Source: an uncultured Hungatella sp. (GTDB lineage: Bacteria; Bacillota; Clostridia; Lachnospirales; Lachnospiraceae). Taken from it: DNA of 52,627 nt. Positions within the stretch are counted from its first letter, which is position 1. Every line of letters begins with the position of its first letter. Shown in pieces: positions 1 through 52,627 of the stretch. The position numbers and the translations under genes were made by a program. The notes beneath the pieces were generated by a model that was not told the origin of the DNA, did no database searches, and was given only the letters and a program-made list of their open reading frames with translations. The stretch covers positions 1 to 52,627 of the forward strand of contig CAMUJH010000029.1 of assembly GCA_947089145.1 (NCBI GenBank). Direction: 5' to 3'.

Positions 1-311
1 TACCGCCTTTTTTCATATATATGTCAATTTTAGCACAATGTTTTTTATGGTTCAATGGGATTTTTGTGAGACCCGTCTTCCATCAGCAGATCCAGAGTTA
101 CTTTTCATGGGGTGGGGAAATTAAGACCAGATTGAAATCTATGTAGCTAATTTGAAAAATTCTATTTCAATCCAGAAAAAGATATGCTATAATAATTTGC
201 TTATTTTCCAAGCCTGAGGTAAAAACCACCGCCTTTTAGGCGATAGAGCTTTAGCGGTATTATCTTAACGTAGAAGAAGTGATATAATTCACCGTGAGGG
301 AGGAATGAAAA
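1..311. other. AT-rich leader of the IS200-type element
   Basis: No gene is seen here. A TATAAT box lies at 188-193 with a poor -35 (TTTCAA, 165-170) 17 bp upstream, so a weak plus-strand promoter toward the transposase is possible. From 226 the sequence becomes palindromic (CGCC 230-233 pairs with GGCG 239-242 around TTTTA; ACCGC 228-232 pairs with GCGGT 254-258), which resembles the left-end hairpin of IS200/IS605 elements. Nothing else is supported. Confidence 0.45.
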
Positions 312-746
312 ATGGCCTATTATAGAAAAGAGAGTCACACAGTATATGATATAAAATATCACTTTGTATGGATAACAAAATACCGGTACCGGGTTTGGAG
401 AGGAGATGTAGCCCTTAGGCTACGAGAATTGTTAAGGCAGGGTTGTGATGTCCATGGGATAAAAATATTGGAAGGAAGCATTCAGCTGGATCATGTACAT
501 ATGCTGCTGTCATGCTCGACGAATCTTTCACCAAGTGAGATTATGCAGAATTTAAAGGGAAGATCATCTAAAATGTTGCAAGAGGAGTATCCAAATTTGA
601 AAAAGAAGCATTGGGGTCAGCATATGTGGGGAAGGGGATATCTTTGTGGAACCATAGGGGCGGTAGACCAGGAAATGATAGAAGAATATATAAAGAACCA
701 GGGGACAGAAGAAAGCTACGATAATTTTACGATAGGGAAGGAGTAG
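312..746 (+). CDS. tnpA: IS200/IS605 family Y1 transposase TnpA
   Basis: This is a 144-residue HUH/Y1 single-strand transposase, close to the usual ~150 residues, so apparently intact. The family nicks and rejoins single-stranded DNA at hairpin ends using one tyrosine and a His-x-His metal site. Visible motifs are the KYHFVWITKYR N-terminal strand, LDHVHMLL (the HUH pair), the LKGRSSKML helix and the C-terminal EEYIKNQ, which carries the likely catalytic tyrosine. GAGGGAGGAATG just upstream supplies a Shine-Dalgarno. No TnpB gene is adjacent. Activity is inferred from the intact frame and the preserved hairpins around it. Confidence 0.92.
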   Translation: MAYYRKESHTVYDIKYHFVWITKYRYRVWRGDVALRLRELLRQGCDVHGIKILEGSIQLDHVHMLLSCSTNLSPSEIMQNLKGRSSKMLQEEYPNLKKKHWGQHMWGRGYLCGTIGAVDQEMIEEYIKNQGTEESYDNFTIGKE

Positions 747-909
747 CTACTTCAGTAGAACTTTAGTAAACTTTCAGTCTAAGGAAAAAGGGCTTTAGCC
801 CGAAAGTGAGTTTCAGTCACATATAAAGGGGCTTTAGCCCCCATCTGCGACTTTCAGTCGCTTAACCGTGGCCTTTAGGTCACATCAATCCACCGGCTTT
901 AGCCGGTGG
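747..909 (+). repeat. Array of short TTTA/TTCA-loop hairpins downstream of tnpA
   Basis: At least six small palindromes follow one another with different stems but the same loop type: CTAC-TTCA-GTAG (747-758), GGGC-TTTA-GCCC (790-801), GTGA...TCAC (806-820), GGGGC-TTTA-GCCCC (828-841), GCGACT...AGTCGC (847-861), GTGGCC-TTTA-GGTCAC (868-883, one G-T) and CCACCGGC-TTTA-GCCGGTGG (890-909). The last is the longest and best candidate for the right-end transposase hairpin. The rest of 910-1002 shows no gene. Confidence 0.7.
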
Positions 910-1002
910 TAGTTGAATATCTACCTATCTTTACAAGTACGCATATTCTGGAGGACAGGCCGGATGCTACGAGTCAGCAAAACCTGTTCTGATAATCAAA
1001 AA

Positions 1003-1021
1003 CGCTCCACACTGTGGAGCG
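1003..1021. repeat. Perfect palindrome in the leader of the PDDEXK gene, echoed inside the gene
   Basis: CGCTCCACA, one central C, then TGTGGAGCG form a perfect 9-bp inverted repeat ending 18 bp before the start codon at 1040. A near copy lies in the gene at 1346-1364 (CGCTCC...GGAGCG), and similarity extends into the flanks: both are preceded by CAAAA and followed by GAATTGA. Read in the matching frame, the leader copy would encode KRSTLWSEL against KRSTLRSEL in the gene. Confidence 0.75.
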
Positions 1022-1039
1022 AATTGAAAGGACATTGTT

Positions 1040-2083
1040 ATGGGTGAAATTGTTAAAAGAGATAGTTTGCCAATTGAACAGCAGTCGGAAGAGGCATATC
1101 TCTCCATCCGAGGCTATGTCATTGATGCACAGAGACAGGTGTATTCTGCTGTCAATGCTGCGATGGTGACGGCATACTGGAACATCGGCAAGTCGATATA
1201 CGAAGTTTGCGGTGAGAGCGACCGTGCTGCCTACGGGAAACAGGTCTTGAAGTACATCTCCGAGCGTTTGGCTACGGAATTTGGAAAAGGCTTTAGTGTT
1301 CAGGGACTCCGTAATATGCGGCAGTTTTACCTTTCGTTTTCAAAACGCTCCACGCTGAGGAGCGAATTGAGCTGGTCTCACTATCGTCTGCTTATGCGAG
1401 TCGAAGATGAAGAGGCCAGGGCTTTTTATGCTGATGAAGCTGTAAAGTCCGGATGGAGTGTCCGTCAGCTTCAAAGGCAGATAAATACCATGTTCTACCA
1501 TAGGATACTTGCGAGCAAGGATAAAGAGAGTGTGGCTGCGGAAATTCAGACTACGGTTCCTAAGCCGGAATATGAAAAGATCATCAAAGATCCGTATGTT
1601 TTGGAATTCCTTGATCTTCCGCAGAATGAGCATTTTTATGAGTCTGAGCTTGAACAGGCATTGATCGGCCATTTGCAAAAGTTCCTCCTGGAGCTTGGGC
1701 GAGGTTTCTCGTTCGTTGCCAGACAGAAGCACTTCAACATTGACGGGCGGCACTTCTATATCGACCTCGTTTTTTACAACTACATCTTGAAGTGTTTTGT
1801 GCTGATCGACCTGAAGACCGAAGATCTGACACATCAGGATGTCGGACAGATGCAGATGTATGTAAACTACTACACCAGAGAACTTATGAACGAAGGGGAC
1901 AATCCGCCAATCGGCATTCTTCTTTGCGCAGACAAGAGTGATACGCTTGTCCGCTATACTTTGCCGGAGGATAACACACAGATTTATGCAGCGAAGTATA
2001 TGCCATACATGCCTACAGAAGAAGAACTCAAGCGTGAACTTAAACTTGATGAGTTCGAGAAGCTGGATTCGGAAGATGAGTAG
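1040..2083 (+). CDS. YhcG/DUF1016-family PDDEXK nuclease domain protein
   Basis: The protein has 347 residues, full length for the YhcG (DUF1016) family. The N-terminal half is the DUF1016_N region, with VYSAVNAAMVTAYWNIGKSI at about 34-53 and LRSELSWSHYRLLMRVED at about 106-123. The C-terminal half is a PDDEXK-type nuclease fold: Asp242 in FYIDLVFYN and Asp257-Leu-Lys259 in VLIDLKTED, followed by QDVGQMQMYVNYY. The family is common in mobile and defence-type islands; its substrate is not established, so DNA cleavage is inferred from the fold. GAAAGGA lies 8 bp before the ATG. The next gene is over 700 bp away, so it appears monocistronic. Confidence 0.88.
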   Translation: MGEIVKRDSLPIEQQSEEAYLSIRGYVIDAQRQVYSAVNAAMVTAYWNIGKSIYEVCGESDRAAYGKQVLKYISERLATEFGKGFSVQGLRNMRQFYLSFSKRSTLRSELSWSHYRLLMRVEDEEARAFYADEAVKSGWSVRQLQRQINTMFYHRILASKDKESVAAEIQTTVPKPEYEKIIKDPYVLEFLDLPQNEHFYESELEQALIGHLQKFLLELGRGFSFVARQKHFNIDGRHFYIDLVFYNYILKCFVLIDLKTEDLTHQDVGQMQMYVNYYTRELMNEGDNPPIGILLCADKSDTLVRYTLPEDNTQIYAAKYMPYMPTEEELKRELKLDEFEKLDSEDE

Positions 2084-2133
2084 GAGCAGAAACAATGCAC
2101 TCAGAATGATAAACGGGGAGAGACCTATGCACG

Positions 2134-2181
2134 TTTTAATTATCTCCCCATCTTTTAATTATCCTTACACATTTTAATTAT
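2134..2181. repeat. Three TTTTAATTAT direct repeats at exact 19-bp spacing
   Basis: TTTTAATTAT occurs at 2134-2143, 2153-2162 and 2172-2181, giving a 19-bp period with unrelated 9-bp spacers. The regular phase on a mobile-element remnant suggests binding sites for a replication, excision or recombination protein, but nothing nearby identifies one. Confidence 0.75.
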
Positions 2182-2537
2182 TCCGCAGAGGTCGGAGAAG
2201 GCAGGCTCGGAATTTACATGGCAGTTAGACAGATTCGCCCGATGCGGCGACATACGGGAAGAAGCACATTCTTTGAAAGTGCCGTAAATACGGACTTTCA
2301 AGACACTTCTCGCTCTATAATGCGCAGAAGCGTTCGTATCAAAGACGGTAGGGGAATAGATGCGCTCATCACCGAGGAAAAGACACTCTGGCGGAAAATC
2401 AAAACTGATTCTGCTGAACTTCATCTGAAAACGAAAGTGTGTTTTGAAACACAAACTCGACATCATTGTCTTGATTGACTTTTGTGCGAATAAGGAATCC
2501 TTCTAAACAAATATTGGGTGAAGAGTTGGTTAGAACA
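2182..2537. other. Degenerate stretch without a convincing gene
   Basis: Short open frames exist on both strands (2218-2478 plus, 2155-2466 minus), but neither encodes a recognisable protein. One minus-strand frame at about 2410-2490 reads VNQDNDVEFVFQN, loosely like the C-terminal strand of large serine recombinases. Together with the remnant at 2538-2672 this could be what is left of one recombinase after an internal deletion. That link is weak. Confidence 0.35.
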
Positions 2538-2672
2538 GCAGCTCTTTGAAATTTTCGGTGAAAATATCCTTGACAAATGCCGTCTTGGCTGCTAATGGAA
2601 TTACTCTCACCTTGGAGTTCATCGTCACCAGGAGAGCTTCTCGTACAGCGGGGTAATCTTGGTTTTCGTCAT
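2538..2672 (-). pseudogene. N-terminal remnant of a serine recombinase (frameshifted)
   Basis: Reading the minus strand from an ATG at 2672, preceded by GGAGG, gives MTKTKITPLYEKLSW and then a stop. Shifting one base restores DDELQGESNSISSQ. Joined, this is the conserved N-terminus of the large serine recombinases of clostridial conjugative and mobilisable elements (LYxRLSRDDELQG...NSI, carrying the catalytic serine region). The single-base insertion and the loss of similarity after about 45 codons make this a dead fragment. The intact ribosome binding site and start suggest recent decay. Confidence 0.75.
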
Positions 2673-2694
2673 AGTGACTGCCTCCTTACATGAA

Positions 2695-2763
2695 ATATGC
2701 TCTAAATGGGTTCTTTATTAACCATGAGAAAATCTTGTGATTAAGAAGTCATTTAGAGCATAT
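2695..2763. repeat. 14-bp inverted repeat upstream of the recombinase remnant
   Basis: ATATGCTCTAAATG at 2695-2708 is matched perfectly by CATTTAGAGCATAT at 2750-2763, with 41 bp between. It sits in the promoter region of the minus-strand recombinase remnant. It could be an operator or part of the end or attachment site of the lost element; the sequence does not decide. Confidence 0.65.
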
Positions 2764-2809
2764 GTTACCGGAATTCCATGGGATTTTTTGATCTTGCCCA
2801 GGCGCGCAG

Positions 2810-3208
2810 CTATACGAAAAATTTTACAGGGGTATATTCCTGCACGTTTTTTACAAATGAGGAGCCGTAGAATTCTTTGAAAATTTCAATGCACTCCTGC
2901 TGAGAACAGATTTTCTCTACAAGTCGTGTAGCGTTATTTTCTTCAATCCCAAGCTGAACCACAATGCCGTCGTCACACTGGGTTGCCTGGACATAACGGA
3001 TATTGTGGCGGATATCCTGAAGGGTCAGGACCAGAAACTGATCACAATCGTCAAACACGTCCTCCAGCCCGTCCTCCACCTGATCCCAGGAAACATTGTG
3101 CAGTTCCCCGTTCTGGCTTCCCAGGACTGTAGGGCTTAAACAGGTTACAGTTCCAAAGGTAATATCTGTGGTTGTTGTTTTTTTGGATTTGGGTGAAAAA
3201 AGGCTCAT
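2810..3208 (-). CDS. Conserved-type hypothetical protein, 132 aa
   Basis: I do not recognise this protein. An upstream in-frame ATG exists at 3310, but the start at 3208 (MSLFSPKSKK) is chosen because AGGAGGAAAAC lies directly before it. The product is small, soluble and acidic, with no signal peptide or membrane segment; the middle reads VSWDQVEDGLEDVFDDCDQF, and there are two cysteines near QCDDG and CSQQEC. It is a single-gene unit facing the recombinase remnant. Its codon use is unlike the AT-rich remnant beside it, so it may be native chromosome. Confidence 0.6.
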   Translation of the reverse strand: MSLFSPKSKKTTTTDITFGTVTCLSPTVLGSQNGELHNVSWDQVEDGLEDVFDDCDQFLVLTLQDIRHNIRYVQATQCDDGIVVQLGIEENNATRLVEKICSQQECIEIFKEFYGSSFVKNVQEYTPVKFFV

Positions 3209-3396
3209 AAGTTTTCCTCCTGTAATTGGCAGAATGTTTGGTAATGGCACTATTTTATCATTGCGGCAGAGGGAATGCAAGAACCGGCAGAAACAGTAGA
3301 AAAATAGCATGGAGAGTGGTATAGTGGTATTGGCGGCCAGAGCTATGCAGAAAGCCGCAAAAAAGCAGGAATTTTAAATAACAGGGGGATAACAAT

Positions 3397-4692
3397 ATGT
3401 TTCGGAAATATGACGCAGCGTGTATCATTTTGGCAGCAGGGCTTCTTTTGGGAAGCGGGTGCGGCCAGGCAAGCGGAGGCAGAAAGGAACTGGAGACAGC
3501 AGGGACAAGGGAAAACGCAGAAGCGATTTCAGAAATACGAGATGGAAACGAGGAGGAGAGCGGACATAACAGCCAAGAGCCTGATTTGGAAGGCGATACT
3601 CAGAAAGAGGAAGAGGATGCAAAAGAGGATGAAAGGGATGGAAATGATGACGGTTCCGCCCTGTCTCCTTTGACCCAGGAAAATGGAAAGACAGTGGATA
3701 TGAGGGCAGAGTTCGGCGAAGCGTGTATCGGGGATCAGACCTTTCAGGCGGAACTTAGCCAGTACGACGGCAAGGTGTGGTTTGTACCGTTTGCGCCTGA
3801 ACAGGGAAACCCGGATTTTCGAATCGAATTGATTCAAAACGGAAATGTTTTAGAGCAGCTGACTTCCTATGTTCCCGAAGGGCTGAACGGAGAGTCCTTT
3901 GTCAGTCTGGATGCGGTATCGTTTTATGATATAAACTTTGACGGCAATACAGACATACTGCTGATAGAGACTTATGGAAATACCACATTTGCAGCGGTTT
4001 ATTACGGGTTTGACAGAGACGGGGAGGACTATGAGAGGCATTTTTCCCTTCAGCAGCATCTGTCTGAACAGATATCAGGCAAGACAGGGGAGATGTCAGT
4101 TCCGGGGATACGGAAGGCTTTAGGGGATACCAGGAAAAACGGAACATTCTCCAGCTATCAGCAGGCGTATGAGGCGGTGAGCCGTTTTCTGGATGTATGT
4201 GATGAGACAGCGGCCTATGATCTGATCTATGTTGACGAGGATGAGGTGCCGGAGCTGGCAGCGGGAGTTGACGGATATTACGCAAGCCTTTATACTTACA
4301 GCCAGGGAAAAGTCTATATGCTGATGGACAGGTGGGCTTATGGGGCCATGGGAAATGCAGGATATGAGTATGCTCCGAAAAAGAACAATCTGAGAAACTA
4401 TAACAGTGATTATGCGGGAGCTGTTGTGTATACAACTTACATGTCAGTAAACAGACAGCATGCGCTGGATACAGAAGCGGAAATTAAAACCGTTAATTTT
4501 GACGATGTCAATGGGAACGGGATTCTGGATGAAGAGGAGATGGGGTCTGTAGGGTATTACGGGGTCAGCTATTTATATGGAAAACAGGCGTCATATGAAG
4601 AATGTGCCGTCTATGATGCAGGGGAGTATGAGATGATCCGGGGAACCATGAGCTTAGAGGAACTGATAAAAGAATTGGGCGCGGGCTCCTGA
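3397..4692 (+). CDS. Secreted lipoprotein with FG-GAP/EF-hand-like segments
   Basis: This is a 431-residue protein with a lipoprotein signal: LLLGSGC with the lipidated cysteine at 22. A long acidic linker (about 30-90, rich in Glu and Asp) should extend it from the membrane. The folded part has repeats of the Asp-rich calcium-loop type: NFDGNTDILLIE at about 187, VDEDEVPELAAG, and DDVNGNGILDEEE near the C-terminus, an EF-hand or dockerin-like loop. Such VCBS/FG-GAP-like lipoproteins are common on Lachnospiraceae surfaces; no substrate can be assigned. CAGGGGG precedes the ATG by nine bases. Confidence 0.75.
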   Translation: MFRKYDAACIILAAGLLLGSGCGQASGGRKELETAGTRENAEAISEIRDGNEEESGHNSQEPDLEGDTQKEEEDAKEDERDGNDDGSALSPLTQENGKTVDMRAEFGEACIGDQTFQAELSQYDGKVWFVPFAPEQGNPDFRIELIQNGNVLEQLTSYVPEGLNGESFVSLDAVSFYDINFDGNTDILLIETYGNTTFAAVYYGFDRDGEDYERHFSLQQHLSEQISGKTGEMSVPGIRKALGDTRKNGTFSSYQQAYEAVSRFLDVCDETAAYDLIYVDEDEVPELAAGVDGYYASLYTYSQGKVYMLMDRWAYGAMGNAGYEYAPKKNNLRNYNSDYAGAVVYTTYMSVNRQHALDTEAEIKTVNFDDVNGNGILDEEEMGSVGYYGVSYLYGKQASYEECAVYDAGEYEMIRGTMSLEELIKELGAGS

Positions 4693-4747
4693 CAAGCCAT
4701 CTAGGGTTATATTTTTTAGAAAAATGGGAAAGTCAGAAAGATTTTCC

Positions 4748-4778
4748 TTGACCCTAAAGCAGCTGTAACCGTTAAAAT
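4748..4778 (+). promoter_or_regulatory. MerR-type promoter (19-bp spacer) of the flavoprotein gene
   Basis: TTGACC (4748-4753) and TAAAAT (4773-4778) are separated by 19 bp instead of 17, the hallmark of promoters that MerR-family activators untwist. The spacer is centred on CAGCTG. A MerR regulator gene lies just beyond the flavoprotein (6967-7731), so control by that protein is the obvious inference. The promoter ends 30 bp before the ATG at 4809, with AAAAGGAG as ribosome binding site. Confidence 0.6.
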
Positions 4779-4808
4779 AATAACATTAAAGAAAAGGAGT
4801 ACATAAAT

Positions 4809-6833
4809 ATGAGCAAGCGTGAAGTTTCAAGAAGAGATTTCTTAAAAGGCACTGCAGCCGGAGCTGCAAGCCTGGCTGTGACAGGGCTTTTGGGAGCCTG
4901 CAGCAGCGCCCAGGAGCCGGAGACTGCCACTGCGGCAGAGACTGCGACAGAAGCCACGCAGCCTTCCACAGAACCAGCGGAATCCCAGCAGCCTTTGGAG
5001 CCGTACACCTATGCGGATACCATTGGGTGGGATGCGGAGTATGACGTTGTGGTGCTGGGCATCGGCGCATCCGGCTGTGTTGCGGCTAAGACCGCCGCTG
5101 ACGAGGGGGCAGGCGTTTTGATTGTGGAGAAAATGTCTGAAGCTCATGCCGGAGGAAACTCCAAGGTGTGCGGCCAGCTGTTTGCCTACGGCAACAACGA
5201 TCCGGAAAGTACCCTCATGTACTATAAAGCCTTGGCAGGAGGCCGTCAGGTTCCGGAAGCCATGCTTAAGACCATTGCCGACGGCGTGGCCGGCATGGCG
5301 GACAACCTGGCGGATGCGTTTGAATTTGATTCGTCACAGTTTATGGACTGGACCCCTGTTGCCCCCATTAACAACATGTCACCGGAATATCCGGAACTGC
5401 CCGGCAGTGAGAAGATCGGGCTGTGGACCACCCATCAGGGGATCAGCGACAGTTATCTGTATACCAATTTAAAGCAGAGGGTTCTGGACAGAAGCAGCCA
5501 GATTGACATCTGGTTTGAATCCCCGGCCCAGGAGCTGATTCAGGACCCTGTATCCAAAACCATTATCGGGGTGAAAGTCTTAAGAGGCGGCAGCGTAAGA
5601 AACGTGCGGGCCATAAACGGCGTGGTGGTCTGCACCGGCGGATTTGAGGATGACAAGGAAATGGTGCAGCATTACCTGAACTTGATTGACTATGCCCCTA
5701 TTGGCGGGCTGTACAACACCGGCGACGGCATTAAGATGTGCCAGAAGGCAGGAGCGGATCTGTGGCATATGAACGCCTATGAGGGAGGCTTCGGCTTAGG
5801 AGGAACCAGCTTCTATGTAAACGAAGGAGAAAATGCAAGCCAGATTCAGGTTCTGACCCAGGGGCCTTTGAACACCGGAAGCTGCATTCTTGTGGGAACG
5901 GACGGAGAGCGGTTCTTAAATGAATCGGAGGTGGTGCGCCATGGCCATATGTATCATAACGGGCTGTGGGTAAATCCCCATTTCCCGGAAAAGATGTTCC
6001 TTTTGTTCGATCAGACACAGTATGAGCTGATTGAAAGCGAAGGCTCTATCCCGGAGCGCTTCCGGGGGGATGTGAAGGGGTTTGACACCATCAGCGAAGC
6101 TGCCGAGGCCATAGGCTGTACAAGCCAGCGGCTGACAGAAACCATTGAAGATTACAACTCTTTTGCTAAGAACGGCAAGGACTATGCCTGCAGCCGGAAT
6201 CCGGAGCATATGAGGGCCTTTGACGGCGCCAAATATTACGTAGTTCAATTGAAGTGCGAAATCCTTAACACCCAGGGAGGCCCCAAGAGAAATGAAAATG
6301 CGGAGATTCTGGACACTGACGGCAACCCCATACCTCATCTGTACTCAGCGGGAGAGATGGGCGGCATCACCTGCGAAATGTATCAGGGCGGAACCAATAT
6401 TGCCGAGTGCATAATCTTCGGACAGATTGCGGGACGCAGCGCCGCTGCCCCCAAGGAAGCCCTTCCGGCCTATGAGAATGCCGTGCCGGTAGCTTCTTCT
6501 CCCAAAAAACTTGGAGATGAGACAGATGCAGGGCAGCAGGGGAATACGAATTATGAGACTGGGGACAATGAGTATATTGGAACCGGCACCGGAATGAACG
6601 GTTCTGTCACCGTGAAAGTTACTATGGACGGAGACGCTATCGGCTCTGTGGAGGTTTTGGAACACAATGAGACGGACGGCATCGGAACCCTGGCCATTGA
6701 CCAGATGACCGGAAAATTCGCAGGCCTGTCCACGGCAGAGGAGATTGACGGGGTGGATACGGTTTCTTCCGCTACTATTACGTCAAAGGCTTTGCAGGAA
6801 GCGGTTAAGGACGCTTTGTCTCAGGTTAAGTAG
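4809..6833 (+). CDS. Exported FAD-dependent fumarate/urocanate-reductase-like flavoprotein with C-terminal FMN domain
   Basis: The 674-residue protein starts with a twin-arginine signal (SRRDFLKG) ending in a lipobox (LLGAC, Cys31), so it is exported folded and probably membrane-tethered. A Thr/Glu-rich linker leads to an FAD_binding_2 domain (about 75-555) with VVVLGIGASGCVAAKTAA, GTDGERFLNE and the C-terminal FAD loop NTQGGPKRNENAEILD...LYSAGE. Residues about 585-674 are an FMN_bind domain whose DTVSSATIT (Thr656) matches the site where ApbE attaches FMN covalently. Relatives reduce enoates such as fumarate, urocanate or cinnamates as terminal electron acceptors; the acceptor here is unknown. 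The FMN domain is C-terminal, whereas in Shewanella UrdA it is N-terminal. Expression is probably set by the MerR-type promoter and downstream regulator. Confidence 0.9.
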   Translation: MSKREVSRRDFLKGTAAGAASLAVTGLLGACSSAQEPETATAAETATEATQPSTEPAESQQPLEPYTYADTIGWDAEYDVVVLGIGASGCVAAKTAADEGAGVLIVEKMSEAHAGGNSKVCGQLFAYGNNDPESTLMYYKALAGGRQVPEAMLKTIADGVAGMADNLADAFEFDSSQFMDWTPVAPINNMSPEYPELPGSEKIGLWTTHQGISDSYLYTNLKQRVLDRSSQIDIWFESPAQELIQDPVSKTIIGVKVLRGGSVRNVRAINGVVVCTGGFEDDKEMVQHYLNLIDYAPIGGLYNTGDGIKMCQKAGADLWHMNAYEGGFGLGGTSFYVNEGENASQIQVLTQGPLNTGSCILVGTDGERFLNESEVVRHGHMYHNGLWVNPHFPEKMFLLFDQTQYELIESEGSIPERFRGDVKGFDTISEAAEAIGCTSQRLTETIEDYNSFAKNGKDYACSRNPEHMRAFDGAKYYVVQLKCEILNTQGGPKRNENAEILDTDGNPIPHLYSAGEMGGITCEMYQGGTNIAECIIFGQIAGRSAAAPKEALPAYENAVPVASSPKKLGDETDAGQQGNTNYETGDNEYIGTGTGMNGSVTVKVTMDGDAIGSVEVLEHNETDGIGTLAIDQMTGKFAGLSTAEEIDGVDTVSSATITSKALQEAVKDALSQVK

Positions 6834-6966
6834 GGAAACGGCATAAGAAATACGGGAAAAGTTTAAACCGGGCAATTGTGAAAGGCAGACCAGGCAGCAG
6901 CTTCGCCATGGCTTTGGCTTTCGCAGTTGCCTGAAGCTTTAACGGAAGAAAGGAAAGCGTTTTCAC

Positions 6967-7731
6967 ATGGGAAAGTATTATATCCATGAGACGGCCCGGC
7001 TTCTGGGACTGTCTGATCAGGCTTTGCGGTTTTTTGAGAAAAAAGGGATCATAACGGCGCGGAGAGATGAAAAGGATTACCGCTATTATGATGAAAATGA
7101 CATCGGCAGGCTGCTGGCCTATCAGAATCTGCGCAGCTGCGGATTTAACATGGAGGAAACGCTGGGGGTATTAAACAGCGGCAGCGAGACATCCGCCGCT
7201 GACATCCTTTTGGACAAGATCCAGTCATTGGAACAGGAAGTGCGCCATATGGAGGCGGTTATTGAATATCTGAGGGAGCAGAGAGAAGGGCTTCAAAAAT
7301 GTTCTGATCGAAAAGTACGGCTGAAGAGGGAGGTGCGCCCTGAGTTTTATGTGATCTCCGCCCGCTCCGGCAGCACCCGGCTGTGGCTGGAGGCCATGCC
7401 CATAGTCCGCTCCGCCATGCTGCTGCCAGTCAATCATCGGGACAACCTGGATTTAAACATCCTGTATATCCTGAAAGCCGATGACTGCAGGCGCTATGGC
7501 CTGGAGACGCTTTCCAAAGTACCGGAAGCAATGACCTGGAAGCCTCAAATATGCCTTCACGGAAGGTTTTGGCTGAAAGAGGGGCAGCCGGGGGCAAAAG
7601 GCGTTATTCAGACGTATCTGGATGATCACGGCATCACCCGGACAGGGCCGGTTTTATTCTATCCATTGTGGAAGGTAGAGGAGGACGGGCAGGAGCTTTC
7701 CTGCACGGAAGCCTGGATTCCTGTGGAATAA
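6967..7731 (+). CDS. MerR-family regulator with GyrI-like effector domain
   Basis: A 254-residue regulator. Residues 1-70 are the MerR winged helix (YYIHETARLLGLSDQALRFF), followed by a coiled-coil dimer helix (about 85-112) and a C-terminal GyrI-like ligand domain (REVRPEFYVISARSG to the end), as in BmrR-type proteins that bind aromatic or cationic compounds. It follows the flavoprotein gene on the same strand after 133 bp. The 19-bp-spacer promoter at 4748-4778 is its most likely target, suggesting it senses the reductase substrate. A poor inverted repeat lies between the two genes (about 6890-6945). GAAAGG precedes the ATG. Confidence 0.88.
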   Translation: MGKYYIHETARLLGLSDQALRFFEKKGIITARRDEKDYRYYDENDIGRLLAYQNLRSCGFNMEETLGVLNSGSETSAADILLDKIQSLEQEVRHMEAVIEYLREQREGLQKCSDRKVRLKREVRPEFYVISARSGSTRLWLEAMPIVRSAMLLPVNHRDNLDLNILYILKADDCRRYGLETLSKVPEAMTWKPQICLHGRFWLKEGQPGAKGVIQTYLDDHGITRTGPVLFYPLWKVEEDGQELSCTEAWIPVE

Positions 7732-7788
7732 CCGGAGCATGCCTTTGCAAACCGGATATGCTTTTTAAGGCGGAGGGCAATGGGGAAA

Positions 7789-8439
7789 TCAGGCATCCTC
7801 CAGCCATGGGATAACTTCCAGAAGGGACGGCAGCACTGCGGCCGTCATGGCGCTAAACGGCTCTCCTGGGACTTTCATGTCAGGAATGCAGATTACGTCA
7901 ATGCCTGCAGAGTGGGCGGCCTGGATTCCCGCTTCGCTGTCTTCCAGAACCAGGCAGCTTTGGGCAGGTTCCTTTGCCTTTTCACAGGCCTTCAGGAAAA
8001 TGTCCGGGTGGGGCTTGCCGTTTTTCACTTCCGTGCCGAACACCATGTCATCAAAATAGTGCTCAAGACCGTGCTGGCCCAGGATTTCCAGGGCTCGGTT
8101 TCTTGTGCTGGAGGTGGCAAGGACAATGCGGCAGCGGCGGTCCTTTAAATATGCCAGCAGTTTCTCTGCCCCGGTCTTCAAGGCAACGCCCTTTTTCACA
8201 TATTCTTTTTCTTTTTCACCTACAAAAGCCAGGCCCTCTTCAATAGATATGGGAAGATCATAGGAACGTATAATGGTTTCCATATTGCCAAGGCCTGTTT
8301 TTCCGCTGTAATTGCGGGCATACTCCTCCAGAGAGAAGGAATGGCCGTAACGGCCTGTCAAATCTTTATACAGCTGATAGCTGATAATTTCACTGTCTAT
8401 AAGTAATCCGTCTAAATCAAATATGACTGCTTTTTTCAT
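7789..8439 (-). CDS. HAD-superfamily phosphatase (beta-phosphoglucomutase-like)
   Basis: This 216-residue HAD subfamily IA enzyme shows all four motifs: DLDGLLIDSE (nucleophile Asp and acid/base Asp near the N-terminus), ATSSTRN (motif II), K in GKPHPD (motif III) and VLEDSEAGIQAA (motif IV). A helical cap lies between motifs I and II. Relatives dephosphorylate sugar phosphates or isomerise beta-glucose-1-phosphate; the substrate cannot be told. The minus-strand gene is divergent from the AraC regulator at 8591, and GGAGG lies before its start, so the two may share a regulated intergenic region. Confidence 0.9.
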   Translation of the reverse strand: MKKAVIFDLDGLLIDSEIISYQLYKDLTGRYGHSFSLEEYARNYSGKTGLGNMETIIRSYDLPISIEEGLAFVGEKEKEYVKKGVALKTGAEKLLAYLKDRRCRIVLATSSTRNRALEILGQHGLEHYFDDMVFGTEVKNGKPHPDIFLKACEKAKEPAQSCLVLEDSEAGIQAAHSAGIDVICIPDMKVPGEPFSAMTAAVLPSLLEVIPWLEDA

Positions 8440-8490
8440 GGCAGCGCCTCCTCAAATAAATATAAAGCTTATTATATATGCAATGCGGGA

Positions 8491-8519
8491 TTGCCGCTTT
8501 CAAAAAAGCGGTGTATACT
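8491..8519 (+). promoter_or_regulatory. Promoter of the araC-type gene with an embedded inverted repeat
   Basis: TTGCCG (8491-8496) and TATACT (8514-8519) are spaced by 17 bp. The interval holds a perfect inverted repeat, CCGCTTT (8494-8500) and AAAGCGG (8505-8511), lying over the -35/-10 spacer where a repressor or autoregulator would compete with polymerase. It serves the plus-strand gene at 8591. Confidence 0.5.
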
Positions 8520-8590
8520 ATAACAAAAACGACAAAGAAGTTTCGAATTGCCAAACAGTGCAGGTACAAAAATCACAGAGAGGTTATGGG

Positions 8591-9532
8591 ATGATATACA
8601 GCAGAAGCTCCATCCGGACGGATGATCAGGGAAAGGAACTGCAGGAAAACGGGCTGCAGCTGTTTCATGTAACAGTCAATGACGGGGATATCCACCAGTA
8701 TGCTGCCAGCTGCATCCCCTTTCACTGGCATCAGGAGCTGGAGGCATTCCTTCTTCTGGAAGGGGAAGTGGAAATCGGGGTGGGTGATTCTTCCTGCCGG
8801 CTAAATGCCGGAGAGGGATGCTTTATTAATACTGGGATCATTCATTCTTTTTCAGGGCTGGTGCCCTCCCCCTGCCGCTACCGCTCTTTTGTCTTTGGCT
8901 CTGACATCGTGGCAGGGACGCCGGGAAGCGTCTTTGACACAATGTATGTGCGGCCGCTTCTGGAGGAGGGAGTGCCTTTTCTGGAGTTTCGGGACAAGAC
9001 GGGGGATGGGCTGTATTTTGAACAGTTTCACCGGGCGTTTAAGGCATGTCAGGAGGAAAGGGACGGATATGAATTCCAGGTGAGGGAGGCATTGTCCAAT
9101 ATCGTACTGCATGCCAAGGAAAAGAGCAGGATTATGCCAAGCCGTAAGATACCTGCCGTCCAGGAGGAGCGGCTGAAGGCAATGCTCAGATGGATTGACG
9201 GGCATGTGGGGCAAAGCCTGTCAGTGGGGGAAATCGCAAAGCAGGCCAACATTTGCCCAAGGGAGTGCCAGCGCATGTTCGGCAGATACCTGCACTACAC
9301 CCCTGTGGAGTATGTTCAGAGAAGGCGGATCTTTGCGGCGGCCAGGCAGCTGGCCTGCACAGACAGGCCGGTGACAGAAATTGCATTGAGCTGCGGGTTT
9401 TCCAGCCCAAGTTATTTTTCGAAACAGTTTAAAGCCGTCGTGGGAAGCACTCCGGCAAAGTACCGCAGCGCAGTGAGGGAGAGACAAGGCATGCAGCAGC
9501 TCAGCTTAAAGACATGGGGAAAGGAAGTATAA
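8591..9532 (+). CDS. AraC-family transcriptional regulator
   Basis: The protein has 313 residues if started at 8591, where GAGAGGT lies seven bases upstream; the frame is open further back to 8423 but without a ribosome site. The N-terminal cupin ligand domain shows PFHWHQELEAFLLLEGEVEIGVG and GEGCFINTGIIHSF. The C-terminus (about 215-300) is a double helix-turn-helix with SLSVGEIAKQANICPRECQRMF and VTEIALSCGFSSPSYFSKQFK. Such cupin-AraC proteins usually control carbohydrate use. Its stop codon is followed immediately by the sbcD start, so the two are co-transcribed. Confidence 0.9.
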   Translation: MIYSRSSIRTDDQGKELQENGLQLFHVTVNDGDIHQYAASCIPFHWHQELEAFLLLEGEVEIGVGDSSCRLNAGEGCFINTGIIHSFSGLVPSPCRYRSFVFGSDIVAGTPGSVFDTMYVRPLLEEGVPFLEFRDKTGDGLYFEQFHRAFKACQEERDGYEFQVREALSNIVLHAKEKSRIMPSRKIPAVQEERLKAMLRWIDGHVGQSLSVGEIAKQANICPRECQRMFGRYLHYTPVEYVQRRRIFAAARQLACTDRPVTEIALSCGFSSPSYFSKQFKAVVGSTPAKYRSAVRERQGMQQLSLKTWGKEV

Positions 9533-10669
9533 ATGAAGTTTATCCATTTATCGGATCTTCATCTGGGAAAGCGGGTTAATGAATTTTCTATGATTGAAGA
9601 TCAGGCATACATATTGAAACAAATACTTGGCATTATCAAGAAAGAGGAGCCGGATGCCGTGCTGATTGCGGGGGATATTTATGATAAGCCGGTTCCTTCG
9701 GTGGAGGCGGTGGAGCTTTTTGATGATTTTTTAAAACGGCTTGCCAGGCAGCAGGCGCAGGTGTTTCTCATCAGCGGGAACCATGATTCGCCGGAGCGGC
9801 TTGCGTTTGCATCAGAGTTAATGGAACCCAGCGGCATCCACATTGCCCCGGCTTACCATGGAACGGTGCGCCCTGTTTCTTTAAAAGACGGCTATGGAAC
9901 TGTGAATATATTTATGCTTCCATTTATAAAGCCGGCCCATGTGCGGGGAATCTTTCCTAAAGAGCGCGGGGAGTCCTATACAGAGGCTGTCACGACGGCG
10001 ATTTCCCATATGGACATTCCGCAGTCAGAGCGCAACATCCTGGTTACTCACCAGTTTGTAACAGGAGCCCTGCGGTCCCAGTCAGAGGAGATCTCCGTAG
10101 GCGGTTCTGACAATGTGGATGCGTCTGTGTTCCGCATGTTCGATTATGTGGCTCTGGGGCATATTCACGGCCCTCAGCATGTGGGCAGCGAAACGATCCG
10201 GTACTGCGGCACGCCTCTGAAATATTCGTTTTCAGAGGCAGGCCACGAAAAGTCCGTAACCATTGCAGAACTGAAGGAAAAAGGGAATCTGCAGATCCGC
10301 ACAGAAAAGCTGGTCCCCCTTCACGAACTGCGGGAACTAAAGGGAACGTATGAAGAGCTGACCAATAGAAAAAACTATGAGGGGACAAAGACTGATGACT
10401 ATATCCATATTACGCTTACTGACGAGGAGGATATTCTGGATGCAGTCGGAAAGCTGCGGGTGATATACCCGAATCTGATGAAGCTGGATTACGATAACAG
10501 CCGGACCCGGGAAAGCAAACAGATTACCGGCTGGGAATCGGAGGAGACACGGACGCCTTTAGAGATGATTCTTGAATTTTACGAAAAGCAAAATAACCGG
10601 CCTATGAATGAAAAACAAAAAGAGCTGGTAACAGAACTGATGGAAAAAATCTGGGAGGACAACAGATGA
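9533..10669 (+). CDS. sbcD: SbcD exonuclease subunit (Mre11 homologue)
   Basis: The metallophosphoesterase half of the SbcCD (Rad50-Mre11 type) nuclease opens DNA hairpins and trims protein-blocked ends. The 378-residue length is normal. Metal ligands are in DLHLGK (Asp8, His10), GDIYDK, GNHDSPE, the VTHQF histidine and GHIHGPQ. The C-terminal part (about 280-378) is the SbcD capping region that contacts the coiled-coil base of SbcC. It overlaps sbcC by four bases (ATGA) and starts directly after the AraC stop codon. Confidence 0.95.
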   Translation: MKFIHLSDLHLGKRVNEFSMIEDQAYILKQILGIIKKEEPDAVLIAGDIYDKPVPSVEAVELFDDFLKRLARQQAQVFLISGNHDSPERLAFASELMEPSGIHIAPAYHGTVRPVSLKDGYGTVNIFMLPFIKPAHVRGIFPKERGESYTEAVTTAISHMDIPQSERNILVTHQFVTGALRSQSEEISVGGSDNVDASVFRMFDYVALGHIHGPQHVGSETIRYCGTPLKYSFSEAGHEKSVTIAELKEKGNLQIRTEKLVPLHELRELKGTYEELTNRKNYEGTKTDDYIHITLTDEEDILDAVGKLRVIYPNLMKLDYDNSRTRESKQITGWESEETRTPLEMILEFYEKQNNRPMNEKQKELVTELMEKIWEDNR

Positions 10670-13600
10670 GGCCGTTAAAGCTTGTTTTGTCAGCATTCGG
10701 CCCTTATGCGGGAAGGGCCAGTCTGCTTTTGGAAAAGCTGGGAAACAGCGGACTGTATTTAATTACCGGAGATACCGGGGCGGGAAAGACAACGATTTTT
10801 GACGCCATTACTTATGCGCTGTACGGGGAGGCCAGCGGGGAAAGCAGGGAACCGTCCATGCTGCGCTCTCAGTACGCTGATCCTGGCACCCCCACGGAAG
10901 TGGAACTGACCTTTTCCCATGGAGGAAAAGAGTATGTCATAAAACGGAATCCGAAATATCTGCGCCCGTCAAAGCGGGGCGGGGGAATGACAGAAGTTCT
11001 CCCGGACGCACAGCTTACCTGTCCGGACAGGATCGTTACAAAAAAGAGAGAAGTGGATGCTGCCATCATAGAGATTCTGGGCATGGACAGAAACCAATTT
11101 TCCCAGATTGTCATGCTTGCCCAGGGGGATTTTAGGAAACTGCTTATGGCGGATACAAGGCAGCGGCAGGACATCTTTCGGAAGGTGTTTCAGACCCACC
11201 CCTATCAGACCCTTCAGAGACAGATAAAAGATCTGGCAGGCAAGGCATACGGCCAGTGCCAGGATGCAAAAAAAAGCGTCCGCCAGTATGTCCAGGAGAT
11301 TGTGTGCCCTGAGGAAGACCCATGTTTCCAGGATGCAAAAAAGGCCAGGGAAGGAAAACTTCCCATAAAAGATACCATGGAACTTGTGGAAAAGCTGGTG
11401 GCCCAGGATACCATGGAGGAGGAGCGGATCGGGGAGGAGCTAAAGCTCTTGGATCAGAAGCTGGCTGAGGCAAATGCGCGGCTGGGAAAAGCCGATCAGC
11501 AGGAGAAGGCCAAAAAGGCGCTGGAAGACATAATGGGGCAGGAGGAGGAAAACCGCATACGGCTTGAGGAAAAGGAGGCTGATTTTCGCCGCGAAGAGGA
11601 CAACAGGGGAAAACAGGAGGAACTTAAGAGACAGTGCGCGCTTTTGGATCAGGAACTGCCGGAGTATGACAGGCATAGAAAACTGGAAGAAGACATAAGC
11701 CTTCTGGAAAAACTTGTGAGAGACGGCCAGAAGAAAGCAGAGGAACAGGAACAGACAGCAGAACAGTGGAGAGGGCAGCTGGAGAACCTGAAAAAGGAGC
11801 AATCTGTTTTATCCGGAGCCGGAGAGCAGAAAGAAAAGCTGATCCGCAGCAGGGAGAAAGCGGAAAAGCAGAAGGAAAATTGTGTAAATCTGGAAGAAGC
11901 CAGGAGGCGGGAACAGGAAACCATTGTCAAGCTGAAAAAAGCGGAGCAGGATTTTTGCGGAGAGGAGGCAAAACAGGAAAGGCAGGAAGAGCTTAAGAAG
12001 CAGTGTGCGCTTTTGGATCAGGAGCTGCCTGAGTATGAGAAACTGGACAGGCTTTTAAAAGAAGACAGGGAATGGACAGAAGAATTAGAAAAGCTGCAGA
12101 GAGATAAAGAGGAGAAGAGACAGGAGTCAGAGGAACTTGGCCGGAGCCTGGAACATGACAGGAAAGAACAGGCTGCCTTGTCCCATGCAGGAGAACAGAG
12201 AGAAAGGCTGCTCCGCTTAAAAGAGAAAGCGGAGAAGTACAAAACAGATGGCAAAAGCCTGGAGAAATTCCGAAGCCTGGAACAAAAAGAGGCAGCGCTT
12301 TTAAAAAGGCTGGAGCAGGAATTTCAGACAGAACAGAACAAGACGGCCAGACAGGAAGACATAGGACGGCAGCTTGCCCTGCTGGAGCAGGAATTTCCCA
12401 GATATGATCAGATAGAGGAGATGAAAAAAGAGATCCGGAAATTGGAAGAGGCGCTGGAAGGGGATCAGAGAACCGCAGAGAAAAAGAAGCAGAGAGATAA
12501 GGAGCTTGAGGCAGAATTAAGCAGCCTGAAAAAAGAGAGGGATTTGTTAGCCGGGGCAGGGGAGAGAAGGGAAAGGCTCCTTGGGCAAAAGGCCCAGAAA
12601 GAAGCATACCTGGAGAACGTGAAGAAGCTGCGGGCGGATGCGGACACATATGAGGCTCTGCAGAGAGAGCTTAAGAGGCAGCAGGACCTGTACCAAAAGG
12701 CTCAGGGACATGCAGAAGCTCTGGAGAAGGTTTATTCCCGGATGAACCGGGCATTCCTGGACGGACAGGCAGGGATGCTGGCCAAAGGGCTGCAGGAAGG
12801 CGATGCCTGTCCGGTGTGCGGGGCTACCCGCCATCTGCGCCTTGCCCCGATTCCCAAAGAGGTGCCAGGAAGGGAGGAGCTGGAGCAGGCAAAGAGCGAT
12901 TATGAAAAGGCAGCGGGGCTGGCCCGTGAAGCCAGCATACAGGCCGGCGGCATAAACGGTAAGGCATCCCAGCAGGAAGAACAGCTGAGAAGACAGGCAG
13001 AGACGCTGTTTGGGCATGGGGATATTGAGAAGGCAGGACAGCAGGCCAAAGGACAGATCGTCATATGGAACGAAAAACTGGAAGAACTGGAAACACAGAT
13101 TAGAAAAGAGGAAGAGAAGGAAAAGCAGAGACAAAGGCTGGATCAGAGAATCAATGGGATAGAAGAACAGGCAAAGGCGCTGGAGCCGGAGATCTCAGCA
13201 TTAAATCAGCAGATTGCCAAGACCGAAATCCAGAAACAGTCTCTGTCTGATCAGGCTGGCAGCCTTATAAAAGAACTGCACTGTGAAAATAAAACGGAAG
13301 CAGAAAACCAGGCAAAAGCATTGGCCAGGGAACAGGAAAACCTTAAAAAGTCTTATGAACAGGCCCAGAGCGCTTACTTGGAATGCAGCAAAAGGGAAGA
13401 CGATTTAAGAAAGCGGATAGAATTTTTGCGGGAGCAGCTGGCTGGCACGGAATATTTTGAGAAGACACAAGAATCGCTGCCGATATTGGAGGAGGAGATC
13501 AGAGAACTGAAACGCAGGCTTTTGGAAGAGGAAGAGAAGGCTAAACAAAAACAGGAACTGGACAGGCAGATCCCCTGCAAAGAAGAGAGAGCCAATGAAC

Positions 13601-15006
13601 TGGAAGCGCAGTTTCAGGCGTTAAAAGAAAAAACGGATGCCGCGGAGCGAAAAAAAGAAAATCTTTCCGGACAGATTGAGATGCTGAGAAGAAAGCTGAA
13701 CTATGCCTCCAGAGGCCAGGCGGAGCAGGCTAAGGCCAGACAGAAAACAGAACTGGAGGCGCTTAAAAAGGCGTATGAAAATGCGAAGGATGCCTATGAG
13801 CGCTATACAAAGGCAAGGGAAGCCTTGGCGGTTCAGATAGAATCGCTGGAGCGCCATATGGAGAAACCGGAGTATATTGAGAAGACAAAAGAACAGATAC
13901 AGGCATTAAAAGAAGCCATAGCAGAATTGACCACACAGATTGAAAAAGAGCAGGAGAAAATCAGCCGCAGGGAACGGCTGGATACACTGATCCCAAGACA
14001 GGAGCAGGCTGTCAGACAGCTGGAAAAGGAAAACCGGGAGTTGAGGGAGCGGATTGCGACAGACAGGACAAAGAAACAGGCTTTGGAAAAACAGAGACAG
14101 GCTTTGGAGGAGAAACTTCATTATCGGAATAAAGAGGAAGCAAGACAGGAGAAAGACGCATGGATAAACCGGCTGAACTGCCTTCAGGAGGCGTACAGCC
14201 AGGCAGAAAGGGCATATCAGCAGTGTTTTAACAGGCAGACAGAATTAAAGGGCCGCATAAACTCTCTGACAGAGCAGCTTAAGCGCGAGGAACTGATATG
14301 CAAGGAGGAGGAACTGGAAAGGCAGAATGAACTGTCAGAGAGAAAACAGAAAATCAAAGAGACGGAACACGGAGTACGCTTCCGAAAGAGCACTAACAAA
14401 AATATTCTGGCCAGTATCCAAAAAAGGTCAAAAGATTTAGCCGCATTGGAGGAAAACTATGAATGGCTGTCCAACTTGTCGGATACAATCAATGGTGATC
14501 TCAACGGCAAAGGGAAAATTATGCTGGAGACTTATATCCAGACAACGTATTTTGACCGGATTGTCCGCCGGGCGAATTTAAGGCTGATGATTATGTCAGG
14601 CGGCCAGTATGAGTTTAAGCGCCTTGTGGGAGCAAGCAGCAACAGAAGCCAGGGAGGGCTGGAGCTGAATGTTGTGGATCATTATAACGGTACGGAGCGC
14701 AGCGTAAAGACCCTGTCCGGCGGAGAGTCGTTTATTGCCTCCCTGTCTCTGGCGCTGGGCCTGTCAGAAGAGATCCAGTCTTCGGCCGGGGGAATACAGA
14801 TCGATACGATGTTTGTGGACGAGGGATTCGGGAGCCTGGACGAAAATGCGCTGCAGCAGGCCTATGACGCATTGGTAAGCCAAACCGGGGACAGCCGCCT
14901 GGTGGGGATTATCTCCCATGTAAGCGAATTGAAAGAAAAGATTGATAAAAAGATTGTGATCACCAAGGAAAAAAGCGGGGGAAGCAGGGCGGAGATTCAG
15001 GTATAG
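10666..15006 (+). CDS. sbcC: SbcC ATPase with triplicated coiled-coil arms
   Basis: The Rad50/SMC-type ATPase partner of SbcD has 1446 residues; many homologues have about 900-1200. The N-terminal head carries Walker A GDTGAGKTT (35-43) and the Q-loop at QIVMLAQGDF. The C-terminal head has the signature KTLSGGES (1348-1355) and Walker B MFVDEGFGSLD (1382-1392). The zinc hook is CPVC (Cys715, Cys718). The ascending arm holds three modules with an exact 123-residue period (about 316-438, 439-561, 562-684), each with ALLxQExPxY and an AGE-like motif 50 residues later. The descending arm holds three modules with an exact 140-residue period (about 823-962, 963-1102, 1103-1242). Removing two modules per arm leaves about 920 residues. 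Confidence 0.95.
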   Translation: MRPLKLVLSAFGPYAGRASLLLEKLGNSGLYLITGDTGAGKTTIFDAITYALYGEASGESREPSMLRSQYADPGTPTEVELTFSHGGKEYVIKRNPKYLRPSKRGGGMTEVLPDAQLTCPDRIVTKKREVDAAIIEILGMDRNQFSQIVMLAQGDFRKLLMADTRQRQDIFRKVFQTHPYQTLQRQIKDLAGKAYGQCQDAKKSVRQYVQEIVCPEEDPCFQDAKKAREGKLPIKDTMELVEKLVAQDTMEEERIGEELKLLDQKLAEANARLGKADQQEKAKKALEDIMGQEEENRIRLEEKEADFRREEDNRGKQEELKRQCALLDQELPEYDRHRKLEEDISLLEKLVRDGQKKAEEQEQTAEQWRGQLENLKKEQSVLSGAGEQKEKLIRSREKAEKQKENCVNLEEARRREQETIVKLKKAEQDFCGEEAKQERQEELKKQCALLDQELPEYEKLDRLLKEDREWTEELEKLQRDKEEKRQESEELGRSLEHDRKEQAALSHAGEQRERLLRLKEKAEKYKTDGKSLEKFRSLEQKEAALLKRLEQEFQTEQNKTARQEDIGRQLALLEQEFPRYDQIEEMKKEIRKLEEALEGDQRTAEKKKQRDKELEAELSSLKKERDLLAGAGERRERLLGQKAQKEAYLENVKKLRADADTYEALQRELKRQQDLYQKAQGHAEALEKVYSRMNRAFLDGQAGMLAKGLQEGDACPVCGATRHLRLAPIPKEVPGREELEQAKSDYEKAAGLAREASIQAGGINGKASQQEEQLRRQAETLFGHGDIEKAGQQAKGQIVIWNEKLEELETQIRKEEEKEKQRQRLDQRINGIEEQAKALEPEISALNQQIAKTEIQKQSLSDQAGSLIKELHCENKTEAENQAKALAREQENLKKSYEQAQSAYLECSKREDDLRKRIEFLREQLAGTEYFEKTQESLPILEEEIRELKRRLLEEEEKAKQKQELDRQIPCKEERANELEAQFQALKEKTDAAERKKENLSGQIEMLRRKLNYASRGQAEQAKARQKTELEALKKAYENAKDAYERYTKAREALAVQIESLERHMEKPEYIEKTKEQIQALKEAIAELTTQIEKEQEKISRRERLDTLIPRQEQAVRQLEKENRELRERIATDRTKKQALEKQRQALEEKLHYRNKEEARQEKDAWINRLNCLQEAYSQAERAYQQCFNRQTELKGRINSLTEQLKREELICKEEELERQNELSERKQKIKETEHGVRFRKSTNKNILASIQKRSKDLAALEENYEWLSNLSDTINGDLNGKGKIMLETYIQTTYFDRIVRRANLRLMIMSGGQYEFKRLVGASSNRSQGGLELNVVDHYNGTERSVKTLSGGESFIASLSLALGLSEEIQSSAGGIQIDTMFVDEGFGSLDENALQQAYDALVSQTGDSRLVGIISHVSELKEKIDKKIVITKEKSGGSRAEIQV
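11611..12717 (+). repeat. Three tandem 369-bp modules in the SbcC ascending arm
   Basis: Units at about 11611-11979, 11980-12348 and 12349-12717. Anchors recur in perfect register: ALLDQELPEY at residues 325, 448 and (as ALLEQEFPRY) 571. The GAG of SGAGEQ at 384 recurs as HAG at 507 and GAG at 630. Units 1 and 2 are also very close in DNA (CAGTGYGCGCTTTTGGATCA), pointing to a later duplication than the one giving unit 3. Unit limits are arbitrary within the period. Confidence 0.85.
13132..14391 (+). repeat. Three tandem 420-bp modules in the SbcC descending arm
   Basis: Units at about 13132-13551, 13552-13971 and 13972-14391. LHCENK (871), LNYASR (1011) and LHYRNK (1151) are spaced exactly 140 residues apart. 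RLD/ELD/RLD at 824, 964 and 1104 keep the same register, as do EYFEKT (929) and EYIEKT (1069). The copies are diverged at protein level, more than ascending units 1 and 2. Confidence 0.85.
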
Positions 15007-15069
15007 CTTTGCCGTACGCTGTCAGGGTTCAGGCTTTTAGAGGTTCTGAAAGAAATATGCGAAAATCCC

Positions 15070-15098
15070 TTGTGGTTAGGAAAAAATCATATTATACT
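15070..15098 (+). promoter_or_regulatory. Promoter upstream of rsmD
   Basis: TTGTGG (15070-15075) and TATACT (15093-15098) with a 17-bp spacer, 29 bp before the rsmD start chosen at 15127. It should drive rsmD-coaD and possibly the following coiled-coil gene. Confidence 0.55.
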
Positions 15099-15126
15099 GG
15101 TAGGCGTGAAGGAGCAGAGACAGACA

Positions 15127-15681
15127 ATGAGAGTAATAGCAGGCAGTGCAAGAAGAATTCAGTTAAAAACCATTGAGGGGCTGGATACCCGGCCTACTAC
15201 GGACCGCATTAAGGAGACTCTGTTTAACATGATTCAAAACCGTCTGGGAGGAAGCAGGTTTCTGGACTGCTTTGCAGGAAGCGGAGCCATAGGAATCGAG
15301 GCATTAAGCAGAGGGGCATCCCAGGCTGTCTTTATTGAGCAGAACCAGAAAGCGGCGGAGTGCATCCGTCAGAACCTGCAGAATACCCGGCTGACAGATA
15401 AGGCCCTGGTAATGAGATGTGATATACTGGCAGGCTTAAAGAGCCTGGAAGATAAAGGATATTGTTTTGACATGATTTTCATGGACCCGCCCTATGGCAG
15501 GCTTTTGGAGAAGAAAGTACTGGGATATTTGTCGGATTCCCGGCTTCTGCATAAGGATACTGTGATAATTGGGGAGGCGTCTTTGGATACGGATTTTTCC
15601 TATGCAGAAGAGACGGGATTTGAGATTGTCAGAAACAAAGAATATAAGACCAATAAGCATGTGTTTTTCAGGCAGGCATAG
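15127..15681 (+). CDS. rsmD: 16S rRNA (guanine966-N2)-methyltransferase RsmD
   Basis: RsmD uses S-adenosylmethionine to methylate G966 of 16S rRNA. With the start at 15127 ([10 protein letters not shown], the family's usual N-terminus, with AAGGAG upstream) it has 184 residues, normal for RsmD; the longer frame back to 15070 runs through the promoter. The SAM site is [14 protein letters not shown] (47-60) and the catalytic motif is DPPY (120-123). It is followed by coaD after 13 bp, the same order as ylbH-ylbI in Bacillus. Confidence 0.93.
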
Positions 15682-15694
15682 GAAGGGGGCCAAT

Positions 15695-16174
15695 ATGGCG
15701 ACAGCAGTTTATCCGGGCAGCTTCGATCCGGTTACTTTGGGACATCAGGATATCATTGAGAGAAGTTCAAAGATCATGGAAAAGGTAATCGTGGGAGTTT
15801 TGAGGAATAATTCCAAATCTCCGTTGTTTTCTGTGAAGGAACGTGTTAATATGTTATTGGACGTTACCAGCCATCTGCCTAATGTAGAAGTGCGGGCCTT
15901 TGACGGGCTTCTGGTGGACTTTGTCCGCCAGTGCCGGGGAGATGTGATTATCAGAGGGCTGCGGGCCATTACGGACTTTGAATATGAATTGCAGTTGTCC
16001 CAGACCAACCGGGTAATTGCGCCAGAGGTGGATACCATATTTTTGACGACGAATCTGAAGTATTCTTATTTAAGTTCCAGCATTGTAAAAGAAATTGCCA
16101 TGTATCATGGAGATATCAGCGCGTTTCTCCATCCGGACATTGCCCATAAGGTAAGGGAAAAGATGGAAGCATAG
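15695..16174 (+). CDS. coaD: Pantetheine-phosphate adenylyltransferase CoaD
   Basis: CoaD makes dephospho-CoA from 4'-phosphopantetheine and ATP, the fourth step of coenzyme A synthesis. The 159-residue length is standard. The nucleotidyltransferase signature [10 protein letters not shown] is at 8-17, [14 protein letters not shown] binds substrate, and [11 protein letters not shown] is the C-terminal ISSS-type motif. The start at 15695 is set by GGAAGGGGG just upstream; the frame is open further back inside rsmD. It lies in the usual rsmD-coaD-ylbJ neighbourhood. Confidence 0.95.
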
Positions 16175-16341
16175 ATTTGATATAAAGATGCCGGGGGAGG
16201 AAGGAGAGCCTGCGGTTTTCCTTGCGTTATGGCCGGCGCAGTACCGGTACCGCTTTGTGCGCAGGCTTCCGTTTTAGGCGGATATGCCGTTTTTAAAGGA
16301 TTGGGCTATTTTCTGAATGAACAGAGAAAGGGGTACATACA

Positions 16342-16941
16342 ATGAGCAGCAGAATTGAACAGTTAATCGGTGAAATTGAAGAATATATCGACACCTGTAA
16401 ATATCAGGCATTGTCTAACAATACAAAGATCATTGTGAACAAGGAGGAACTGGAGGAACTTTTGGTGGAACTCAGGCTCCGGGTCCCGGATGAGATCAAG
16501 CAGTATCAGAAGATTATCAGCAACCAGGAGGCCATTTTAAATGAGGCGCGGTTTCAGGCTGACAACATGATCCAGGAGGCTACGGCTCAGACCAATGATT
16601 TGGTCAATGAGCATGAGATTATGCAGAGAGCCTATTCTGCGGCCAACCAGGTGGTGGAGGACGCCCAGATGCAGGCCCAGTCTATTATTGACGCGGCTAT
16701 TAATGACGCCAACAATATCCGCCAGGGAGCCATCCAGTATACGGATGACATGCTCCGCAGCGTGCAGAGCATTATTATGGGAACCATGGAGGGGGCCCAG
16801 GGACGGTTTGACGCGTTTATGAGCACGCTGCAGTCCACCTGCGACGTGGTTGCAGGCAACCGCAATGAGCTGGTTCAGGACATGACGCCCCAGGCCGGGT
16901 CGGAGGAAGCGGCGGCGGGAGCGCAGATGCCCCAGCCGTAG
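16342..16941 (+). CDS. DivIVA/V-ATPase-H-like coiled-coil protein
   Basis: This 199-residue protein is mostly helical. The middle (about 60-150) is a long coiled coil rich in Ala, Gln and Glu (ILNEARFQADNMIQEATAQT; AANQVVEDAQMQAQSIID), which resembles the helical part of DivIVA or of ATPase stalk subunits and is often auto-annotated that way. There is no membrane segment or signal. The last 20 residues are Ala/Pro-rich. It follows coaD by 167 bp, with AAAGGGG before the ATG. Its position after coaD hints at a role in envelope or cell-shape housekeeping, but the function is unknown. Confidence 0.7.
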   Translation: MSSRIEQLIGEIEEYIDTCKYQALSNNTKIIVNKEELEELLVELRLRVPDEIKQYQKIISNQEAILNEARFQADNMIQEATAQTNDLVNEHEIMQRAYSAANQVVEDAQMQAQSIIDAAINDANNIRQGAIQYTDDMLRSVQSIIMGTMEGAQGRFDAFMSTLQSTCDVVAGNRNELVQDMTPQAGSEEAAAGAQMPQP

Positions 16942-17029
16942 ACGGCGGCATGAGAGGCATGCTTTCAGCCGCAGGGGAAATGCCGCTGAAAGCGGATATG
17001 GTGCCGCCGGGGCGTGAAAGCCATTTTAA

Positions 17030-17944
17030 TCATAGGAGAAGAATCCAGGACAAAAGCATGAACACCCCTGCGGACAGCAGGGCGTGAAGCAGCTTCCACA
17101 AGATATAATGGTAAAGGGACAGGCAAGGCGCTGTCAGGACGCTTTTGGTCTGGAAAAGGCCGCAGATGCCCCCCAGCACTGCTGCAAAGCACAGGAAAAG
17201 ACCCTGGGCAGGCCCCGAGAATGTGCGGGCAATGGCCTGGATGCCGGTAGTAATCTCCACCACGCCCAGCAAAACGGCCTGAATGGGGGAAGGGAGAAAG
17301 GAAATCTGGCCGATAAACCGTGCCAGAATGGAGAACAGCATAATATATCCTCCGATTTTTACCATGACTTCCAGGGAATTCATCATGGACTGGTCAAAAG
17401 ACAGATGGGGCTGTGTTTTTGGCGCCCTGATTCCGGAAGAAGACTTCACAGGGTATACTGCCTGGGAGAGAAAAGCCAGGGGGATTATGGGCAGATAGAC
17501 GGAAGCCAGCAGCACGGGGACGGGAATGGACGGGTCCATCAGAGAGGACACATAGCCCAGAAGAAACATGGGGCTTGGATGGTTGCTGATGGCCAAAAGG
17601 TATCTTCCCTCCTCCGGGGATATTTTTTCCTGGGATGCGAATTCACTGCAGGTTTTTGCTCCCATGGGATAGCCGCAGAGAAGGCCGGATACCAGTATAT
17701 AGCATCCGGCGTCAGACAGACGGAAGACTTTTCCCAGGATGGGGCGCAGCGGGGCGGTCATAAGGCGGATTCCGTCAAGGGATACGATAACATTGGAGCA
17801 GATCATAAAGGGAAGCAAGGTGGGCAGCACGGTCTGATACCACAGAAGGAGGCCGTTTCGCGCCCCTTCCAGGGAAAGGGCAGGGTGAGTCAGCAAAAGG
17901 AATAAAACTATAATCGCCGCTGCAGGCAGGATGGATTTTTTCAT
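17030..17944 (-). CDS. ylbJ: Sporulation integral membrane protein YlbJ
   Basis: A 304-residue polytopic membrane protein with about eight hydrophobic segments and two nucleoside-recognition/gate-type cores: PTLLPFMICSNVIVSL near the N-terminus and the GLLCGYPMGAKT motif, followed by ISNHPSPMFLLGYV. These are typical of YlbJ, needed for spore cortex formation in Bacillus, where ylbJ also lies beside coaD. The ATG at 17944 (MKKSIL) is preferred over a GTG at 17950. It is divergent from the M23 gene, with only 52 bp between start codons. Confidence 0.85.
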   Translation of the reverse strand: MKKSILPAAAIIVLFLLLTHPALSLEGARNGLLLWYQTVLPTLLPFMICSNVIVSLDGIRLMTAPLRPILGKVFRLSDAGCYILVSGLLCGYPMGAKTCSEFASQEKISPEEGRYLLAISNHPSPMFLLGYVSSLMDPSIPVPVLLASVYLPIIPLAFLSQAVYPVKSSSGIRAPKTQPHLSFDQSMMNSLEVMVKIGGYIMLFSILARFIGQISFLPSPIQAVLLGVVEITTGIQAIARTFSGPAQGLFLCFAAVLGGICGLFQTKSVLTAPCLSLYHYILWKLLHALLSAGVFMLLSWILLL

Positions 17945-17996
17945 AGTCACCGGAATAAGATGTTTTGTACACTATATGAGAGTAGGAGAAGGGGAT

Positions 17997-18806
17997 ATGC
18001 AGGTGGTTTTGCTGATTCTTCTGGCGGTCTTTCAGGTGATTATGACTAATTATCTTGCAGGAAATCCGGATTTTTACCAATTGGACGCCTACACTTGGGA
18101 AAGCGACCAGTTCCGCGCCATGAACATCGGGGAGAGGGCGGCTTCCATGGAGAGTCTTGATATAAGGGCCCTGACTTCCGTGATGATTGAACAGGAATAT
18201 GATCTGTCAGACATGGAAGAAGGGGAGGCCTTTCAGGAAAACAAGGCCATTGAGAACCGGAGGCCGGCGGAGTACCGGAAACTTCTTCATGCCTATGAGG
18301 CGGTGTTCCAGGATCTAAAGTATTTTCCAATCCCCAAAAGCAGCCGTCCGGAGACGCCGGATGTGACGTTTGAGAACAGCTGGATGGATAAAAGGACTTA
18401 CGGCGGGGAGAGGGGCCATGAGGGCTGTGATATTATGGGCATGGAGCGGGGAAGAGGCTTTTACCCGGTGGTCAGCATCAGCGACGGGGTGGTGGAAAAA
18501 GCCGGATGGCTGGAAAAGGGCGGATGGCGCATAGGGATTCGGACGCCGTCAGGCCTGTATCTTTACTATGCCCATTTGTATGATTACAGCAGGCAGTGGA
18601 AAGAAGGAGACACGGTGCGGGCAGGTGAGCTTCTCGGCTTTATGGGAGACTCCGGATATTCGGCGGTGGAAGGCACGGTGGGGAATTTTGACGTGCATCT
18701 CCATCTGGGCATGTATTTAAGGACAGACCATTATGAGGAACTAAGCGTGAACCCTTACTGGGTTCTTAAATATTTGGAAAAAAAGCGGCTTGTATATGGC
18801 TATTGA
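17997..18806 (+). CDS. Membrane-anchored M23-family peptidase
   Basis: With the start at 17997 (GGAGAAGGGG just upstream) the protein has 269 residues and opens with an uncleaved-type membrane anchor (VVLLILLAVFQVIMTNYLAG). The catalytic LytM/M23 domain occupies about 125-260. Zinc and catalytic residues are His141 and Asp145 in RGHEGCD, His193 in YAHLYDY, and His234/His236 in DVHLHLG. The family cuts peptidoglycan cross-bridges; beside ylbJ a role in spore envelope assembly is plausible but not shown. The reverse transcriptase gene starts only 52 bp downstream with no obvious terminator between, so read-through into it is possible. Confidence 0.88.
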   Translation: MQVVLLILLAVFQVIMTNYLAGNPDFYQLDAYTWESDQFRAMNIGERAASMESLDIRALTSVMIEQEYDLSDMEEGEAFQENKAIENRRPAEYRKLLHAYEAVFQDLKYFPIPKSSRPETPDVTFENSWMDKRTYGGERGHEGCDIMGMERGRGFYPVVSISDGVVEKAGWLEKGGWRIGIRTPSGLYLYYAHLYDYSRQWKEGDTVRAGELLGFMGDSGYSAVEGTVGNFDVHLHLGMYLRTDHYEELSVNPYWVLKYLEKKRLVYGY

Positions 18807-18858
18807 TGAAACATCAGGCGCGGCAGGGGGAAGCCACGAATAGCGGAGGCTGTCAGAT

Positions 18859-20652
18859 ATGAATATTAAATTTACAAAAGATCTGAGAGGAAGGGCGTTA
18901 AACCGGGAGATACGCCCTGTCAACATTACTCTCGAACGTTTGCTGCGCCGCCTGGATGGCGTTTCATGGGATTACAGCAGCTTAAGCTTGTATGCCCGAA
19001 ACGTGTTTGACGCATATAAATTGGACAGGATTTCTGAACAATTAAAAGGTGCTGACAAAAAACAGAGGAAAGCCATAATACGCAAACATATTTTATCGTT
19101 ATATGGCAGCGACATCGGCGATAACTGCCTGGCAGTCTACCTGATTGCCTATTGCGCAGACCAAAGCCCGGGAAAGCCCCTTCCTGAGGCAGTAAAGCTG
19201 TTTTATAAAAAGGCAGGGATAGTCAAAAAACCATACCAGATAAATGCTATCGTAAACATTGGAAAAGGGGACGGAATATTTTTAGGCATATTGGACAGTG
19301 AGGGAAATGCCGCTGATTTGGTTTTTATGAGAAAGTGGCTGTATGCGTTCACTGACAAAGTTTTCCGCAAATTAATAGAGGAGACAGAGGACGAGGAGCT
19401 TTTTGAGGACAGATTTCTAATCTTTAACCGGATCAGAAATAAACAGCTGGATTTTGGGACGCATTTAGAGGAAGGGATCATCAGACAGCAGAAGAAGATC
19501 CGCCTAATCTATAAAGTAAACAACACAGATGAAGCCATTGCGCTGAAATATCTGAAAAGGCGGCTGGATGCAGAGCTGAATATAAAATATGCGGACAGGA
19601 ACTGCATCATGAGAGAATTGTTTCCCATTATTGAGAATATTGCCTCTTTGGGAGATTTTACAATTTTCCGGTTTGATTTCAGGCATTTTTTTGAATCCGT
19701 GGAGGCGGGAAAGATTTTTGATGAATACATTGTAAATACAAATCTTCAAAGATACGAAAAGGAATTACTAAAGCAGCTTACAGAGCAGCATAGATATTGC
19801 TTTGCAGGCCTGCCTACATCCAACGCCTTTATAGAGATTATAGCAGGCAGATTCGATCAGGTTTTAAAATCAAAATTGAGAGACAGAGGCTTATTTTTTT
19901 ATTCCAGATATGTGGATGACGGCATTCTTATTTTTAATGAATATGTCGGAAAGACGGATATACAGGATATACTGGAAACCACGATCTGGGAAGTATTCCA
20001 TATGCCGTCTGTAAGATTAAACCGTGAAAAGACCAGCTATGTGACAAAGTATGGGGGAGATCTGAGGTTTAACTATTTGGGATATCAGTTTGAAAAGAGC
20101 ACAAAAGGCAGCAAAGTGAATTTTCTGTTTGGAATAGCGGATTCTAAAATAGACAAATATCAGAATAGGCTGAACAATATTATCAGGCAGTATATTGCAG
20201 ACAATAATATTGAATTATTCAGACATAGAATCCTGTACTATATTTCGAGAATCGTATTTTACACCAATATGAACTCAAGATATTCCCTGTTGGGAAAGTG
20301 GGATGTAAACGGAATAACGGAAAATTATGGGCTGTTAAGAAAATATATCGGAAATAAGAACAGGTTAACCAGAAATACGCAGATTTTTTTATTTAACGGA
20401 GTGTATGACTCCTGCGCGGCAGCCGGGCTGGTGAATAAAAGGATTCCATACTTTTTAAGGGGAGACGGAAGGGATGCGTACAGTATCGCTTACAGCATGG
20501 AGAAGAATAAAACCATCATTTTCCACCCCAATATCGGATGGAGCACAGAGTATTTAAAAAGGCAGATTGCACAGCTGGCTCCCGGAATGGATCTGAGAAA
20601 GAAATCATACAGAGAATTAAGCAGGCTGTACTATGGGATCTTAGAGCTGTAG
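18859..20652 (+). CDS. Reverse transcriptase 1 of a DRT3-like pair
   Basis: A 597-residue protein whose polymerase core lies at about 215-425. Motif A is FRFDFRHFFESV (catalytic Asp273), motif B is GLPTSNAFIEI (317-327), motif C is YVDD (351-354), and FNYLGYQF (404-411) fits motif E. About 200 residues of extra N-terminal domain and 170 of C-terminal domain match no maturase, endonuclease or integrase. Retron and group II intron features are absent. An FFES-type motif A and a second, different RT downstream match type 3 defence-associated RTs (UG3 followed by UG8). GGAGG lies 10 bases before the ATG. Codons are more A/T-ending (AGA, ATA) than in neighbours, consistent with transfer. The subtype needs a profile search. 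Confidence 0.85.
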   Translation: MNIKFTKDLRGRALNREIRPVNITLERLLRRLDGVSWDYSSLSLYARNVFDAYKLDRISEQLKGADKKQRKAIIRKHILSLYGSDIGDNCLAVYLIAYCADQSPGKPLPEAVKLFYKKAGIVKKPYQINAIVNIGKGDGIFLGILDSEGNAADLVFMRKWLYAFTDKVFRKLIEETEDEELFEDRFLIFNRIRNKQLDFGTHLEEGIIRQQKKIRLIYKVNNTDEAIALKYLKRRLDAELNIKYADRNCIMRELFPIIENIASLGDFTIFRFDFRHFFESVEAGKIFDEYIVNTNLQRYEKELLKQLTEQHRYCFAGLPTSNAFIEIIAGRFDQVLKSKLRDRGLFFYSRYVDDGILIFNEYVGKTDIQDILETTIWEVFHMPSVRLNREKTSYVTKYGGDLRFNYLGYQFEKSTKGSKVNFLFGIADSKIDKYQNRLNNIIRQYIADNNIELFRHRILYYISRIVFYTNMNSRYSLLGKWDVNGITENYGLLRKYIGNKNRLTRNTQIFLFNGVYDSCAAAGLVNKRIPYFLRGDGRDAYSIAYSMEKNKTIIFHPNIGWSTEYLKRQIAQLAPGMDLRKKSYRELSRLYYGILEL

Positions 20653-20884
20653 GGGCAAGTCCCAGACTGCCCCCGCAGTGGTTTGGCTTATAGTGTGAAT
20701 TGAAACGCTTCCGCGGGAAGGCATTCCAAATCAGTGACTAATGACAGCAGTTATCTAGCTACCTGCTGCTGCGACGGACAAAAACATATGTACGTCTCAC
20801 CGATAATGTGTGGAAATCCTATGGGATCTCCCTGCAGCAAACCTGCTACGAAAGATATTATACCACAAAAGGATGCCGTTGTAT
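20650..20884 (+). ncRNA. Candidate structured ncRNA between the two reverse transcriptases
   Basis: The 232 bp between the RT genes have no convincing gene but can fold. GGGGCA (20652-20657) pairs with TGCCCC (20668-20673). TGGTTTGG (20679-20686) pairs with CCAAATCA (20726-20733, one G-U) and encloses CTTCC-GCG-GGAAG (20708-20720). CAGCAG (20745-20750) pairs with CTGCTG (20763-20768). A short alternating TGTGTG run lies at 20807-20812 and GTGTG at 20693-20697. Several UG-type defence RTs need an adjacent ncRNA as template or scaffold, so this is the natural place for one. Ends, strand and expression are inferred. A 71-codon open frame at 20734-20949 crosses it and is thought spurious. Confidence 0.5.
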
Positions 20885-22861
20885 ATGAAAATAAAAGGGA
20901 TGAAAAGAAACAGCCTGGATATTATTATGACAGACTTAAGGCCTGTTGAGCTTCCTAAGATATTTACTCTGAAATTTTTTTACAGATACTTGTCCCAGGA
21001 CTTAAATGCCGCGAAATCTGTTGTTGCCGGGCTGAATGTTAAGCAGAAGGACCCGTTTGGAAAGGAGTGGCATGCAGCTCCTCTTAAATACCATATTATA
21101 AAGAAAAATAACGAACTGAGAGAAATGTCGCTGCCAAATCCCGTATCTATGATAGAAGTGTTCTGTTTCATAGAAAGGTATGAGAAGGAGCTGCTTGTCT
21201 ATTTGGGAAAGGACAGCTTTTCTGTGAGGCGTCATAAGAAAAACAAGTCCTTATACTATAGAAAAAGTATTGGCAATAAGCTTCTGTATGAACATATTGA
21301 TTCGGAAGACAGAAAGGCCATGCAGCTGGAGGCGGCGGGAAACTATTTTTATATAGAACCGTTCTGCAGGCTGGACAAATTCTATAAATCAGACCGATGG
21401 TTTGATCTGAACAGACGGTATAAGCATTTTGGAAAAATAGATTTCAACCGATGTTTTGACAGCATTTACACCCATGCCTATAACTGGATTATTGCAGGGA
21501 ATCCTGTTGACGCCAAGAAATATACCAATTCCCACATTTTAAGCGTTATTGACAGAATGCTGCAGAGCATGAACGGGTCCATTACAAACGGAATCGTTGT
21601 AGGGCCGGAGTTTTCAAGGGCTTTAGCTGAGATCCTGCTGCAGGCCATTGACAATGAGGTTATTCTGGAATTGGAAAATATGGGATACTTAAGAGATAAA
21701 TCCTATAATGTCTCAAGATATGTTGATGACATCTTTATATTTGCAAATTCAGATGAGGAGATCAACGTTATAATATCAAAATATGTCCAGTGCGCTGAAA
21801 AATACCATTTAAAATTAAATGAAAAAAAGCAGGAAGTAGGAAGCCTGCCAAGAGTATGGTTTGAGTGGAACCAACTGGCTGGGATATTTGTAGAAAGCTT
21901 TAACAAAAAATTTTTTTATGCTTTGGATGACATGCAGACCTATCTGGTAAAGGGCAGGAATTTATTAAAGGCAAATATAACATCTAAGATTAAAAATCAG
22001 TTTCAGGATATGATTGCCTCCAATCTTCTGTATAAGGATAAAATCGTTTCTTATGCAATGAGCACTGTATTTAATAAAATCCGGGACATTCACAGTGAGG
22101 AGGAGGATGGATACGCTTTATTCCGGGAAGGGGAAGACATAAAAACATTTCTGGGATTCGTAGATATGATATTTTATATCTACAGCTTCTCACCGACTTA
22201 CAATAATACGGAAAAGGTTGTAAGCATCATGTATCTAATTGAAAGGGAAATAGGCGAAGAAGCCTTTTCCCAGATTTTGTCTGAAATTGCGTTAAAATAT
22301 GATTACCTGTTTGACAGCAACCTGGAAGATTTGGTGAACCTTCTGCTGCTGTTTGGATGCTGCGGCGTGGAACTGAATACATATACAGAACATAAAATTA
22401 TAAAGATTATGAAAAAGAATCAGAATCCTGTTTTATGGGCTGTATTTCTCATGTATTCAAGATATAGCGAAGAGTTTCAGAAAGAAACCGCACAGTGCAT
22501 AGAAGAGAGTATCAGAAAATTCACGGCTAAAATTATTGATTTTCAGAATTTCTTTTTATATGAACATGTGTGGTGGATCTACATTTTTACAGAATGCCCC
22601 TACCTGTCAGACGGGGTGAAAGACGAAATGAACCGCATGCTGGGAAAAGTGCAGCAGACTTTAAACAAAGACACGGCAAGCTGCACAGCCAAAAAAGAGG
22701 TGATTCGGTTTTTGAAAAACCGCAATTATCCATACAAATTTATAAATTGGGATATACAGAAAGAAGAATTTTACGAAAACATTGTTTTTTCCACGTTTGA
22801 CAGGACGATTTTTAATACAAAGGGAGAAGACGGATGGGATCATGGGACCGAAGGATATTAA
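20885..22861 (+). CDS. Reverse transcriptase 2 of a DRT3-like pair
   Basis: The second RT is clearly a different family from the first. From the ATG at 20885 (AAAGGA 12 bases upstream) it has 658 residues; the frame is open back to 20810, and starts at 20900 or 20927 are possible. The polymerase core is N-terminal: motif A KIDFNRCFDSIYTHAYNW, in the Abi/UG style with SIYTH; motif B VVGPEFSRALAEILLQ; motif C SRYVDDIFIFA; then LKLNEKKQEV. About 300 residues of helical C-terminal region follow, without a recognisable nuclease. An RT with SIYTH plus a long helical tail downstream of an FFES-type RT is the expected Drt3b (UG8) position. The Asp-Asp pair is intact, so it is probably active. Confidence 0.83.
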   Translation: MKIKGMKRNSLDIIMTDLRPVELPKIFTLKFFYRYLSQDLNAAKSVVAGLNVKQKDPFGKEWHAAPLKYHIIKKNNELREMSLPNPVSMIEVFCFIERYEKELLVYLGKDSFSVRRHKKNKSLYYRKSIGNKLLYEHIDSEDRKAMQLEAAGNYFYIEPFCRLDKFYKSDRWFDLNRRYKHFGKIDFNRCFDSIYTHAYNWIIAGNPVDAKKYTNSHILSVIDRMLQSMNGSITNGIVVGPEFSRALAEILLQAIDNEVILELENMGYLRDKSYNVSRYVDDIFIFANSDEEINVIISKYVQCAEKYHLKLNEKKQEVGSLPRVWFEWNQLAGIFVESFNKKFFYALDDMQTYLVKGRNLLKANITSKIKNQFQDMIASNLLYKDKIVSYAMSTVFNKIRDIHSEEEDGYALFREGEDIKTFLGFVDMIFYIYSFSPTYNNTEKVVSIMYLIEREIGEEAFSQILSEIALKYDYLFDSNLEDLVNLLLLFGCCGVELNTYTEHKIIKIMKKNQNPVLWAVFLMYSRYSEEFQKETAQCIEESIRKFTAKIIDFQNFFLYEHVWWIYIFTECPYLSDGVKDEMNRMLGKVQQTLNKDTASCTAKKEVIRFLKNRNYPYKFINWDIQKEEFYENIVFSTFDRTIFNTKGEDGWDHGTEGY

Positions 22862-22981
22862 ACCGTCATAGCCCCGCAGCGGATGCACACGGAATACAGA
22901 AGCAGCATTCCGGCGCCGCAAATGCGCAGACCTGCCATAAGGATTCGTCATAAGGATTCAATTAATGGGCAGCTTCAACCA

Positions 22982-23008
22982 GGGCGCCCCATTTTTATAT
23001 GGGACGCC
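22982..23008. terminator. Hairpin between RT2 and the convergent RibD-like gene
   Basis: GGCG-C-CCCAT (22983-22992) pairs with ATGGG-A-CGCC (22999-23008) around TTTTAT, with one C-A mismatch. It lies between convergent stop codons at 22861 and 23015. There is no T-run on either side, so a terminator role is only likely from position. Just upstream, CATAAGGATTC is repeated at 22936 and 22949. Confidence 0.35.
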
Positions 23009-23014
23009 AGCCCG

Positions 23015-23695
23015 TCAGGCAATCACCTCATAGCGCAATCTGAGATACGAGTTCTCCAAAACGACACATTCCTGCAACTTCAGCACGCCTAATTTTGACA
23101 ATTCGTTTTCTGACAATAAAGACTTTCCATCAATCAAAGTGGGCGTATCCTTGCCGCCGATCAATACAGGAGCTACCACGATATCAATATAATCAATCAG
23201 CTTTTCACGAAGAAACAGTCCATTTAATGTGCCGCCGGTTTGAATCGTTATTCTCTCACAGCCATATTCTGATTTAAGTTTAAAAAGAACATCTTTCAGC
23301 GACAATTCATTTTGATATATAATATGGAGATTATCATTTTCCATATCAAACGCCGGGTGCTTCGCATTGGATGTAACCAGCACAAACTGTTTTGACAAAG
23401 CGCAAAAATAACGTATGCCATGTTCTTTTAAATGCCTGTTATCAATCACAACAAAAGAGACAGGCGTTTTATCCGGCATATCCGCTGCGTTAACACCGAT
23501 TTTAGCCTGCACCCTTCCAGAATTAACAGACCATAAATCTGTTGTCTGCTCTATCTCATAATATTGATGTAATCCCTCTTTAACCCCTGAAATTTTAGGA
23601 AAATCCTTATCCACGTCTAAACTATCCGCCGCGCCAGTGCTGATCTTGCCGTCAACAGACATCAACATAAACAAGGTAGTAACAGGCCTGTCCAT
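23015..23695 (-). CDS. RibD C-terminal/dihydrofolate-reductase-like protein
   Basis: A 226-residue protein of the RibD_C/bacterial bifunctional deaminase-reductase family, reductase part only. N-terminal TLFMLMSVDGKISTG is the typical first strand and loop; RITIQTGGTLNGLFLREKLIDYIDIVVAPVLIGGKDTPT is the NADPH-binding region and following strand. Stand-alone members reduce pterin-like or riboflavin-precursor-like compounds; the real substrate is usually unknown. It runs opposite to the RT genes. GGAGGGG lies upstream of the start. It may be a cargo gene or native. Confidence 0.82.
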   Translation of the reverse strand: MDRPVTTLFMLMSVDGKISTGAADSLDVDKDFPKISGVKEGLHQYYEIEQTTDLWSVNSGRVQAKIGVNAADMPDKTPVSFVVIDNRHLKEHGIRYFCALSKQFVLVTSNAKHPAFDMENDNLHIIYQNELSLKDVLFKLKSEYGCERITIQTGGTLNGLFLREKLIDYIDIVVAPVLIGGKDTPTLIDGKSLLSENELSKLGVLKLQECVVLENSYLRLRYEVIA

Positions 23696-23790
23696 TTTAC
23701 CCCTCCAACCGCCAATTTATATATTCCATTATAAAATCTTTATCCGCCGTCTGCAATACATATTCATAAAATCAGGAAAGTAAATATCAG

Positions 23791-23952
23791 TTAGCTAAGG
23801 CTGTCGCAGGCCCCATGGGCACCATCTCCTGTCAGGGTTCAGAATTGCCAAACGTTCCGAAGAGCCCGAAAAACAGGTCTCTTCTCCACGGCATTAATTC
23901 ACCCTGACAGGAGATGGTGCCCATGGGGCAAAAGCAGAATTCGCTTAGCTAA
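23791..23952 (+). repeat. Stem-loop element A: 29-bp perfect stem, 62-nt loop
   Basis: The 29-nt arm at 23810-23838 (begins GCCCCATGGG, ends TCAGGGT) is matched without mismatch by 23901-23929. The 62-nt loop (23839-23900) contains TTCCGAAGAGCC and TCTCTTCTCCA. An outer inverted repeat, TTAGCTAAG (23791-23799) and CTTAGCTAA (23944-23952), frames it. The loop aligns with that of element B on the opposite strand, while the stem differs from B at 11 of 29 pairs, every one compensated. Confidence 0.85.
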
Positions 23953-24003
23953 GTGATATTGTGTGCCTAATTCACCGGAGGCATGGGAATTTCTGTCTTT
24001 GTT

Positions 24004-24047
24004 CAGATGACGCCGACATTTTGCAGGCGCACAGATGACGCAGACAT
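24004..24047. repeat. Direct repeat CAGATGACGCMGACAT
   Basis: Two 16-bp copies differing at one base lie at 24004-24019 and 24032-24047, 28 bp apart, between the two stem-loop elements. There is no gene around them. They may be protein-binding sites or the footprint of an insertion. Confidence 0.6.
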
Positions 24048-24096
24048 AAGAAACTCATAAGACAGCGCCCTCCTATATCAGGCGAATCCTGTTTTT

Positions 24097-24215
24097 GCCC
24101 GAGAGAAGCCGTTTCCTGCGCGGGTGAATTTTGCTATGGAGAAGAGACTTGCTTTTCAGGCTCTTCGGAATGTCCAGCAAACCTGAACCCGCGCAGGAAA
24201 CGGCTTCTCTCGGGC
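24097..24215 (-). repeat. Stem-loop element B: 29-bp perfect stem, 61-nt loop
   Basis: Arms at 24097-24125 (begins GCCCGAGAGA, ends GCGGGT) and 24187-24215 pair perfectly. The 61-nt loop (24126-24186), read on the minus strand, carries TTCCGAAGAGCCTGAAAA and TCTCTTCTCCA, homologous to the loop of element A. Both elements have 29-bp stems starting GCCC and ending GGGT with TCCTG inside. B lacks the outer TTAGCTAAG repeat. Confidence 0.85.
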
Positions 24216-24375
24216 CCCCGCCACAACTTCGACGAAACAACACCAGAGTCACCTGTCCCCCCAAACCTTCTTTCATCCCCACCACTGTTTACATCATGTT
24301 CCTATTGTGATAAAATGAACCATAGCCTTAATGCAACATGCAAACATACAAACAGTGACACAGGAGCATACATAA

Positions 24376-25824
24376 ATGGGTGCGCAGGAAAAAAACATGG
24401 CAGATTTGCTTCCAGAAGAATTCAAGAAAGAGATGCAGCAGCTTCTTGGGCCGGAATACACCCAATACCTGGAAAGCTTTCAAAATCCTGCAAGCAGAGG
24501 GCTGAGGGTGAACACGCTTAAGTGGACCAGAGATGAGTGCATGGACAAGCTTCCCTGCCAGACAGAACCTGTCCCCTGGATTCCCAACGGGCTTTTTTAT
24601 GAGGAGCAGGTGCGGCTGTCCAGAGATCCCTATTATTTTGCGGGCTTGTACTATCTTCAGGAACCAAGCGCCATGACTCCCGCATCCCTTCTTCCAGTGG
24701 AGCCAGGTGACATGGTTCTGGATATCTGCGCCGCGCCAGGCGGCAAAAGCACGGAACTGGGCGCCAGGCTTATGGGAAAGGGAATGCTGGTGGCCAATGA
24801 CATCAGCAATTCCAGGGCAAAGGCCCTGCTGAAAAACCTGGAGCTGTTGGGCATATCCAACATGTGCGTTGTCAGTGAACCGCCGGAAAGGCTTGGCAGA
24901 GCATTTCCCGACTTTTTTGATAAGATTCTGATCGATGCGCCGTGTTCCGGGGAGGGCATGTTTCGGAAAGACAGAGACATGGTGAAGGCCTGGAAAGAGA
25001 AAGGCCCTCAGTACTACAGCAGAATTCAGCGGGAGATTGCAGGATGGGCAGTGGGGATGCTGAAAGCGGGAGGGTATCTTATGTATTCCACATGCACCTT
25101 TTCCGTCATGGAGAACGAAGGGACAATTCAGTGGCTTCTGGATGAATTTCCGCAGATGGAGCTGGTGCCTCTTAAAGGTTTTGAGGGGGCGGACAGGGGA
25201 AGGGGCCTTGAAGGCTGCATCAGGCTGTTTCCCCACAAAATCCGGGGGGAGGGGCATTTTGCGGCTCTCCTTCGGAAAAAGGCGGGAAGCGGACAAGAGG
25301 GGCAGGGCTTAAAGCGGGAAGACGAAACCTGCCGGAGGCAGAAAGGGGAGGGCTCTAGAAAAGCCGGCGGGAAGAAACCAGCCACGGCACAAAACAAAGA
25401 GAAAGAACGGAACCGGGAACTGTCAGCTTTTTTAAAGGAAACCAAAATCTGCTGGGATGAGTCCCGGATTGTGGTAAAGAATGACATGGTTTATTATCTG
25501 CCGGAAGGCCTGCCGGCAGATACAGGGCTGCGTTTTCTGCGGACAGGGCTGTGGATGGGGACCCTGAAAAAGGGGCGGTTTGAGCCCAGCCAGGCCATGG
25601 CCATGGTTTTAAGCCAAAAGCTGTACTCCAACTGCGTTTCTTTTGGAAGGGAAGACCCAAGAGTGATCCGGTACCTGAAAGGCGAAACCATCAGCCTGGA
25701 ACAAGGCGAGGCCCCGGTTAAGGGATGGTGCCTGATATGCACAGACGGATTTGCACTGGGATTTGGAAAGGGTAACGGAATGACAATAAAAAATAAATAC
25801 TATGCCGGATGGCGGTGGCAGTGA
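24376..25824 (+). CDS. RsmF-like rRNA (cytosine-C5)-methyltransferase
   Basis: The 482-residue protein belongs to the NOL1/NOP2/Sun family, which methylates cytosine-5 in rRNA or tRNA with S-adenosylmethionine. LDICAAPGGKSTEL is the SAM site, DAPCSGEGMF holds one conserved cysteine and YSTCTFS the catalytic one. The tail (about 330-480) is an RsmF-type C-terminal/PUA-like domain, reached through a charged Lys/Gly-rich linker (about 295-345) that looks disordered. AGGAG lies nine bases before the ATG. It overlaps the pseudouridine synthase gene by TGATG, so both belong to one RNA-modification operon. Confidence 0.9.
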   Translation: MGAQEKNMADLLPEEFKKEMQQLLGPEYTQYLESFQNPASRGLRVNTLKWTRDECMDKLPCQTEPVPWIPNGLFYEEQVRLSRDPYYFAGLYYLQEPSAMTPASLLPVEPGDMVLDICAAPGGKSTELGARLMGKGMLVANDISNSRAKALLKNLELLGISNMCVVSEPPERLGRAFPDFFDKILIDAPCSGEGMFRKDRDMVKAWKEKGPQYYSRIQREIAGWAVGMLKAGGYLMYSTCTFSVMENEGTIQWLLDEFPQMELVPLKGFEGADRGRGLEGCIRLFPHKIRGEGHFAALLRKKAGSGQEGQGLKREDETCRRQKGEGSRKAGGKKPATAQNKEKERNRELSAFLKETKICWDESRIVVKNDMVYYLPEGLPADTGLRFLRTGLWMGTLKKGRFEPSQAMAMVLSQKLYSNCVSFGREDPRVIRYLKGETISLEQGEAPVKGWCLICTDGFALGFGKGNGMTIKNKYYAGWRWQ

Positions 25825-26633
25825 TGAACAGGAGCATGCGTCTGGACAAGTTTCTGACAGAGATGGGAATCGGAAGCAGGAGCCAGGTAAAAGACATGGC
25901 CAGAAAGGGAAGGATTCAGGTAAACGGCATCACCGTGAAAAAGACAGATGAAAAGATTGCGCCTGACAGAGACTTAGTAACCTGTGACGGCATAAAGGTA
26001 GACTATGCGGAGTATGAGTACTATATGCTCAATAAGCCCCAGGGGGTGGTTTCAGCCACAGAGGATAGCCTGCATAAGACAGTCATTGATCTGATTGGGA
26101 AAAAGCGAAAGGATCTGTTTCCAGTGGGGCGTCTGGATATTGATACAGAGGGGCTGCTTCTGATTACCAATGACGGGGAACTGGCCCATAAGCTGCTGTC
26201 GCCGAAGCGGCACGTGGACAAGCGGTATTTTGCCAGAGTGGCAGGCTCTTTGCCGGAGGACGCCAAGGAGAGGCTGAAAGAAGGCATCACTCTTTTAGAC
26301 GGAACCAGGGTCATGCCGGCCATACTGGAGATTGGAGGCAGGGGGCAGGGGGAATCCGCAATAACCATGGAGCCGGCCAATTCAGGTGTTCCCCAGGAAT
26401 ATCAGCCAGGCGGCAGAAAGACTTTAAAAGAAAGGCAGGAACCGGTTACAGAGGCTGTTTTAACCATCCGGGAAGGAAAGTTCCATCAGGTGAAACGGAT
26501 GTTTGAAGCTCTTGGAGGACGGGTGATCTATTTAAAAAGGCTTTCCATGGGAAGCCTGCAGCTGGACGAAAGTTTAAAGCCCGGGGAATACAGGCCTCTT
26601 TTGGCTGAGGAGCTGAAAAGGCTGAAAGGCTGA
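25824..26633 (+). CDS. RsuA/RluB-family pseudouridine synthase
   Basis: The enzyme isomerises uridine to pseudouridine in rRNA. The start is placed at 25824, where the ATG overlaps the stop of the upstream gene (TGATG). It has 269 residues: an S4 RNA-binding domain first (MRLDKFLTEMGIGSRSQVKD...GRIQVNG), then the catalytic domain with GRLDIDTEGLLL (catalytic Asp) and MLNKPQGVVSAT. An extra hydrophilic stretch (GGRGQGES...QPGGRKTLKERQEP) is inserted before the REGKFHQVKRMFEALG motif. Whether the target is 16S or 23S cannot be told. Confidence 0.9.
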   Translation: MNRSMRLDKFLTEMGIGSRSQVKDMARKGRIQVNGITVKKTDEKIAPDRDLVTCDGIKVDYAEYEYYMLNKPQGVVSATEDSLHKTVIDLIGKKRKDLFPVGRLDIDTEGLLLITNDGELAHKLLSPKRHVDKRYFARVAGSLPEDAKERLKEGITLLDGTRVMPAILEIGGRGQGESAITMEPANSGVPQEYQPGGRKTLKERQEPVTEAVLTIREGKFHQVKRMFEALGGRVIYLKRLSMGSLQLDESLKPGEYRPLLAEELKRLKG

Positions 26634-26745
26634 ATAAATGAGAGAAGTCCCTTTTGGGGAGAAGAGGGAAATTGATAAATCCTTAACAGCCTGAATGCGC
26701 CTTGGCAGGGAACGTGGAAAAAGAAGAAAAAGGGATCTGACGATT

Positions 26746-27726
26746 ATGAGACAGAAAAAGATAAGCGGGCGTCCTGAGGCATGCACCTCCTGCGGCGGCA
26801 GGCTGGAGCAGAGGGACCCGTATACCTATGAATGTACATCCTGCGGGAGAAAATATTACATTTCCGCAGACCGCACCCACAGGGTTTCGGTTCGTTTGTC
26901 TGCCGGGAAGATTATTTTAATCTGTTCCCTGGCAGCTATTGCGGTAACCGGAGCAGCAGTGGCGGGATATCAGTATTATACAAGCCGCCTGGTGCAGTCA
27001 GCCAGCCGGTTTTGCGTGGCCTTTCGGGACTTTCTTATGGAGGCATATGGGAAACCTGTTGCGGAGATCGGGGAAGAGGATCTGCAGAAGATAAAATATC
27101 TGAAAATAGAGAGGGACAAGGAATATAAGTTTACCTACAGTTTTGAGGATTACTACGATTACAGGGATAAAGACGCATATGAAGAAACCCTTCGAACCAT
27201 AGAGGTCCATGCGCCGAAAGAGGATTTTTCTCCTACGAACCTACAGTATTTTACAGGCATTACCAGGCTTGAGCTGTATACGGACGTGTGGGAAAACTAT
27301 ATTCTTCCGGAGGAAAATGCGGTGAGAAGCATTTACTGCCTGGACGGCCTGTCTAAATCAGGAACTCCCCGGTTTTTCACAAGGGCCAATCCGGATACAC
27401 TGGAGGAAGTGGCCATTATGGAAGCAGAGAACCTGGAAGACTTCTCTTTTATGGAAAACTTAAAAGGCGTAAAGACTCTGCTGCTGCACAAGGCCAGGCT
27501 GAAAAGCGGGGAAATGTTTTTGGGATTTGACAGCCTGGAGAATCTGGTTCTGTATCAGGTGGACATTGAGGAGGATAAAGCAGCAGATATCGCGGAGGGG
27601 CTGCTTTCCCTTCCGTCCATGAAGTATTTCCGCATGGAAGGGAAAGCGGCATGGTATATTGAAGATGAGAAGTGGGAGCAGTGGGAGAAAAAATATGACG
27701 GGAAGATCATGTTAAGCAGGGAATAA
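26746..27726 (+). CDS. Zinc-ribbon, single-TM, LRR-like membrane protein (short paralogue)
   Basis: Starting at 26746 (AAAAGGGAT upstream) the protein has 326 residues. A cytoplasmic zinc ribbon uses Cys13, Cys16, Cys30 and Cys33 (CTSCGG, CTSCGR). One membrane segment spans about 55-75 (IILICSLAAIAVTGAAVAGY). The outside part begins with a domain shared with the next gene (YSFEDYYDYRDKDAYEETL; FTGITRLELYTDVWENYILPE) and ends with leucine-rich-repeat-like strands (LEEVAIMEAENLEDFSFMEN). I know no function for this architecture. It is one half of a tandem paralogue pair. Confidence 0.7.
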   Translation: MRQKKISGRPEACTSCGGRLEQRDPYTYECTSCGRKYYISADRTHRVSVRLSAGKIILICSLAAIAVTGAAVAGYQYYTSRLVQSASRFCVAFRDFLMEAYGKPVAEIGEEDLQKIKYLKIERDKEYKFTYSFEDYYDYRDKDAYEETLRTIEVHAPKEDFSPTNLQYFTGITRLELYTDVWENYILPEENAVRSIYCLDGLSKSGTPRFFTRANPDTLEEVAIMEAENLEDFSFMENLKGVKTLLLHKARLKSGEMFLGFDSLENLVLYQVDIEEDKAADIAEGLLSLPSMKYFRMEGKAAWYIEDEKWEQWEKKYDGKIMLSRE

Positions 27727-27873
27727 GGCACAGCAGGTTAAGGGCCTTCACAGCTGCCGTGGGGATGATAAAGAGCAGGTGACTGGGAAAGTCAAAATTG
27801 CCGGGAAGATCCGTCAGGTTTTGACTCTAGCAAACGCCTGCGATAAAAAGGGGCGAAAGGAAAGAGAAGGGAT

Positions 27874-29673
27874 ATGGAAAGACAGACAGAGGACGGACTG
27901 CGCAGGGAGGGGTATGTGATCCGCACTTCCAATGACAGGGAGAAACCGGAACTTTTGGAACTGCAGTGCAGAAACTGCGGCGGCTTTCTGGAACTGGTGG
28001 ACAGGACCCATGCAGTGTGTCCGTACTGCGGGCAAAAGTACCTGATTGATGAGGCCAAGGGAACGATCATCAATGTCCAGGTAGATTACAGCGGCAATGA
28101 TGAGATGGTGGAGGCAGTCAACAGCACAAAAAAGACGCTGATCGTGTTTTTGATCATAGCGGCGGTTATAGCTGCCGTTGTGCTGGCGTTTAATATAGCT
28201 GCACGGATGTCTGTGTTCTCTACATCCGATGAAGACGGGCCGGCGGATGAAAACGGAATTCTTCTTCGGATTTTCTGCAAGGATATTTTCGGAAAAGAGT
28301 ATGAGGACATTACAGAAGAAGAGTTTGCATCTGTCAAATACATCCGGTGCGCTTACGAGAGGGAAGGCAGCGAGACGTTTAATGTGATCTTCTACAGCTT
28401 TACAGATTATCAGGACTGCGAAAGCCAGGAAGAGTTTCAGGAAACCATTAAAAAATGGACTTACCGGACGAAAATGGTCAGCTGGCCTTCGGATTATACC
28501 ATGTTTACCGGCCTTACCAGAATCGACAACACCGACTCAGTGTGGCTGTCCCTTGTGAAATTTTCCCCTGACAGCAGGATATCCTATGTGGATACGGACG
28601 ACAGGCTGGACACGGTTGCAAATGTGCTGAATCCGGAATATGTGAAGGTGCTGCACATCGGCATAATGGGAAATAACCTGCAGGATATCGGCCAGTTTAA
28701 AAATCTGGAGGAGCTGGACGTGGATACCAACCTGTCAAGCAGGGAGGCGGACATAAGCGGCATCAGCCAGTGCAGCCGCTTAAAAAGCTTAAGGCTGCGG
28801 TGCGGGGAGGGGTATAAGGGGCTGGAAAGCTTAAAAGATCTGAAGGAACTAAGGAGCCTGTATATCGACAAAATGCCGGCGTCGGAATGGGGGTTTTTAA
28901 AGGATCTGCCGCAGCTGGAGGAACTTAGCATCTACACAGGGGAGGATGCAGACTTGTCTGCACTAAAGCTGCTTCCCAGCCTGAGGAAAGTGAATTTTCT
29001 GGATCAGTGCTATATTCTGCCTGAAGAATTGGAAAAGCTTAGGGGAGTGGAAGATCTGACAATTGCGGTGAATCAGGAAGAGTGCCTGGAGATTCTGGGG
29101 AGCTTTGACAGCCTGAGAGCGCTGGATGTGCATATGGCGATCCATGAGTACCAGGTTCCTGTGGACGTGTCGCCTTTGGCTGGCCTTAAGGGGCTGGAAA
29201 AGCTTTATGTGGATAATTTCTGGGGATGCCAGTATACGGGAGTGGAGCAGCTTCTCAATCTTCCCAAACTGAAAATATTTCGTCTGGGACAGGGAGTGGG
29301 AAGCGACGCGGAGCTTCTCATGGATACGGAAGCACTCAGCGGAAGCCAGGTTTTAGAGGAACTGGGAATGATAAACTGCACGGTAACAGACATAGGGACA
29401 GGGGCGCAGCAGGATTTTGGGTTTGTCGCAGAGTTTCCGGGACTGAAAAGACTGTATCTGGATGAGTGCGGCCTGGATGATATTTCTTTTGTCTCAGGGC
29501 TTAAAGATTTGAGAGCCTGCAGCTTTATGGATAATGATATCACGGATCTGTCCCCTCTTTTGGAATGTAAAAGGCTGGGCGTGGTTTCCGTGGATCGGGA
29601 GGCGGCGGCAGGAATTGAATTTCCGGGCGACGTGATGGTCAATACAGAGTCTTTTGTGAAAATTTATGAGTGA
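27874..29673 (+). CDS. Zinc-ribbon, single-TM, leucine-rich-repeat membrane protein (long paralogue)
   Basis: 599 residues with the same plan as the upstream gene: zinc ribbon (Cys32, Cys35, Cys49, Cys52 in CRNCGG and CPYCGQ), transmembrane helix at about 89-110 (LIVFLIIAAVIAAVVLAFNI), an extracellular domain with FYSFTDYQDCESQEEF and FTGLTRIDNTDSVWLSLVKF, then about 370 residues of leucine-rich repeats (NLEELDVDTNL, RLKSLRLRCG, ELRSLYIDKM, LKRLYLDECGLDDISFV). The LRRs could bind a cell-wall or protein ligand while the ribbon sits in the cytoplasm. Signal transfer is a guess. GAAAGGAAAGAGAAGGG precedes the ATG. Confidence 0.75.
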   Translation: MERQTEDGLRREGYVIRTSNDREKPELLELQCRNCGGFLELVDRTHAVCPYCGQKYLIDEAKGTIINVQVDYSGNDEMVEAVNSTKKTLIVFLIIAAVIAAVVLAFNIAARMSVFSTSDEDGPADENGILLRIFCKDIFGKEYEDITEEEFASVKYIRCAYEREGSETFNVIFYSFTDYQDCESQEEFQETIKKWTYRTKMVSWPSDYTMFTGLTRIDNTDSVWLSLVKFSPDSRISYVDTDDRLDTVANVLNPEYVKVLHIGIMGNNLQDIGQFKNLEELDVDTNLSSREADISGISQCSRLKSLRLRCGEGYKGLESLKDLKELRSLYIDKMPASEWGFLKDLPQLEELSIYTGEDADLSALKLLPSLRKVNFLDQCYILPEELEKLRGVEDLTIAVNQEECLEILGSFDSLRALDVHMAIHEYQVPVDVSPLAGLKGLEKLYVDNFWGCQYTGVEQLLNLPKLKIFRLGQGVGSDAELLMDTEALSGSQVLEELGMINCTVTDIGTGAQQDFGFVAEFPGLKRLYLDECGLDDISFVSGLKDLRACSFMDNDITDLSPLLECKRLGVVSVDREAAAGIEFPGDVMVNTESFVKIYE

Positions 29674-29695
29674 AGCAATACAGGCAGGTGAAATT

Positions 29696-30364
29696 ATGAC
29701 AAATATCTTAAATGGAAAAAAGGCGGTTATTTTTGATTTGGACGGAACATTAGTGGATTCCATGTGGATGTGGAAAAGCATTGACATAGAGTTTCTGGGA
29801 CGGTATGGCCATAAATGCCCGCCGGATCTTCAGCGGGTGATTGAAGGCATGGGGTTTTCGGAAACAGCCGTGTATTTTAAGGAGCGGTTCGGCCTTCCCC
29901 TGACTGTGGAGGAGATTAAAGAAATCTGGGAAGCCATGTCCATAGACAAGTACCGGTATGAGGTCCCTCCTAAAAAAGGGGCCAGGGAGTTTTTGGCTTA
30001 TGTCCGGGATAGGGGGATCGCCTGCGGAATCGCCACCAGCAACGGCCGGAAGATGGTGGATGCGGTAATGGAATCCCTGCAGATAAAGCCGTATTTTCAG
30101 ACCGTGGTTACCGCCTGTGAGGTGAAGGCAGGGAAACCGGAGCCGGACATTTACTGGAAAGCGGCAGCTGACTTAGAGGCGGAGCCTGGGGAGTGCCTTG
30201 TGTTTGAGGACGTGCCTGCAGGCATTCTGGCAGGGAAAAGAGCCGGAATGACGGTGTGCGCGGTGGAAGATGCGTTTTCCAGACATTTGGAGCAGGAAAA
30301 GAGGGAACTGGCGGATTATTTTATCAGCGATTATTTTGAGATCATGGGCGGAGGCAGGCTATGA
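29696..30364 (+). CDS. HAD-superfamily phosphatase
   Basis: 222 residues when started at 29696, where AGGTGAA lies upstream; an earlier ATG at 29666 overlaps the preceding stop and lacks a ribosome site. Motifs: DLDGTLVDSMWMW (I), ATSNGRK (II), KAGKPEPD (III) and VFEDVPAGILAG (IV), with a helical cap: HAD subfamily IA, beta-phosphoglucomutase-like. The substrate is unknown. It overlaps the YgiQ gene by four bases (ATGA), so the two are translationally coupled. Confidence 0.9.
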   Translation: MTNILNGKKAVIFDLDGTLVDSMWMWKSIDIEFLGRYGHKCPPDLQRVIEGMGFSETAVYFKERFGLPLTVEEIKEIWEAMSIDKYRYEVPPKKGAREFLAYVRDRGIACGIATSNGRKMVDAVMESLQIKPYFQTVVTACEVKAGKPEPDIYWKAAADLEAEPGECLVFEDVPAGILAGKRAGMTVCAVEDAFSRHLEQEKRELADYFISDYFEIMGGGRL

Positions 30365-32361
30365 AGCCGGACTATCTGCCTGTCAGCCGGGCGGACATGA
30401 GCCTTCGGGGATGGAATCAGTGTGACTTTGTGTATGTGTGCGGAGATGCCTATGTGGATCACCCCTCTTTCGGACATGCCGTCATATCCCGGGTGCTGGA
30501 GTCCCATGGCTACAAGGTAGGGATTATCTCCCAGCCGGACTGGAAAGACAAAAAGAGCATCACAATACTGGGAAAGCCCAGGCTTGGCTTTCTGGTGACT
30601 GCGGGAAACATGGATTCCATGGTCAACCACTACTCTGTTTCCAAAAAGAGAAGGCAGGAAGACTCTTACACGCCAGGGGGAGTCATGGGAAAGCGCCCGG
30701 ATTACGCCACGGTGGTGTACTGCAACCTGATTCGGTCGGTTTATAAAGACAGCCCTGTGATTATCGGAGGAATCGAGGCAAGCCTGCGGCGCCTGGCTCA
30801 TTATGACTACTGGTCAGACAGGCTGAAACGATCCATTCTTCTGGATTCCCAGGCAGACCTGATTTCCTACGGCATGGGGGAGCGGTCCATTGTGGAGATT
30901 GCAGACGCCCTGGCCAGCGGAATTGATGTAAAGGATATTACATTTGTGGACGGGACGGTATACAAAACGGGAAGCCTGGAGTCAGTGTATGATTATGAAC
31001 TTCTTCCGGACTATAAAGAGCTTTTAAAAGAGAAAGAAAAGTATGCCCAAAGCTTTTTTATCCAATACTCCAACACAGACCCGTTTACCGGAAAACGTCT
31101 GGCGGAGCCTTATGATCAGAAGGTATATGTGATCCAAAACCCGCCGGCAAAGCCATTGAGCCAGGAAGAGATGGATCGGATCTATGATCTGCCCTATATG
31201 CGCAATTATCATCCCTCCTATGAGGAGGCGGGAGGAGTCCCGGCTATCCGGGAGATCAGATTCAGCCTGATCAGCAGCCGGGGATGTTTTGGGGCCTGCA
31301 GCTTCTGCGCCTTAACCTTCCACCAGGGAAGGATCATCCAGGCCAGAAGCCATGAGTCTTTGGTGAAGGAGGCCAGGCTTCTGACAGAAGAGCCGGATTT
31401 TAAAGGGTATATTCATGACGTAGGCGGGCCTACGGCGGATTTCAGGTTTCCGGCCTGTGAAAAGCAGCTGACGGCAGGCGCCTGCAAAGACAGACAGTGC
31501 CTGTTTCCAAAACCCTGCAAGAATCTAAGGGCTGACCACAGTGACTATATAGAACTGCTGAGAAAGCTGCGATCCCTGCCAAAGGTAAAGAAGGTATTTA
31601 TCCGTTCCGGGATTCGCTTTGACTATGTACTGGCAGACATAAAAGGGGATTTTCTGCGGGAGCTGTGCGAACATCATGTCAGCGGCCAGCTGAAGGTGGC
31701 GCCGGAACATGTGGCGGATGCAGTGCTGAAACGCATGGGCAAACCGGAGAATCACGTATACCGCCAGTTTGTCCGGGAGTATGAAAAGATGAATAAGAGG
31801 ATCGGGAAGAAGCAGTATCTGGTGCCGTATCTCATGTCCTCCCACCCCGGTTCCACCATGAAAGAGGCAGTGGAGCTGGCGGAATATCTGCGGGATCTGG
31901 GGTATATGCCGGAGCAGGTTCAGGATTTCTACCCCACGCCGTCTACCATATCCACCTGTATGTACTATACAGGATATGACTGCAGAACCATGGAGAAGGT
32001 GTACGTGCCTGTGAATCCCCATGAAAAGGCCATGCAGAGGGCGCTGATCCAGTACAGGAATCCCAAAAACTATGATCTGGTGGCGGAGGCTTTAAAAACA
32101 GCAGGCAGAACGGATCTGATTGGATATGACAGGAAATGCCTCATCAAGCCCAGAGACGGGGCAAAAAGGGCAGGAACGCAGGAAGGGCAAAGACAGCAGG
32201 CCAATCAGGAAACTGCGGCAAAGAAAAGCCAGAAGGGCAAAGGAAGCATTATGAGCAAAGCAGCCCAAACAGGCAGAGGGAGGCCGGCTGCGGGAATTGA
32301 AAAGGAAAACAGCAAAAGGACGAGACGAACCATCCGAAATATCCATAAAAAGAAAGGATAA
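30361..32361 (+). CDS. YgiQ-family radical SAM protein
   Basis: 666 residues, usual for the UPF0313/YgiQ family. The radical SAM cluster cysteines are CFGACSFC (CxxxCxxC) at about 313-320, preceded by the vitamin-B12-like N-terminal region typical of the family (WNQCDFVYVCGDAYVDHPSF). FIRSGIRFDYV and LKVAPEHV are conserved core motifs. The last ~70 residues are Lys/Gln/Arg-rich and probably disordered. The reaction of YgiQ proteins is not established. Translationally coupled to the HAD gene upstream; a strong terminator follows. Confidence 0.92.
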   Translation: MKPDYLPVSRADMSLRGWNQCDFVYVCGDAYVDHPSFGHAVISRVLESHGYKVGIISQPDWKDKKSITILGKPRLGFLVTAGNMDSMVNHYSVSKKRRQEDSYTPGGVMGKRPDYATVVYCNLIRSVYKDSPVIIGGIEASLRRLAHYDYWSDRLKRSILLDSQADLISYGMGERSIVEIADALASGIDVKDITFVDGTVYKTGSLESVYDYELLPDYKELLKEKEKYAQSFFIQYSNTDPFTGKRLAEPYDQKVYVIQNPPAKPLSQEEMDRIYDLPYMRNYHPSYEEAGGVPAIREIRFSLISSRGCFGACSFCALTFHQGRIIQARSHESLVKEARLLTEEPDFKGYIHDVGGPTADFRFPACEKQLTAGACKDRQCLFPKPCKNLRADHSDYIELLRKLRSLPKVKKVFIRSGIRFDYVLADIKGDFLRELCEHHVSGQLKVAPEHVADAVLKRMGKPENHVYRQFVREYEKMNKRIGKKQYLVPYLMSSHPGSTMKEAVELAEYLRDLGYMPEQVQDFYPTPSTISTCMYYTGYDCRTMEKVYVPVNPHEKAMQRALIQYRNPKNYDLVAEALKTAGRTDLIGYDRKCLIKPRDGAKRAGTQEGQRQQANQETAAKKSQKGKGSIMSKAAQTGRGRPAAGIEKENSKRTRRTIRNIHKKKG

Positions 32362-32364
32362 AAC

Positions 32365-32424
32365 AAAAGCCAAAGGAAGCGGCCCAGGGGAAGAGAATCC
32401 CGTGGACGGCTTCTTTTGGCTTTT
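32365..32424 (+). terminator. Rho-independent terminator after the ygiQ-type gene
   Basis: AAAAGCCAAAGGAAGC (32365-32380) pairs with GCTTCTTTTGGCTTTT (32409-32424) with one G-T, and the T-run continues to 32425. Given the A-rich left arm it can also serve the convergent gene at 32457-32951. Confidence 0.8.
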
Positions 32425-32456
32425 TCGAATCCTTCTGCCTTCCTAAGCCGGACGTG

Positions 32457-32951
32457 TCAGGCAAATATGTCAACATTAGCCCCTTTAGCCGGCGGGGCCG
32501 CCTCATAAGTGTCAGGCTTAGAACGGAATACAGTGCGGGTGTTCCCTCCTGCAATGTAAGTCCTCCCGCATTCCGGACAGACATTTGTATGGTATGTGAC
32601 AGACTGGGAGACAATCTCCTGGTCTTCCCGCAAAGCGTCCAGCTTGGCGTGAGCCACATGTTCCATCTCATGGGAACGGACAGCATAAGCAGCCCTGTCA
32701 GGACTGAGCTTGGTGGGAGTCTTAAACGACACGGAAGGATCATTGGAACCATCCTGATATTTTCGGTTTTTGCAGGTCTGGCATTCATAGGTGTCCACAT
32801 CCGGTTCCTGTTTCGCTTTTCCCACCTGCTTTTCAAAAGCAGACTGATTTTCGTCTTCCTGTCCGTCGACTCTGCCGGCAAAAGCCTGTTCCGGCGATGA
32901 AACCCGGGACATGGGCCCGGAGGAAAAACGGGCAGGGGAGAGGAATGACAA
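32457..32951 (-). CDS. Two-zinc-ribbon protein with an HExxH motif
   Basis: The product has 164 residues if translation starts at the TTG at 32951, or 151 from the ATG at 32912; neither has a good ribosome site. Cys57/Cys60 (CQTCKNRKYQDGSND) and Cys125/Cys128 (CPECGRTYIAGG) are two CxxC knuckles flanking RSHEMEHVAHAK, a zincin-type HExxH (His94, Glu95, His98). The RVSSPEQAF start and this layout recur in a clostridial protein family with no known role; it may be a small metalloprotease or only a zinc fold. The N-terminus shows no signal. Confidence 0.7.
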   Translation of the reverse strand: MSFLSPARFSSGPMSRVSSPEQAFAGRVDGQEDENQSAFEKQVGKAKQEPDVDTYECQTCKNRKYQDGSNDPSVSFKTPTKLSPDRAAYAVRSHEMEHVAHAKLDALREDQEIVSQSVTYHTNVCPECGRTYIAGGNTRTVFRSKPDTYEAAPPAKGANVDIFA

Positions 32952-33228
32952 ATTGTTAAAAGATATTGCGTAATTGATAAAATCGCCCCCTTATTTATCA
33001 TCGTTGGATGAAGCCCATTGTCCCCGGAGAAGATGTAGAAAAGCACACAGCCAGGCTTGGGATGAAATGGGACCATCAGAGATAAATCTATGGTTATCGT
33101 ACCATATTTAGGAATAAGACGCAAGATATATTCCAAAATATCCTGTATGAATGGCTGAAAATGGGAGACAGCTTAATGCCGGGCAGAGCCAGGGATTCCT
33201 AAACGAAGGGGCATTGCTGAAGTAACCA

Positions 33229-33561
33229 TTAGTCTGTGTATACTTTCTCCTCTAAACAACAACCGCCGGCATTTAAGGCATCCATGCTGCCGTATATCCG
33301 GATAGTCAGCCTCTGGGTATGCCCATTCATGGATTCGTGCTCATTCCTTATCCGCTCAAACAATTCTTCTGAATCATAGTCTTTAATATTTACCACGACC
33401 CAGATGTAAACATCCTTGATATTGTCTTCGTTCTGAAAAATCATTGACCGGTAGAGTTCAAAGTCCTTTACTGCTGCAGGCGGCTTCAGCCCTTCCCGCA
33501 AAAACAACATGCAGCCCAGACTTAGTCCGATAACAGTTAACACCGCATATATTTTTTTCAT
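33229..33561 (-). CDS. Small membrane-anchored hypothetical protein
   Basis: I do not recognise this 110-residue protein. It begins with a signal-anchor (KKIYAVLTVIGLSLGCMLFL). SLGC is close to a lipobox, so it could be a small lipoprotein. The rest is hydrophilic with KDVYIWVVVNIKDYDSEELFERI and ends in a Cys-Cys pair. GAGAGGTAACT lies just before the ATG. The perfect palindrome at 33575-33594 sits over its leader and probably controls it. Confidence 0.6.
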   Translation of the reverse strand: MKKIYAVLTVIGLSLGCMLFLREGLKPPAAVKDFELYRSMIFQNEDNIKDVYIWVVVNIKDYDSEELFERIRNEHESMNGHTQRLTIRIYGSMDALNAGGCCLEEKVYTD

Positions 33562-33574
33562 AGTTACCTCTCTG

Positions 33575-33594
33575 TAGGACGAAATATCGTCCTA
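33575..33594. promoter_or_regulatory. Palindromic operator candidate TAGGACGA-N4-TCGTCCTA
   Basis: A perfect 8-bp inverted repeat around AATA lies 14 bp upstream of the minus-strand start at 33561. It is the size of a dimeric repressor site; the regulator is unknown. Confidence 0.55.
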
Positions 33595-33921
33595 TATTAA
33601 TTTTAGCTGTATTTTCTGTAAAATGCAAGCTGTTTCGCTTATACATTATCATTGAATAAGCGGCAGAAACATTAGAAAGGCAGTTTTTCTAGGTTAAAAC
33701 TTTAAACTATAGGATGTTTTAAAATACAGGAACGGACTGAGCCGAATTCAAGATAAATCCGGAAATTCGTAAAATTGCGTGGATGAGCCCAGCGGCAATT
33801 TGGCCAGCGCTTTTATCAGGGGGAGCTAAATATGCTTGTTTACAACAATATGGCTTTATTTGTGTAAATAAACGCTGTATAATAAGGGAAATACTTATAG
33901 ATAGCGGGAAGGTAATTGGCA
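33595..33921. other. AT-rich leader of the NACHT gene
   Basis: No gene is seen. TATAAT at 33878-33883 with a weak TTTATT 17 bp upstream (33855-33860) is the best promoter for the NACHT gene. The drop in GC begins in this interval, so the left edge of the acquired segment is probably here; no direct repeat marking it was found by eye. Confidence 0.4.
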
Positions 33922-36528
33922 ATGGAACTTGTAGAAGGGGCTGCAGCAATAGGCAAATTTATATTTAGTGAATTTATGTCAAATATATTTAATGACAATT
34001 TAGATACAACAAGAGAAGGCATAAAGAAAAAGATCCGTAATAAGGAGGATCAGAGCTTTTCTACTAAAATATGCCGGGTAATAGAAAGCACCATTAATCA
34101 TATAACCAATCATAAATATGCACAAAAGGATGTTTTATATGAGGCAGTAGAAAAAATAATTCTTGAATTTAAAAATGACAGAGATGGGGCAGAAGCAGTA
34201 AAATCAGGACTACGCCTGCTTATTGGAGACATAAGTGATAGCAGGTATCAAGACTTTATTGAGAAATTTTACAATAACATCTGTGAAGATGATTATTTGC
34301 ATAAAAGAGTATCTTTCATTCTGCAGAAAAAGGAAATCAGAATTACTCAAGATGGGTTTCAGCAGTTAAGCGAAAGAAATGATTACGAGCATGCAGAATT
34401 TAATAGAAAATTGGATGTTTTAATGGAACATAAGAATATTGATATAAAAACTGAGAAATTTAGGAACAATAGGAAAGAAGATTATATTAAAACATGGAAT
34501 AGTAAATTGTTTCTTCATAGCGACGATAATCCAATAACATTAAAGGAAGCCTTTATAACACCTAACTTCATCATACATAAATTTAGTAAGAACATTAAAA
34601 TCATGCGCAGTGAGACACTTGGAAGTCTAATCAGAAAATTTTTTGAATATGAAAAAACATCTACCCTGCTTCTTACTGGCATGCCAGGCATAGGAAAGAC
34701 AAGTATGGCAGCATGGATGGCAGACCAATATAGAGAAAATGATGATGTGATTATATTGAGGTTTCGCGATTGGGAGGGAGAAGAATTAGGGAAGGGATTG
34801 TTGAAGGCAATCTGTGAAGTACTCGAATGTAAAAAAAGAGATCTGGAAAAGAAGATTCTGATATTAGACGGTTTTGATGAAATAAAGGCTTTGCATATTC
34901 GTGGAGAATTACTAAATGAATTTTTGTCTGACATAAAAGACTTTGAAAATTTTAAATGCATAATAACATCGAGGCCTGCTTATATTATAACTTCATACTA
35001 TTTTCATAATATTATTGAACTTAGAGCATTTGATATAGGTCGGATTGAAAAATTCTACAAAAAAATTGCAGGTAATAATTTGGCTCAAAAAGCAAAAATA
35101 ATATCGAACGTGGAAGTTTTAGGGATTCCAGTTATATTATATATGGCGATTATGGCTGATATAGATATCGGCAAAAATCCTACTAAGCCCGAACTGTACA
35201 ATCGGATTTTTGGAAAGACAAAAGGAATATTTGACAAATTTTATGACGGAGAGACAGAATACAGCGGAGGAAGCCAAATGTTAAGAGATCCTGAGAATAT
35301 AAAATTGTACTTAGAATTTTTAGGCGATATCGCATATCAAATGTTTGTGAAAAATGACATGTTATTAAGAAAGAATGAATGTAAAATTCCTGAATTAGAG
35401 TTTGAAAGAAAAAAAGTCAGTATATTAGATTTTCCCATAAAGCATTTGTTTGAAAATACCGAATTAAATATAGAATTTATCCACAATTCTATTTACGAAT
35501 ACTTTGTCTCCGAATATATCTATGCATTAATATATCATACTATGTCAAAAGAAAAGGATAAACATAATTTAAGAGAGGAACTGGCCGGTGTTTTTGGAAC
35601 TTTACTTAAGGATAACAGATTGACTAAAGAAATTTTAGAATTTTTAAGGTATAAGATTAGAAAGGGAGGATTAAATGAAAAATCCGACATTATAAGTGAG
35701 GTTTTTGGATTAATGCTGCAGGACGGAATGATTTATTATACAGGATTGTGCTGCAAAAACGCAATGGAATGTGAAATAATGGTATTTGCTAATATGCTTG
35801 AAATAGTACACTTATGGAATGCTGAATGTTTAAAAATGGTTAATTTAATAAGTAACTATTTAAGACATAATACATGTACACAGCTAAACTTGAAAGGTGT
35901 CTATTTAGAAGGGGCAAGCTTGATAAGGATAGATTTAAGAAGTGCAGATCTGCGAAACGCAAATATGAAGAAGGCAAAATTGCTGCAGGCAGATCTGGAG
36001 GAGGCAGATTTAAGAAATACGAAATTAAATGGTGCAGATATGACAGAAATAAATTTAAAAAGGGCAAGATTAACGGCAGCAAATTTAGAGGGGACGAATT
36101 TAAGGGAAGCAGACTTAAGTAAGGCGAATTTAATAGATGCGGATTTAAGAAAGGCAAAATTAAGAGGGGCTGATTTGACGGGGGCGGATTTAAGGGGAGC
36201 AGACTTGCGGGATGCAAATTTGAGAGGAGCAAAATTAAGAAACGCAAATTTAGAGAGGGCTAGGGTAAAGGGAGCAGACCTGATTGGAACGGATTTAGAA
36301 GGTGCTTATTTGACTGAAACAGTATTTGACGAAGAACAGGTTAGGCTTCTTGGCGGACACAGCCATTTAAGGAAAGCAATGGTATGGCTGAATGGTACAG
36401 GAAAAAAATTGACCTATAAAGATTATATGGATATAATTTCAAGAGAAATAATTGATGAAAGACCGTTTGGAAAAGGACAATACCAGAGATCAAATATAGA
36501 GCATCAATTTTTTGACAATAGGGGGTGA
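33922..36528 (+). CDS. NACHT STAND ATPase with C-terminal pentapeptide repeats
   Basis: 868 residues from the ATG at 33922 (GGGAAGGT upstream). The N-terminal ~190 residues are helical and unassigned, the place where STAND proteins carry the effector. The NACHT module follows: Walker A LLTGMPGIGKTS at about 250-262, Walker B KKILILDGFDE at about 311-319, and CIITSRPAY (sensor 1); then a winged-helix part with FIHNSIYEYFVSEYIY. Residues about 655-800 are roughly 30 tandem pentapeptides of A(D/N)Lxx type, folding as a right-handed beta-helix. Bacterial NACHT proteins are known anti-phage sensors; a pentapeptide tail would be the ligand-binding part. The gene is markedly AT-rich with AGA/ATA codons, unlike its neighbours, indicating transfer. 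Confidence 0.88.
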   Translation: MELVEGAAAIGKFIFSEFMSNIFNDNLDTTREGIKKKIRNKEDQSFSTKICRVIESTINHITNHKYAQKDVLYEAVEKIILEFKNDRDGAEAVKSGLRLLIGDISDSRYQDFIEKFYNNICEDDYLHKRVSFILQKKEIRITQDGFQQLSERNDYEHAEFNRKLDVLMEHKNIDIKTEKFRNNRKEDYIKTWNSKLFLHSDDNPITLKEAFITPNFIIHKFSKNIKIMRSETLGSLIRKFFEYEKTSTLLLTGMPGIGKTSMAAWMADQYRENDDVIILRFRDWEGEELGKGLLKAICEVLECKKRDLEKKILILDGFDEIKALHIRGELLNEFLSDIKDFENFKCIITSRPAYIITSYYFHNIIELRAFDIGRIEKFYKKIAGNNLAQKAKIISNVEVLGIPVILYMAIMADIDIGKNPTKPELYNRIFGKTKGIFDKFYDGETEYSGGSQMLRDPENIKLYLEFLGDIAYQMFVKNDMLLRKNECKIPELEFERKKVSILDFPIKHLFENTELNIEFIHNSIYEYFVSEYIYALIYHTMSKEKDKHNLREELAGVFGTLLKDNRLTKEILEFLRYKIRKGGLNEKSDIISEVFGLMLQDGMIYYTGLCCKNAMECEIMVFANMLEIVHLWNAECLKMVNLISNYLRHNTCTQLNLKGVYLEGASLIRIDLRSADLRNANMKKAKLLQADLEEADLRNTKLNGADMTEINLKRARLTAANLEGTNLREADLSKANLIDADLRKAKLRGADLTGADLRGADLRDANLRGAKLRNANLERARVKGADLIGTDLEGAYLTETVFDEEQVRLLGGHSHLRKAMVWLNGTGKKLTYKDYMDIISREIIDERPFGKGQYQRSNIEHQFFDNRG

Positions 36529-36532
36529 GGAT

Positions 36533-37252
36533 ATGTATCACATAGAAAGAATGGAAAAAAAGCAGCTGGGCCTGCAGCTGGAAGATGAATTAATGAATTA
36601 TATTTTAAAAGCTCCTGTGGAGATTGGGCAGAAGATCCCCAATGAATTTGAACTGGCACAGCAGTTCGGCGTAGGGCGCAGCACGGTGCGGGAGGCTGTG
36701 AAGGGGCTTGTAACCAGGGGAATTCTGGAGGTCAGAAGGGGGTCCGGCACCTTTGTCATAAGCCATCATTCCCTGAAAGAAGATCCTCTGGGCCTTGCCC
36801 GTCTGGAGGACAAGTACAAACTGGCGCTGGAGCTGTTTGAACTGCGGCTGATGATGGAGCCGGAGATAGCGTCTCTGGCCGCCCAGAAGGCAAAAGAGGA
36901 GGAGAAGGTAAGGCTGGAGGAACTGTGCAACCAGGTGGAGGAACTGTATTCCAATGCGCAAGACCATCTGGAAAAGGATGTGGAGTTTCACACCCACATT
37001 GCCAGATGCAGCCAAAACCGGGTGGTGGAGATGCTGGTTCCCTTAATTCACTCGGCGGTCACTACCTTCGGAAGCCTGACTCACCGAAAGCTTAAAAATG
37101 AAACCATTGAAACCCACAGAGCCATTACGGATTCCATTATCCGGGGAGACTCCGTGGGGGCAAAATGCGCCATGATCATGCATTTGACTTACAACCGGCA
37201 GATGCTGGTAAAAATGATGGAGGAGCATCAAAAAGGTGCCGTCCGGATTTAA
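36533..37252 (+). CDS. GntR-family (FadR/FCD) regulator
   Basis: 239 residues from the ATG at 36533 with GGGGTGAGG upstream; that ribosome site overlaps the NACHT stop codon. Residues about 10-75 are the GntR winged helix (IPNEFELAQQFGVGRSTVREAVKGL), and the rest is the FCD ligand domain with metal/ligand residues in FHTHIARCSQN and ETHRAITDSIIRGD. FCD regulators respond to organic and sugar acids, fitting the permease and dehydratase downstream, which it probably represses. Because the NACHT gene abuts it, its original promoter may have been lost. Confidence 0.92.
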   Translation: MYHIERMEKKQLGLQLEDELMNYILKAPVEIGQKIPNEFELAQQFGVGRSTVREAVKGLVTRGILEVRRGSGTFVISHHSLKEDPLGLARLEDKYKLALELFELRLMMEPEIASLAAQKAKEEEKVRLEELCNQVEELYSNAQDHLEKDVEFHTHIARCSQNRVVEMLVPLIHSAVTTFGSLTHRKLKNETIETHRAITDSIIRGDSVGAKCAMIMHLTYNRQMLVKMMEEHQKGAVRI

Positions 37253-37254
37253 AT

Positions 37255-37267
37255 ATCATCAGATGAT
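37255..37267. promoter_or_regulatory. Palindrome ATCATC-A-GATGAT after gntR
   Basis: A perfect 13-bp palindrome lies two bases past the gntR stop. Related cores occur at CATCAGACAT (about 37404) and ACGTCAGATGT (37463-37473), either side of the permease promoter. Sites for the GntR protein are a reasonable guess. Confidence 0.4.
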
Positions 37268-37336
37268 TTTAAGAAATACAGGCTGGGAAGAACAGGGACA
37301 AAAGGATGAATTTGAAACGTTTTCGTTAAAATATAC

Positions 37337-37376
37337 AAAACAGCAGCCGTTTAGGAGATAAAACTGCTGTTTTTTT
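37337..37376 (+). terminator. Rho-independent terminator after gntR
   Basis: AAAACAGCAG (37337-37346) pairs with CTGCTGTTTT (37364-37373), followed by more T residues. It separates gntR transcription from the permease gene. Confidence 0.7.
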
Positions 37377-37415
37377 ATGCATAAAAACGAAAAGAAATAA
37401 AATACATCAGACATA

Positions 37416-37444
37416 TTGACATAAATACTTTTTACATATATAAT
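37416..37444 (+). promoter_or_regulatory. Strong promoter of the gntP-type gene
   Basis: TTGACA (37416-37421) and TATAAT (37439-37444), both consensus, with a 17-bp spacer. CATCAGACAT just upstream and ACGTCAGATGT just downstream may be operators, which such a strong promoter would need for control. Confidence 0.75.
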
Positions 37445-37511
37445 TATAGCATAAAACATAAGACGTCAGATGTTTAAGAAAGCGAAATAAAAAATATGGA
37501 GGGTAAATGTT

Positions 37512-38867
37512 ATGGGAACAGATACAATGCTTGACCCCACAAGACTTATTATTGCAGCTCTGGTGGGACTGGCGCTGCTGCTTGTGCTGATTATTAAGTT
37601 TAAGATCCATGCAATGATTTCGATTCTGATTGGCGCGCTGGTAATCGGGCTGGTGGCAGGGATGCCGTTTGCAGACATCGTTACAGCGGTTAATGACGGA
37701 ATTGGCAATACATTAAAAGGGATTGCCCTGCTGGTAGGCCTTGGCTCCATGTTCGGCGCCATTCTGGAAATGTCCGGCGGCGCCCAGACTCTGGCCGTGA
37801 CCATGGTAAAGCGGTTCGGCGATGAGAAAGCCGCATGGGCCCTGGGAATTACGGGCCTGGTCATTGCAATGCCGGTGTTTTTTGACGCAGGGCTGATTAT
37901 TCTGATTCCGCTGGCTTTTTCACTGGCCAAGAGGACAAACCGTTCTTCCCTGTTCTATGCCATACCGCTTCTGGCAGGATTGGCTGTAGGCCATGCATTT
38001 ATCCCGCCTACGCCGGGGCCGGTTCTGGTAGCTACCATGCTGAATGTGGATCTGGGATGGGTGATTCTGGTGGGCATTGCCTGCGGAGTCGCAGCGATGA
38101 TAGTGTCAGGTCCCATCTGGGGTTCTATCTGCGGCAAGAAATATTTCGTTCCGGTTCCTGAGCACGTGGCGAACCAGGAAGAGATTGACGAGTCAAAGCT
38201 TCCCTCTTTTGGAACCATTGTGGGCATTATCCTGATTCCCCTGGTGCTGATTATCTTTAAGTCCGTGGCAGGGGTGGTGGACGCCCTGGCTCCGGCAGAA
38301 CCTGTCCTGGCCTTTTTGGGCGAGCCTTTCGTGGCGCTTTTAATCGCTACCGTTGCAGCCATGTTTATTCTGGGAATTAAACACGGCTATACCACGGAAG
38401 AGCTGGAGAAGATTATGACAAAGTCCCTGGAGCCTACCGGGTTGATTCTTCTGGTAACTGCCTGCGGCGGCGTTCTGCGGTATATGCTTCAGTACTCCGG
38501 CCTTGGAGACGTAATCGGAAATGCGGTGGCTTCTGCCAACCTTCCTATTGTAGTAGTAGCGTTTATTGTGGCGGCCCTGGTAAGAATCTGCGTAGGTTCC
38601 GCTACGGTGGCTATGACCATGGCAGCAGGCATTATTGCGGCCATGCCGGGGATTGCAGAACTTTCCCCCATGTACCTGGCATGTACCACGGCAGCAGTCG
38701 CCGGAGGCGCGACGGTTTGCTCTCACTTTAATGATTCCGGTTTCTGGCTGGTAAAATCCCTGGTGGGGCTGGACGAGAAGACGACATTAAAGACCTGGAC
38801 GATTATGGAAACGCTGGTAGGCGGAACAGGATTTGTGGTAGCGCTTATTATATCATTCTTTGTTTAG
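37512..38867 (+). CDS. GntP-family gluconate/sugar-acid permease
   Basis: The 451-residue membrane transporter has about 12 hydrophobic segments. Family signatures include GLGSMFGAILEMSGGAQ, PVFFDAGLIILIPL, GHAFIPPTPGP and GSATVAMTMAAGI, and the C-terminus has HFNDSGFWLVK. GntP members import gluconate, idonate or similar acids with protons. GGAGGG precedes the ATG. With the FCD-GntR upstream and the dehydratase downstream it forms a sugar-acid cluster; the exact substrate is not readable. Confidence 0.92.
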   Translation: MGTDTMLDPTRLIIAALVGLALLLVLIIKFKIHAMISILIGALVIGLVAGMPFADIVTAVNDGIGNTLKGIALLVGLGSMFGAILEMSGGAQTLAVTMVKRFGDEKAAWALGITGLVIAMPVFFDAGLIILIPLAFSLAKRTNRSSLFYAIPLLAGLAVGHAFIPPTPGPVLVATMLNVDLGWVILVGIACGVAAMIVSGPIWGSICGKKYFVPVPEHVANQEEIDESKLPSFGTIVGIILIPLVLIIFKSVAGVVDALAPAEPVLAFLGEPFVALLIATVAAMFILGIKHGYTTEELEKIMTKSLEPTGLILLVTACGGVLRYMLQYSGLGDVIGNAVASANLPIVVVAFIVAALVRICVGSATVAMTMAAGIIAAMPGIAELSPMYLACTTAAVAGGATVCSHFNDSGFWLVKSLVGLDEKTTLKTWTIMETLVGGTGFVVALIISFFV

Positions 38868-38993
38868 GCCAACAGCCGGGCAGCGCTTTGAGAGAAGCCC
38901 CGTAAACCCCGGCTGCCGGCAGATATCGGTGAAAGAGGGCTTTAAACCAGTGGAAATAAGTGATAGAATAAAGATAAAGAAGGGAGAATACGT

Positions 38994-40739
38994 ATGGAAC
39001 TGATAAGTCAGAAAATGAGAAAGCTTGCGCCGGAACTTGATCCCCTTAGAATCGGTACAGGATGGAAGCCAGAGGATCTGGACAAGCCGCAGATTATGAT
39101 TGAGAGCACGTTTGGCGACAGCCATCCGGGAAGCGGTCACTTGGACATCCTGGTGGAAGAGGTAAGGAAGGGCGTCAAAGAGGCAGGCGGGTATGGGGCC
39201 CGGTATTACTGTACGGATATTTGTGACGGTGAGAGCCAGGGAACGGACGGAATTAACTTCAGCCTTGCCAGCCGTGAGATGATTGCAAACATGATTGAAA
39301 TTCACGGAAATGCAACGCCCTTTGACGGGGCCGTGTATCTGGCCAGCTGTGACAAGGGCATGCCGGGAAACCTTATGGGCCTTGCAAGGGTGGACGCTCC
39401 TGCGGTGGTGGTGCCTGGAGGCACGATGAACGCAGGCCCCCAGATGCTGACTCTGGAGCAGCTGGGCATGTACAGCGCCAAATACCAGAGAGGCGAGATT
39501 AACCAGGAGAAGCTGAACTGGGCAAAATGCAATGCCTGTCCCAGCTGCGGAGCCTGCTCCTTTATCGGTACGGCGTCCACCATGCAGATTATGGCAGAGG
39601 CTTTAGGCCTGGCCCTTCCGGGAAGCGCCCTGATGCCTGCCACCAGCCCGGATCTGCTGACATTTGCCAGACAGGCAGGTGCCTTGGCGGTGAAGCTGGC
39701 AACCATGCCGGGAATGCGGCCGTCAGAGATTGTTACCATGGAAAGCTTTGAAAATGCCATCCTGGTTCACGCGGCTGTTTCCGGGAGCACCAACTGCCTG
39801 CTGCATATTCCTGCCATTGCCCATGAATTCGGAATCGAGATCACGGGAGATACGTTTGACAGGCTTCATCGAAACGCCAGATATCTTTTGGACGTGCGGC
39901 CCGCAGGACGGTGGCCTGCAGAGGTGTTTTACTATGCAGGAGGAGTTCCGGCCATTATGGAGGAGATCAAAGAGCACCTTCACCTGGATGCCATGACGGT
40001 TACAGGAAAGACTTTAGGGGAGAACCTGAAGGAACTGAAGTCCAATGGGTTCTATGAGCGCTGCGGAAAATGGCTTGATGATTTCAATAAGAGATACGGT
40101 GTTGCCATTACCAGAGAAGACATTATCCGCCCTTATGATAAGGCCATTGGAACAGACGGGAGCATTGCCATTTTAAGAGGGAACCTGGCGCCGGAGGGCG
40201 CGGTTATCAAGCATACGGCCTGTCCGAAGGAGATGTTTAAAGCAGTGCTTAGGGCCAGACCTTTTGACAGCGAGGAGGAGTGTCTGGACGCAGTGCTGAA
40301 GCATAAGGTGCAGAAAGGGGACGCGGTGTTTATCCGCTATGAAGGGCCCAAGGGAAGCGGCATGCCGGAGATGTTCTATACCTCTGAAGCCATCAGCAGT
40401 GACAAAGAGCTGGGGCGCAGCATAGCCCTGATTACAGACGGCCGCTTTTCCGGTGCATCTACAGGTCCGGTTATCGGACACTGCAGCCCGGAGGCTGCGG
40501 ACGGAGGCCCTATTGCCCTGGTGGAAGAAGGGGACCTGATTGAGATTGATGTTATGGAGCGGAAGCTGAACATTGTCGGCATAAAAGGGGAGAGAAAAAC
40601 CCCCGAGGAAATTGACGCAGTGCTGGCCCAAAGGCGCAGCAGCTGGAAGCCCAAGGAGCCGAAGTATAAGAAAGGAGTTCTGCGGCTGTTTAGCCTTCAT
40701 GCGGCCAGCCCCATGAAGGGAGCCTATTTGGAATACTAA
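38994..40739 (+). CDS. IlvD/Edd-family dehydratase, probably for a sugar acid
   Basis: 581 residues of the iron-sulfur dehydratase family (dihydroxy-acid, phosphogluconate and aldonate dehydratases). Cluster and active-site motifs are CDGESQG, CDKGMPGNLMGLAR and CPSCGACSFIGTAS, plus SGSTNCLLHIPAIA and TDGRFSGASTGPVIGH. Such enzymes convert aldonates to 2-keto-3-deoxy acids. Here the permease and FCD-GntR context makes a sugar acid more likely than the branched-chain amino acid intermediate; no ilv genes are nearby. No kinase or aldolase gene follows, so the pathway must be completed elsewhere. AAGGGAG lies before the ATG. Confidence 0.88.
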   Translation: MELISQKMRKLAPELDPLRIGTGWKPEDLDKPQIMIESTFGDSHPGSGHLDILVEEVRKGVKEAGGYGARYYCTDICDGESQGTDGINFSLASREMIANMIEIHGNATPFDGAVYLASCDKGMPGNLMGLARVDAPAVVVPGGTMNAGPQMLTLEQLGMYSAKYQRGEINQEKLNWAKCNACPSCGACSFIGTASTMQIMAEALGLALPGSALMPATSPDLLTFARQAGALAVKLATMPGMRPSEIVTMESFENAILVHAAVSGSTNCLLHIPAIAHEFGIEITGDTFDRLHRNARYLLDVRPAGRWPAEVFYYAGGVPAIMEEIKEHLHLDAMTVTGKTLGENLKELKSNGFYERCGKWLDDFNKRYGVAITREDIIRPYDKAIGTDGSIAILRGNLAPEGAVIKHTACPKEMFKAVLRARPFDSEEECLDAVLKHKVQKGDAVFIRYEGPKGSGMPEMFYTSEAISSDKELGRSIALITDGRFSGASTGPVIGHCSPEAADGGPIALVEEGDLIEIDVMERKLNIVGIKGERKTPEEIDAVLAQRRSSWKPKEPKYKKGVLRLFSLHAASPMKGAYLEY

Positions 40740-40812
40740 ATGTTCAGGCGCAGTATAAGCTGCCGGCATTGAGGAAGAGATACGCAAAAAAATTATAGGT
40801 GATAAAACCCAG

Positions 40813-40849
40813 AACCCCTCTGATTTCAGCAAATCAGAGGGGTTTTTAG
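40813..40849. terminator. Bidirectional terminator
   Basis: A perfect 14-bp stem, AACCCCTCTGATTT (40813-40826) with AAATCAGAGGGGTT (40831-40844), loop CAGC, then T residues. It lies between the convergent dehydratase and EIIB-like genes. Confidence 0.88.
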
Positions 40850-40862
40850 AATCAAAAGGAGA

Positions 40863-41492
40863 TTATGCCACGCTGGCGCTGCCGAGACGGGTAAGGCGGT
40901 TTATAACCCGGTTTACATCATAACTTGCAAAATCCCTGCTGTCCACGGTCATAACCCTGTTTCCGTATTTTTCGCGGTACTCCGGCAGCTTGTAGGCGAT
41001 CTGGGGCGCCAGGAGAATGTAGTCGTATTGACTTTGAACATGTTCGATTTCCGCATAGCTGACAGCGTCTATGGTTATGTCGATGCCTGTCTTTTTCAGA
41101 GCATTTTTCATGGTGTAAGCAAAATAGGAGGATGTAAGCCCAGAGGTGCAGCTGACCAAGAGCTTCATAGGCTGGCTTATTTTTGCAGCTTCCGCATTCA
41201 GATGTTCCTTTTCAGGATGCTGATCTTTAAAGAAATCAAAGAACGCCTGAATATGTTCCCTGGCGGTCTTAGGCTCCCGGGCTTCAAAATGAAGGTAGAA
41301 GGGGATCTCGCCCGTCTTTCTGTCCTCAATGGACAATTCCATAAGACTGTCCTCGTGAAAAACTGCCAATGCCTCATATGCCTCATTGCAGAAACTGATA
41401 ATCCCGCATTTCTTCTTGATTTGGGCACAGTCCATGGAAGCCAGCCAGTCGTAGATTTCACACTGTAAAGATTGATGGTTTCTTTTTTTCAT
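40863..41492 (-). CDS. Orphan PTS EIIB-like domain fused to an unknown N-terminal domain
   Basis: 209 residues. The C-terminal ~100 residues read like a lactose/cellobiose-type PTS EIIB domain: KLLVSCTSGLTSSYFAY with a P-loop-type Cys115 as likely phosphorylation site, then YDYILLAPQIAYKLPEY. The first ~105 residues are unassigned and contain several cysteines. No EIIA, EIIC or sugar hydrolase gene lies nearby, so this may be a regulatory EIIB rather than part of a transporter. GGAGGT precedes the start. It is monocistronic, ending at the shared terminator. Confidence 0.72.
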   Translation of the reverse strand: MKKRNHQSLQCEIYDWLASMDCAQIKKKCGIISFCNEAYEALAVFHEDSLMELSIEDRKTGEIPFYLHFEAREPKTAREHIQAFFDFFKDQHPEKEHLNAEAAKISQPMKLLVSCTSGLTSSYFAYTMKNALKKTGIDITIDAVSYAEIEHVQSQYDYILLAPQIAYKLPEYREKYGNRVMTVDSRDFASYDVNRVINRLTRLGSASVA

Positions 41493-41688
41493 CTCGTTTA
41501 CCTCCAGTTCCGAAAAATATGCTGTGCTTTATGGTTCTATTAAACCAGATTTTGGAATAAGATTCAATACTTTCGGAGGATTCTGAATTGCTGTTCACAA
41601 ATTTGGCGCTTTTGGGCCTGTTTTTTGAGAACAGCGTTCTGCCCGGTGGGAAGAAGCCTGTAAGGGGATGGCGCCGGACATGGCGAAA

Positions 41689-41705
41689 GGCCCCAAAAAG
41701 GGGCC
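41689..41705 (-). terminator. GC hairpin downstream of the chemotaxis receptor gene
   Basis: GGCCCC and GGGGCC (41689-41694 and 41700-41705) around five A residues lie 77 bp past the receptor's stop. On the minus strand only a short T-run follows, so it is a modest terminator. The rest of 41493-41688 shows nothing beyond the leader of the EIIB-like gene. Confidence 0.45.
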
Positions 41706-41781
41706 CTCCACAATGAATATACGATCAATTAACAGGAAACGGTACAGGCAGAAACACTATTTCACACTGGCCGGCAAAAGC

Positions 41782-43470
41782 TTATGCATGCCTGCGAAGA
41801 CGGAACCTGCGTACGGATACCGACAGTTCCTCAGCTTGGCTTTGCAGCTGCTGTGCGGACATGGCGGATTTCTCGGCAGTGGAAGCGTTGCTTTGAACCA
41901 CGCTGGAAATCTGATTCATGCCGAGAGTCAGCTGGGATAAAGATTCAGCCTGCTGCTTTGCGGATTCCGCAATACGCTCCACCAGTTCTGTAGACTTCTG
42001 GGCTCCGGCCACGCCTGTGGACAAAGCGGACGTGGTTTCAGCGGAAAGGGAAGTTCCCTGCTCCACCATTTTCATGGAATTTTGGATGAGGACTGCAATA
42101 TCTTTGGCAGCCGCAGAACTTTTGTTGGCAAGGCTCTGCACCTCGTCGGCGACCACTGCGAACCCTTTTCCGGCGGAACCTGCCCGGGCAGCTTCCACGG
42201 CGGCATTGAGGGCCAGAATGTTGGTCTGGAAAGAGATATCGTCAATGGTCTTGATGATCCCGCTGATTTGCTGGGAAGACTGGGCAATATCTCCCATGGC
42301 GGAGGTCAGATCAGCCATTTTCTGGTTGCAGGCCTGGAGCTGTACGGCGGCATTGGCAGAAAACGTGCGGGCCGTGTCTGCGTCCTGGGAAGTGGAGTTA
42401 ACCTGCTGGGACAACGTCTGGATGCTGGCAGACAGCTCTTCAACAGCGGAAGCCTGCTGTACAACGCCGCTGGAAAGCACCTGCGCATCGGCAGCCATGT
42501 GCTGGGACTGCTGGGAAACCTGGCCGCTTGTGCGGTTGATCTGGAACAATGCATTGTTTAAGGAATCAAGAATCTGGTTCATGGCCTTCTGAATGGGGAT
42601 GAATTCTCCTTTATAATCATTGCTGATGCCTAGATCCATTTTCCCCTCAGCCATTTGGGCAAGCTTGGAATTAATGTCATATATGTATTTTTTCAGCTCC
42701 TCTTTTGTCTCGTGGATAGAGTGAACCAGCATTCCGATCTCAGAGGTATCCGGCTCCAGGGGAAACTCCGCCGACAGATTTCCTCTGGCTATCTCACCCA
42801 TCTGGTCACGGACGGAGATTACAGGACGTATGATCTTTTTCTGAGTGATTACCAGGACGTAGACCTGCATAATGCCTACCAGAAGTACGGCAATCATAAT
42901 GATAATGCTGATGATATTCTGGGCGGTAATCAGGGAGTTTACCTGGGACTGGGTCCTTGTATCCAGAGCAGCCAGGAAATCCTCCTTCAGAGAGCTGATC
43001 TGACTGATAACCGTGCTGTATTCCTGGCCGTATACATAGCCCAGAGCCGCATCAATCTGGCCGCTCTGCACCTGGTTCATGGCTTCCTCCTCAAGAGGGA
43101 CCAGATTATTGGAGAGAGTGGACATCTGATTAATCATAGCCTGTTCCTCAGAGGTGATGCCAATCTCCTGAAGAGCGGCAACGCCCTGCTCCCGGTTTTT
43201 CAAGGTGTTTACTTCATTCATATAGCTGTCATAATACTGCCTGTCACCAGTAGCCGCATAGGCGCGCACATCCTCGACAAGGCTGGAGGATGCGTTGGTA
43301 AAACGGTTGGCATTATAAGTGAGGCTGATTTTGTCTGCATTGGCCTTTTCAAGCCGGCTGCTTGCCGATCCGTAGACCAGAAGAAGCACAGCTACAAGCA
43401 GGAGCGCCAGAATGGACCCTCCGTTGAGAAGTAACATTAATTTTGACTGATTCATTGCTTTTTTCATCAT
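41782..43470 (-). CDS. Methyl-accepting chemotaxis protein
   Basis: A 562-residue receptor. First membrane helix at about 10-34 ([21 protein letters not shown]), an all-helical sensor domain outside (about 35-185), second helix at about 190-210 ([20 protein letters not shown]), HAMP linker (about 212-265), and the signalling domain with the hairpin tip [19 protein letters not shown] and [15 protein letters not shown]. It senses an unknown ligand and signals through CheW/CheA; no che genes are in view. Two adjacent ATGs (43470, 43467) are possible starts, with AGGAGCAGG upstream. Confidence 0.93.
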
Positions 43471-43607
43471 TTACCTGCTCCTTTGCGGTATGTGCCATTT
43501 TCTATTATTAGTTTACACAAAATCAGCGGAAAATTCAACTGCCTATAAGACATATTTCTATTTTTTTGCTGTTTTTTTGGAGTTGGAAAAGAGATGGAAA
43601 GCAATGG

Positions 43608-44045
43608 TTATTTGTGGCCGTTTTCGTATGCCTGGCGAATTTTTTCAGGCATCTTATCCGGCGTCATGGACTTAAGCCGCTCTTCATTGCCGTCAGCAAT
43701 GGCCTGCTCATAGTACCAGCATTTGTAGGTAACCATATCCAGTACCTGGTTCATGCGACGGATTTCCGCTTCCACAGCTTCTTTTTGCTGAAGGAGCATA
43801 TCTCTGCGCTTTTCATAGGTGGCCGGGCCCTGCTGGCACCAATGCATAAATTCCTTAATGTCCCGGATCTCCATGCCGGTTTTTTTCAGACACTCAATCA
43901 TGTGGAGGGCATCTACCTCTTTTTCACTGAAGGCACGGATGCCGGAACGCCTCTGCATATCTGGGAACAGCCCTTCCTTATCGTAATAGCGGAGCGTGGA
44001 CACAGGTATATGAAACATGCTGGATATTTGCCCGATGGTGTACAT
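43608..44045 (-). CDS. MerR-family transcriptional regulator
   Basis: A 145-residue protein with an N-terminal MerR helix-turn-helix (YTIGQISSMFHIPVSTLRYYDKEGL), a second DNA-contact region (SGIRAFSEKEVDALHMIECL) and a short coiled-coil tail (about 75-115). There is no large effector domain; Cys69 and Cys109 are the only candidates for a metal or redox sensor. The nearest gene on its strand is the chemotaxis receptor, 137 bp downstream. A palindrome sits in its own promoter, suggesting autoregulation. Confidence 0.9.
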   Translation of the reverse strand: MYTIGQISSMFHIPVSTLRYYDKEGLFPDMQRRSGIRAFSEKEVDALHMIECLKKTGMEIRDIKEFMHWCQQGPATYEKRRDMLLQQKEAVEAEIRRMNQVLDMVTYKCWYYEQAIADGNEERLKSMTPDKMPEKIRQAYENGHK

Positions 44046-44074
44046 AGGGTACCTCGATTCCTAAAATAGATTTA

Positions 44075-44088
44075 ACCTGAAGTCAGGT
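44075..44088. promoter_or_regulatory. Palindrome ACCTGA-AG-TCAGGT, likely MerR operator
   Basis: A 6-bp inverted repeat lies 30 bp upstream of the minus-strand merR start at 44045, flanked by TTTAA and by a further GTACAGGTTAA half-site. It fits the dyad of an autoregulated MerR promoter. Confidence 0.5.
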
Positions 44089-44215
44089 ACAGGTTAAAAA
44101 AGCTTATCACAGATCAGGCCGGATGTCAATGAGCGGGGAGCAGCCCTATCGCAGAGAATTGTGAAGCGGGCTGCTGACAGTACAGGAGACGGGCGGTGAA
44201 AAGAAAGATTATATC

Positions 44216-44244
44216 TTGATAAATCCCATGCCTTGTGATACGAT
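44216..44244 (+). promoter_or_regulatory. Promoter of the small-peptide/alaS operon
   Basis: TTGATA (44216-44221) and TACGAT (44239-44244) with a 17-bp spacer, 84 bp before the small gene at 44328. No T-box specifier, AGGGTGG motif or terminator hairpin of the tRNA-sensing type was found before alaS. Confidence 0.45.
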
Positions 44245-44327
44245 AAACGGGATTAAAATGCGCATCCGCTGGAGCGCACAGCTGTGGACGGTACAGTTCA
44301 CGTCAGATTATGTAAGGAGGAACCATT

Positions 44328-44462
44328 ATGGGAGCAATCTTTGGAAGTATTGTTAAAAATGCAATAGAAGTGGCGGTATTTGCGGTGATCGCATGGGCAG
44401 GCATTCTGTTGGGGAAGAATTTGGCATCAAAGAAGACAACAGGCGGCAAGGATACTAAATAG
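44328..44462 (+). CDS. 44-residue single-span membrane protein
   Basis: A short gene with a strong ribosome site (TAAGGAGGAACC, then ATG). The product starts MGAIFGSIVKNAIEVAVFAV, forms one hydrophobic helix (about 10-30), and ends in a Lys/Gly-rich tail. It ends 17 bp before alaS, so the two are probably one transcript. I do not recognise it. The good Shine-Dalgarno, hydrophobic moment and lysine-rich end support a real small protein. Confidence 0.65.
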   Translation: MGAIFGSIVKNAIEVAVFAVIAWAGILLGKNLASKKTTGGKDTK

Positions 44463-44479
44463 ACGCGGAGGAACGACAC

Positions 44480-47122
44480 GTGAAGAAGTACGGTGTGAAT
44501 GAATTAAGAAAAATGTTTTTGGAATTCTTCGAAAGCAAAGGCCATCTGGCTATGAAAAGCTTTTCCCTGGTTCCTCACAATGACAACAGCCTGCTGCTGA
44601 TCAATTCCGGCATGGCGCCTTTAAAGCCATATTTTACAGGGCAGGAGATCCCGCCCAGAAGACGGGTTACCACCTGTCAGAAGTGCATCCGCACAGGGGA
44701 TATTGAGAATATCGGGAAAACTGCCCGCCACGGCACCTTCTTTGAGATGCTGGGCAATTTTTCTTTTGGAGATTATTTTAAAACGGAAGCGATCCATTGG
44801 TCATGGGAATTTCTGACCCAGGTGGTGGGACTTTCCCCGGACAGGCTGTATCCGTCGGTTTATCTGGAGGATGACGAGGCCTTTGACATCTGGAATAAAG
44901 AGATAGGGATTCCGAAAGAAAAGATTTTCCGATTTGGCAAAGAGGACAATTTTTGGGAGCACGGGGCAGGCCCCTGCGGTCCCTGTTCGGAGATCTATTA
45001 TGACAGAGGCGAGAAGTACGGCTGCGGGAAGCCCGGCTGTACGGTAGGCTGCGAATGTGACCGGTACATCGAGGTGTGGAACAACGTGTTCACCCAGTTT
45101 GAGAATGACGGGCACGGCAATTACACGGAGCTGGTTCAGAAAAATATTGATACAGGCATGGGGCTGGAGCGTCTGGCAGTGGTGGTTCAGGACGTGGATT
45201 CTCTTTTTACCATTGATACCAACAAGGCTTTGCTGGACGAGGTCTGCGCACTGGCCAAGACCAAATATCTGGCGGACGAGAAAAAGGATGTGTCCCTGCG
45301 CATTATTTCAGACCATGTAAAGTCCTGCACCTTTATGATCTCAGACGGCATCATGCCTTCCAACGAAGGGCGGGGATATGTGCTCCGCAGGCTTCTGCGC
45401 CGGGCCGCCCGCCACGGAAGGATTCTGGGCATTGAGGGAAAGTTCCTGGCAGGCCTCAGCGAGACGGTTATCGCCCTGTCTAAAGACGGATATCCGGAAC
45501 TGGAAGAGAAGAAGGCCATGATCCTTAAGGTGTTAAGCGAGGAAGAGGACAAGTTTAACAAGACCATTAACCAGGGTCTGGCTATATTAAATGACATGGA
45601 GCAGGCCATGACGGAAAGGGGCGGCCGTATTCTTTCCGGCGACGATGCCTTTAAGCTGTATGACACTTACGGATTTCCGCTGGATTTGACGGTTGAGATT
45701 CTGGAAGAGAAGAATTTCAAAGTGGACGAAGAGGGATTTAAGGCCGCCATGAAGGAGCAGAGGAAGAAAGCCCAGGCAGCCCGCAGGACTACCAACTATA
45801 TGGGGGCCGACGTGACGGTGTATCAGTCCATACCGGCTCATATTACTACGAAATTTGTGGGATATGACAGGCTTGTCCACGAATCGGCTGTTTCGGTCCT
45901 CACCACGGAAGACGAGATCGTGGAAGCCCTGACAGATGGCCAGCGGGGAACCGTTATAGTAGATGAGACTCCGTTTTACGGGACCATGGGCGGCCAGCAG
46001 GCGGATACGGGCATTATCTTCTGTGAAAGCGGCAGGTTTACGGTGGAGGATACCATCCATCTTATGGGCGGCAAAGTGGGCCATGTAGGCATTATGACAG
46101 AAGGCATGCTGAAAGCTGGAGACAAAGTGACCCTTAAGGTGGATGAAAAGAACCGGCTTTCCACTGGCAAGAATCACAGCGCCACTCATCTTCTGCAGAA
46201 AGCCCTGCGGACAGTGCTGGGGGATCATGTGGAGCAGGCAGGTTCCTACGTGGATGCAGGCAGGCTTCGCTTTGACTTTACCCATTTCTCTGCCATGACT
46301 CCTGAGGAGTTAAGAAAAGTGGAAGATCTGGTAAATGAAAAGATACGGGAAGACCTGGCAGTGGTTACCCAGGAGATGTCGCTGGACGAGGCAAAGAAAT
46401 CAGGAGCCATGGCCCTGTTTGGCGAGAAATACGGCGAGACGGTGCGGGTAGTGAAGATGGGAGATTTTTCCGTGGAACTGTGCGGCGGCACTCATGTGAA
46501 GGATACAGGCGTGATCACTTCCTTTAAGATACTGTCGGAGACGGGAATCGCTGCCGGAGTCCGCAGGATCGAGGCCCTGACCGGAGAGGGGCTTATGGCT
46601 TACTATGAGGGGGCGGAGCGGCAGCTTCATGAGGCGGCCAAGGCGGCCAAGGCCACACCGGGAGAGCTGACCCACAGGATTGAGACGCTTCTGGGGGAGA
46701 TAAAGGCATTAAGCTCCGAAAATGAAAAGCTGAAAAGCAGGCTGGCAGGAAATGCCCTGGGTGACGTAATGGACAAGGTAACGGAAATAAACGGCGTTAA
46801 AGTCCTGGCTACAAAAGTCGCAGATGTGGATATGAACGGACTGCGTAACCTGGGCGATCAGCTGAAGGCGAAAATGGGCGAAGGCATTATTGTCATTGCA
46901 TCAGCTGCAGGCGGGAAGGTGAACCTTATGGCCACGGCCACAGAAGGAGCCCAGAAACAGGGCGCCCATGCCGGAAACCTGATTAAGGCAATCGCCGGCC
47001 TGGTAGGCGGAGGCGGAGGCGGCCGGCCGGGCATGGCTCAGGCAGGCGGAAAGAACCCTGAGGGGATTGATGACGCACTGGCTAAAGTGGCTGAGGTGGT
47101 GAAAGGACAGATTGGCCAATAA
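44480..47122 (+). CDS. alaS: Alanyl-tRNA synthetase
   Basis: The enzyme charges tRNA-Ala with alanine and edits mischarged serine and glycine. 880 residues, normal length. The start is a GTG at 44480, six bases after GGAGGAA. The class II aminoacylation core is N-terminal (SKGHLAMKSFSLVPHNDNSL, then TGDIENIGKTARHGTFFEML), the editing domain carries HSATHLLQKALR and CGGTHVKDTG (zinc ligands), and the C-terminal domain ends in a glycine-rich linker (LVGGGGGGRPGMAQAGG) and oligomerisation helix. Confidence 0.97.
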   Translation: MKKYGVNELRKMFLEFFESKGHLAMKSFSLVPHNDNSLLLINSGMAPLKPYFTGQEIPPRRRVTTCQKCIRTGDIENIGKTARHGTFFEMLGNFSFGDYFKTEAIHWSWEFLTQVVGLSPDRLYPSVYLEDDEAFDIWNKEIGIPKEKIFRFGKEDNFWEHGAGPCGPCSEIYYDRGEKYGCGKPGCTVGCECDRYIEVWNNVFTQFENDGHGNYTELVQKNIDTGMGLERLAVVVQDVDSLFTIDTNKALLDEVCALAKTKYLADEKKDVSLRIISDHVKSCTFMISDGIMPSNEGRGYVLRRLLRRAARHGRILGIEGKFLAGLSETVIALSKDGYPELEEKKAMILKVLSEEEDKFNKTINQGLAILNDMEQAMTERGGRILSGDDAFKLYDTYGFPLDLTVEILEEKNFKVDEEGFKAAMKEQRKKAQAARRTTNYMGADVTVYQSIPAHITTKFVGYDRLVHESAVSVLTTEDEIVEALTDGQRGTVIVDETPFYGTMGGQQADTGIIFCESGRFTVEDTIHLMGGKVGHVGIMTEGMLKAGDKVTLKVDEKNRLSTGKNHSATHLLQKALRTVLGDHVEQAGSYVDAGRLRFDFTHFSAMTPEELRKVEDLVNEKIREDLAVVTQEMSLDEAKKSGAMALFGEKYGETVRVVKMGDFSVELCGGTHVKDTGVITSFKILSETGIAAGVRRIEALTGEGLMAYYEGAERQLHEAAKAAKATPGELTHRIETLLGEIKALSSENEKLKSRLAGNALGDVMDKVTEINGVKVLATKVADVDMNGLRNLGDQLKAKMGEGIIVIASAAGGKVNLMATATEGAQKQGAHAGNLIKAIAGLVGGGGGGRPGMAQAGGKNPEGIDDALAKVAEVVKGQIGQ

Positions 47123-47123
47123 A

Positions 47124-47278
47124 TTGTTACAGTTCACGGGGCGGGGAAAATCGGATGAAAACAGGCGTCAAGCTTGCTTGTAAGACTGTTTTCATCCGGT
47201 TTTCCCCATCGGGCGAACGCCCGATGCTTCTTGTTCGGCGTAGCCGGACAAGAAGATGCGCCTCGTGAACAGTAACAA
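47124..47278. repeat. 155-nt branched palindromic element after alaS
   Basis: An outer 20-bp stem (47124-47143 with 47259-47278, two mismatches) encloses three hairpins: a 22-bp stem 47143-47164/47186-47207 with one G-U, CATCGGGCG/CGCCCGATG (47207-47226), and a 13-bp stem 47227-47239/47243-47255 with one G-U. It folds as a four-way junction on either strand. The first hairpin could end alaS transcription, but T-runs are missing, and the organisation is much more elaborate than a terminator. Confidence 0.8.
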
Positions 47279-47317
47279 TAAATTTTCTTTAACCCCTAAA
47301 AAATTTGCAAAAACCAG

Positions 47318-47345
47318 TTGACGAATGAATAATTTATGTTATAAT
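47318..47345 (+). promoter_or_regulatory. Promoter of rpsU
   Basis: TTGACG (47318-47323) and TATAAT (47340-47345) with a 16-bp spacer, about 77 bp upstream of the rpsU start. The AT-rich upstream stretch may help as an UP element, as expected for a ribosomal protein gene. Confidence 0.75.
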
Positions 47346-47421
47346 CATACCAGTGCTATAAAATACCCAAACAGTTGTATTATGCACAAGTACACAACTG
47401 GAGGGAGGTTAGGTGTGAGCT

Positions 47422-47598
47422 ATGTCGAACGTTATTGTTAAAGATAATGAATCGTTAGACAGCGCTTTACGCAGATTCAAGAGAAACTGCGCAAAGGCTG
47501 GTATTCAGCAGGAGATTCGTAAAAGAGAGCATTACGAGAAGCCCAGTGTAAGACGCAAGAAAAAGTCTGAAGCTGCGAGAAAGCGTAAGTTCAATTAA
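47422..47598 (+). CDS. rpsU: 30S ribosomal protein S21
   Basis: 58 residues beginning [20 protein letters not shown] and ending in the basic [11 protein letters not shown] tail, both diagnostic of bS21, which helps the 30S subunit find mRNA. GGGAGG lies 13 bases before the ATG. The gene has its own consensus promoter and a perfect terminator, and precedes yqfC, as in many Clostridia. Confidence 0.96.
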
Positions 47599-47612
47599 GC
47601 TGACAGAAATTT

Positions 47613-47646
47613 AAAAGTCCTCAGTCATAAGATTGAGGACTTTTTT
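47613..47646 (+). terminator. Rho-independent terminator of rpsU
   Basis: AAAAGTCCTCA (47613-47623) pairs with TGAGGACTTTT (47634-47644) and is followed by T residues to 47646. Confidence 0.9.
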
Positions 47647-47699
47647 CTATGGATTTTACATAGATTGATACTAATCCTTGGTATCAGAGAGGCTGTCGT

Positions 47700-47966
47700 A
47701 TGGCGAGGATGATCGAACAGGCTGGTTCCGTGCTGCACATTCCCAAGGACGTGGCAGCAGGAGAGCCTGTTATCACGGTTACAGGGCGCAGAAACGTGTA
47801 TATTGAAAATTATAAGCGGATTATAAGCTTTATGGATGATGAGGTGAAAATACAGGGCAAAACCTGCCGGATCATTGTTCAGGGGAAAAGGCTGGCTATT
47901 GAGTACTATACAGGAGATGATATTCTCATATCCGGCCTGATCCACTCAGTGGCTACAGAGAGCTAG
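47700..47966 (+). CDS. yqfC: Sporulation protein YqfC
   Basis: 88 residues of the YqfC/YabP type (GEPVITVTGRRNVYIENYKRI, then FMDDEVKIQGKTCRIIVQGKRL), small beta-rich proteins made in the mother cell and needed for efficient sporulation. It lies directly before yqfD, the standard pairing. Start at the ATG 47700; the upstream ribosome site is weak (GAGAGG). Confidence 0.88.
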   Translation: MARMIEQAGSVLHIPKDVAAGEPVITVTGRRNVYIENYKRIISFMDDEVKIQGKTCRIIVQGKRLAIEYYTGDDILISGLIHSVATES

Positions 47967-47996
47967 TACAGATTAAGGCTGAGAGGTGATAAGGGG

Positions 47997-49235
47997 TTGC
48001 TTGAAAGGATCAGCCGTTGGGCAGAGGGATATTTAGGCTTAAAAATAAGCGGGTACGGAGAGGAGCGTTTTTTTAACCTGCTGAAAAGCGGGGATCTTGA
48101 TTACTGGGCGCTTCGCAGAAAAAAGGACGGGTGTTATTTTTATATGGGGCTTAAAGATTTCTATCAGATCAGGCCTTTGCTTCGGAAAGCCCATGTGTCT
48201 ATGAGAATCGCTTCCCGTGCCGGCATGCCGTTTTTTCTGCATCGAAACCGAAAGAGAAAGGCATTTGCAGTTGCCGTAGTTTCTTTTTTCGTGCTTCTGT
48301 ACGTAATGTCCCTGTTTATATGGAACATCTCTTTTGAGGGGAACTGGCATTACAGCAGGGAAACCCTTCTGGATTATCTGGAAACCCAGAATGTGCGGTA
48401 CGGAATGATGAAGTCCGGGATTTCCTGTGATGAACTGGAGGAGGGCATACGAAGCGCTTTTCCAGAGGTAACCTGGGTGTCCGCCCGTGTATCAGGAACC
48501 CGGCTTTTGGTAAAGATAAAGGAGAATGAGGTGCTATCCGCCGTGCCGGAGGACAGAAGCGAGCCCTGCCAGGTCATTGCCAGGACGTCAGGAACCATTA
48601 CCCGGATCATTGTCCGCCAGGGAAAGGCGGCGGTAGCGCCGGGGGATGAGGTAAATGAAGGGCAGCAGCTGATTGAAGGGCAGCTTTCTATTTTAAATGA
48701 CGGGGGAGAAGTGGTACGGACGGCTTACGTCCATGCGGACGGAGACGTCTATGCCAGAACCCAGTACCACTATGAAGAAACCTTTTCCCAGTATCACACG
48801 GTGACTGCAAAGACAGGTGAAAGGCGGCATGGGGCGGGGGTGATGGCAGGACCTTACCGGTTTCGGTTCCTGATGCCAGAATTTGGGGAAACATCATGGA
48901 ACTACGTGACGGATCTGATTCAGATCCGGCTGTTCGGAGACTTCTATCTGCCCTTCTATGTAGAAAAAATCACAGGTGAAGGCTTCGTCATGTATGAGAG
49001 GCCTTACAGGCAGGAAGAGAAAGAGGAGGAGGCCAGAAAGCTTCAGGAATATTATCAGAAAAATTTAATGGAAAAAGGGGTTCAAATTATCGAAAATAAT
49101 GTTAAAATACAAGAGGATGGGGCTTTATGGAAAGTGGAGGGATCTGTAATCGGAGAAGAGCAGATAGGAACAGAACGCTATATTACGGAATTTGAAGAGA
49201 CTGAGGAGACGAAAGAAACAGATGAGCGTAATTGA
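47997..49235 (+). CDS. yqfD: Sporulation protein YqfD
   Basis: 412 residues. A TTG at 47997 after GAGAGGTGAT is the likely start (LERISRWAEGY). An N-terminal cytoplasmic part is followed by a membrane helix at about 77-101 (FAVAVVSFFVLLYVMSLFIW) and a large extracytoplasmic beta-rich domain (FEGNWHYSRETLLDYLETQN, POTRA-like, then SARVSGTRLLVKIKEN). The charged tail overlaps the phoH start by 14 bp. The family is required for sporulation in Bacillus and is always near yqfC and phoH. Confidence 0.9.
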   Translation: MLERISRWAEGYLGLKISGYGEERFFNLLKSGDLDYWALRRKKDGCYFYMGLKDFYQIRPLLRKAHVSMRIASRAGMPFFLHRNRKRKAFAVAVVSFFVLLYVMSLFIWNISFEGNWHYSRETLLDYLETQNVRYGMMKSGISCDELEEGIRSAFPEVTWVSARVSGTRLLVKIKENEVLSAVPEDRSEPCQVIARTSGTITRIIVRQGKAAVAPGDEVNEGQQLIEGQLSILNDGGEVVRTAYVHADGDVYARTQYHYEETFSQYHTVTAKTGERRHGAGVMAGPYRFRFLMPEFGETSWNYVTDLIQIRLFGDFYLPFYVEKITGEGFVMYERPYRQEEKEEEARKLQEYYQKNLMEKGVQIIENNVKIQEDGALWKVEGSVIGEEQIGTERYITEFEETEETKETDERN

Positions 49236-50265
49236 GACTATGATCGATATCCCCGCAGAACATGAGAGGAACGTGTGCGGGCAGTTTGACCAATATATCA
49301 AAAAGATTGAGCGTACCCTTCATGTGACCATGATTGCCAGGGACGGGGCGTTAAAGATTATCGGACCGGAGGACATGATAAGGAAGGCAGGCAGCGTATT
49401 TCATAATCTGATAGAGCTGTCTAAAAGAGGAAATACCATTACCCAGCAGAACGTGGATTATGCGTTGGCCCTGTCTTTTGATGAGAAGGATCATGAAATT
49501 CTGGAGATTGACAAAGACATTATCTGCCGTACCGTAAGCGGCAAGCCGGTGAAGCCTAAGACTTTGGGGCAGAAGCAGTATGTGGATGCCATAAGGCAGA
49601 AGATGGTGGTGTTTGGCATCGGGCCTGCGGGAACAGGCAAGACTTACCTGGCTATGGCCATGGCCATCCAGGCGTTTAAGGACGGGGAGGTGGGGCGCAT
49701 TATCCTGACCCGTCCGGCTATTGAGGCGGGGGAAAAGCTGGGGTTTCTTCCAGGCGATCTGCAGAGCAAGATCGATCCCTATCTGCGCCCCCTGTATGAT
49801 GCCCTGTACCAGATTATGGGTGCGGAAAGCTATCTCCACAATTCGGAGAAAGGGCTGATTGAGGTTGCCCCCCTGGCTTATATGAGGGGACGCACTCTGG
49901 ACAATGCCTACATTATCCTGGATGAAGCCCAGAATACCACGCCTGCCCAGATGAAGATGTTCCTCACCCGTATCGGCTTCGGCTCCAAGGTGGTGGTAAC
50001 AGGGGATCAGACCCAGAAAGACCTGCCTCAGGGGAGCGTCTCAGGCCTGGATACGGCTTTGAAGGTGCTTAAGAAGGTGGAAGGCATCGGGTTCTGCTAT
50101 CTGACCAGCAGCGACGTGGTGCGCCATCCTCTGGTGCAGAAGATTGTGCAGGCTTATGATGACTATGAATCAAAGGCTGCAGCTGCCCAGGAAAAAAGGC
50201 AGAGGAAGAAATACAGGGAACATGAGGACAAGGGCTTTGGCAGAGGCGGATATCCCAGGAGATAG
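49222..50265 (+). CDS. phoH: PhoH-family ATPase
   Basis: 347 residues from the ATG at 49222, which overlaps the yqfD end and has GAGGAG upstream. A KH-like N-terminal region (about 30-80) precedes the ATPase core, with Walker A FGIGPAGTGKT (131-141) and Walker B YIILDEAQNT (230-239); VVVTGDQTQKDLP is the sensor region. PhoH proteins are RNA-linked ATPases, here in the usual position upstream of ybeY. The C-terminus is Lys/Arg-rich. Confidence 0.92.
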   Translation: MSVIETMIDIPAEHERNVCGQFDQYIKKIERTLHVTMIARDGALKIIGPEDMIRKAGSVFHNLIELSKRGNTITQQNVDYALALSFDEKDHEILEIDKDIICRTVSGKPVKPKTLGQKQYVDAIRQKMVVFGIGPAGTGKTYLAMAMAIQAFKDGEVGRIILTRPAIEAGEKLGFLPGDLQSKIDPYLRPLYDALYQIMGAESYLHNSEKGLIEVAPLAYMRGRTLDNAYIILDEAQNTTPAQMKMFLTRIGFGSKVVVTGDQTQKDLPQGSVSGLDTALKVLKKVEGIGFCYLTSSDVVRHPLVQKIVQAYDDYESKAAAAQEKRQRKKYREHEDKGFGRGGYPRR

Positions 50266-50353
50266 AAGCGGGAGACAATGCTGTCCGGAAAATGTATCCG
50301 GATCATAGAAACCAAGAGATGACAGCCGCAAAGGCGGAAGGGACAGAGATTCA

Positions 50354-50851
50354 ATGACCATTCACATTGATTATGAGGCGGAAAAAAAGTTAGATCTGGC
50401 CTGGGAAACGATTATCAGGGACGTTGTTCTGGGAGCGCTGGACTATGAGAAGTGTCCGTATGAGGCGGAGGTTAACGTAGTTTTGACGGACAACCCCGGA
50501 ATTCATCAGGTAAACCTGGAATACCGCGATACGGATGCGCCTACGGATGTGCTGTCTTTCCCCATGATTGAGTACGAGGAGCCTGCTGATTTTGACAGGG
50601 TGGAAGACATGTTTGCAGACTGCTTTAACCCGGAAAGCGGGGAACTGATGCTGGGAGACATTATGATTTCTGTAGACAAGGTGGAAGAGCAGGCGGAGAA
50701 ATATGGCCATTCCAAAGAGCGGGAACTGGCCTTTCTGACAGCTCACAGCATGCTTCATCTTTTTGGCTATGACCATATGGAGGAGGATGAGCGCCTTGTG
50801 ATGGAGGAAAAGCAGAGAGAGATCCTGGAAAGCAGGGGGTATGTCAGATGA
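50354..50851 (+). CDS. ybeY: YbeY rRNA-maturation endoribonuclease
   Basis: 165 residues. The zinc site is TAHSMLHLFGYDH (His131, His135, His141) and the family core shows TDVLSFPM and GDIMISVDKV. YbeY acts in 16S rRNA 3'-end processing and ribosome quality control. It belongs to the phoH operon and overlaps the next start by four bases (ATGA). Confidence 0.94.
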   Translation: MTIHIDYEAEKKLDLAWETIIRDVVLGALDYEKCPYEAEVNVVLTDNPGIHQVNLEYRDTDAPTDVLSFPMIEYEEPADFDRVEDMFADCFNPESGELMLGDIMISVDKVEEQAEKYGHSKERELAFLTAHSMLHLFGYDHMEEDERLVMEEKQREILESRGYVR

Positions 50852-51987
50852 GAAGAGGCTGGACGGCGGTTTTCATGACAGCAGTTTTTACGGCAGCATT
50901 TTCGATTCTGGCCGGATGCCAAAAGACTTATGTGGAGACGGATGTTACGGTAGATACAGTTGAATTTACAGTCCCTGAAACTTCCTTGGTGGAGATAACG
51001 ACGGCTCCGGAGACTGAGAGGGAGACGCAGGAAGAAACAGAGCCTGAAAAGCGGACGGAAAAAGACGGGAAAATCAAAAGCTATCTGACAGGGGAAATGG
51101 TGGATGTGAAGAAGGGAAACCGCCGCCCTTTGGCAGTGATGATAAGCAATGACAAGCAGGCGCTTCCCCACTACGGCATAAACCGGGCCGGCGTGGTGTA
51201 CGAGGCCCCGGTAGAGGGCGGTATGAACCGGTATATGGCTATTATTGAGGATTATGATGATCTGGAGCGCATTGGCTCAGTCAGAAGCTGCCGCACGTAT
51301 TACACGTATTTTGCCAGAGAATTTGATGCCATCTATGCCCACTACGGGCAAAGCACGTTTGCAAAGCCATATCTGAACAATGTGGACAATATAAACGGGC
51401 TGGAAGGGGTGGGAGGCAGTGCGTATTACCGCTCCAGTGACAGAAAGTCTCCTCATAATGCCTACACCAGTTTTGAGGGGGTGCAGGCCGCCATAGGGAA
51501 ACTGGGATATTCCCAGGAATACGCCGAAGATTATGAGGGCCATTATAAATTTGCGGGAGACGGGCAAGAGGTGGTGCTTAACAATTCTCTGGAGGCCTGG
51601 AAGGTTTATCCCGGATACGTGATGAACCAGCCGTATTTTGAATACAATGAGGAAGACGGGTTATATTACCGATATCAGTATGGAGGCCCTCACAACGGGG
51701 ATGAGGGGCAGATAGCGGTAAAGAATATTATTTTTCAGTACTGCGCTTCTGGGCACTATGCCACTACACAGTATTTGGATATTGATGTCCATACCCCTCA
51801 GTATGGCTATTACATAACTGGCGGCAGGGCAATTGCCCTATCCTGGGAAAAGGACAGCCAGTTCGGGGTGACCCGCTATTATAATACGGAGAACGAGGAA
51901 ATCACGCTGAATCAGGGAAAGACCTGGGTCTGCATCATCCCAACCAGTGATTTCGCGAAATCGGAAATTCATGGAAAGAACGAATAG
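50848..51987 (+). CDS. DUF3048 (YerB-like) lipoprotein
   Basis: 379 residues. The lipoprotein signal ends in ILAGC (Cys24), followed by a Thr/Glu-rich linker (about 30-75). The body is the DUF3048 pair of domains: RPLAVMISNDKQALPHYGI, RIGSVRSCRTYYTYFAREFDA and YYRSSDRKSPHNAYTS, with a C-terminal part containing QYGGPHNGDEG and TQYLDIDVHTPQYGYY. Family members are surface lipoproteins of Firmicutes whose function is not established. It overlaps ybeY (ATGA) and its last 17 bases overlap the next open frame. Confidence 0.9.
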   Translation: MRRGWTAVFMTAVFTAAFSILAGCQKTYVETDVTVDTVEFTVPETSLVEITTAPETERETQEETEPEKRTEKDGKIKSYLTGEMVDVKKGNRRPLAVMISNDKQALPHYGINRAGVVYEAPVEGGMNRYMAIIEDYDDLERIGSVRSCRTYYTYFAREFDAIYAHYGQSTFAKPYLNNVDNINGLEGVGGSAYYRSSDRKSPHNAYTSFEGVQAAIGKLGYSQEYAEDYEGHYKFAGDGQEVVLNNSLEAWKVYPGYVMNQPYFEYNEEDGLYYRYQYGGPHNGDEGQIAVKNIIFQYCASGHYATTQYLDIDVHTPQYGYYITGGRAIALSWEKDSQFGVTRYYNTENEEITLNQGKTWVCIIPTSDFAKSEIHGKNE

Positions 51988-52627
51988 ACCAATTCAGGTG
52001 GAAACAAGAGCCCCGGCGGGAAGACAGCCGCGGGGAGTGGGGCAGACCGGCCAGAAGTCAGACGGCCAATGGGCAGACGGGTTAGCCCGGGAATATGACC
52101 ATAAAATGGCAGGCCGCAGTGGGACGGCATATGAGGACGGCCAGGAAGAACGGGAGCCGGAAGGCGAGCCTATGCCGTCAGGAGGTTTGGGAATGGAAAG
52201 AGGCCGGGGCGGTTTTGCAGGTGAGAATGCAGAGGGCCGGACAGACGGAAGGACTCCTTACGGAGGCGGAGGGCAGACGGAGGGCCGGGATTCGGTTAAC
52301 GGACAGGCTTATGGAAACATCAGAGGAAACTACACAGGCGGGCAGGCTTATGGCGGAAGCGGATACGGCCAGGAGAGGCAGGCCCTGAGCAGCGGCGGAG
52401 GCCGCTGGACAGGTTCTGCATTTCAGAGATTAAATGACAGGCAGGGGCAGATCGCACGTAAGGAATCTGAAGGAGGGTACCGCAGCGGGCAGACAGGCAG
52501 CGGCCTGGGCCGCCAGGAAAACCGGCCGGCAAAAGCGGAGGCAGAGCGCTCTGACATCCAGACAGCAGGAAACAGCCTGGGAAGCCAGGCAGGACCTGCG
52601 GGCAACGGCCTGGGCCGTCAGCCAGGC
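51971..52627 (+). CDS. Gly/Gln/Arg-rich protein, partial (runs off the window)
   Basis: An uninterrupted frame of at least 219 codons reaches the window end without a stop. It starts at 51971, overlapping the DUF3048 gene by 17 bp, or at an in-frame ATG at 52193 that has a better ribosome site (AGGAGG, 52180-52185). The visible part is low-complexity: Gly, Gln, Arg and Glu dominate, with loose repeats such as GQAYGN/GQAYGG and GNGLGRQ/GSGLGRQ. No domain is recognisable yet; the folded part may lie beyond the edge. The third-position GC bias favours this frame as coding. Confidence 0.65.
   Translation, partial: MERTNRPIQVETRAPAGRQPRGVGQTGQKSDGQWADGLAREYDHKMAGRSGTAYEDGQEEREPEGEPMPSGGLGMERGRGGFAGENAEGRTDGRTPYGGGGQTEGRDSVNGQAYGNIRGNYTGGQAYGGSGYGQERQALSSGGGRWTGSAFQRLNDRQGQIARKESEGGYRSGQTGSGLGRQENRPAKAEAERSDIQTAGNSLGSQAGPAGNGLGRQPG

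Follow-up and report, generated by a model that had tools for sequence, protein, structure and literature searches.

A divergent DRT3-type reverse transcriptase pair with a predicted antisense template RNA between its genes in a Hungatella genome

Two unlike reverse transcriptase genes stand in tandem in an uncultured gut Hungatella sp., raising the question of whether they form a DRT3 system and, if so, where its template RNA is encoded. In the window, i.e. the whole stretch of 52,627 nucleotides analyzed, we found two intact plus-strand open reading frames (RT1 and RT2; Table 1), the second listed as 20810-22861 (683 aa from a GTG), each carrying YVDD and differing in motif A (FRHFFES in RT1 vs CFDSIYTH in RT2), as the preliminary description of this DNA had stated. 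Its spacing of about 230 nt agrees with the 232 nt counted to the conserved ATG at 20885, and the M23 peptidase and RibD-like flanks that it named were recovered by Pfam. RVT_1 is the sole Pfam domain of either protein, and RT_II-A, retron and group II models of PADLOC and NCBIfam score far below Drt3a and Drt3b, in line with the reported lack of maturase and retron features. No model of a diversity-generating retroelement stood among the PADLOC, Pfam and NCBIfam matches listed. RT1 matched the UG3-type Drt3a and RT2 the UG8-type Drt3b best among the PADLOC profiles; the best family of another name reached 6.2e-13 for RT1, and the next one for RT2, Drt6, 4e-39. The best NCBIfam matches were likewise Drt3a (112 bits, below the equivalog cut-off of 200) and Drt3b (281 bits, below the cut-off of 350). 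Both proteins also match PDB chains deposited as Drt3a/Drt3b (9z6y/9z6z), RT1 weakly (E 1.2e-4); PDB 26cz, which bears the deposited name RNA-directed DNA polymerase, is by residue count the same E. coli Drt3b. The window had no Rfam match at gathering scores. Since the best family matches of the two RTs are Drt3a and Drt3b, these findings support the DRT3 reading, and the scores below cut-off, together with the separate clade described below, bear out the original wording of DRT3 or a divergent relative.

Table 1. Features of the locus, in window coordinates
Feature	Position	Strand	Basis or remark
M23 peptidase, flank	17931-18806		Pfam
drt3a-like reverse transcriptase RT1, 597 aa	18859-20652	+	PADLOC Drt3a 4.5e-40; aligned with 24 other Drt3a
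RT1 N-terminal helical extension, no known family	18859-19428	+	alignment of 25 Drt3a
Predicted ncRNA, ends approximate	20640-20851	-	folding z-score, conservation
3' hairpin of predicted ncRNA, overlapping the drt3a stop codon	20647-20678	-	4 pairs with two-sided changes
Predicted template CACACA, unpaired part ACACA	20807-20812	-	CACAC invariant in 9-row alignment
Stem-loop of 8 bp immediately 5' of the template	20812-20831	-	last base doubles as the first C of the template
Sigma-70-like promoter, TATACA-17-TATAAT with TG extension	20857-20885	-	-35 box 20880-20885 overlaps drt3b start
drt3b-like reverse transcriptase RT2, 658 aa from ATG	20885-22861	+	PADLOC Drt3b 6.8e-129
RibD_C protein, flank	23015-23695	-	Pfam

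DRT3 is a recently found system and a striking one, since it includes an enzyme that needs no nucleic acid template to write a defined DNA repeat. In E. coli Drt3b the gate residues E22/R71/R241 are the protein template for poly(dCdA) (PMC13174585), and a phmmer alignment and an alignment of 25 rows showed that they correspond to E22, R79 and R245 of RT2. The two gate arginines are invariant in all 25 Drt3b rows and the first gate column holds E or D; RT2 thus keeps the protein-template residues and also the catalytic aspartates (D186, D281 and D282). At the position of the C-terminal priming tyrosine of DRT3 (Y666) RT2 carries Phe, and the final residue is Tyr in the window (Y658) and in its relatives L002 and L003. 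RT2 is predicted to be a protein-primed, protein-templated poly(dCdA) synthase. The start of drt3b is better placed at ATG 20885, or at TTG 20879 which follows AAAGGA, than at GTG 20810, an improbable start given its place within a conserved RNA-like element.

This element, which lies in the gap between the two genes and is predicted to belong to the antisense strand, is the main addition to the preliminary description, where no ncRNA had been found for the pair. Comparison of the window with L003 revealed 71.7% identity in the gap, 63.1% in RT1 and 70.5% in RT2, with third codon positions at 42-45% and the stretch downstream at 15%; the gap is therefore at least as conserved as the RT genes. 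Within this structured and conserved element the antisense strand carries the CACACA of the window; CACAC or ACACA is present on the antisense strand of the gap in all 10 intact loci of the clade to which the window belongs (ACACA in 9, CACAC in L094), whereas ACACA occurs on the plus strand in none of the 10 gaps. The nine-row gap alignment omits L012. All eight pairs of the stem-loop preceding the motif are kept in three sequences, two of them showing changes in both arms; the window sequence has no U-run after the 3' hairpin. In every one of the 10 clade loci a sigma-70-like promoter site on the antisense strand overlaps the start codon of drt3b, and in four of them its -35 box reaches as far as the A of that ATG. 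The mean promoter score of the 10 loci was 11.05 as against a maximum of 9.2 in 300 shuffle sets, a result that is not a clean probability because the site was chosen after seeing it and the loci are related. The window by itself, with 13 promoter-like sites vs 12.4 expected and with no U-run, is not decisive.

In the systems described so far the ncRNA lies downstream of drt3b, and in our comparison set the template motif followed drt3b on the plus strand in 20 of 20 downstream-type loci. An ncRNA at this published place was rejected for the clade: within 250 nt downstream, the plus strand carries CACAC or ACACA in 3 of 10 clade loci and lacks both in 7, and the 150 nt after drt3b of the window are unconserved (28.5% even vs L002). 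This departure from the published place is what makes the locus, in our treatment, a variant of DRT3; the downstream position characterizes the systems examined to date and not the chemistry of DRT3. The gap might instead be a regulatory element alone, i.e. a leader, an attenuator or an antisense regulator of drt3b, with the template RNA elsewhere or absent; its place just before drt3b, the promoter over the start codon and, in the window, a CACAC that follows drt3b by 25 nt are compatible with this. Against it stand the antisense motif in every gap, the scarcity of the motif and of conservation downstream, and a search of the genome assembly with the RNA model, which returned a single match, at the window locus; we regard this explanation as unlikely. 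Models built on individual subgroups of the clade were narrow in reach: at E<0.01 those of subgroups A and C found their own building sequences alone, with no match across subgroups. At chance level the subgroup A model listed L007 (minus strand, E 0.11) and a short plus-strand piece in L003, and the subgroup C model listed short plus-strand pieces in L093 and L022. The model of the downstream-type RNA found its own building sequences and L024 (E 5e-4) at E<0.01 and reached the antisense clade at chance level alone (best L092, minus strand, E 0.38), a silence that is uninformative because most loci of its own kind were missed too.

The assignment of the element to the minus strand draws on evidence that is uneven across loci. 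In all 10 loci it was the antisense strand that folded at the lower energy; with other ends this held in 9 of 10, L004 then folding slightly better on the plus strand. In the window the z-score of the minimum free energy was -4.6 for the minus and -2.3 for the plus strand; in L012 the two were about equal (-3.4 minus, -3.5 plus), as were the alifold energies in subgroup B (-12.9 and -11.8). Counts of G-U and A-C pairs favored neither strand in subgroup A (23 G-U and 3 A-C on the minus strand, 27 and 6 on the plus strand); in subgroup C there were 19 G-U on the minus strand vs 5, with A-C alike. Our initial reading was a template on the sense strand, in which a rightward RNA carrying UGUGUG would template poly(dCdA) synthesis by RT1 and RT2 would make poly(dTdG). 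A motif of this kind does lie on the plus strand of the gap as part of the operon mRNA, and the plus strand of the window also folds better than its shuffles, but RT2 retains both the A and the C gate, so that both enzymes would then make the same strand. This reading was dropped on account of the gates and because it is the antisense strand that has the promoter-like site and folds better; moreover, where the stem before the motif has a GNRA or UUCG tetraloop (L005, L022, L011, L003), that tetraloop forms on the minus strand. We consider the exchange of strands very unlikely.

The 10 intact clade loci are the window, L002, L003, L092 (=L004), L093 (=L005), L094 (=L006), L011, L012, L021 and L022, where L002 and G419, each of 19,709 bases, seem to be a single contig and are counted once; L007, which is broken, and L008-L010, which match weakly, stand outside the 10. 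RT1 and RT2 both fall in a clade apart from the downstream-type loci, and the two arrangements, motif antisense in the gap and motif downstream, form the two sides of both trees with support of 100/100. L035, L036, L039 and L042, whose Drt3b is short or incomplete, and L043-L051, with weak RT matches, were omitted from the count of 20 loci and from the trees; of the 20, the trees further omit L026, L028, L033, L034 and L013 as near copies of L025, as incomplete or, for L013, with drt3b annotated as two pieces. The locus is an insertion between the peptidase gene and rsmF found in 2 of 26 congeneric genomes, a patchy occurrence unlike that of a housekeeping gene, which answers the comparison of close relatives that had been proposed. 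Other defense genes adjoin the loci of some relatives. Neither RT1 nor a 28-base pattern had a match in viral contigs, the gap had none in plasmids, and no additional system came from a second scan at family level or from two at genus level.

RT1 is predicted to be an RNA-templated poly(dTdG) synthase, and its fold model is confident in the RT core. The roughly 200 residues noted earlier ahead of this core are indeed an extra stretch, though of about 160-190 residues before the part alignable with other Drt3a, and among 25 aligned Drt3a it occurs in the window, L002 and L003 only. The window copy had no Pfam match at E<=5, the L003 copy gave a sub-threshold PASTA match (E 0.17), and no plasmid match was found for the extension. 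Models of it are of low confidence (mean pLDDT 53 when modeled alone), and a fold search with the model of full-length RT1 gave a wide variety of RTs, with DRT9 at the top. A two-RT system other than DRT3 (such as a novel pair of UG enzymes, a retron or what remains of an intron) could be argued from this additional domain, the scores below the NCBIfam cut-offs and the separate clade, but it is highly improbable given that the Drt3 pair is best for both genes in the same order, with the gate residues retained and the DRT3 template motif present.

We return to a divergent DRT3 whose template RNA is relocated and inverted, with a division of strands between RT1 and RT2 and a guard on AddAB, and taken whole we think this account likely. 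drt3a and drt3b would be transcribed rightwards and an RNA of ~210 nt leftwards, from the promoter over the drt3b start to an end near the drt3a stop codon. The CACACA loop of this RNA would template synthesis of poly(dTdG) by RT1, and RT2 would make poly(dCdA) without a nucleic acid template, E22 and R245 serving to gate the bases and Tyr658, its last residue, probably acting as the primer; the two products would anneal into a duplex. AddAB is the clostridial counterpart of RecBCD, and AddA is present in the genome of the window. In the uninfected cell AddAB would destroy the duplex, and upon infection with a phage that blocks AddAB the duplex would accumulate and growth would stop. Because the predicted promoter of the antisense RNA gene sits on the drt3b start codon, production of the template and of the second polymerase may oppose each other, and we suggest tentatively, with more doubt than conviction, a built-in switch that keeps the synthases of the two strands in balance and is perhaps flipped when a phage disturbs the host RNA polymerase.

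We read the clade, from its sequences, as a new variant of DRT3 in which the gene of the template RNA appears relocated and inverted. No paper on an antisense DRT3 RNA was found in the literature searched by titles and abstract openings; the word antisense is absent from the text of PMC13174585, and a review (PMC13314766) uses it for oligonucleotide drugs alone. The RNA model in print took its seed from the 250 nt that follow E. coli-like operons and was then run over 1 kb to each side of Drt3b (PMC13174585), and an RNA this diverged can escape a model of that type, as it escaped the downstream-type model here. This deep clade separates what is fixed (the gates, a CACAC-type loop) from what is free (where the RNA gene lies and on which strand, the RNA body, the C-terminal tail), and it offers a natural test of the dose balance between template and polymerase.

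Of the known systems, EcoDRT3 (PMC13174585; PDB 9z6y, 9z6z) shares with the window the same two RT families in the same order, the gates and a motif of the ACACAC kind, in the window a predicted template. Anti-phage activity, a poly(GT/AC) duplex and a 6:6:6 complex are further features of DRT3. The two differ in that the ncRNA of EcoDRT3 lies downstream of drt3b and that of the window is predicted between the genes and antisense; the window further has 232 nt between drt3a and drt3b, the extra N-terminal domain of RT1 and a different C-terminal tail of Drt3b. Seven other clade loci (L092, L093, L094, L011, L012, L021 and L022) have the antisense element, the start-codon promoter and the template motif as in the window, but they lack the N-terminal extension and their RNA is shorter, except in L012; their Drt3b tails carry KNY, KKY or KRY, with a near-terminal Ser in 6 of 7. 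DRT9 and DRT10 resemble the locus in joining an RT to an ncRNA whose short templating loop yields repeat cDNA (PMC13174585), and differ in having a single RT and other products.

The preliminary description had proposed that a tandem pair of different reverse transcriptases in the window forms DRT3 or a divergent relative, and profile searches of both proteins bore this out. RVT_1 was the sole Pfam domain in each; the best PADLOC family was Drt3a for RT1 (4.5e-40; top family of a different name, 6.2e-13) and Drt3b for RT2 (6.8e-129; second family Drt6, 4e-39), yet both scored below the NCBIfam equivalog cut-offs and are therefore divergent members. The top PDB matches were chains deposited as Drt3a for RT1 (weak, E 1.2e-4) and as Drt3b for RT2 (strong, 2.4e-40). 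Searches of the window for tRNA, tmRNA and, at gathering scores, Rfam families were negative. The locus is a real DRT3 system belonging to a divergent clade.

Features of the DRT3 locus, its relatives and its surroundings
Feature	Coordinates	Strand	Remark
RT1 (drt3a-like)	18859-20652	+	597 aa; tandem with RT2
RT2 (drt3b-like)	20810/20885-22861	+	tandem with RT1
Antisense promoter-like site, window		-	TATACA-17-TATAAT + TG extension; overlaps drt3b start codon
Antisense promoter-like site, locus L004		antisense	TTGACT-17-TATAAT; overlaps drt3b start codon
Antisense promoter-like site, locus L012		antisense	TTGACA-17-TATAAT; overlaps drt3b start codon
rsmF-like gene	24376-25824		its counterpart adjoins the M23 gene in 18/23 congener loci
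sbcD + sbcC	9533-15006
Palindromic repeat	23783-23960 and 24082-24215
Gene pair	26695-27726 and 27874-29673

In loci of the published layout (downstream-type), drt3a and drt3b, if the contig has both, overlap or lie at most about 10 nt apart, and all 20 examined have CACAC or ACACA on the + strand within 420 nt after drt3b. Some of these 20 are near copies and one (L013) has drt3b annotated in pieces; the incomplete loci L035, L036, L039 and L042 were excluded from this count. The ten intact loci of the antisense-type clade (the window, L002, L003, L011, L012, L021, L022, and L092, L093 and L094, which are the same as L004, L005 and L006) have a spacing of 140 to 289 nt. The antisense strand of this gap carried CACAC or ACACA in 10/10 (ACACA in nine, CACAC in L094), where the chance expectation of one or more ACACA in a gap is 10 to 19%; ACACA was found on the + strand in 0/10. 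CACAC was invariant in a nine-row gap alignment that left out L012. Between the window and L003, identity was 71.7% in the gap, 63.1% in RT1, 70.5% in RT2, 42.5% and 45.2% at third codon positions and 14.9% in the 150 nt downstream, so that on this comparison the gap is conserved at least as much as the genes. In the Drt3a tree as in the Drt3b tree, each of 25 rows, a branch with 100/100 support separates the 10 antisense-type from 15 downstream-type loci; being unrooted, the trees give no order of age between the arrangements. Searched with the RNA model built on subgroup A (the window, L002 and L003), the host assembly, which is 87% complete, gave a single match, at the DRT3 locus.

Four results, the promoter, the folding, the conservation of structure and the Drt3b gates, favour the antisense strand. 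A sigma-70-like promoter on that strand overlaps the drt3b start codon in 10/10 loci, with a mean score of 11.05 versus an average of 8.5, never above 9.2, in 300 dinucleotide-shuffle sets; this score has no clean p-value, since the place was chosen after seeing it and the loci amount to about four related subgroups. In the window alone, promoter-like sites were not in excess in the region. Folding energy was lower on the antisense strand in 10/10 loci and the z-score in 9/10 (window, -4.6 versus -2.3 on the + strand); with slightly different ends the energy was lower in 9/10, L004 being the exception. RNAalifold gave -62.6 antisense versus -45.5 kcal/mol on the + strand for subgroup A, -55.6 versus -42.0 for subgroup C (L005, L021, L022) and -12.9 versus -11.8 for subgroup B (L004, L006, L011). 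The subgroup A antisense structure had 95.7% of cells paired and seven pairs altered on both sides versus 2.7 in shuffles, two of them in the stem-loop directly before CACACA; the support is modest, because the structure was derived from those same three sequences. Such pairs were no fewer in the + strand structure (9 versus 7 antisense in A, 8 versus 10 in C), and in subgroup A neither strand stood out by its numbers of G-U and A-C pairs.

According to PMC13174585, the poly(dTdG) product of Drt3a is copied from an RNA loop, 5'-ACACAC-3'; Drt3b starts poly(dCdA) at Tyr666, its base gates being E22 and R241, with R71 in a stacking role. Glu26 and Arg253, named in PMC13213688, fit the numbering of the other structure. 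Traced by hand along phmmer alignments and counted from the ATG at 20885, E22, R71 and R241 correspond to E22, R79 and R245 of RT2. Both arginines were invariant among 25 aligned Drt3b, and the first column was E or D. With these gates the predicted product is poly(dCdA); this calls for CACACA as the template, not UGUGUG, and hence favours the antisense strand. In the same alignment the published priming-tyrosine position is Phe in the antisense-type clade. The RT2 tails of the window, L002 and L003 are unlike, but end in Tyr in all three; in the rest of the clade KNY, KKY or KRY precedes a tail bearing a Ser near its end, the exception being L012, which terminates in KNSY. Because the position is Phe and the tails differ, the priming residue of RT2 is a guess.

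The closest relative found was L002, an uncultured Hungatella MAG (Lachnospiraceae) whose RT2 is 92% identical. Comparison of close relatives located RT1 in 2/26 genomes of the genus, its own and G419, which apparently shares one contig (19,709 bases) with L002; a third match, at 22% identity, is another reverse transcriptase. The M23 gene upstream of DRT3 has a close match in 23/26 genomes, adjoined by DRT3 in two and by an rsmF-like gene in 18; two have neither in the stretch seen and one reaches the contig end. Given these counts, DRT3 together with the RibD-like gene is an insertion beside the M23 gene. In two further congeners (L058/L082 and L060/L084) M23 is followed by a gene other than DRT3 or rsmF, so the junction may be variable within the genus; the L082 genes there are ispG-like and polC-like, as named by eye. 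The housekeeping-like conservation across the family that would have spoken against a defence system was not seen: strong Drt3b matches (E 7e-86 or better) occurred in 5/397 genomes of a family scan, its own included, with weak ones (about 1e-36 to 1e-40) in three more, and a phylum draw gave a match in 1/398, its own.

Elsewhere in the clade, the neighbours of DRT3 are type I restriction genes in L021 and L022, candidate defence genes in L011 and a TIR-Mrr protein in L094; L012 belongs to a phage genome that also carries an integrase, and in L093 no defence family matched the gene following drt3b. The L012 pair (Erysipelothrix phage SE-1, 1919-5426) is annotated as a hypothetical protein and a DNA binding protein. 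L003 (RT2 75% identical) lies on a 5-kb contig labelled Erysipelotrichaceae, by horizontal transfer or mis-binning, and L007 (genome G340), a relative of the clade, has an internal stop and broken frames. In the window, sbcD and sbcC precede the insertion by a few genes, probably by chance, yet DRT3 duplex DNA is a nuclease substrate. BLAST matched a 178-nt palindromic repeat, which has a diverged second copy beside it, 66 times in the host genome; many of these matches are one palindrome counted in both orientations. The repeat belongs to a dispersed family of MITE- or REP-like type. Two adjacent genes begin alike, with zinc-ribbon and membrane segments, and are possibly paralogues.

By homology with the published system, CACACA would be the template from which RT1 makes poly(dTdG), and poly(dCdA) would come from RT2; together the two products would form a duplex. 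PMC13174585 describes a RecBCD guard for E. coli; the host genome encodes AddA, the expected counterpart, and we infer the link of AddAB to DRT3. On the antisense strand, the RNA would run over the drt3a stop codon from a promoter that would sit on the drt3b start, so that expression of template and polymerase may interfere with each other. The clade was found here in Firmicutes genomes, one Firmicutes phage and unassigned viral contigs. In the literature searched, there was no report of an inverted RNA gene or of RT1's N-terminal domain. To a specialist the DRT3 identity of the locus is ordinary; compared with the published layout, the template RNA gene of this clade is predicted to be relocated and inverted. 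The features new to us are this predicted inversion and the N-terminal domain of RT1.
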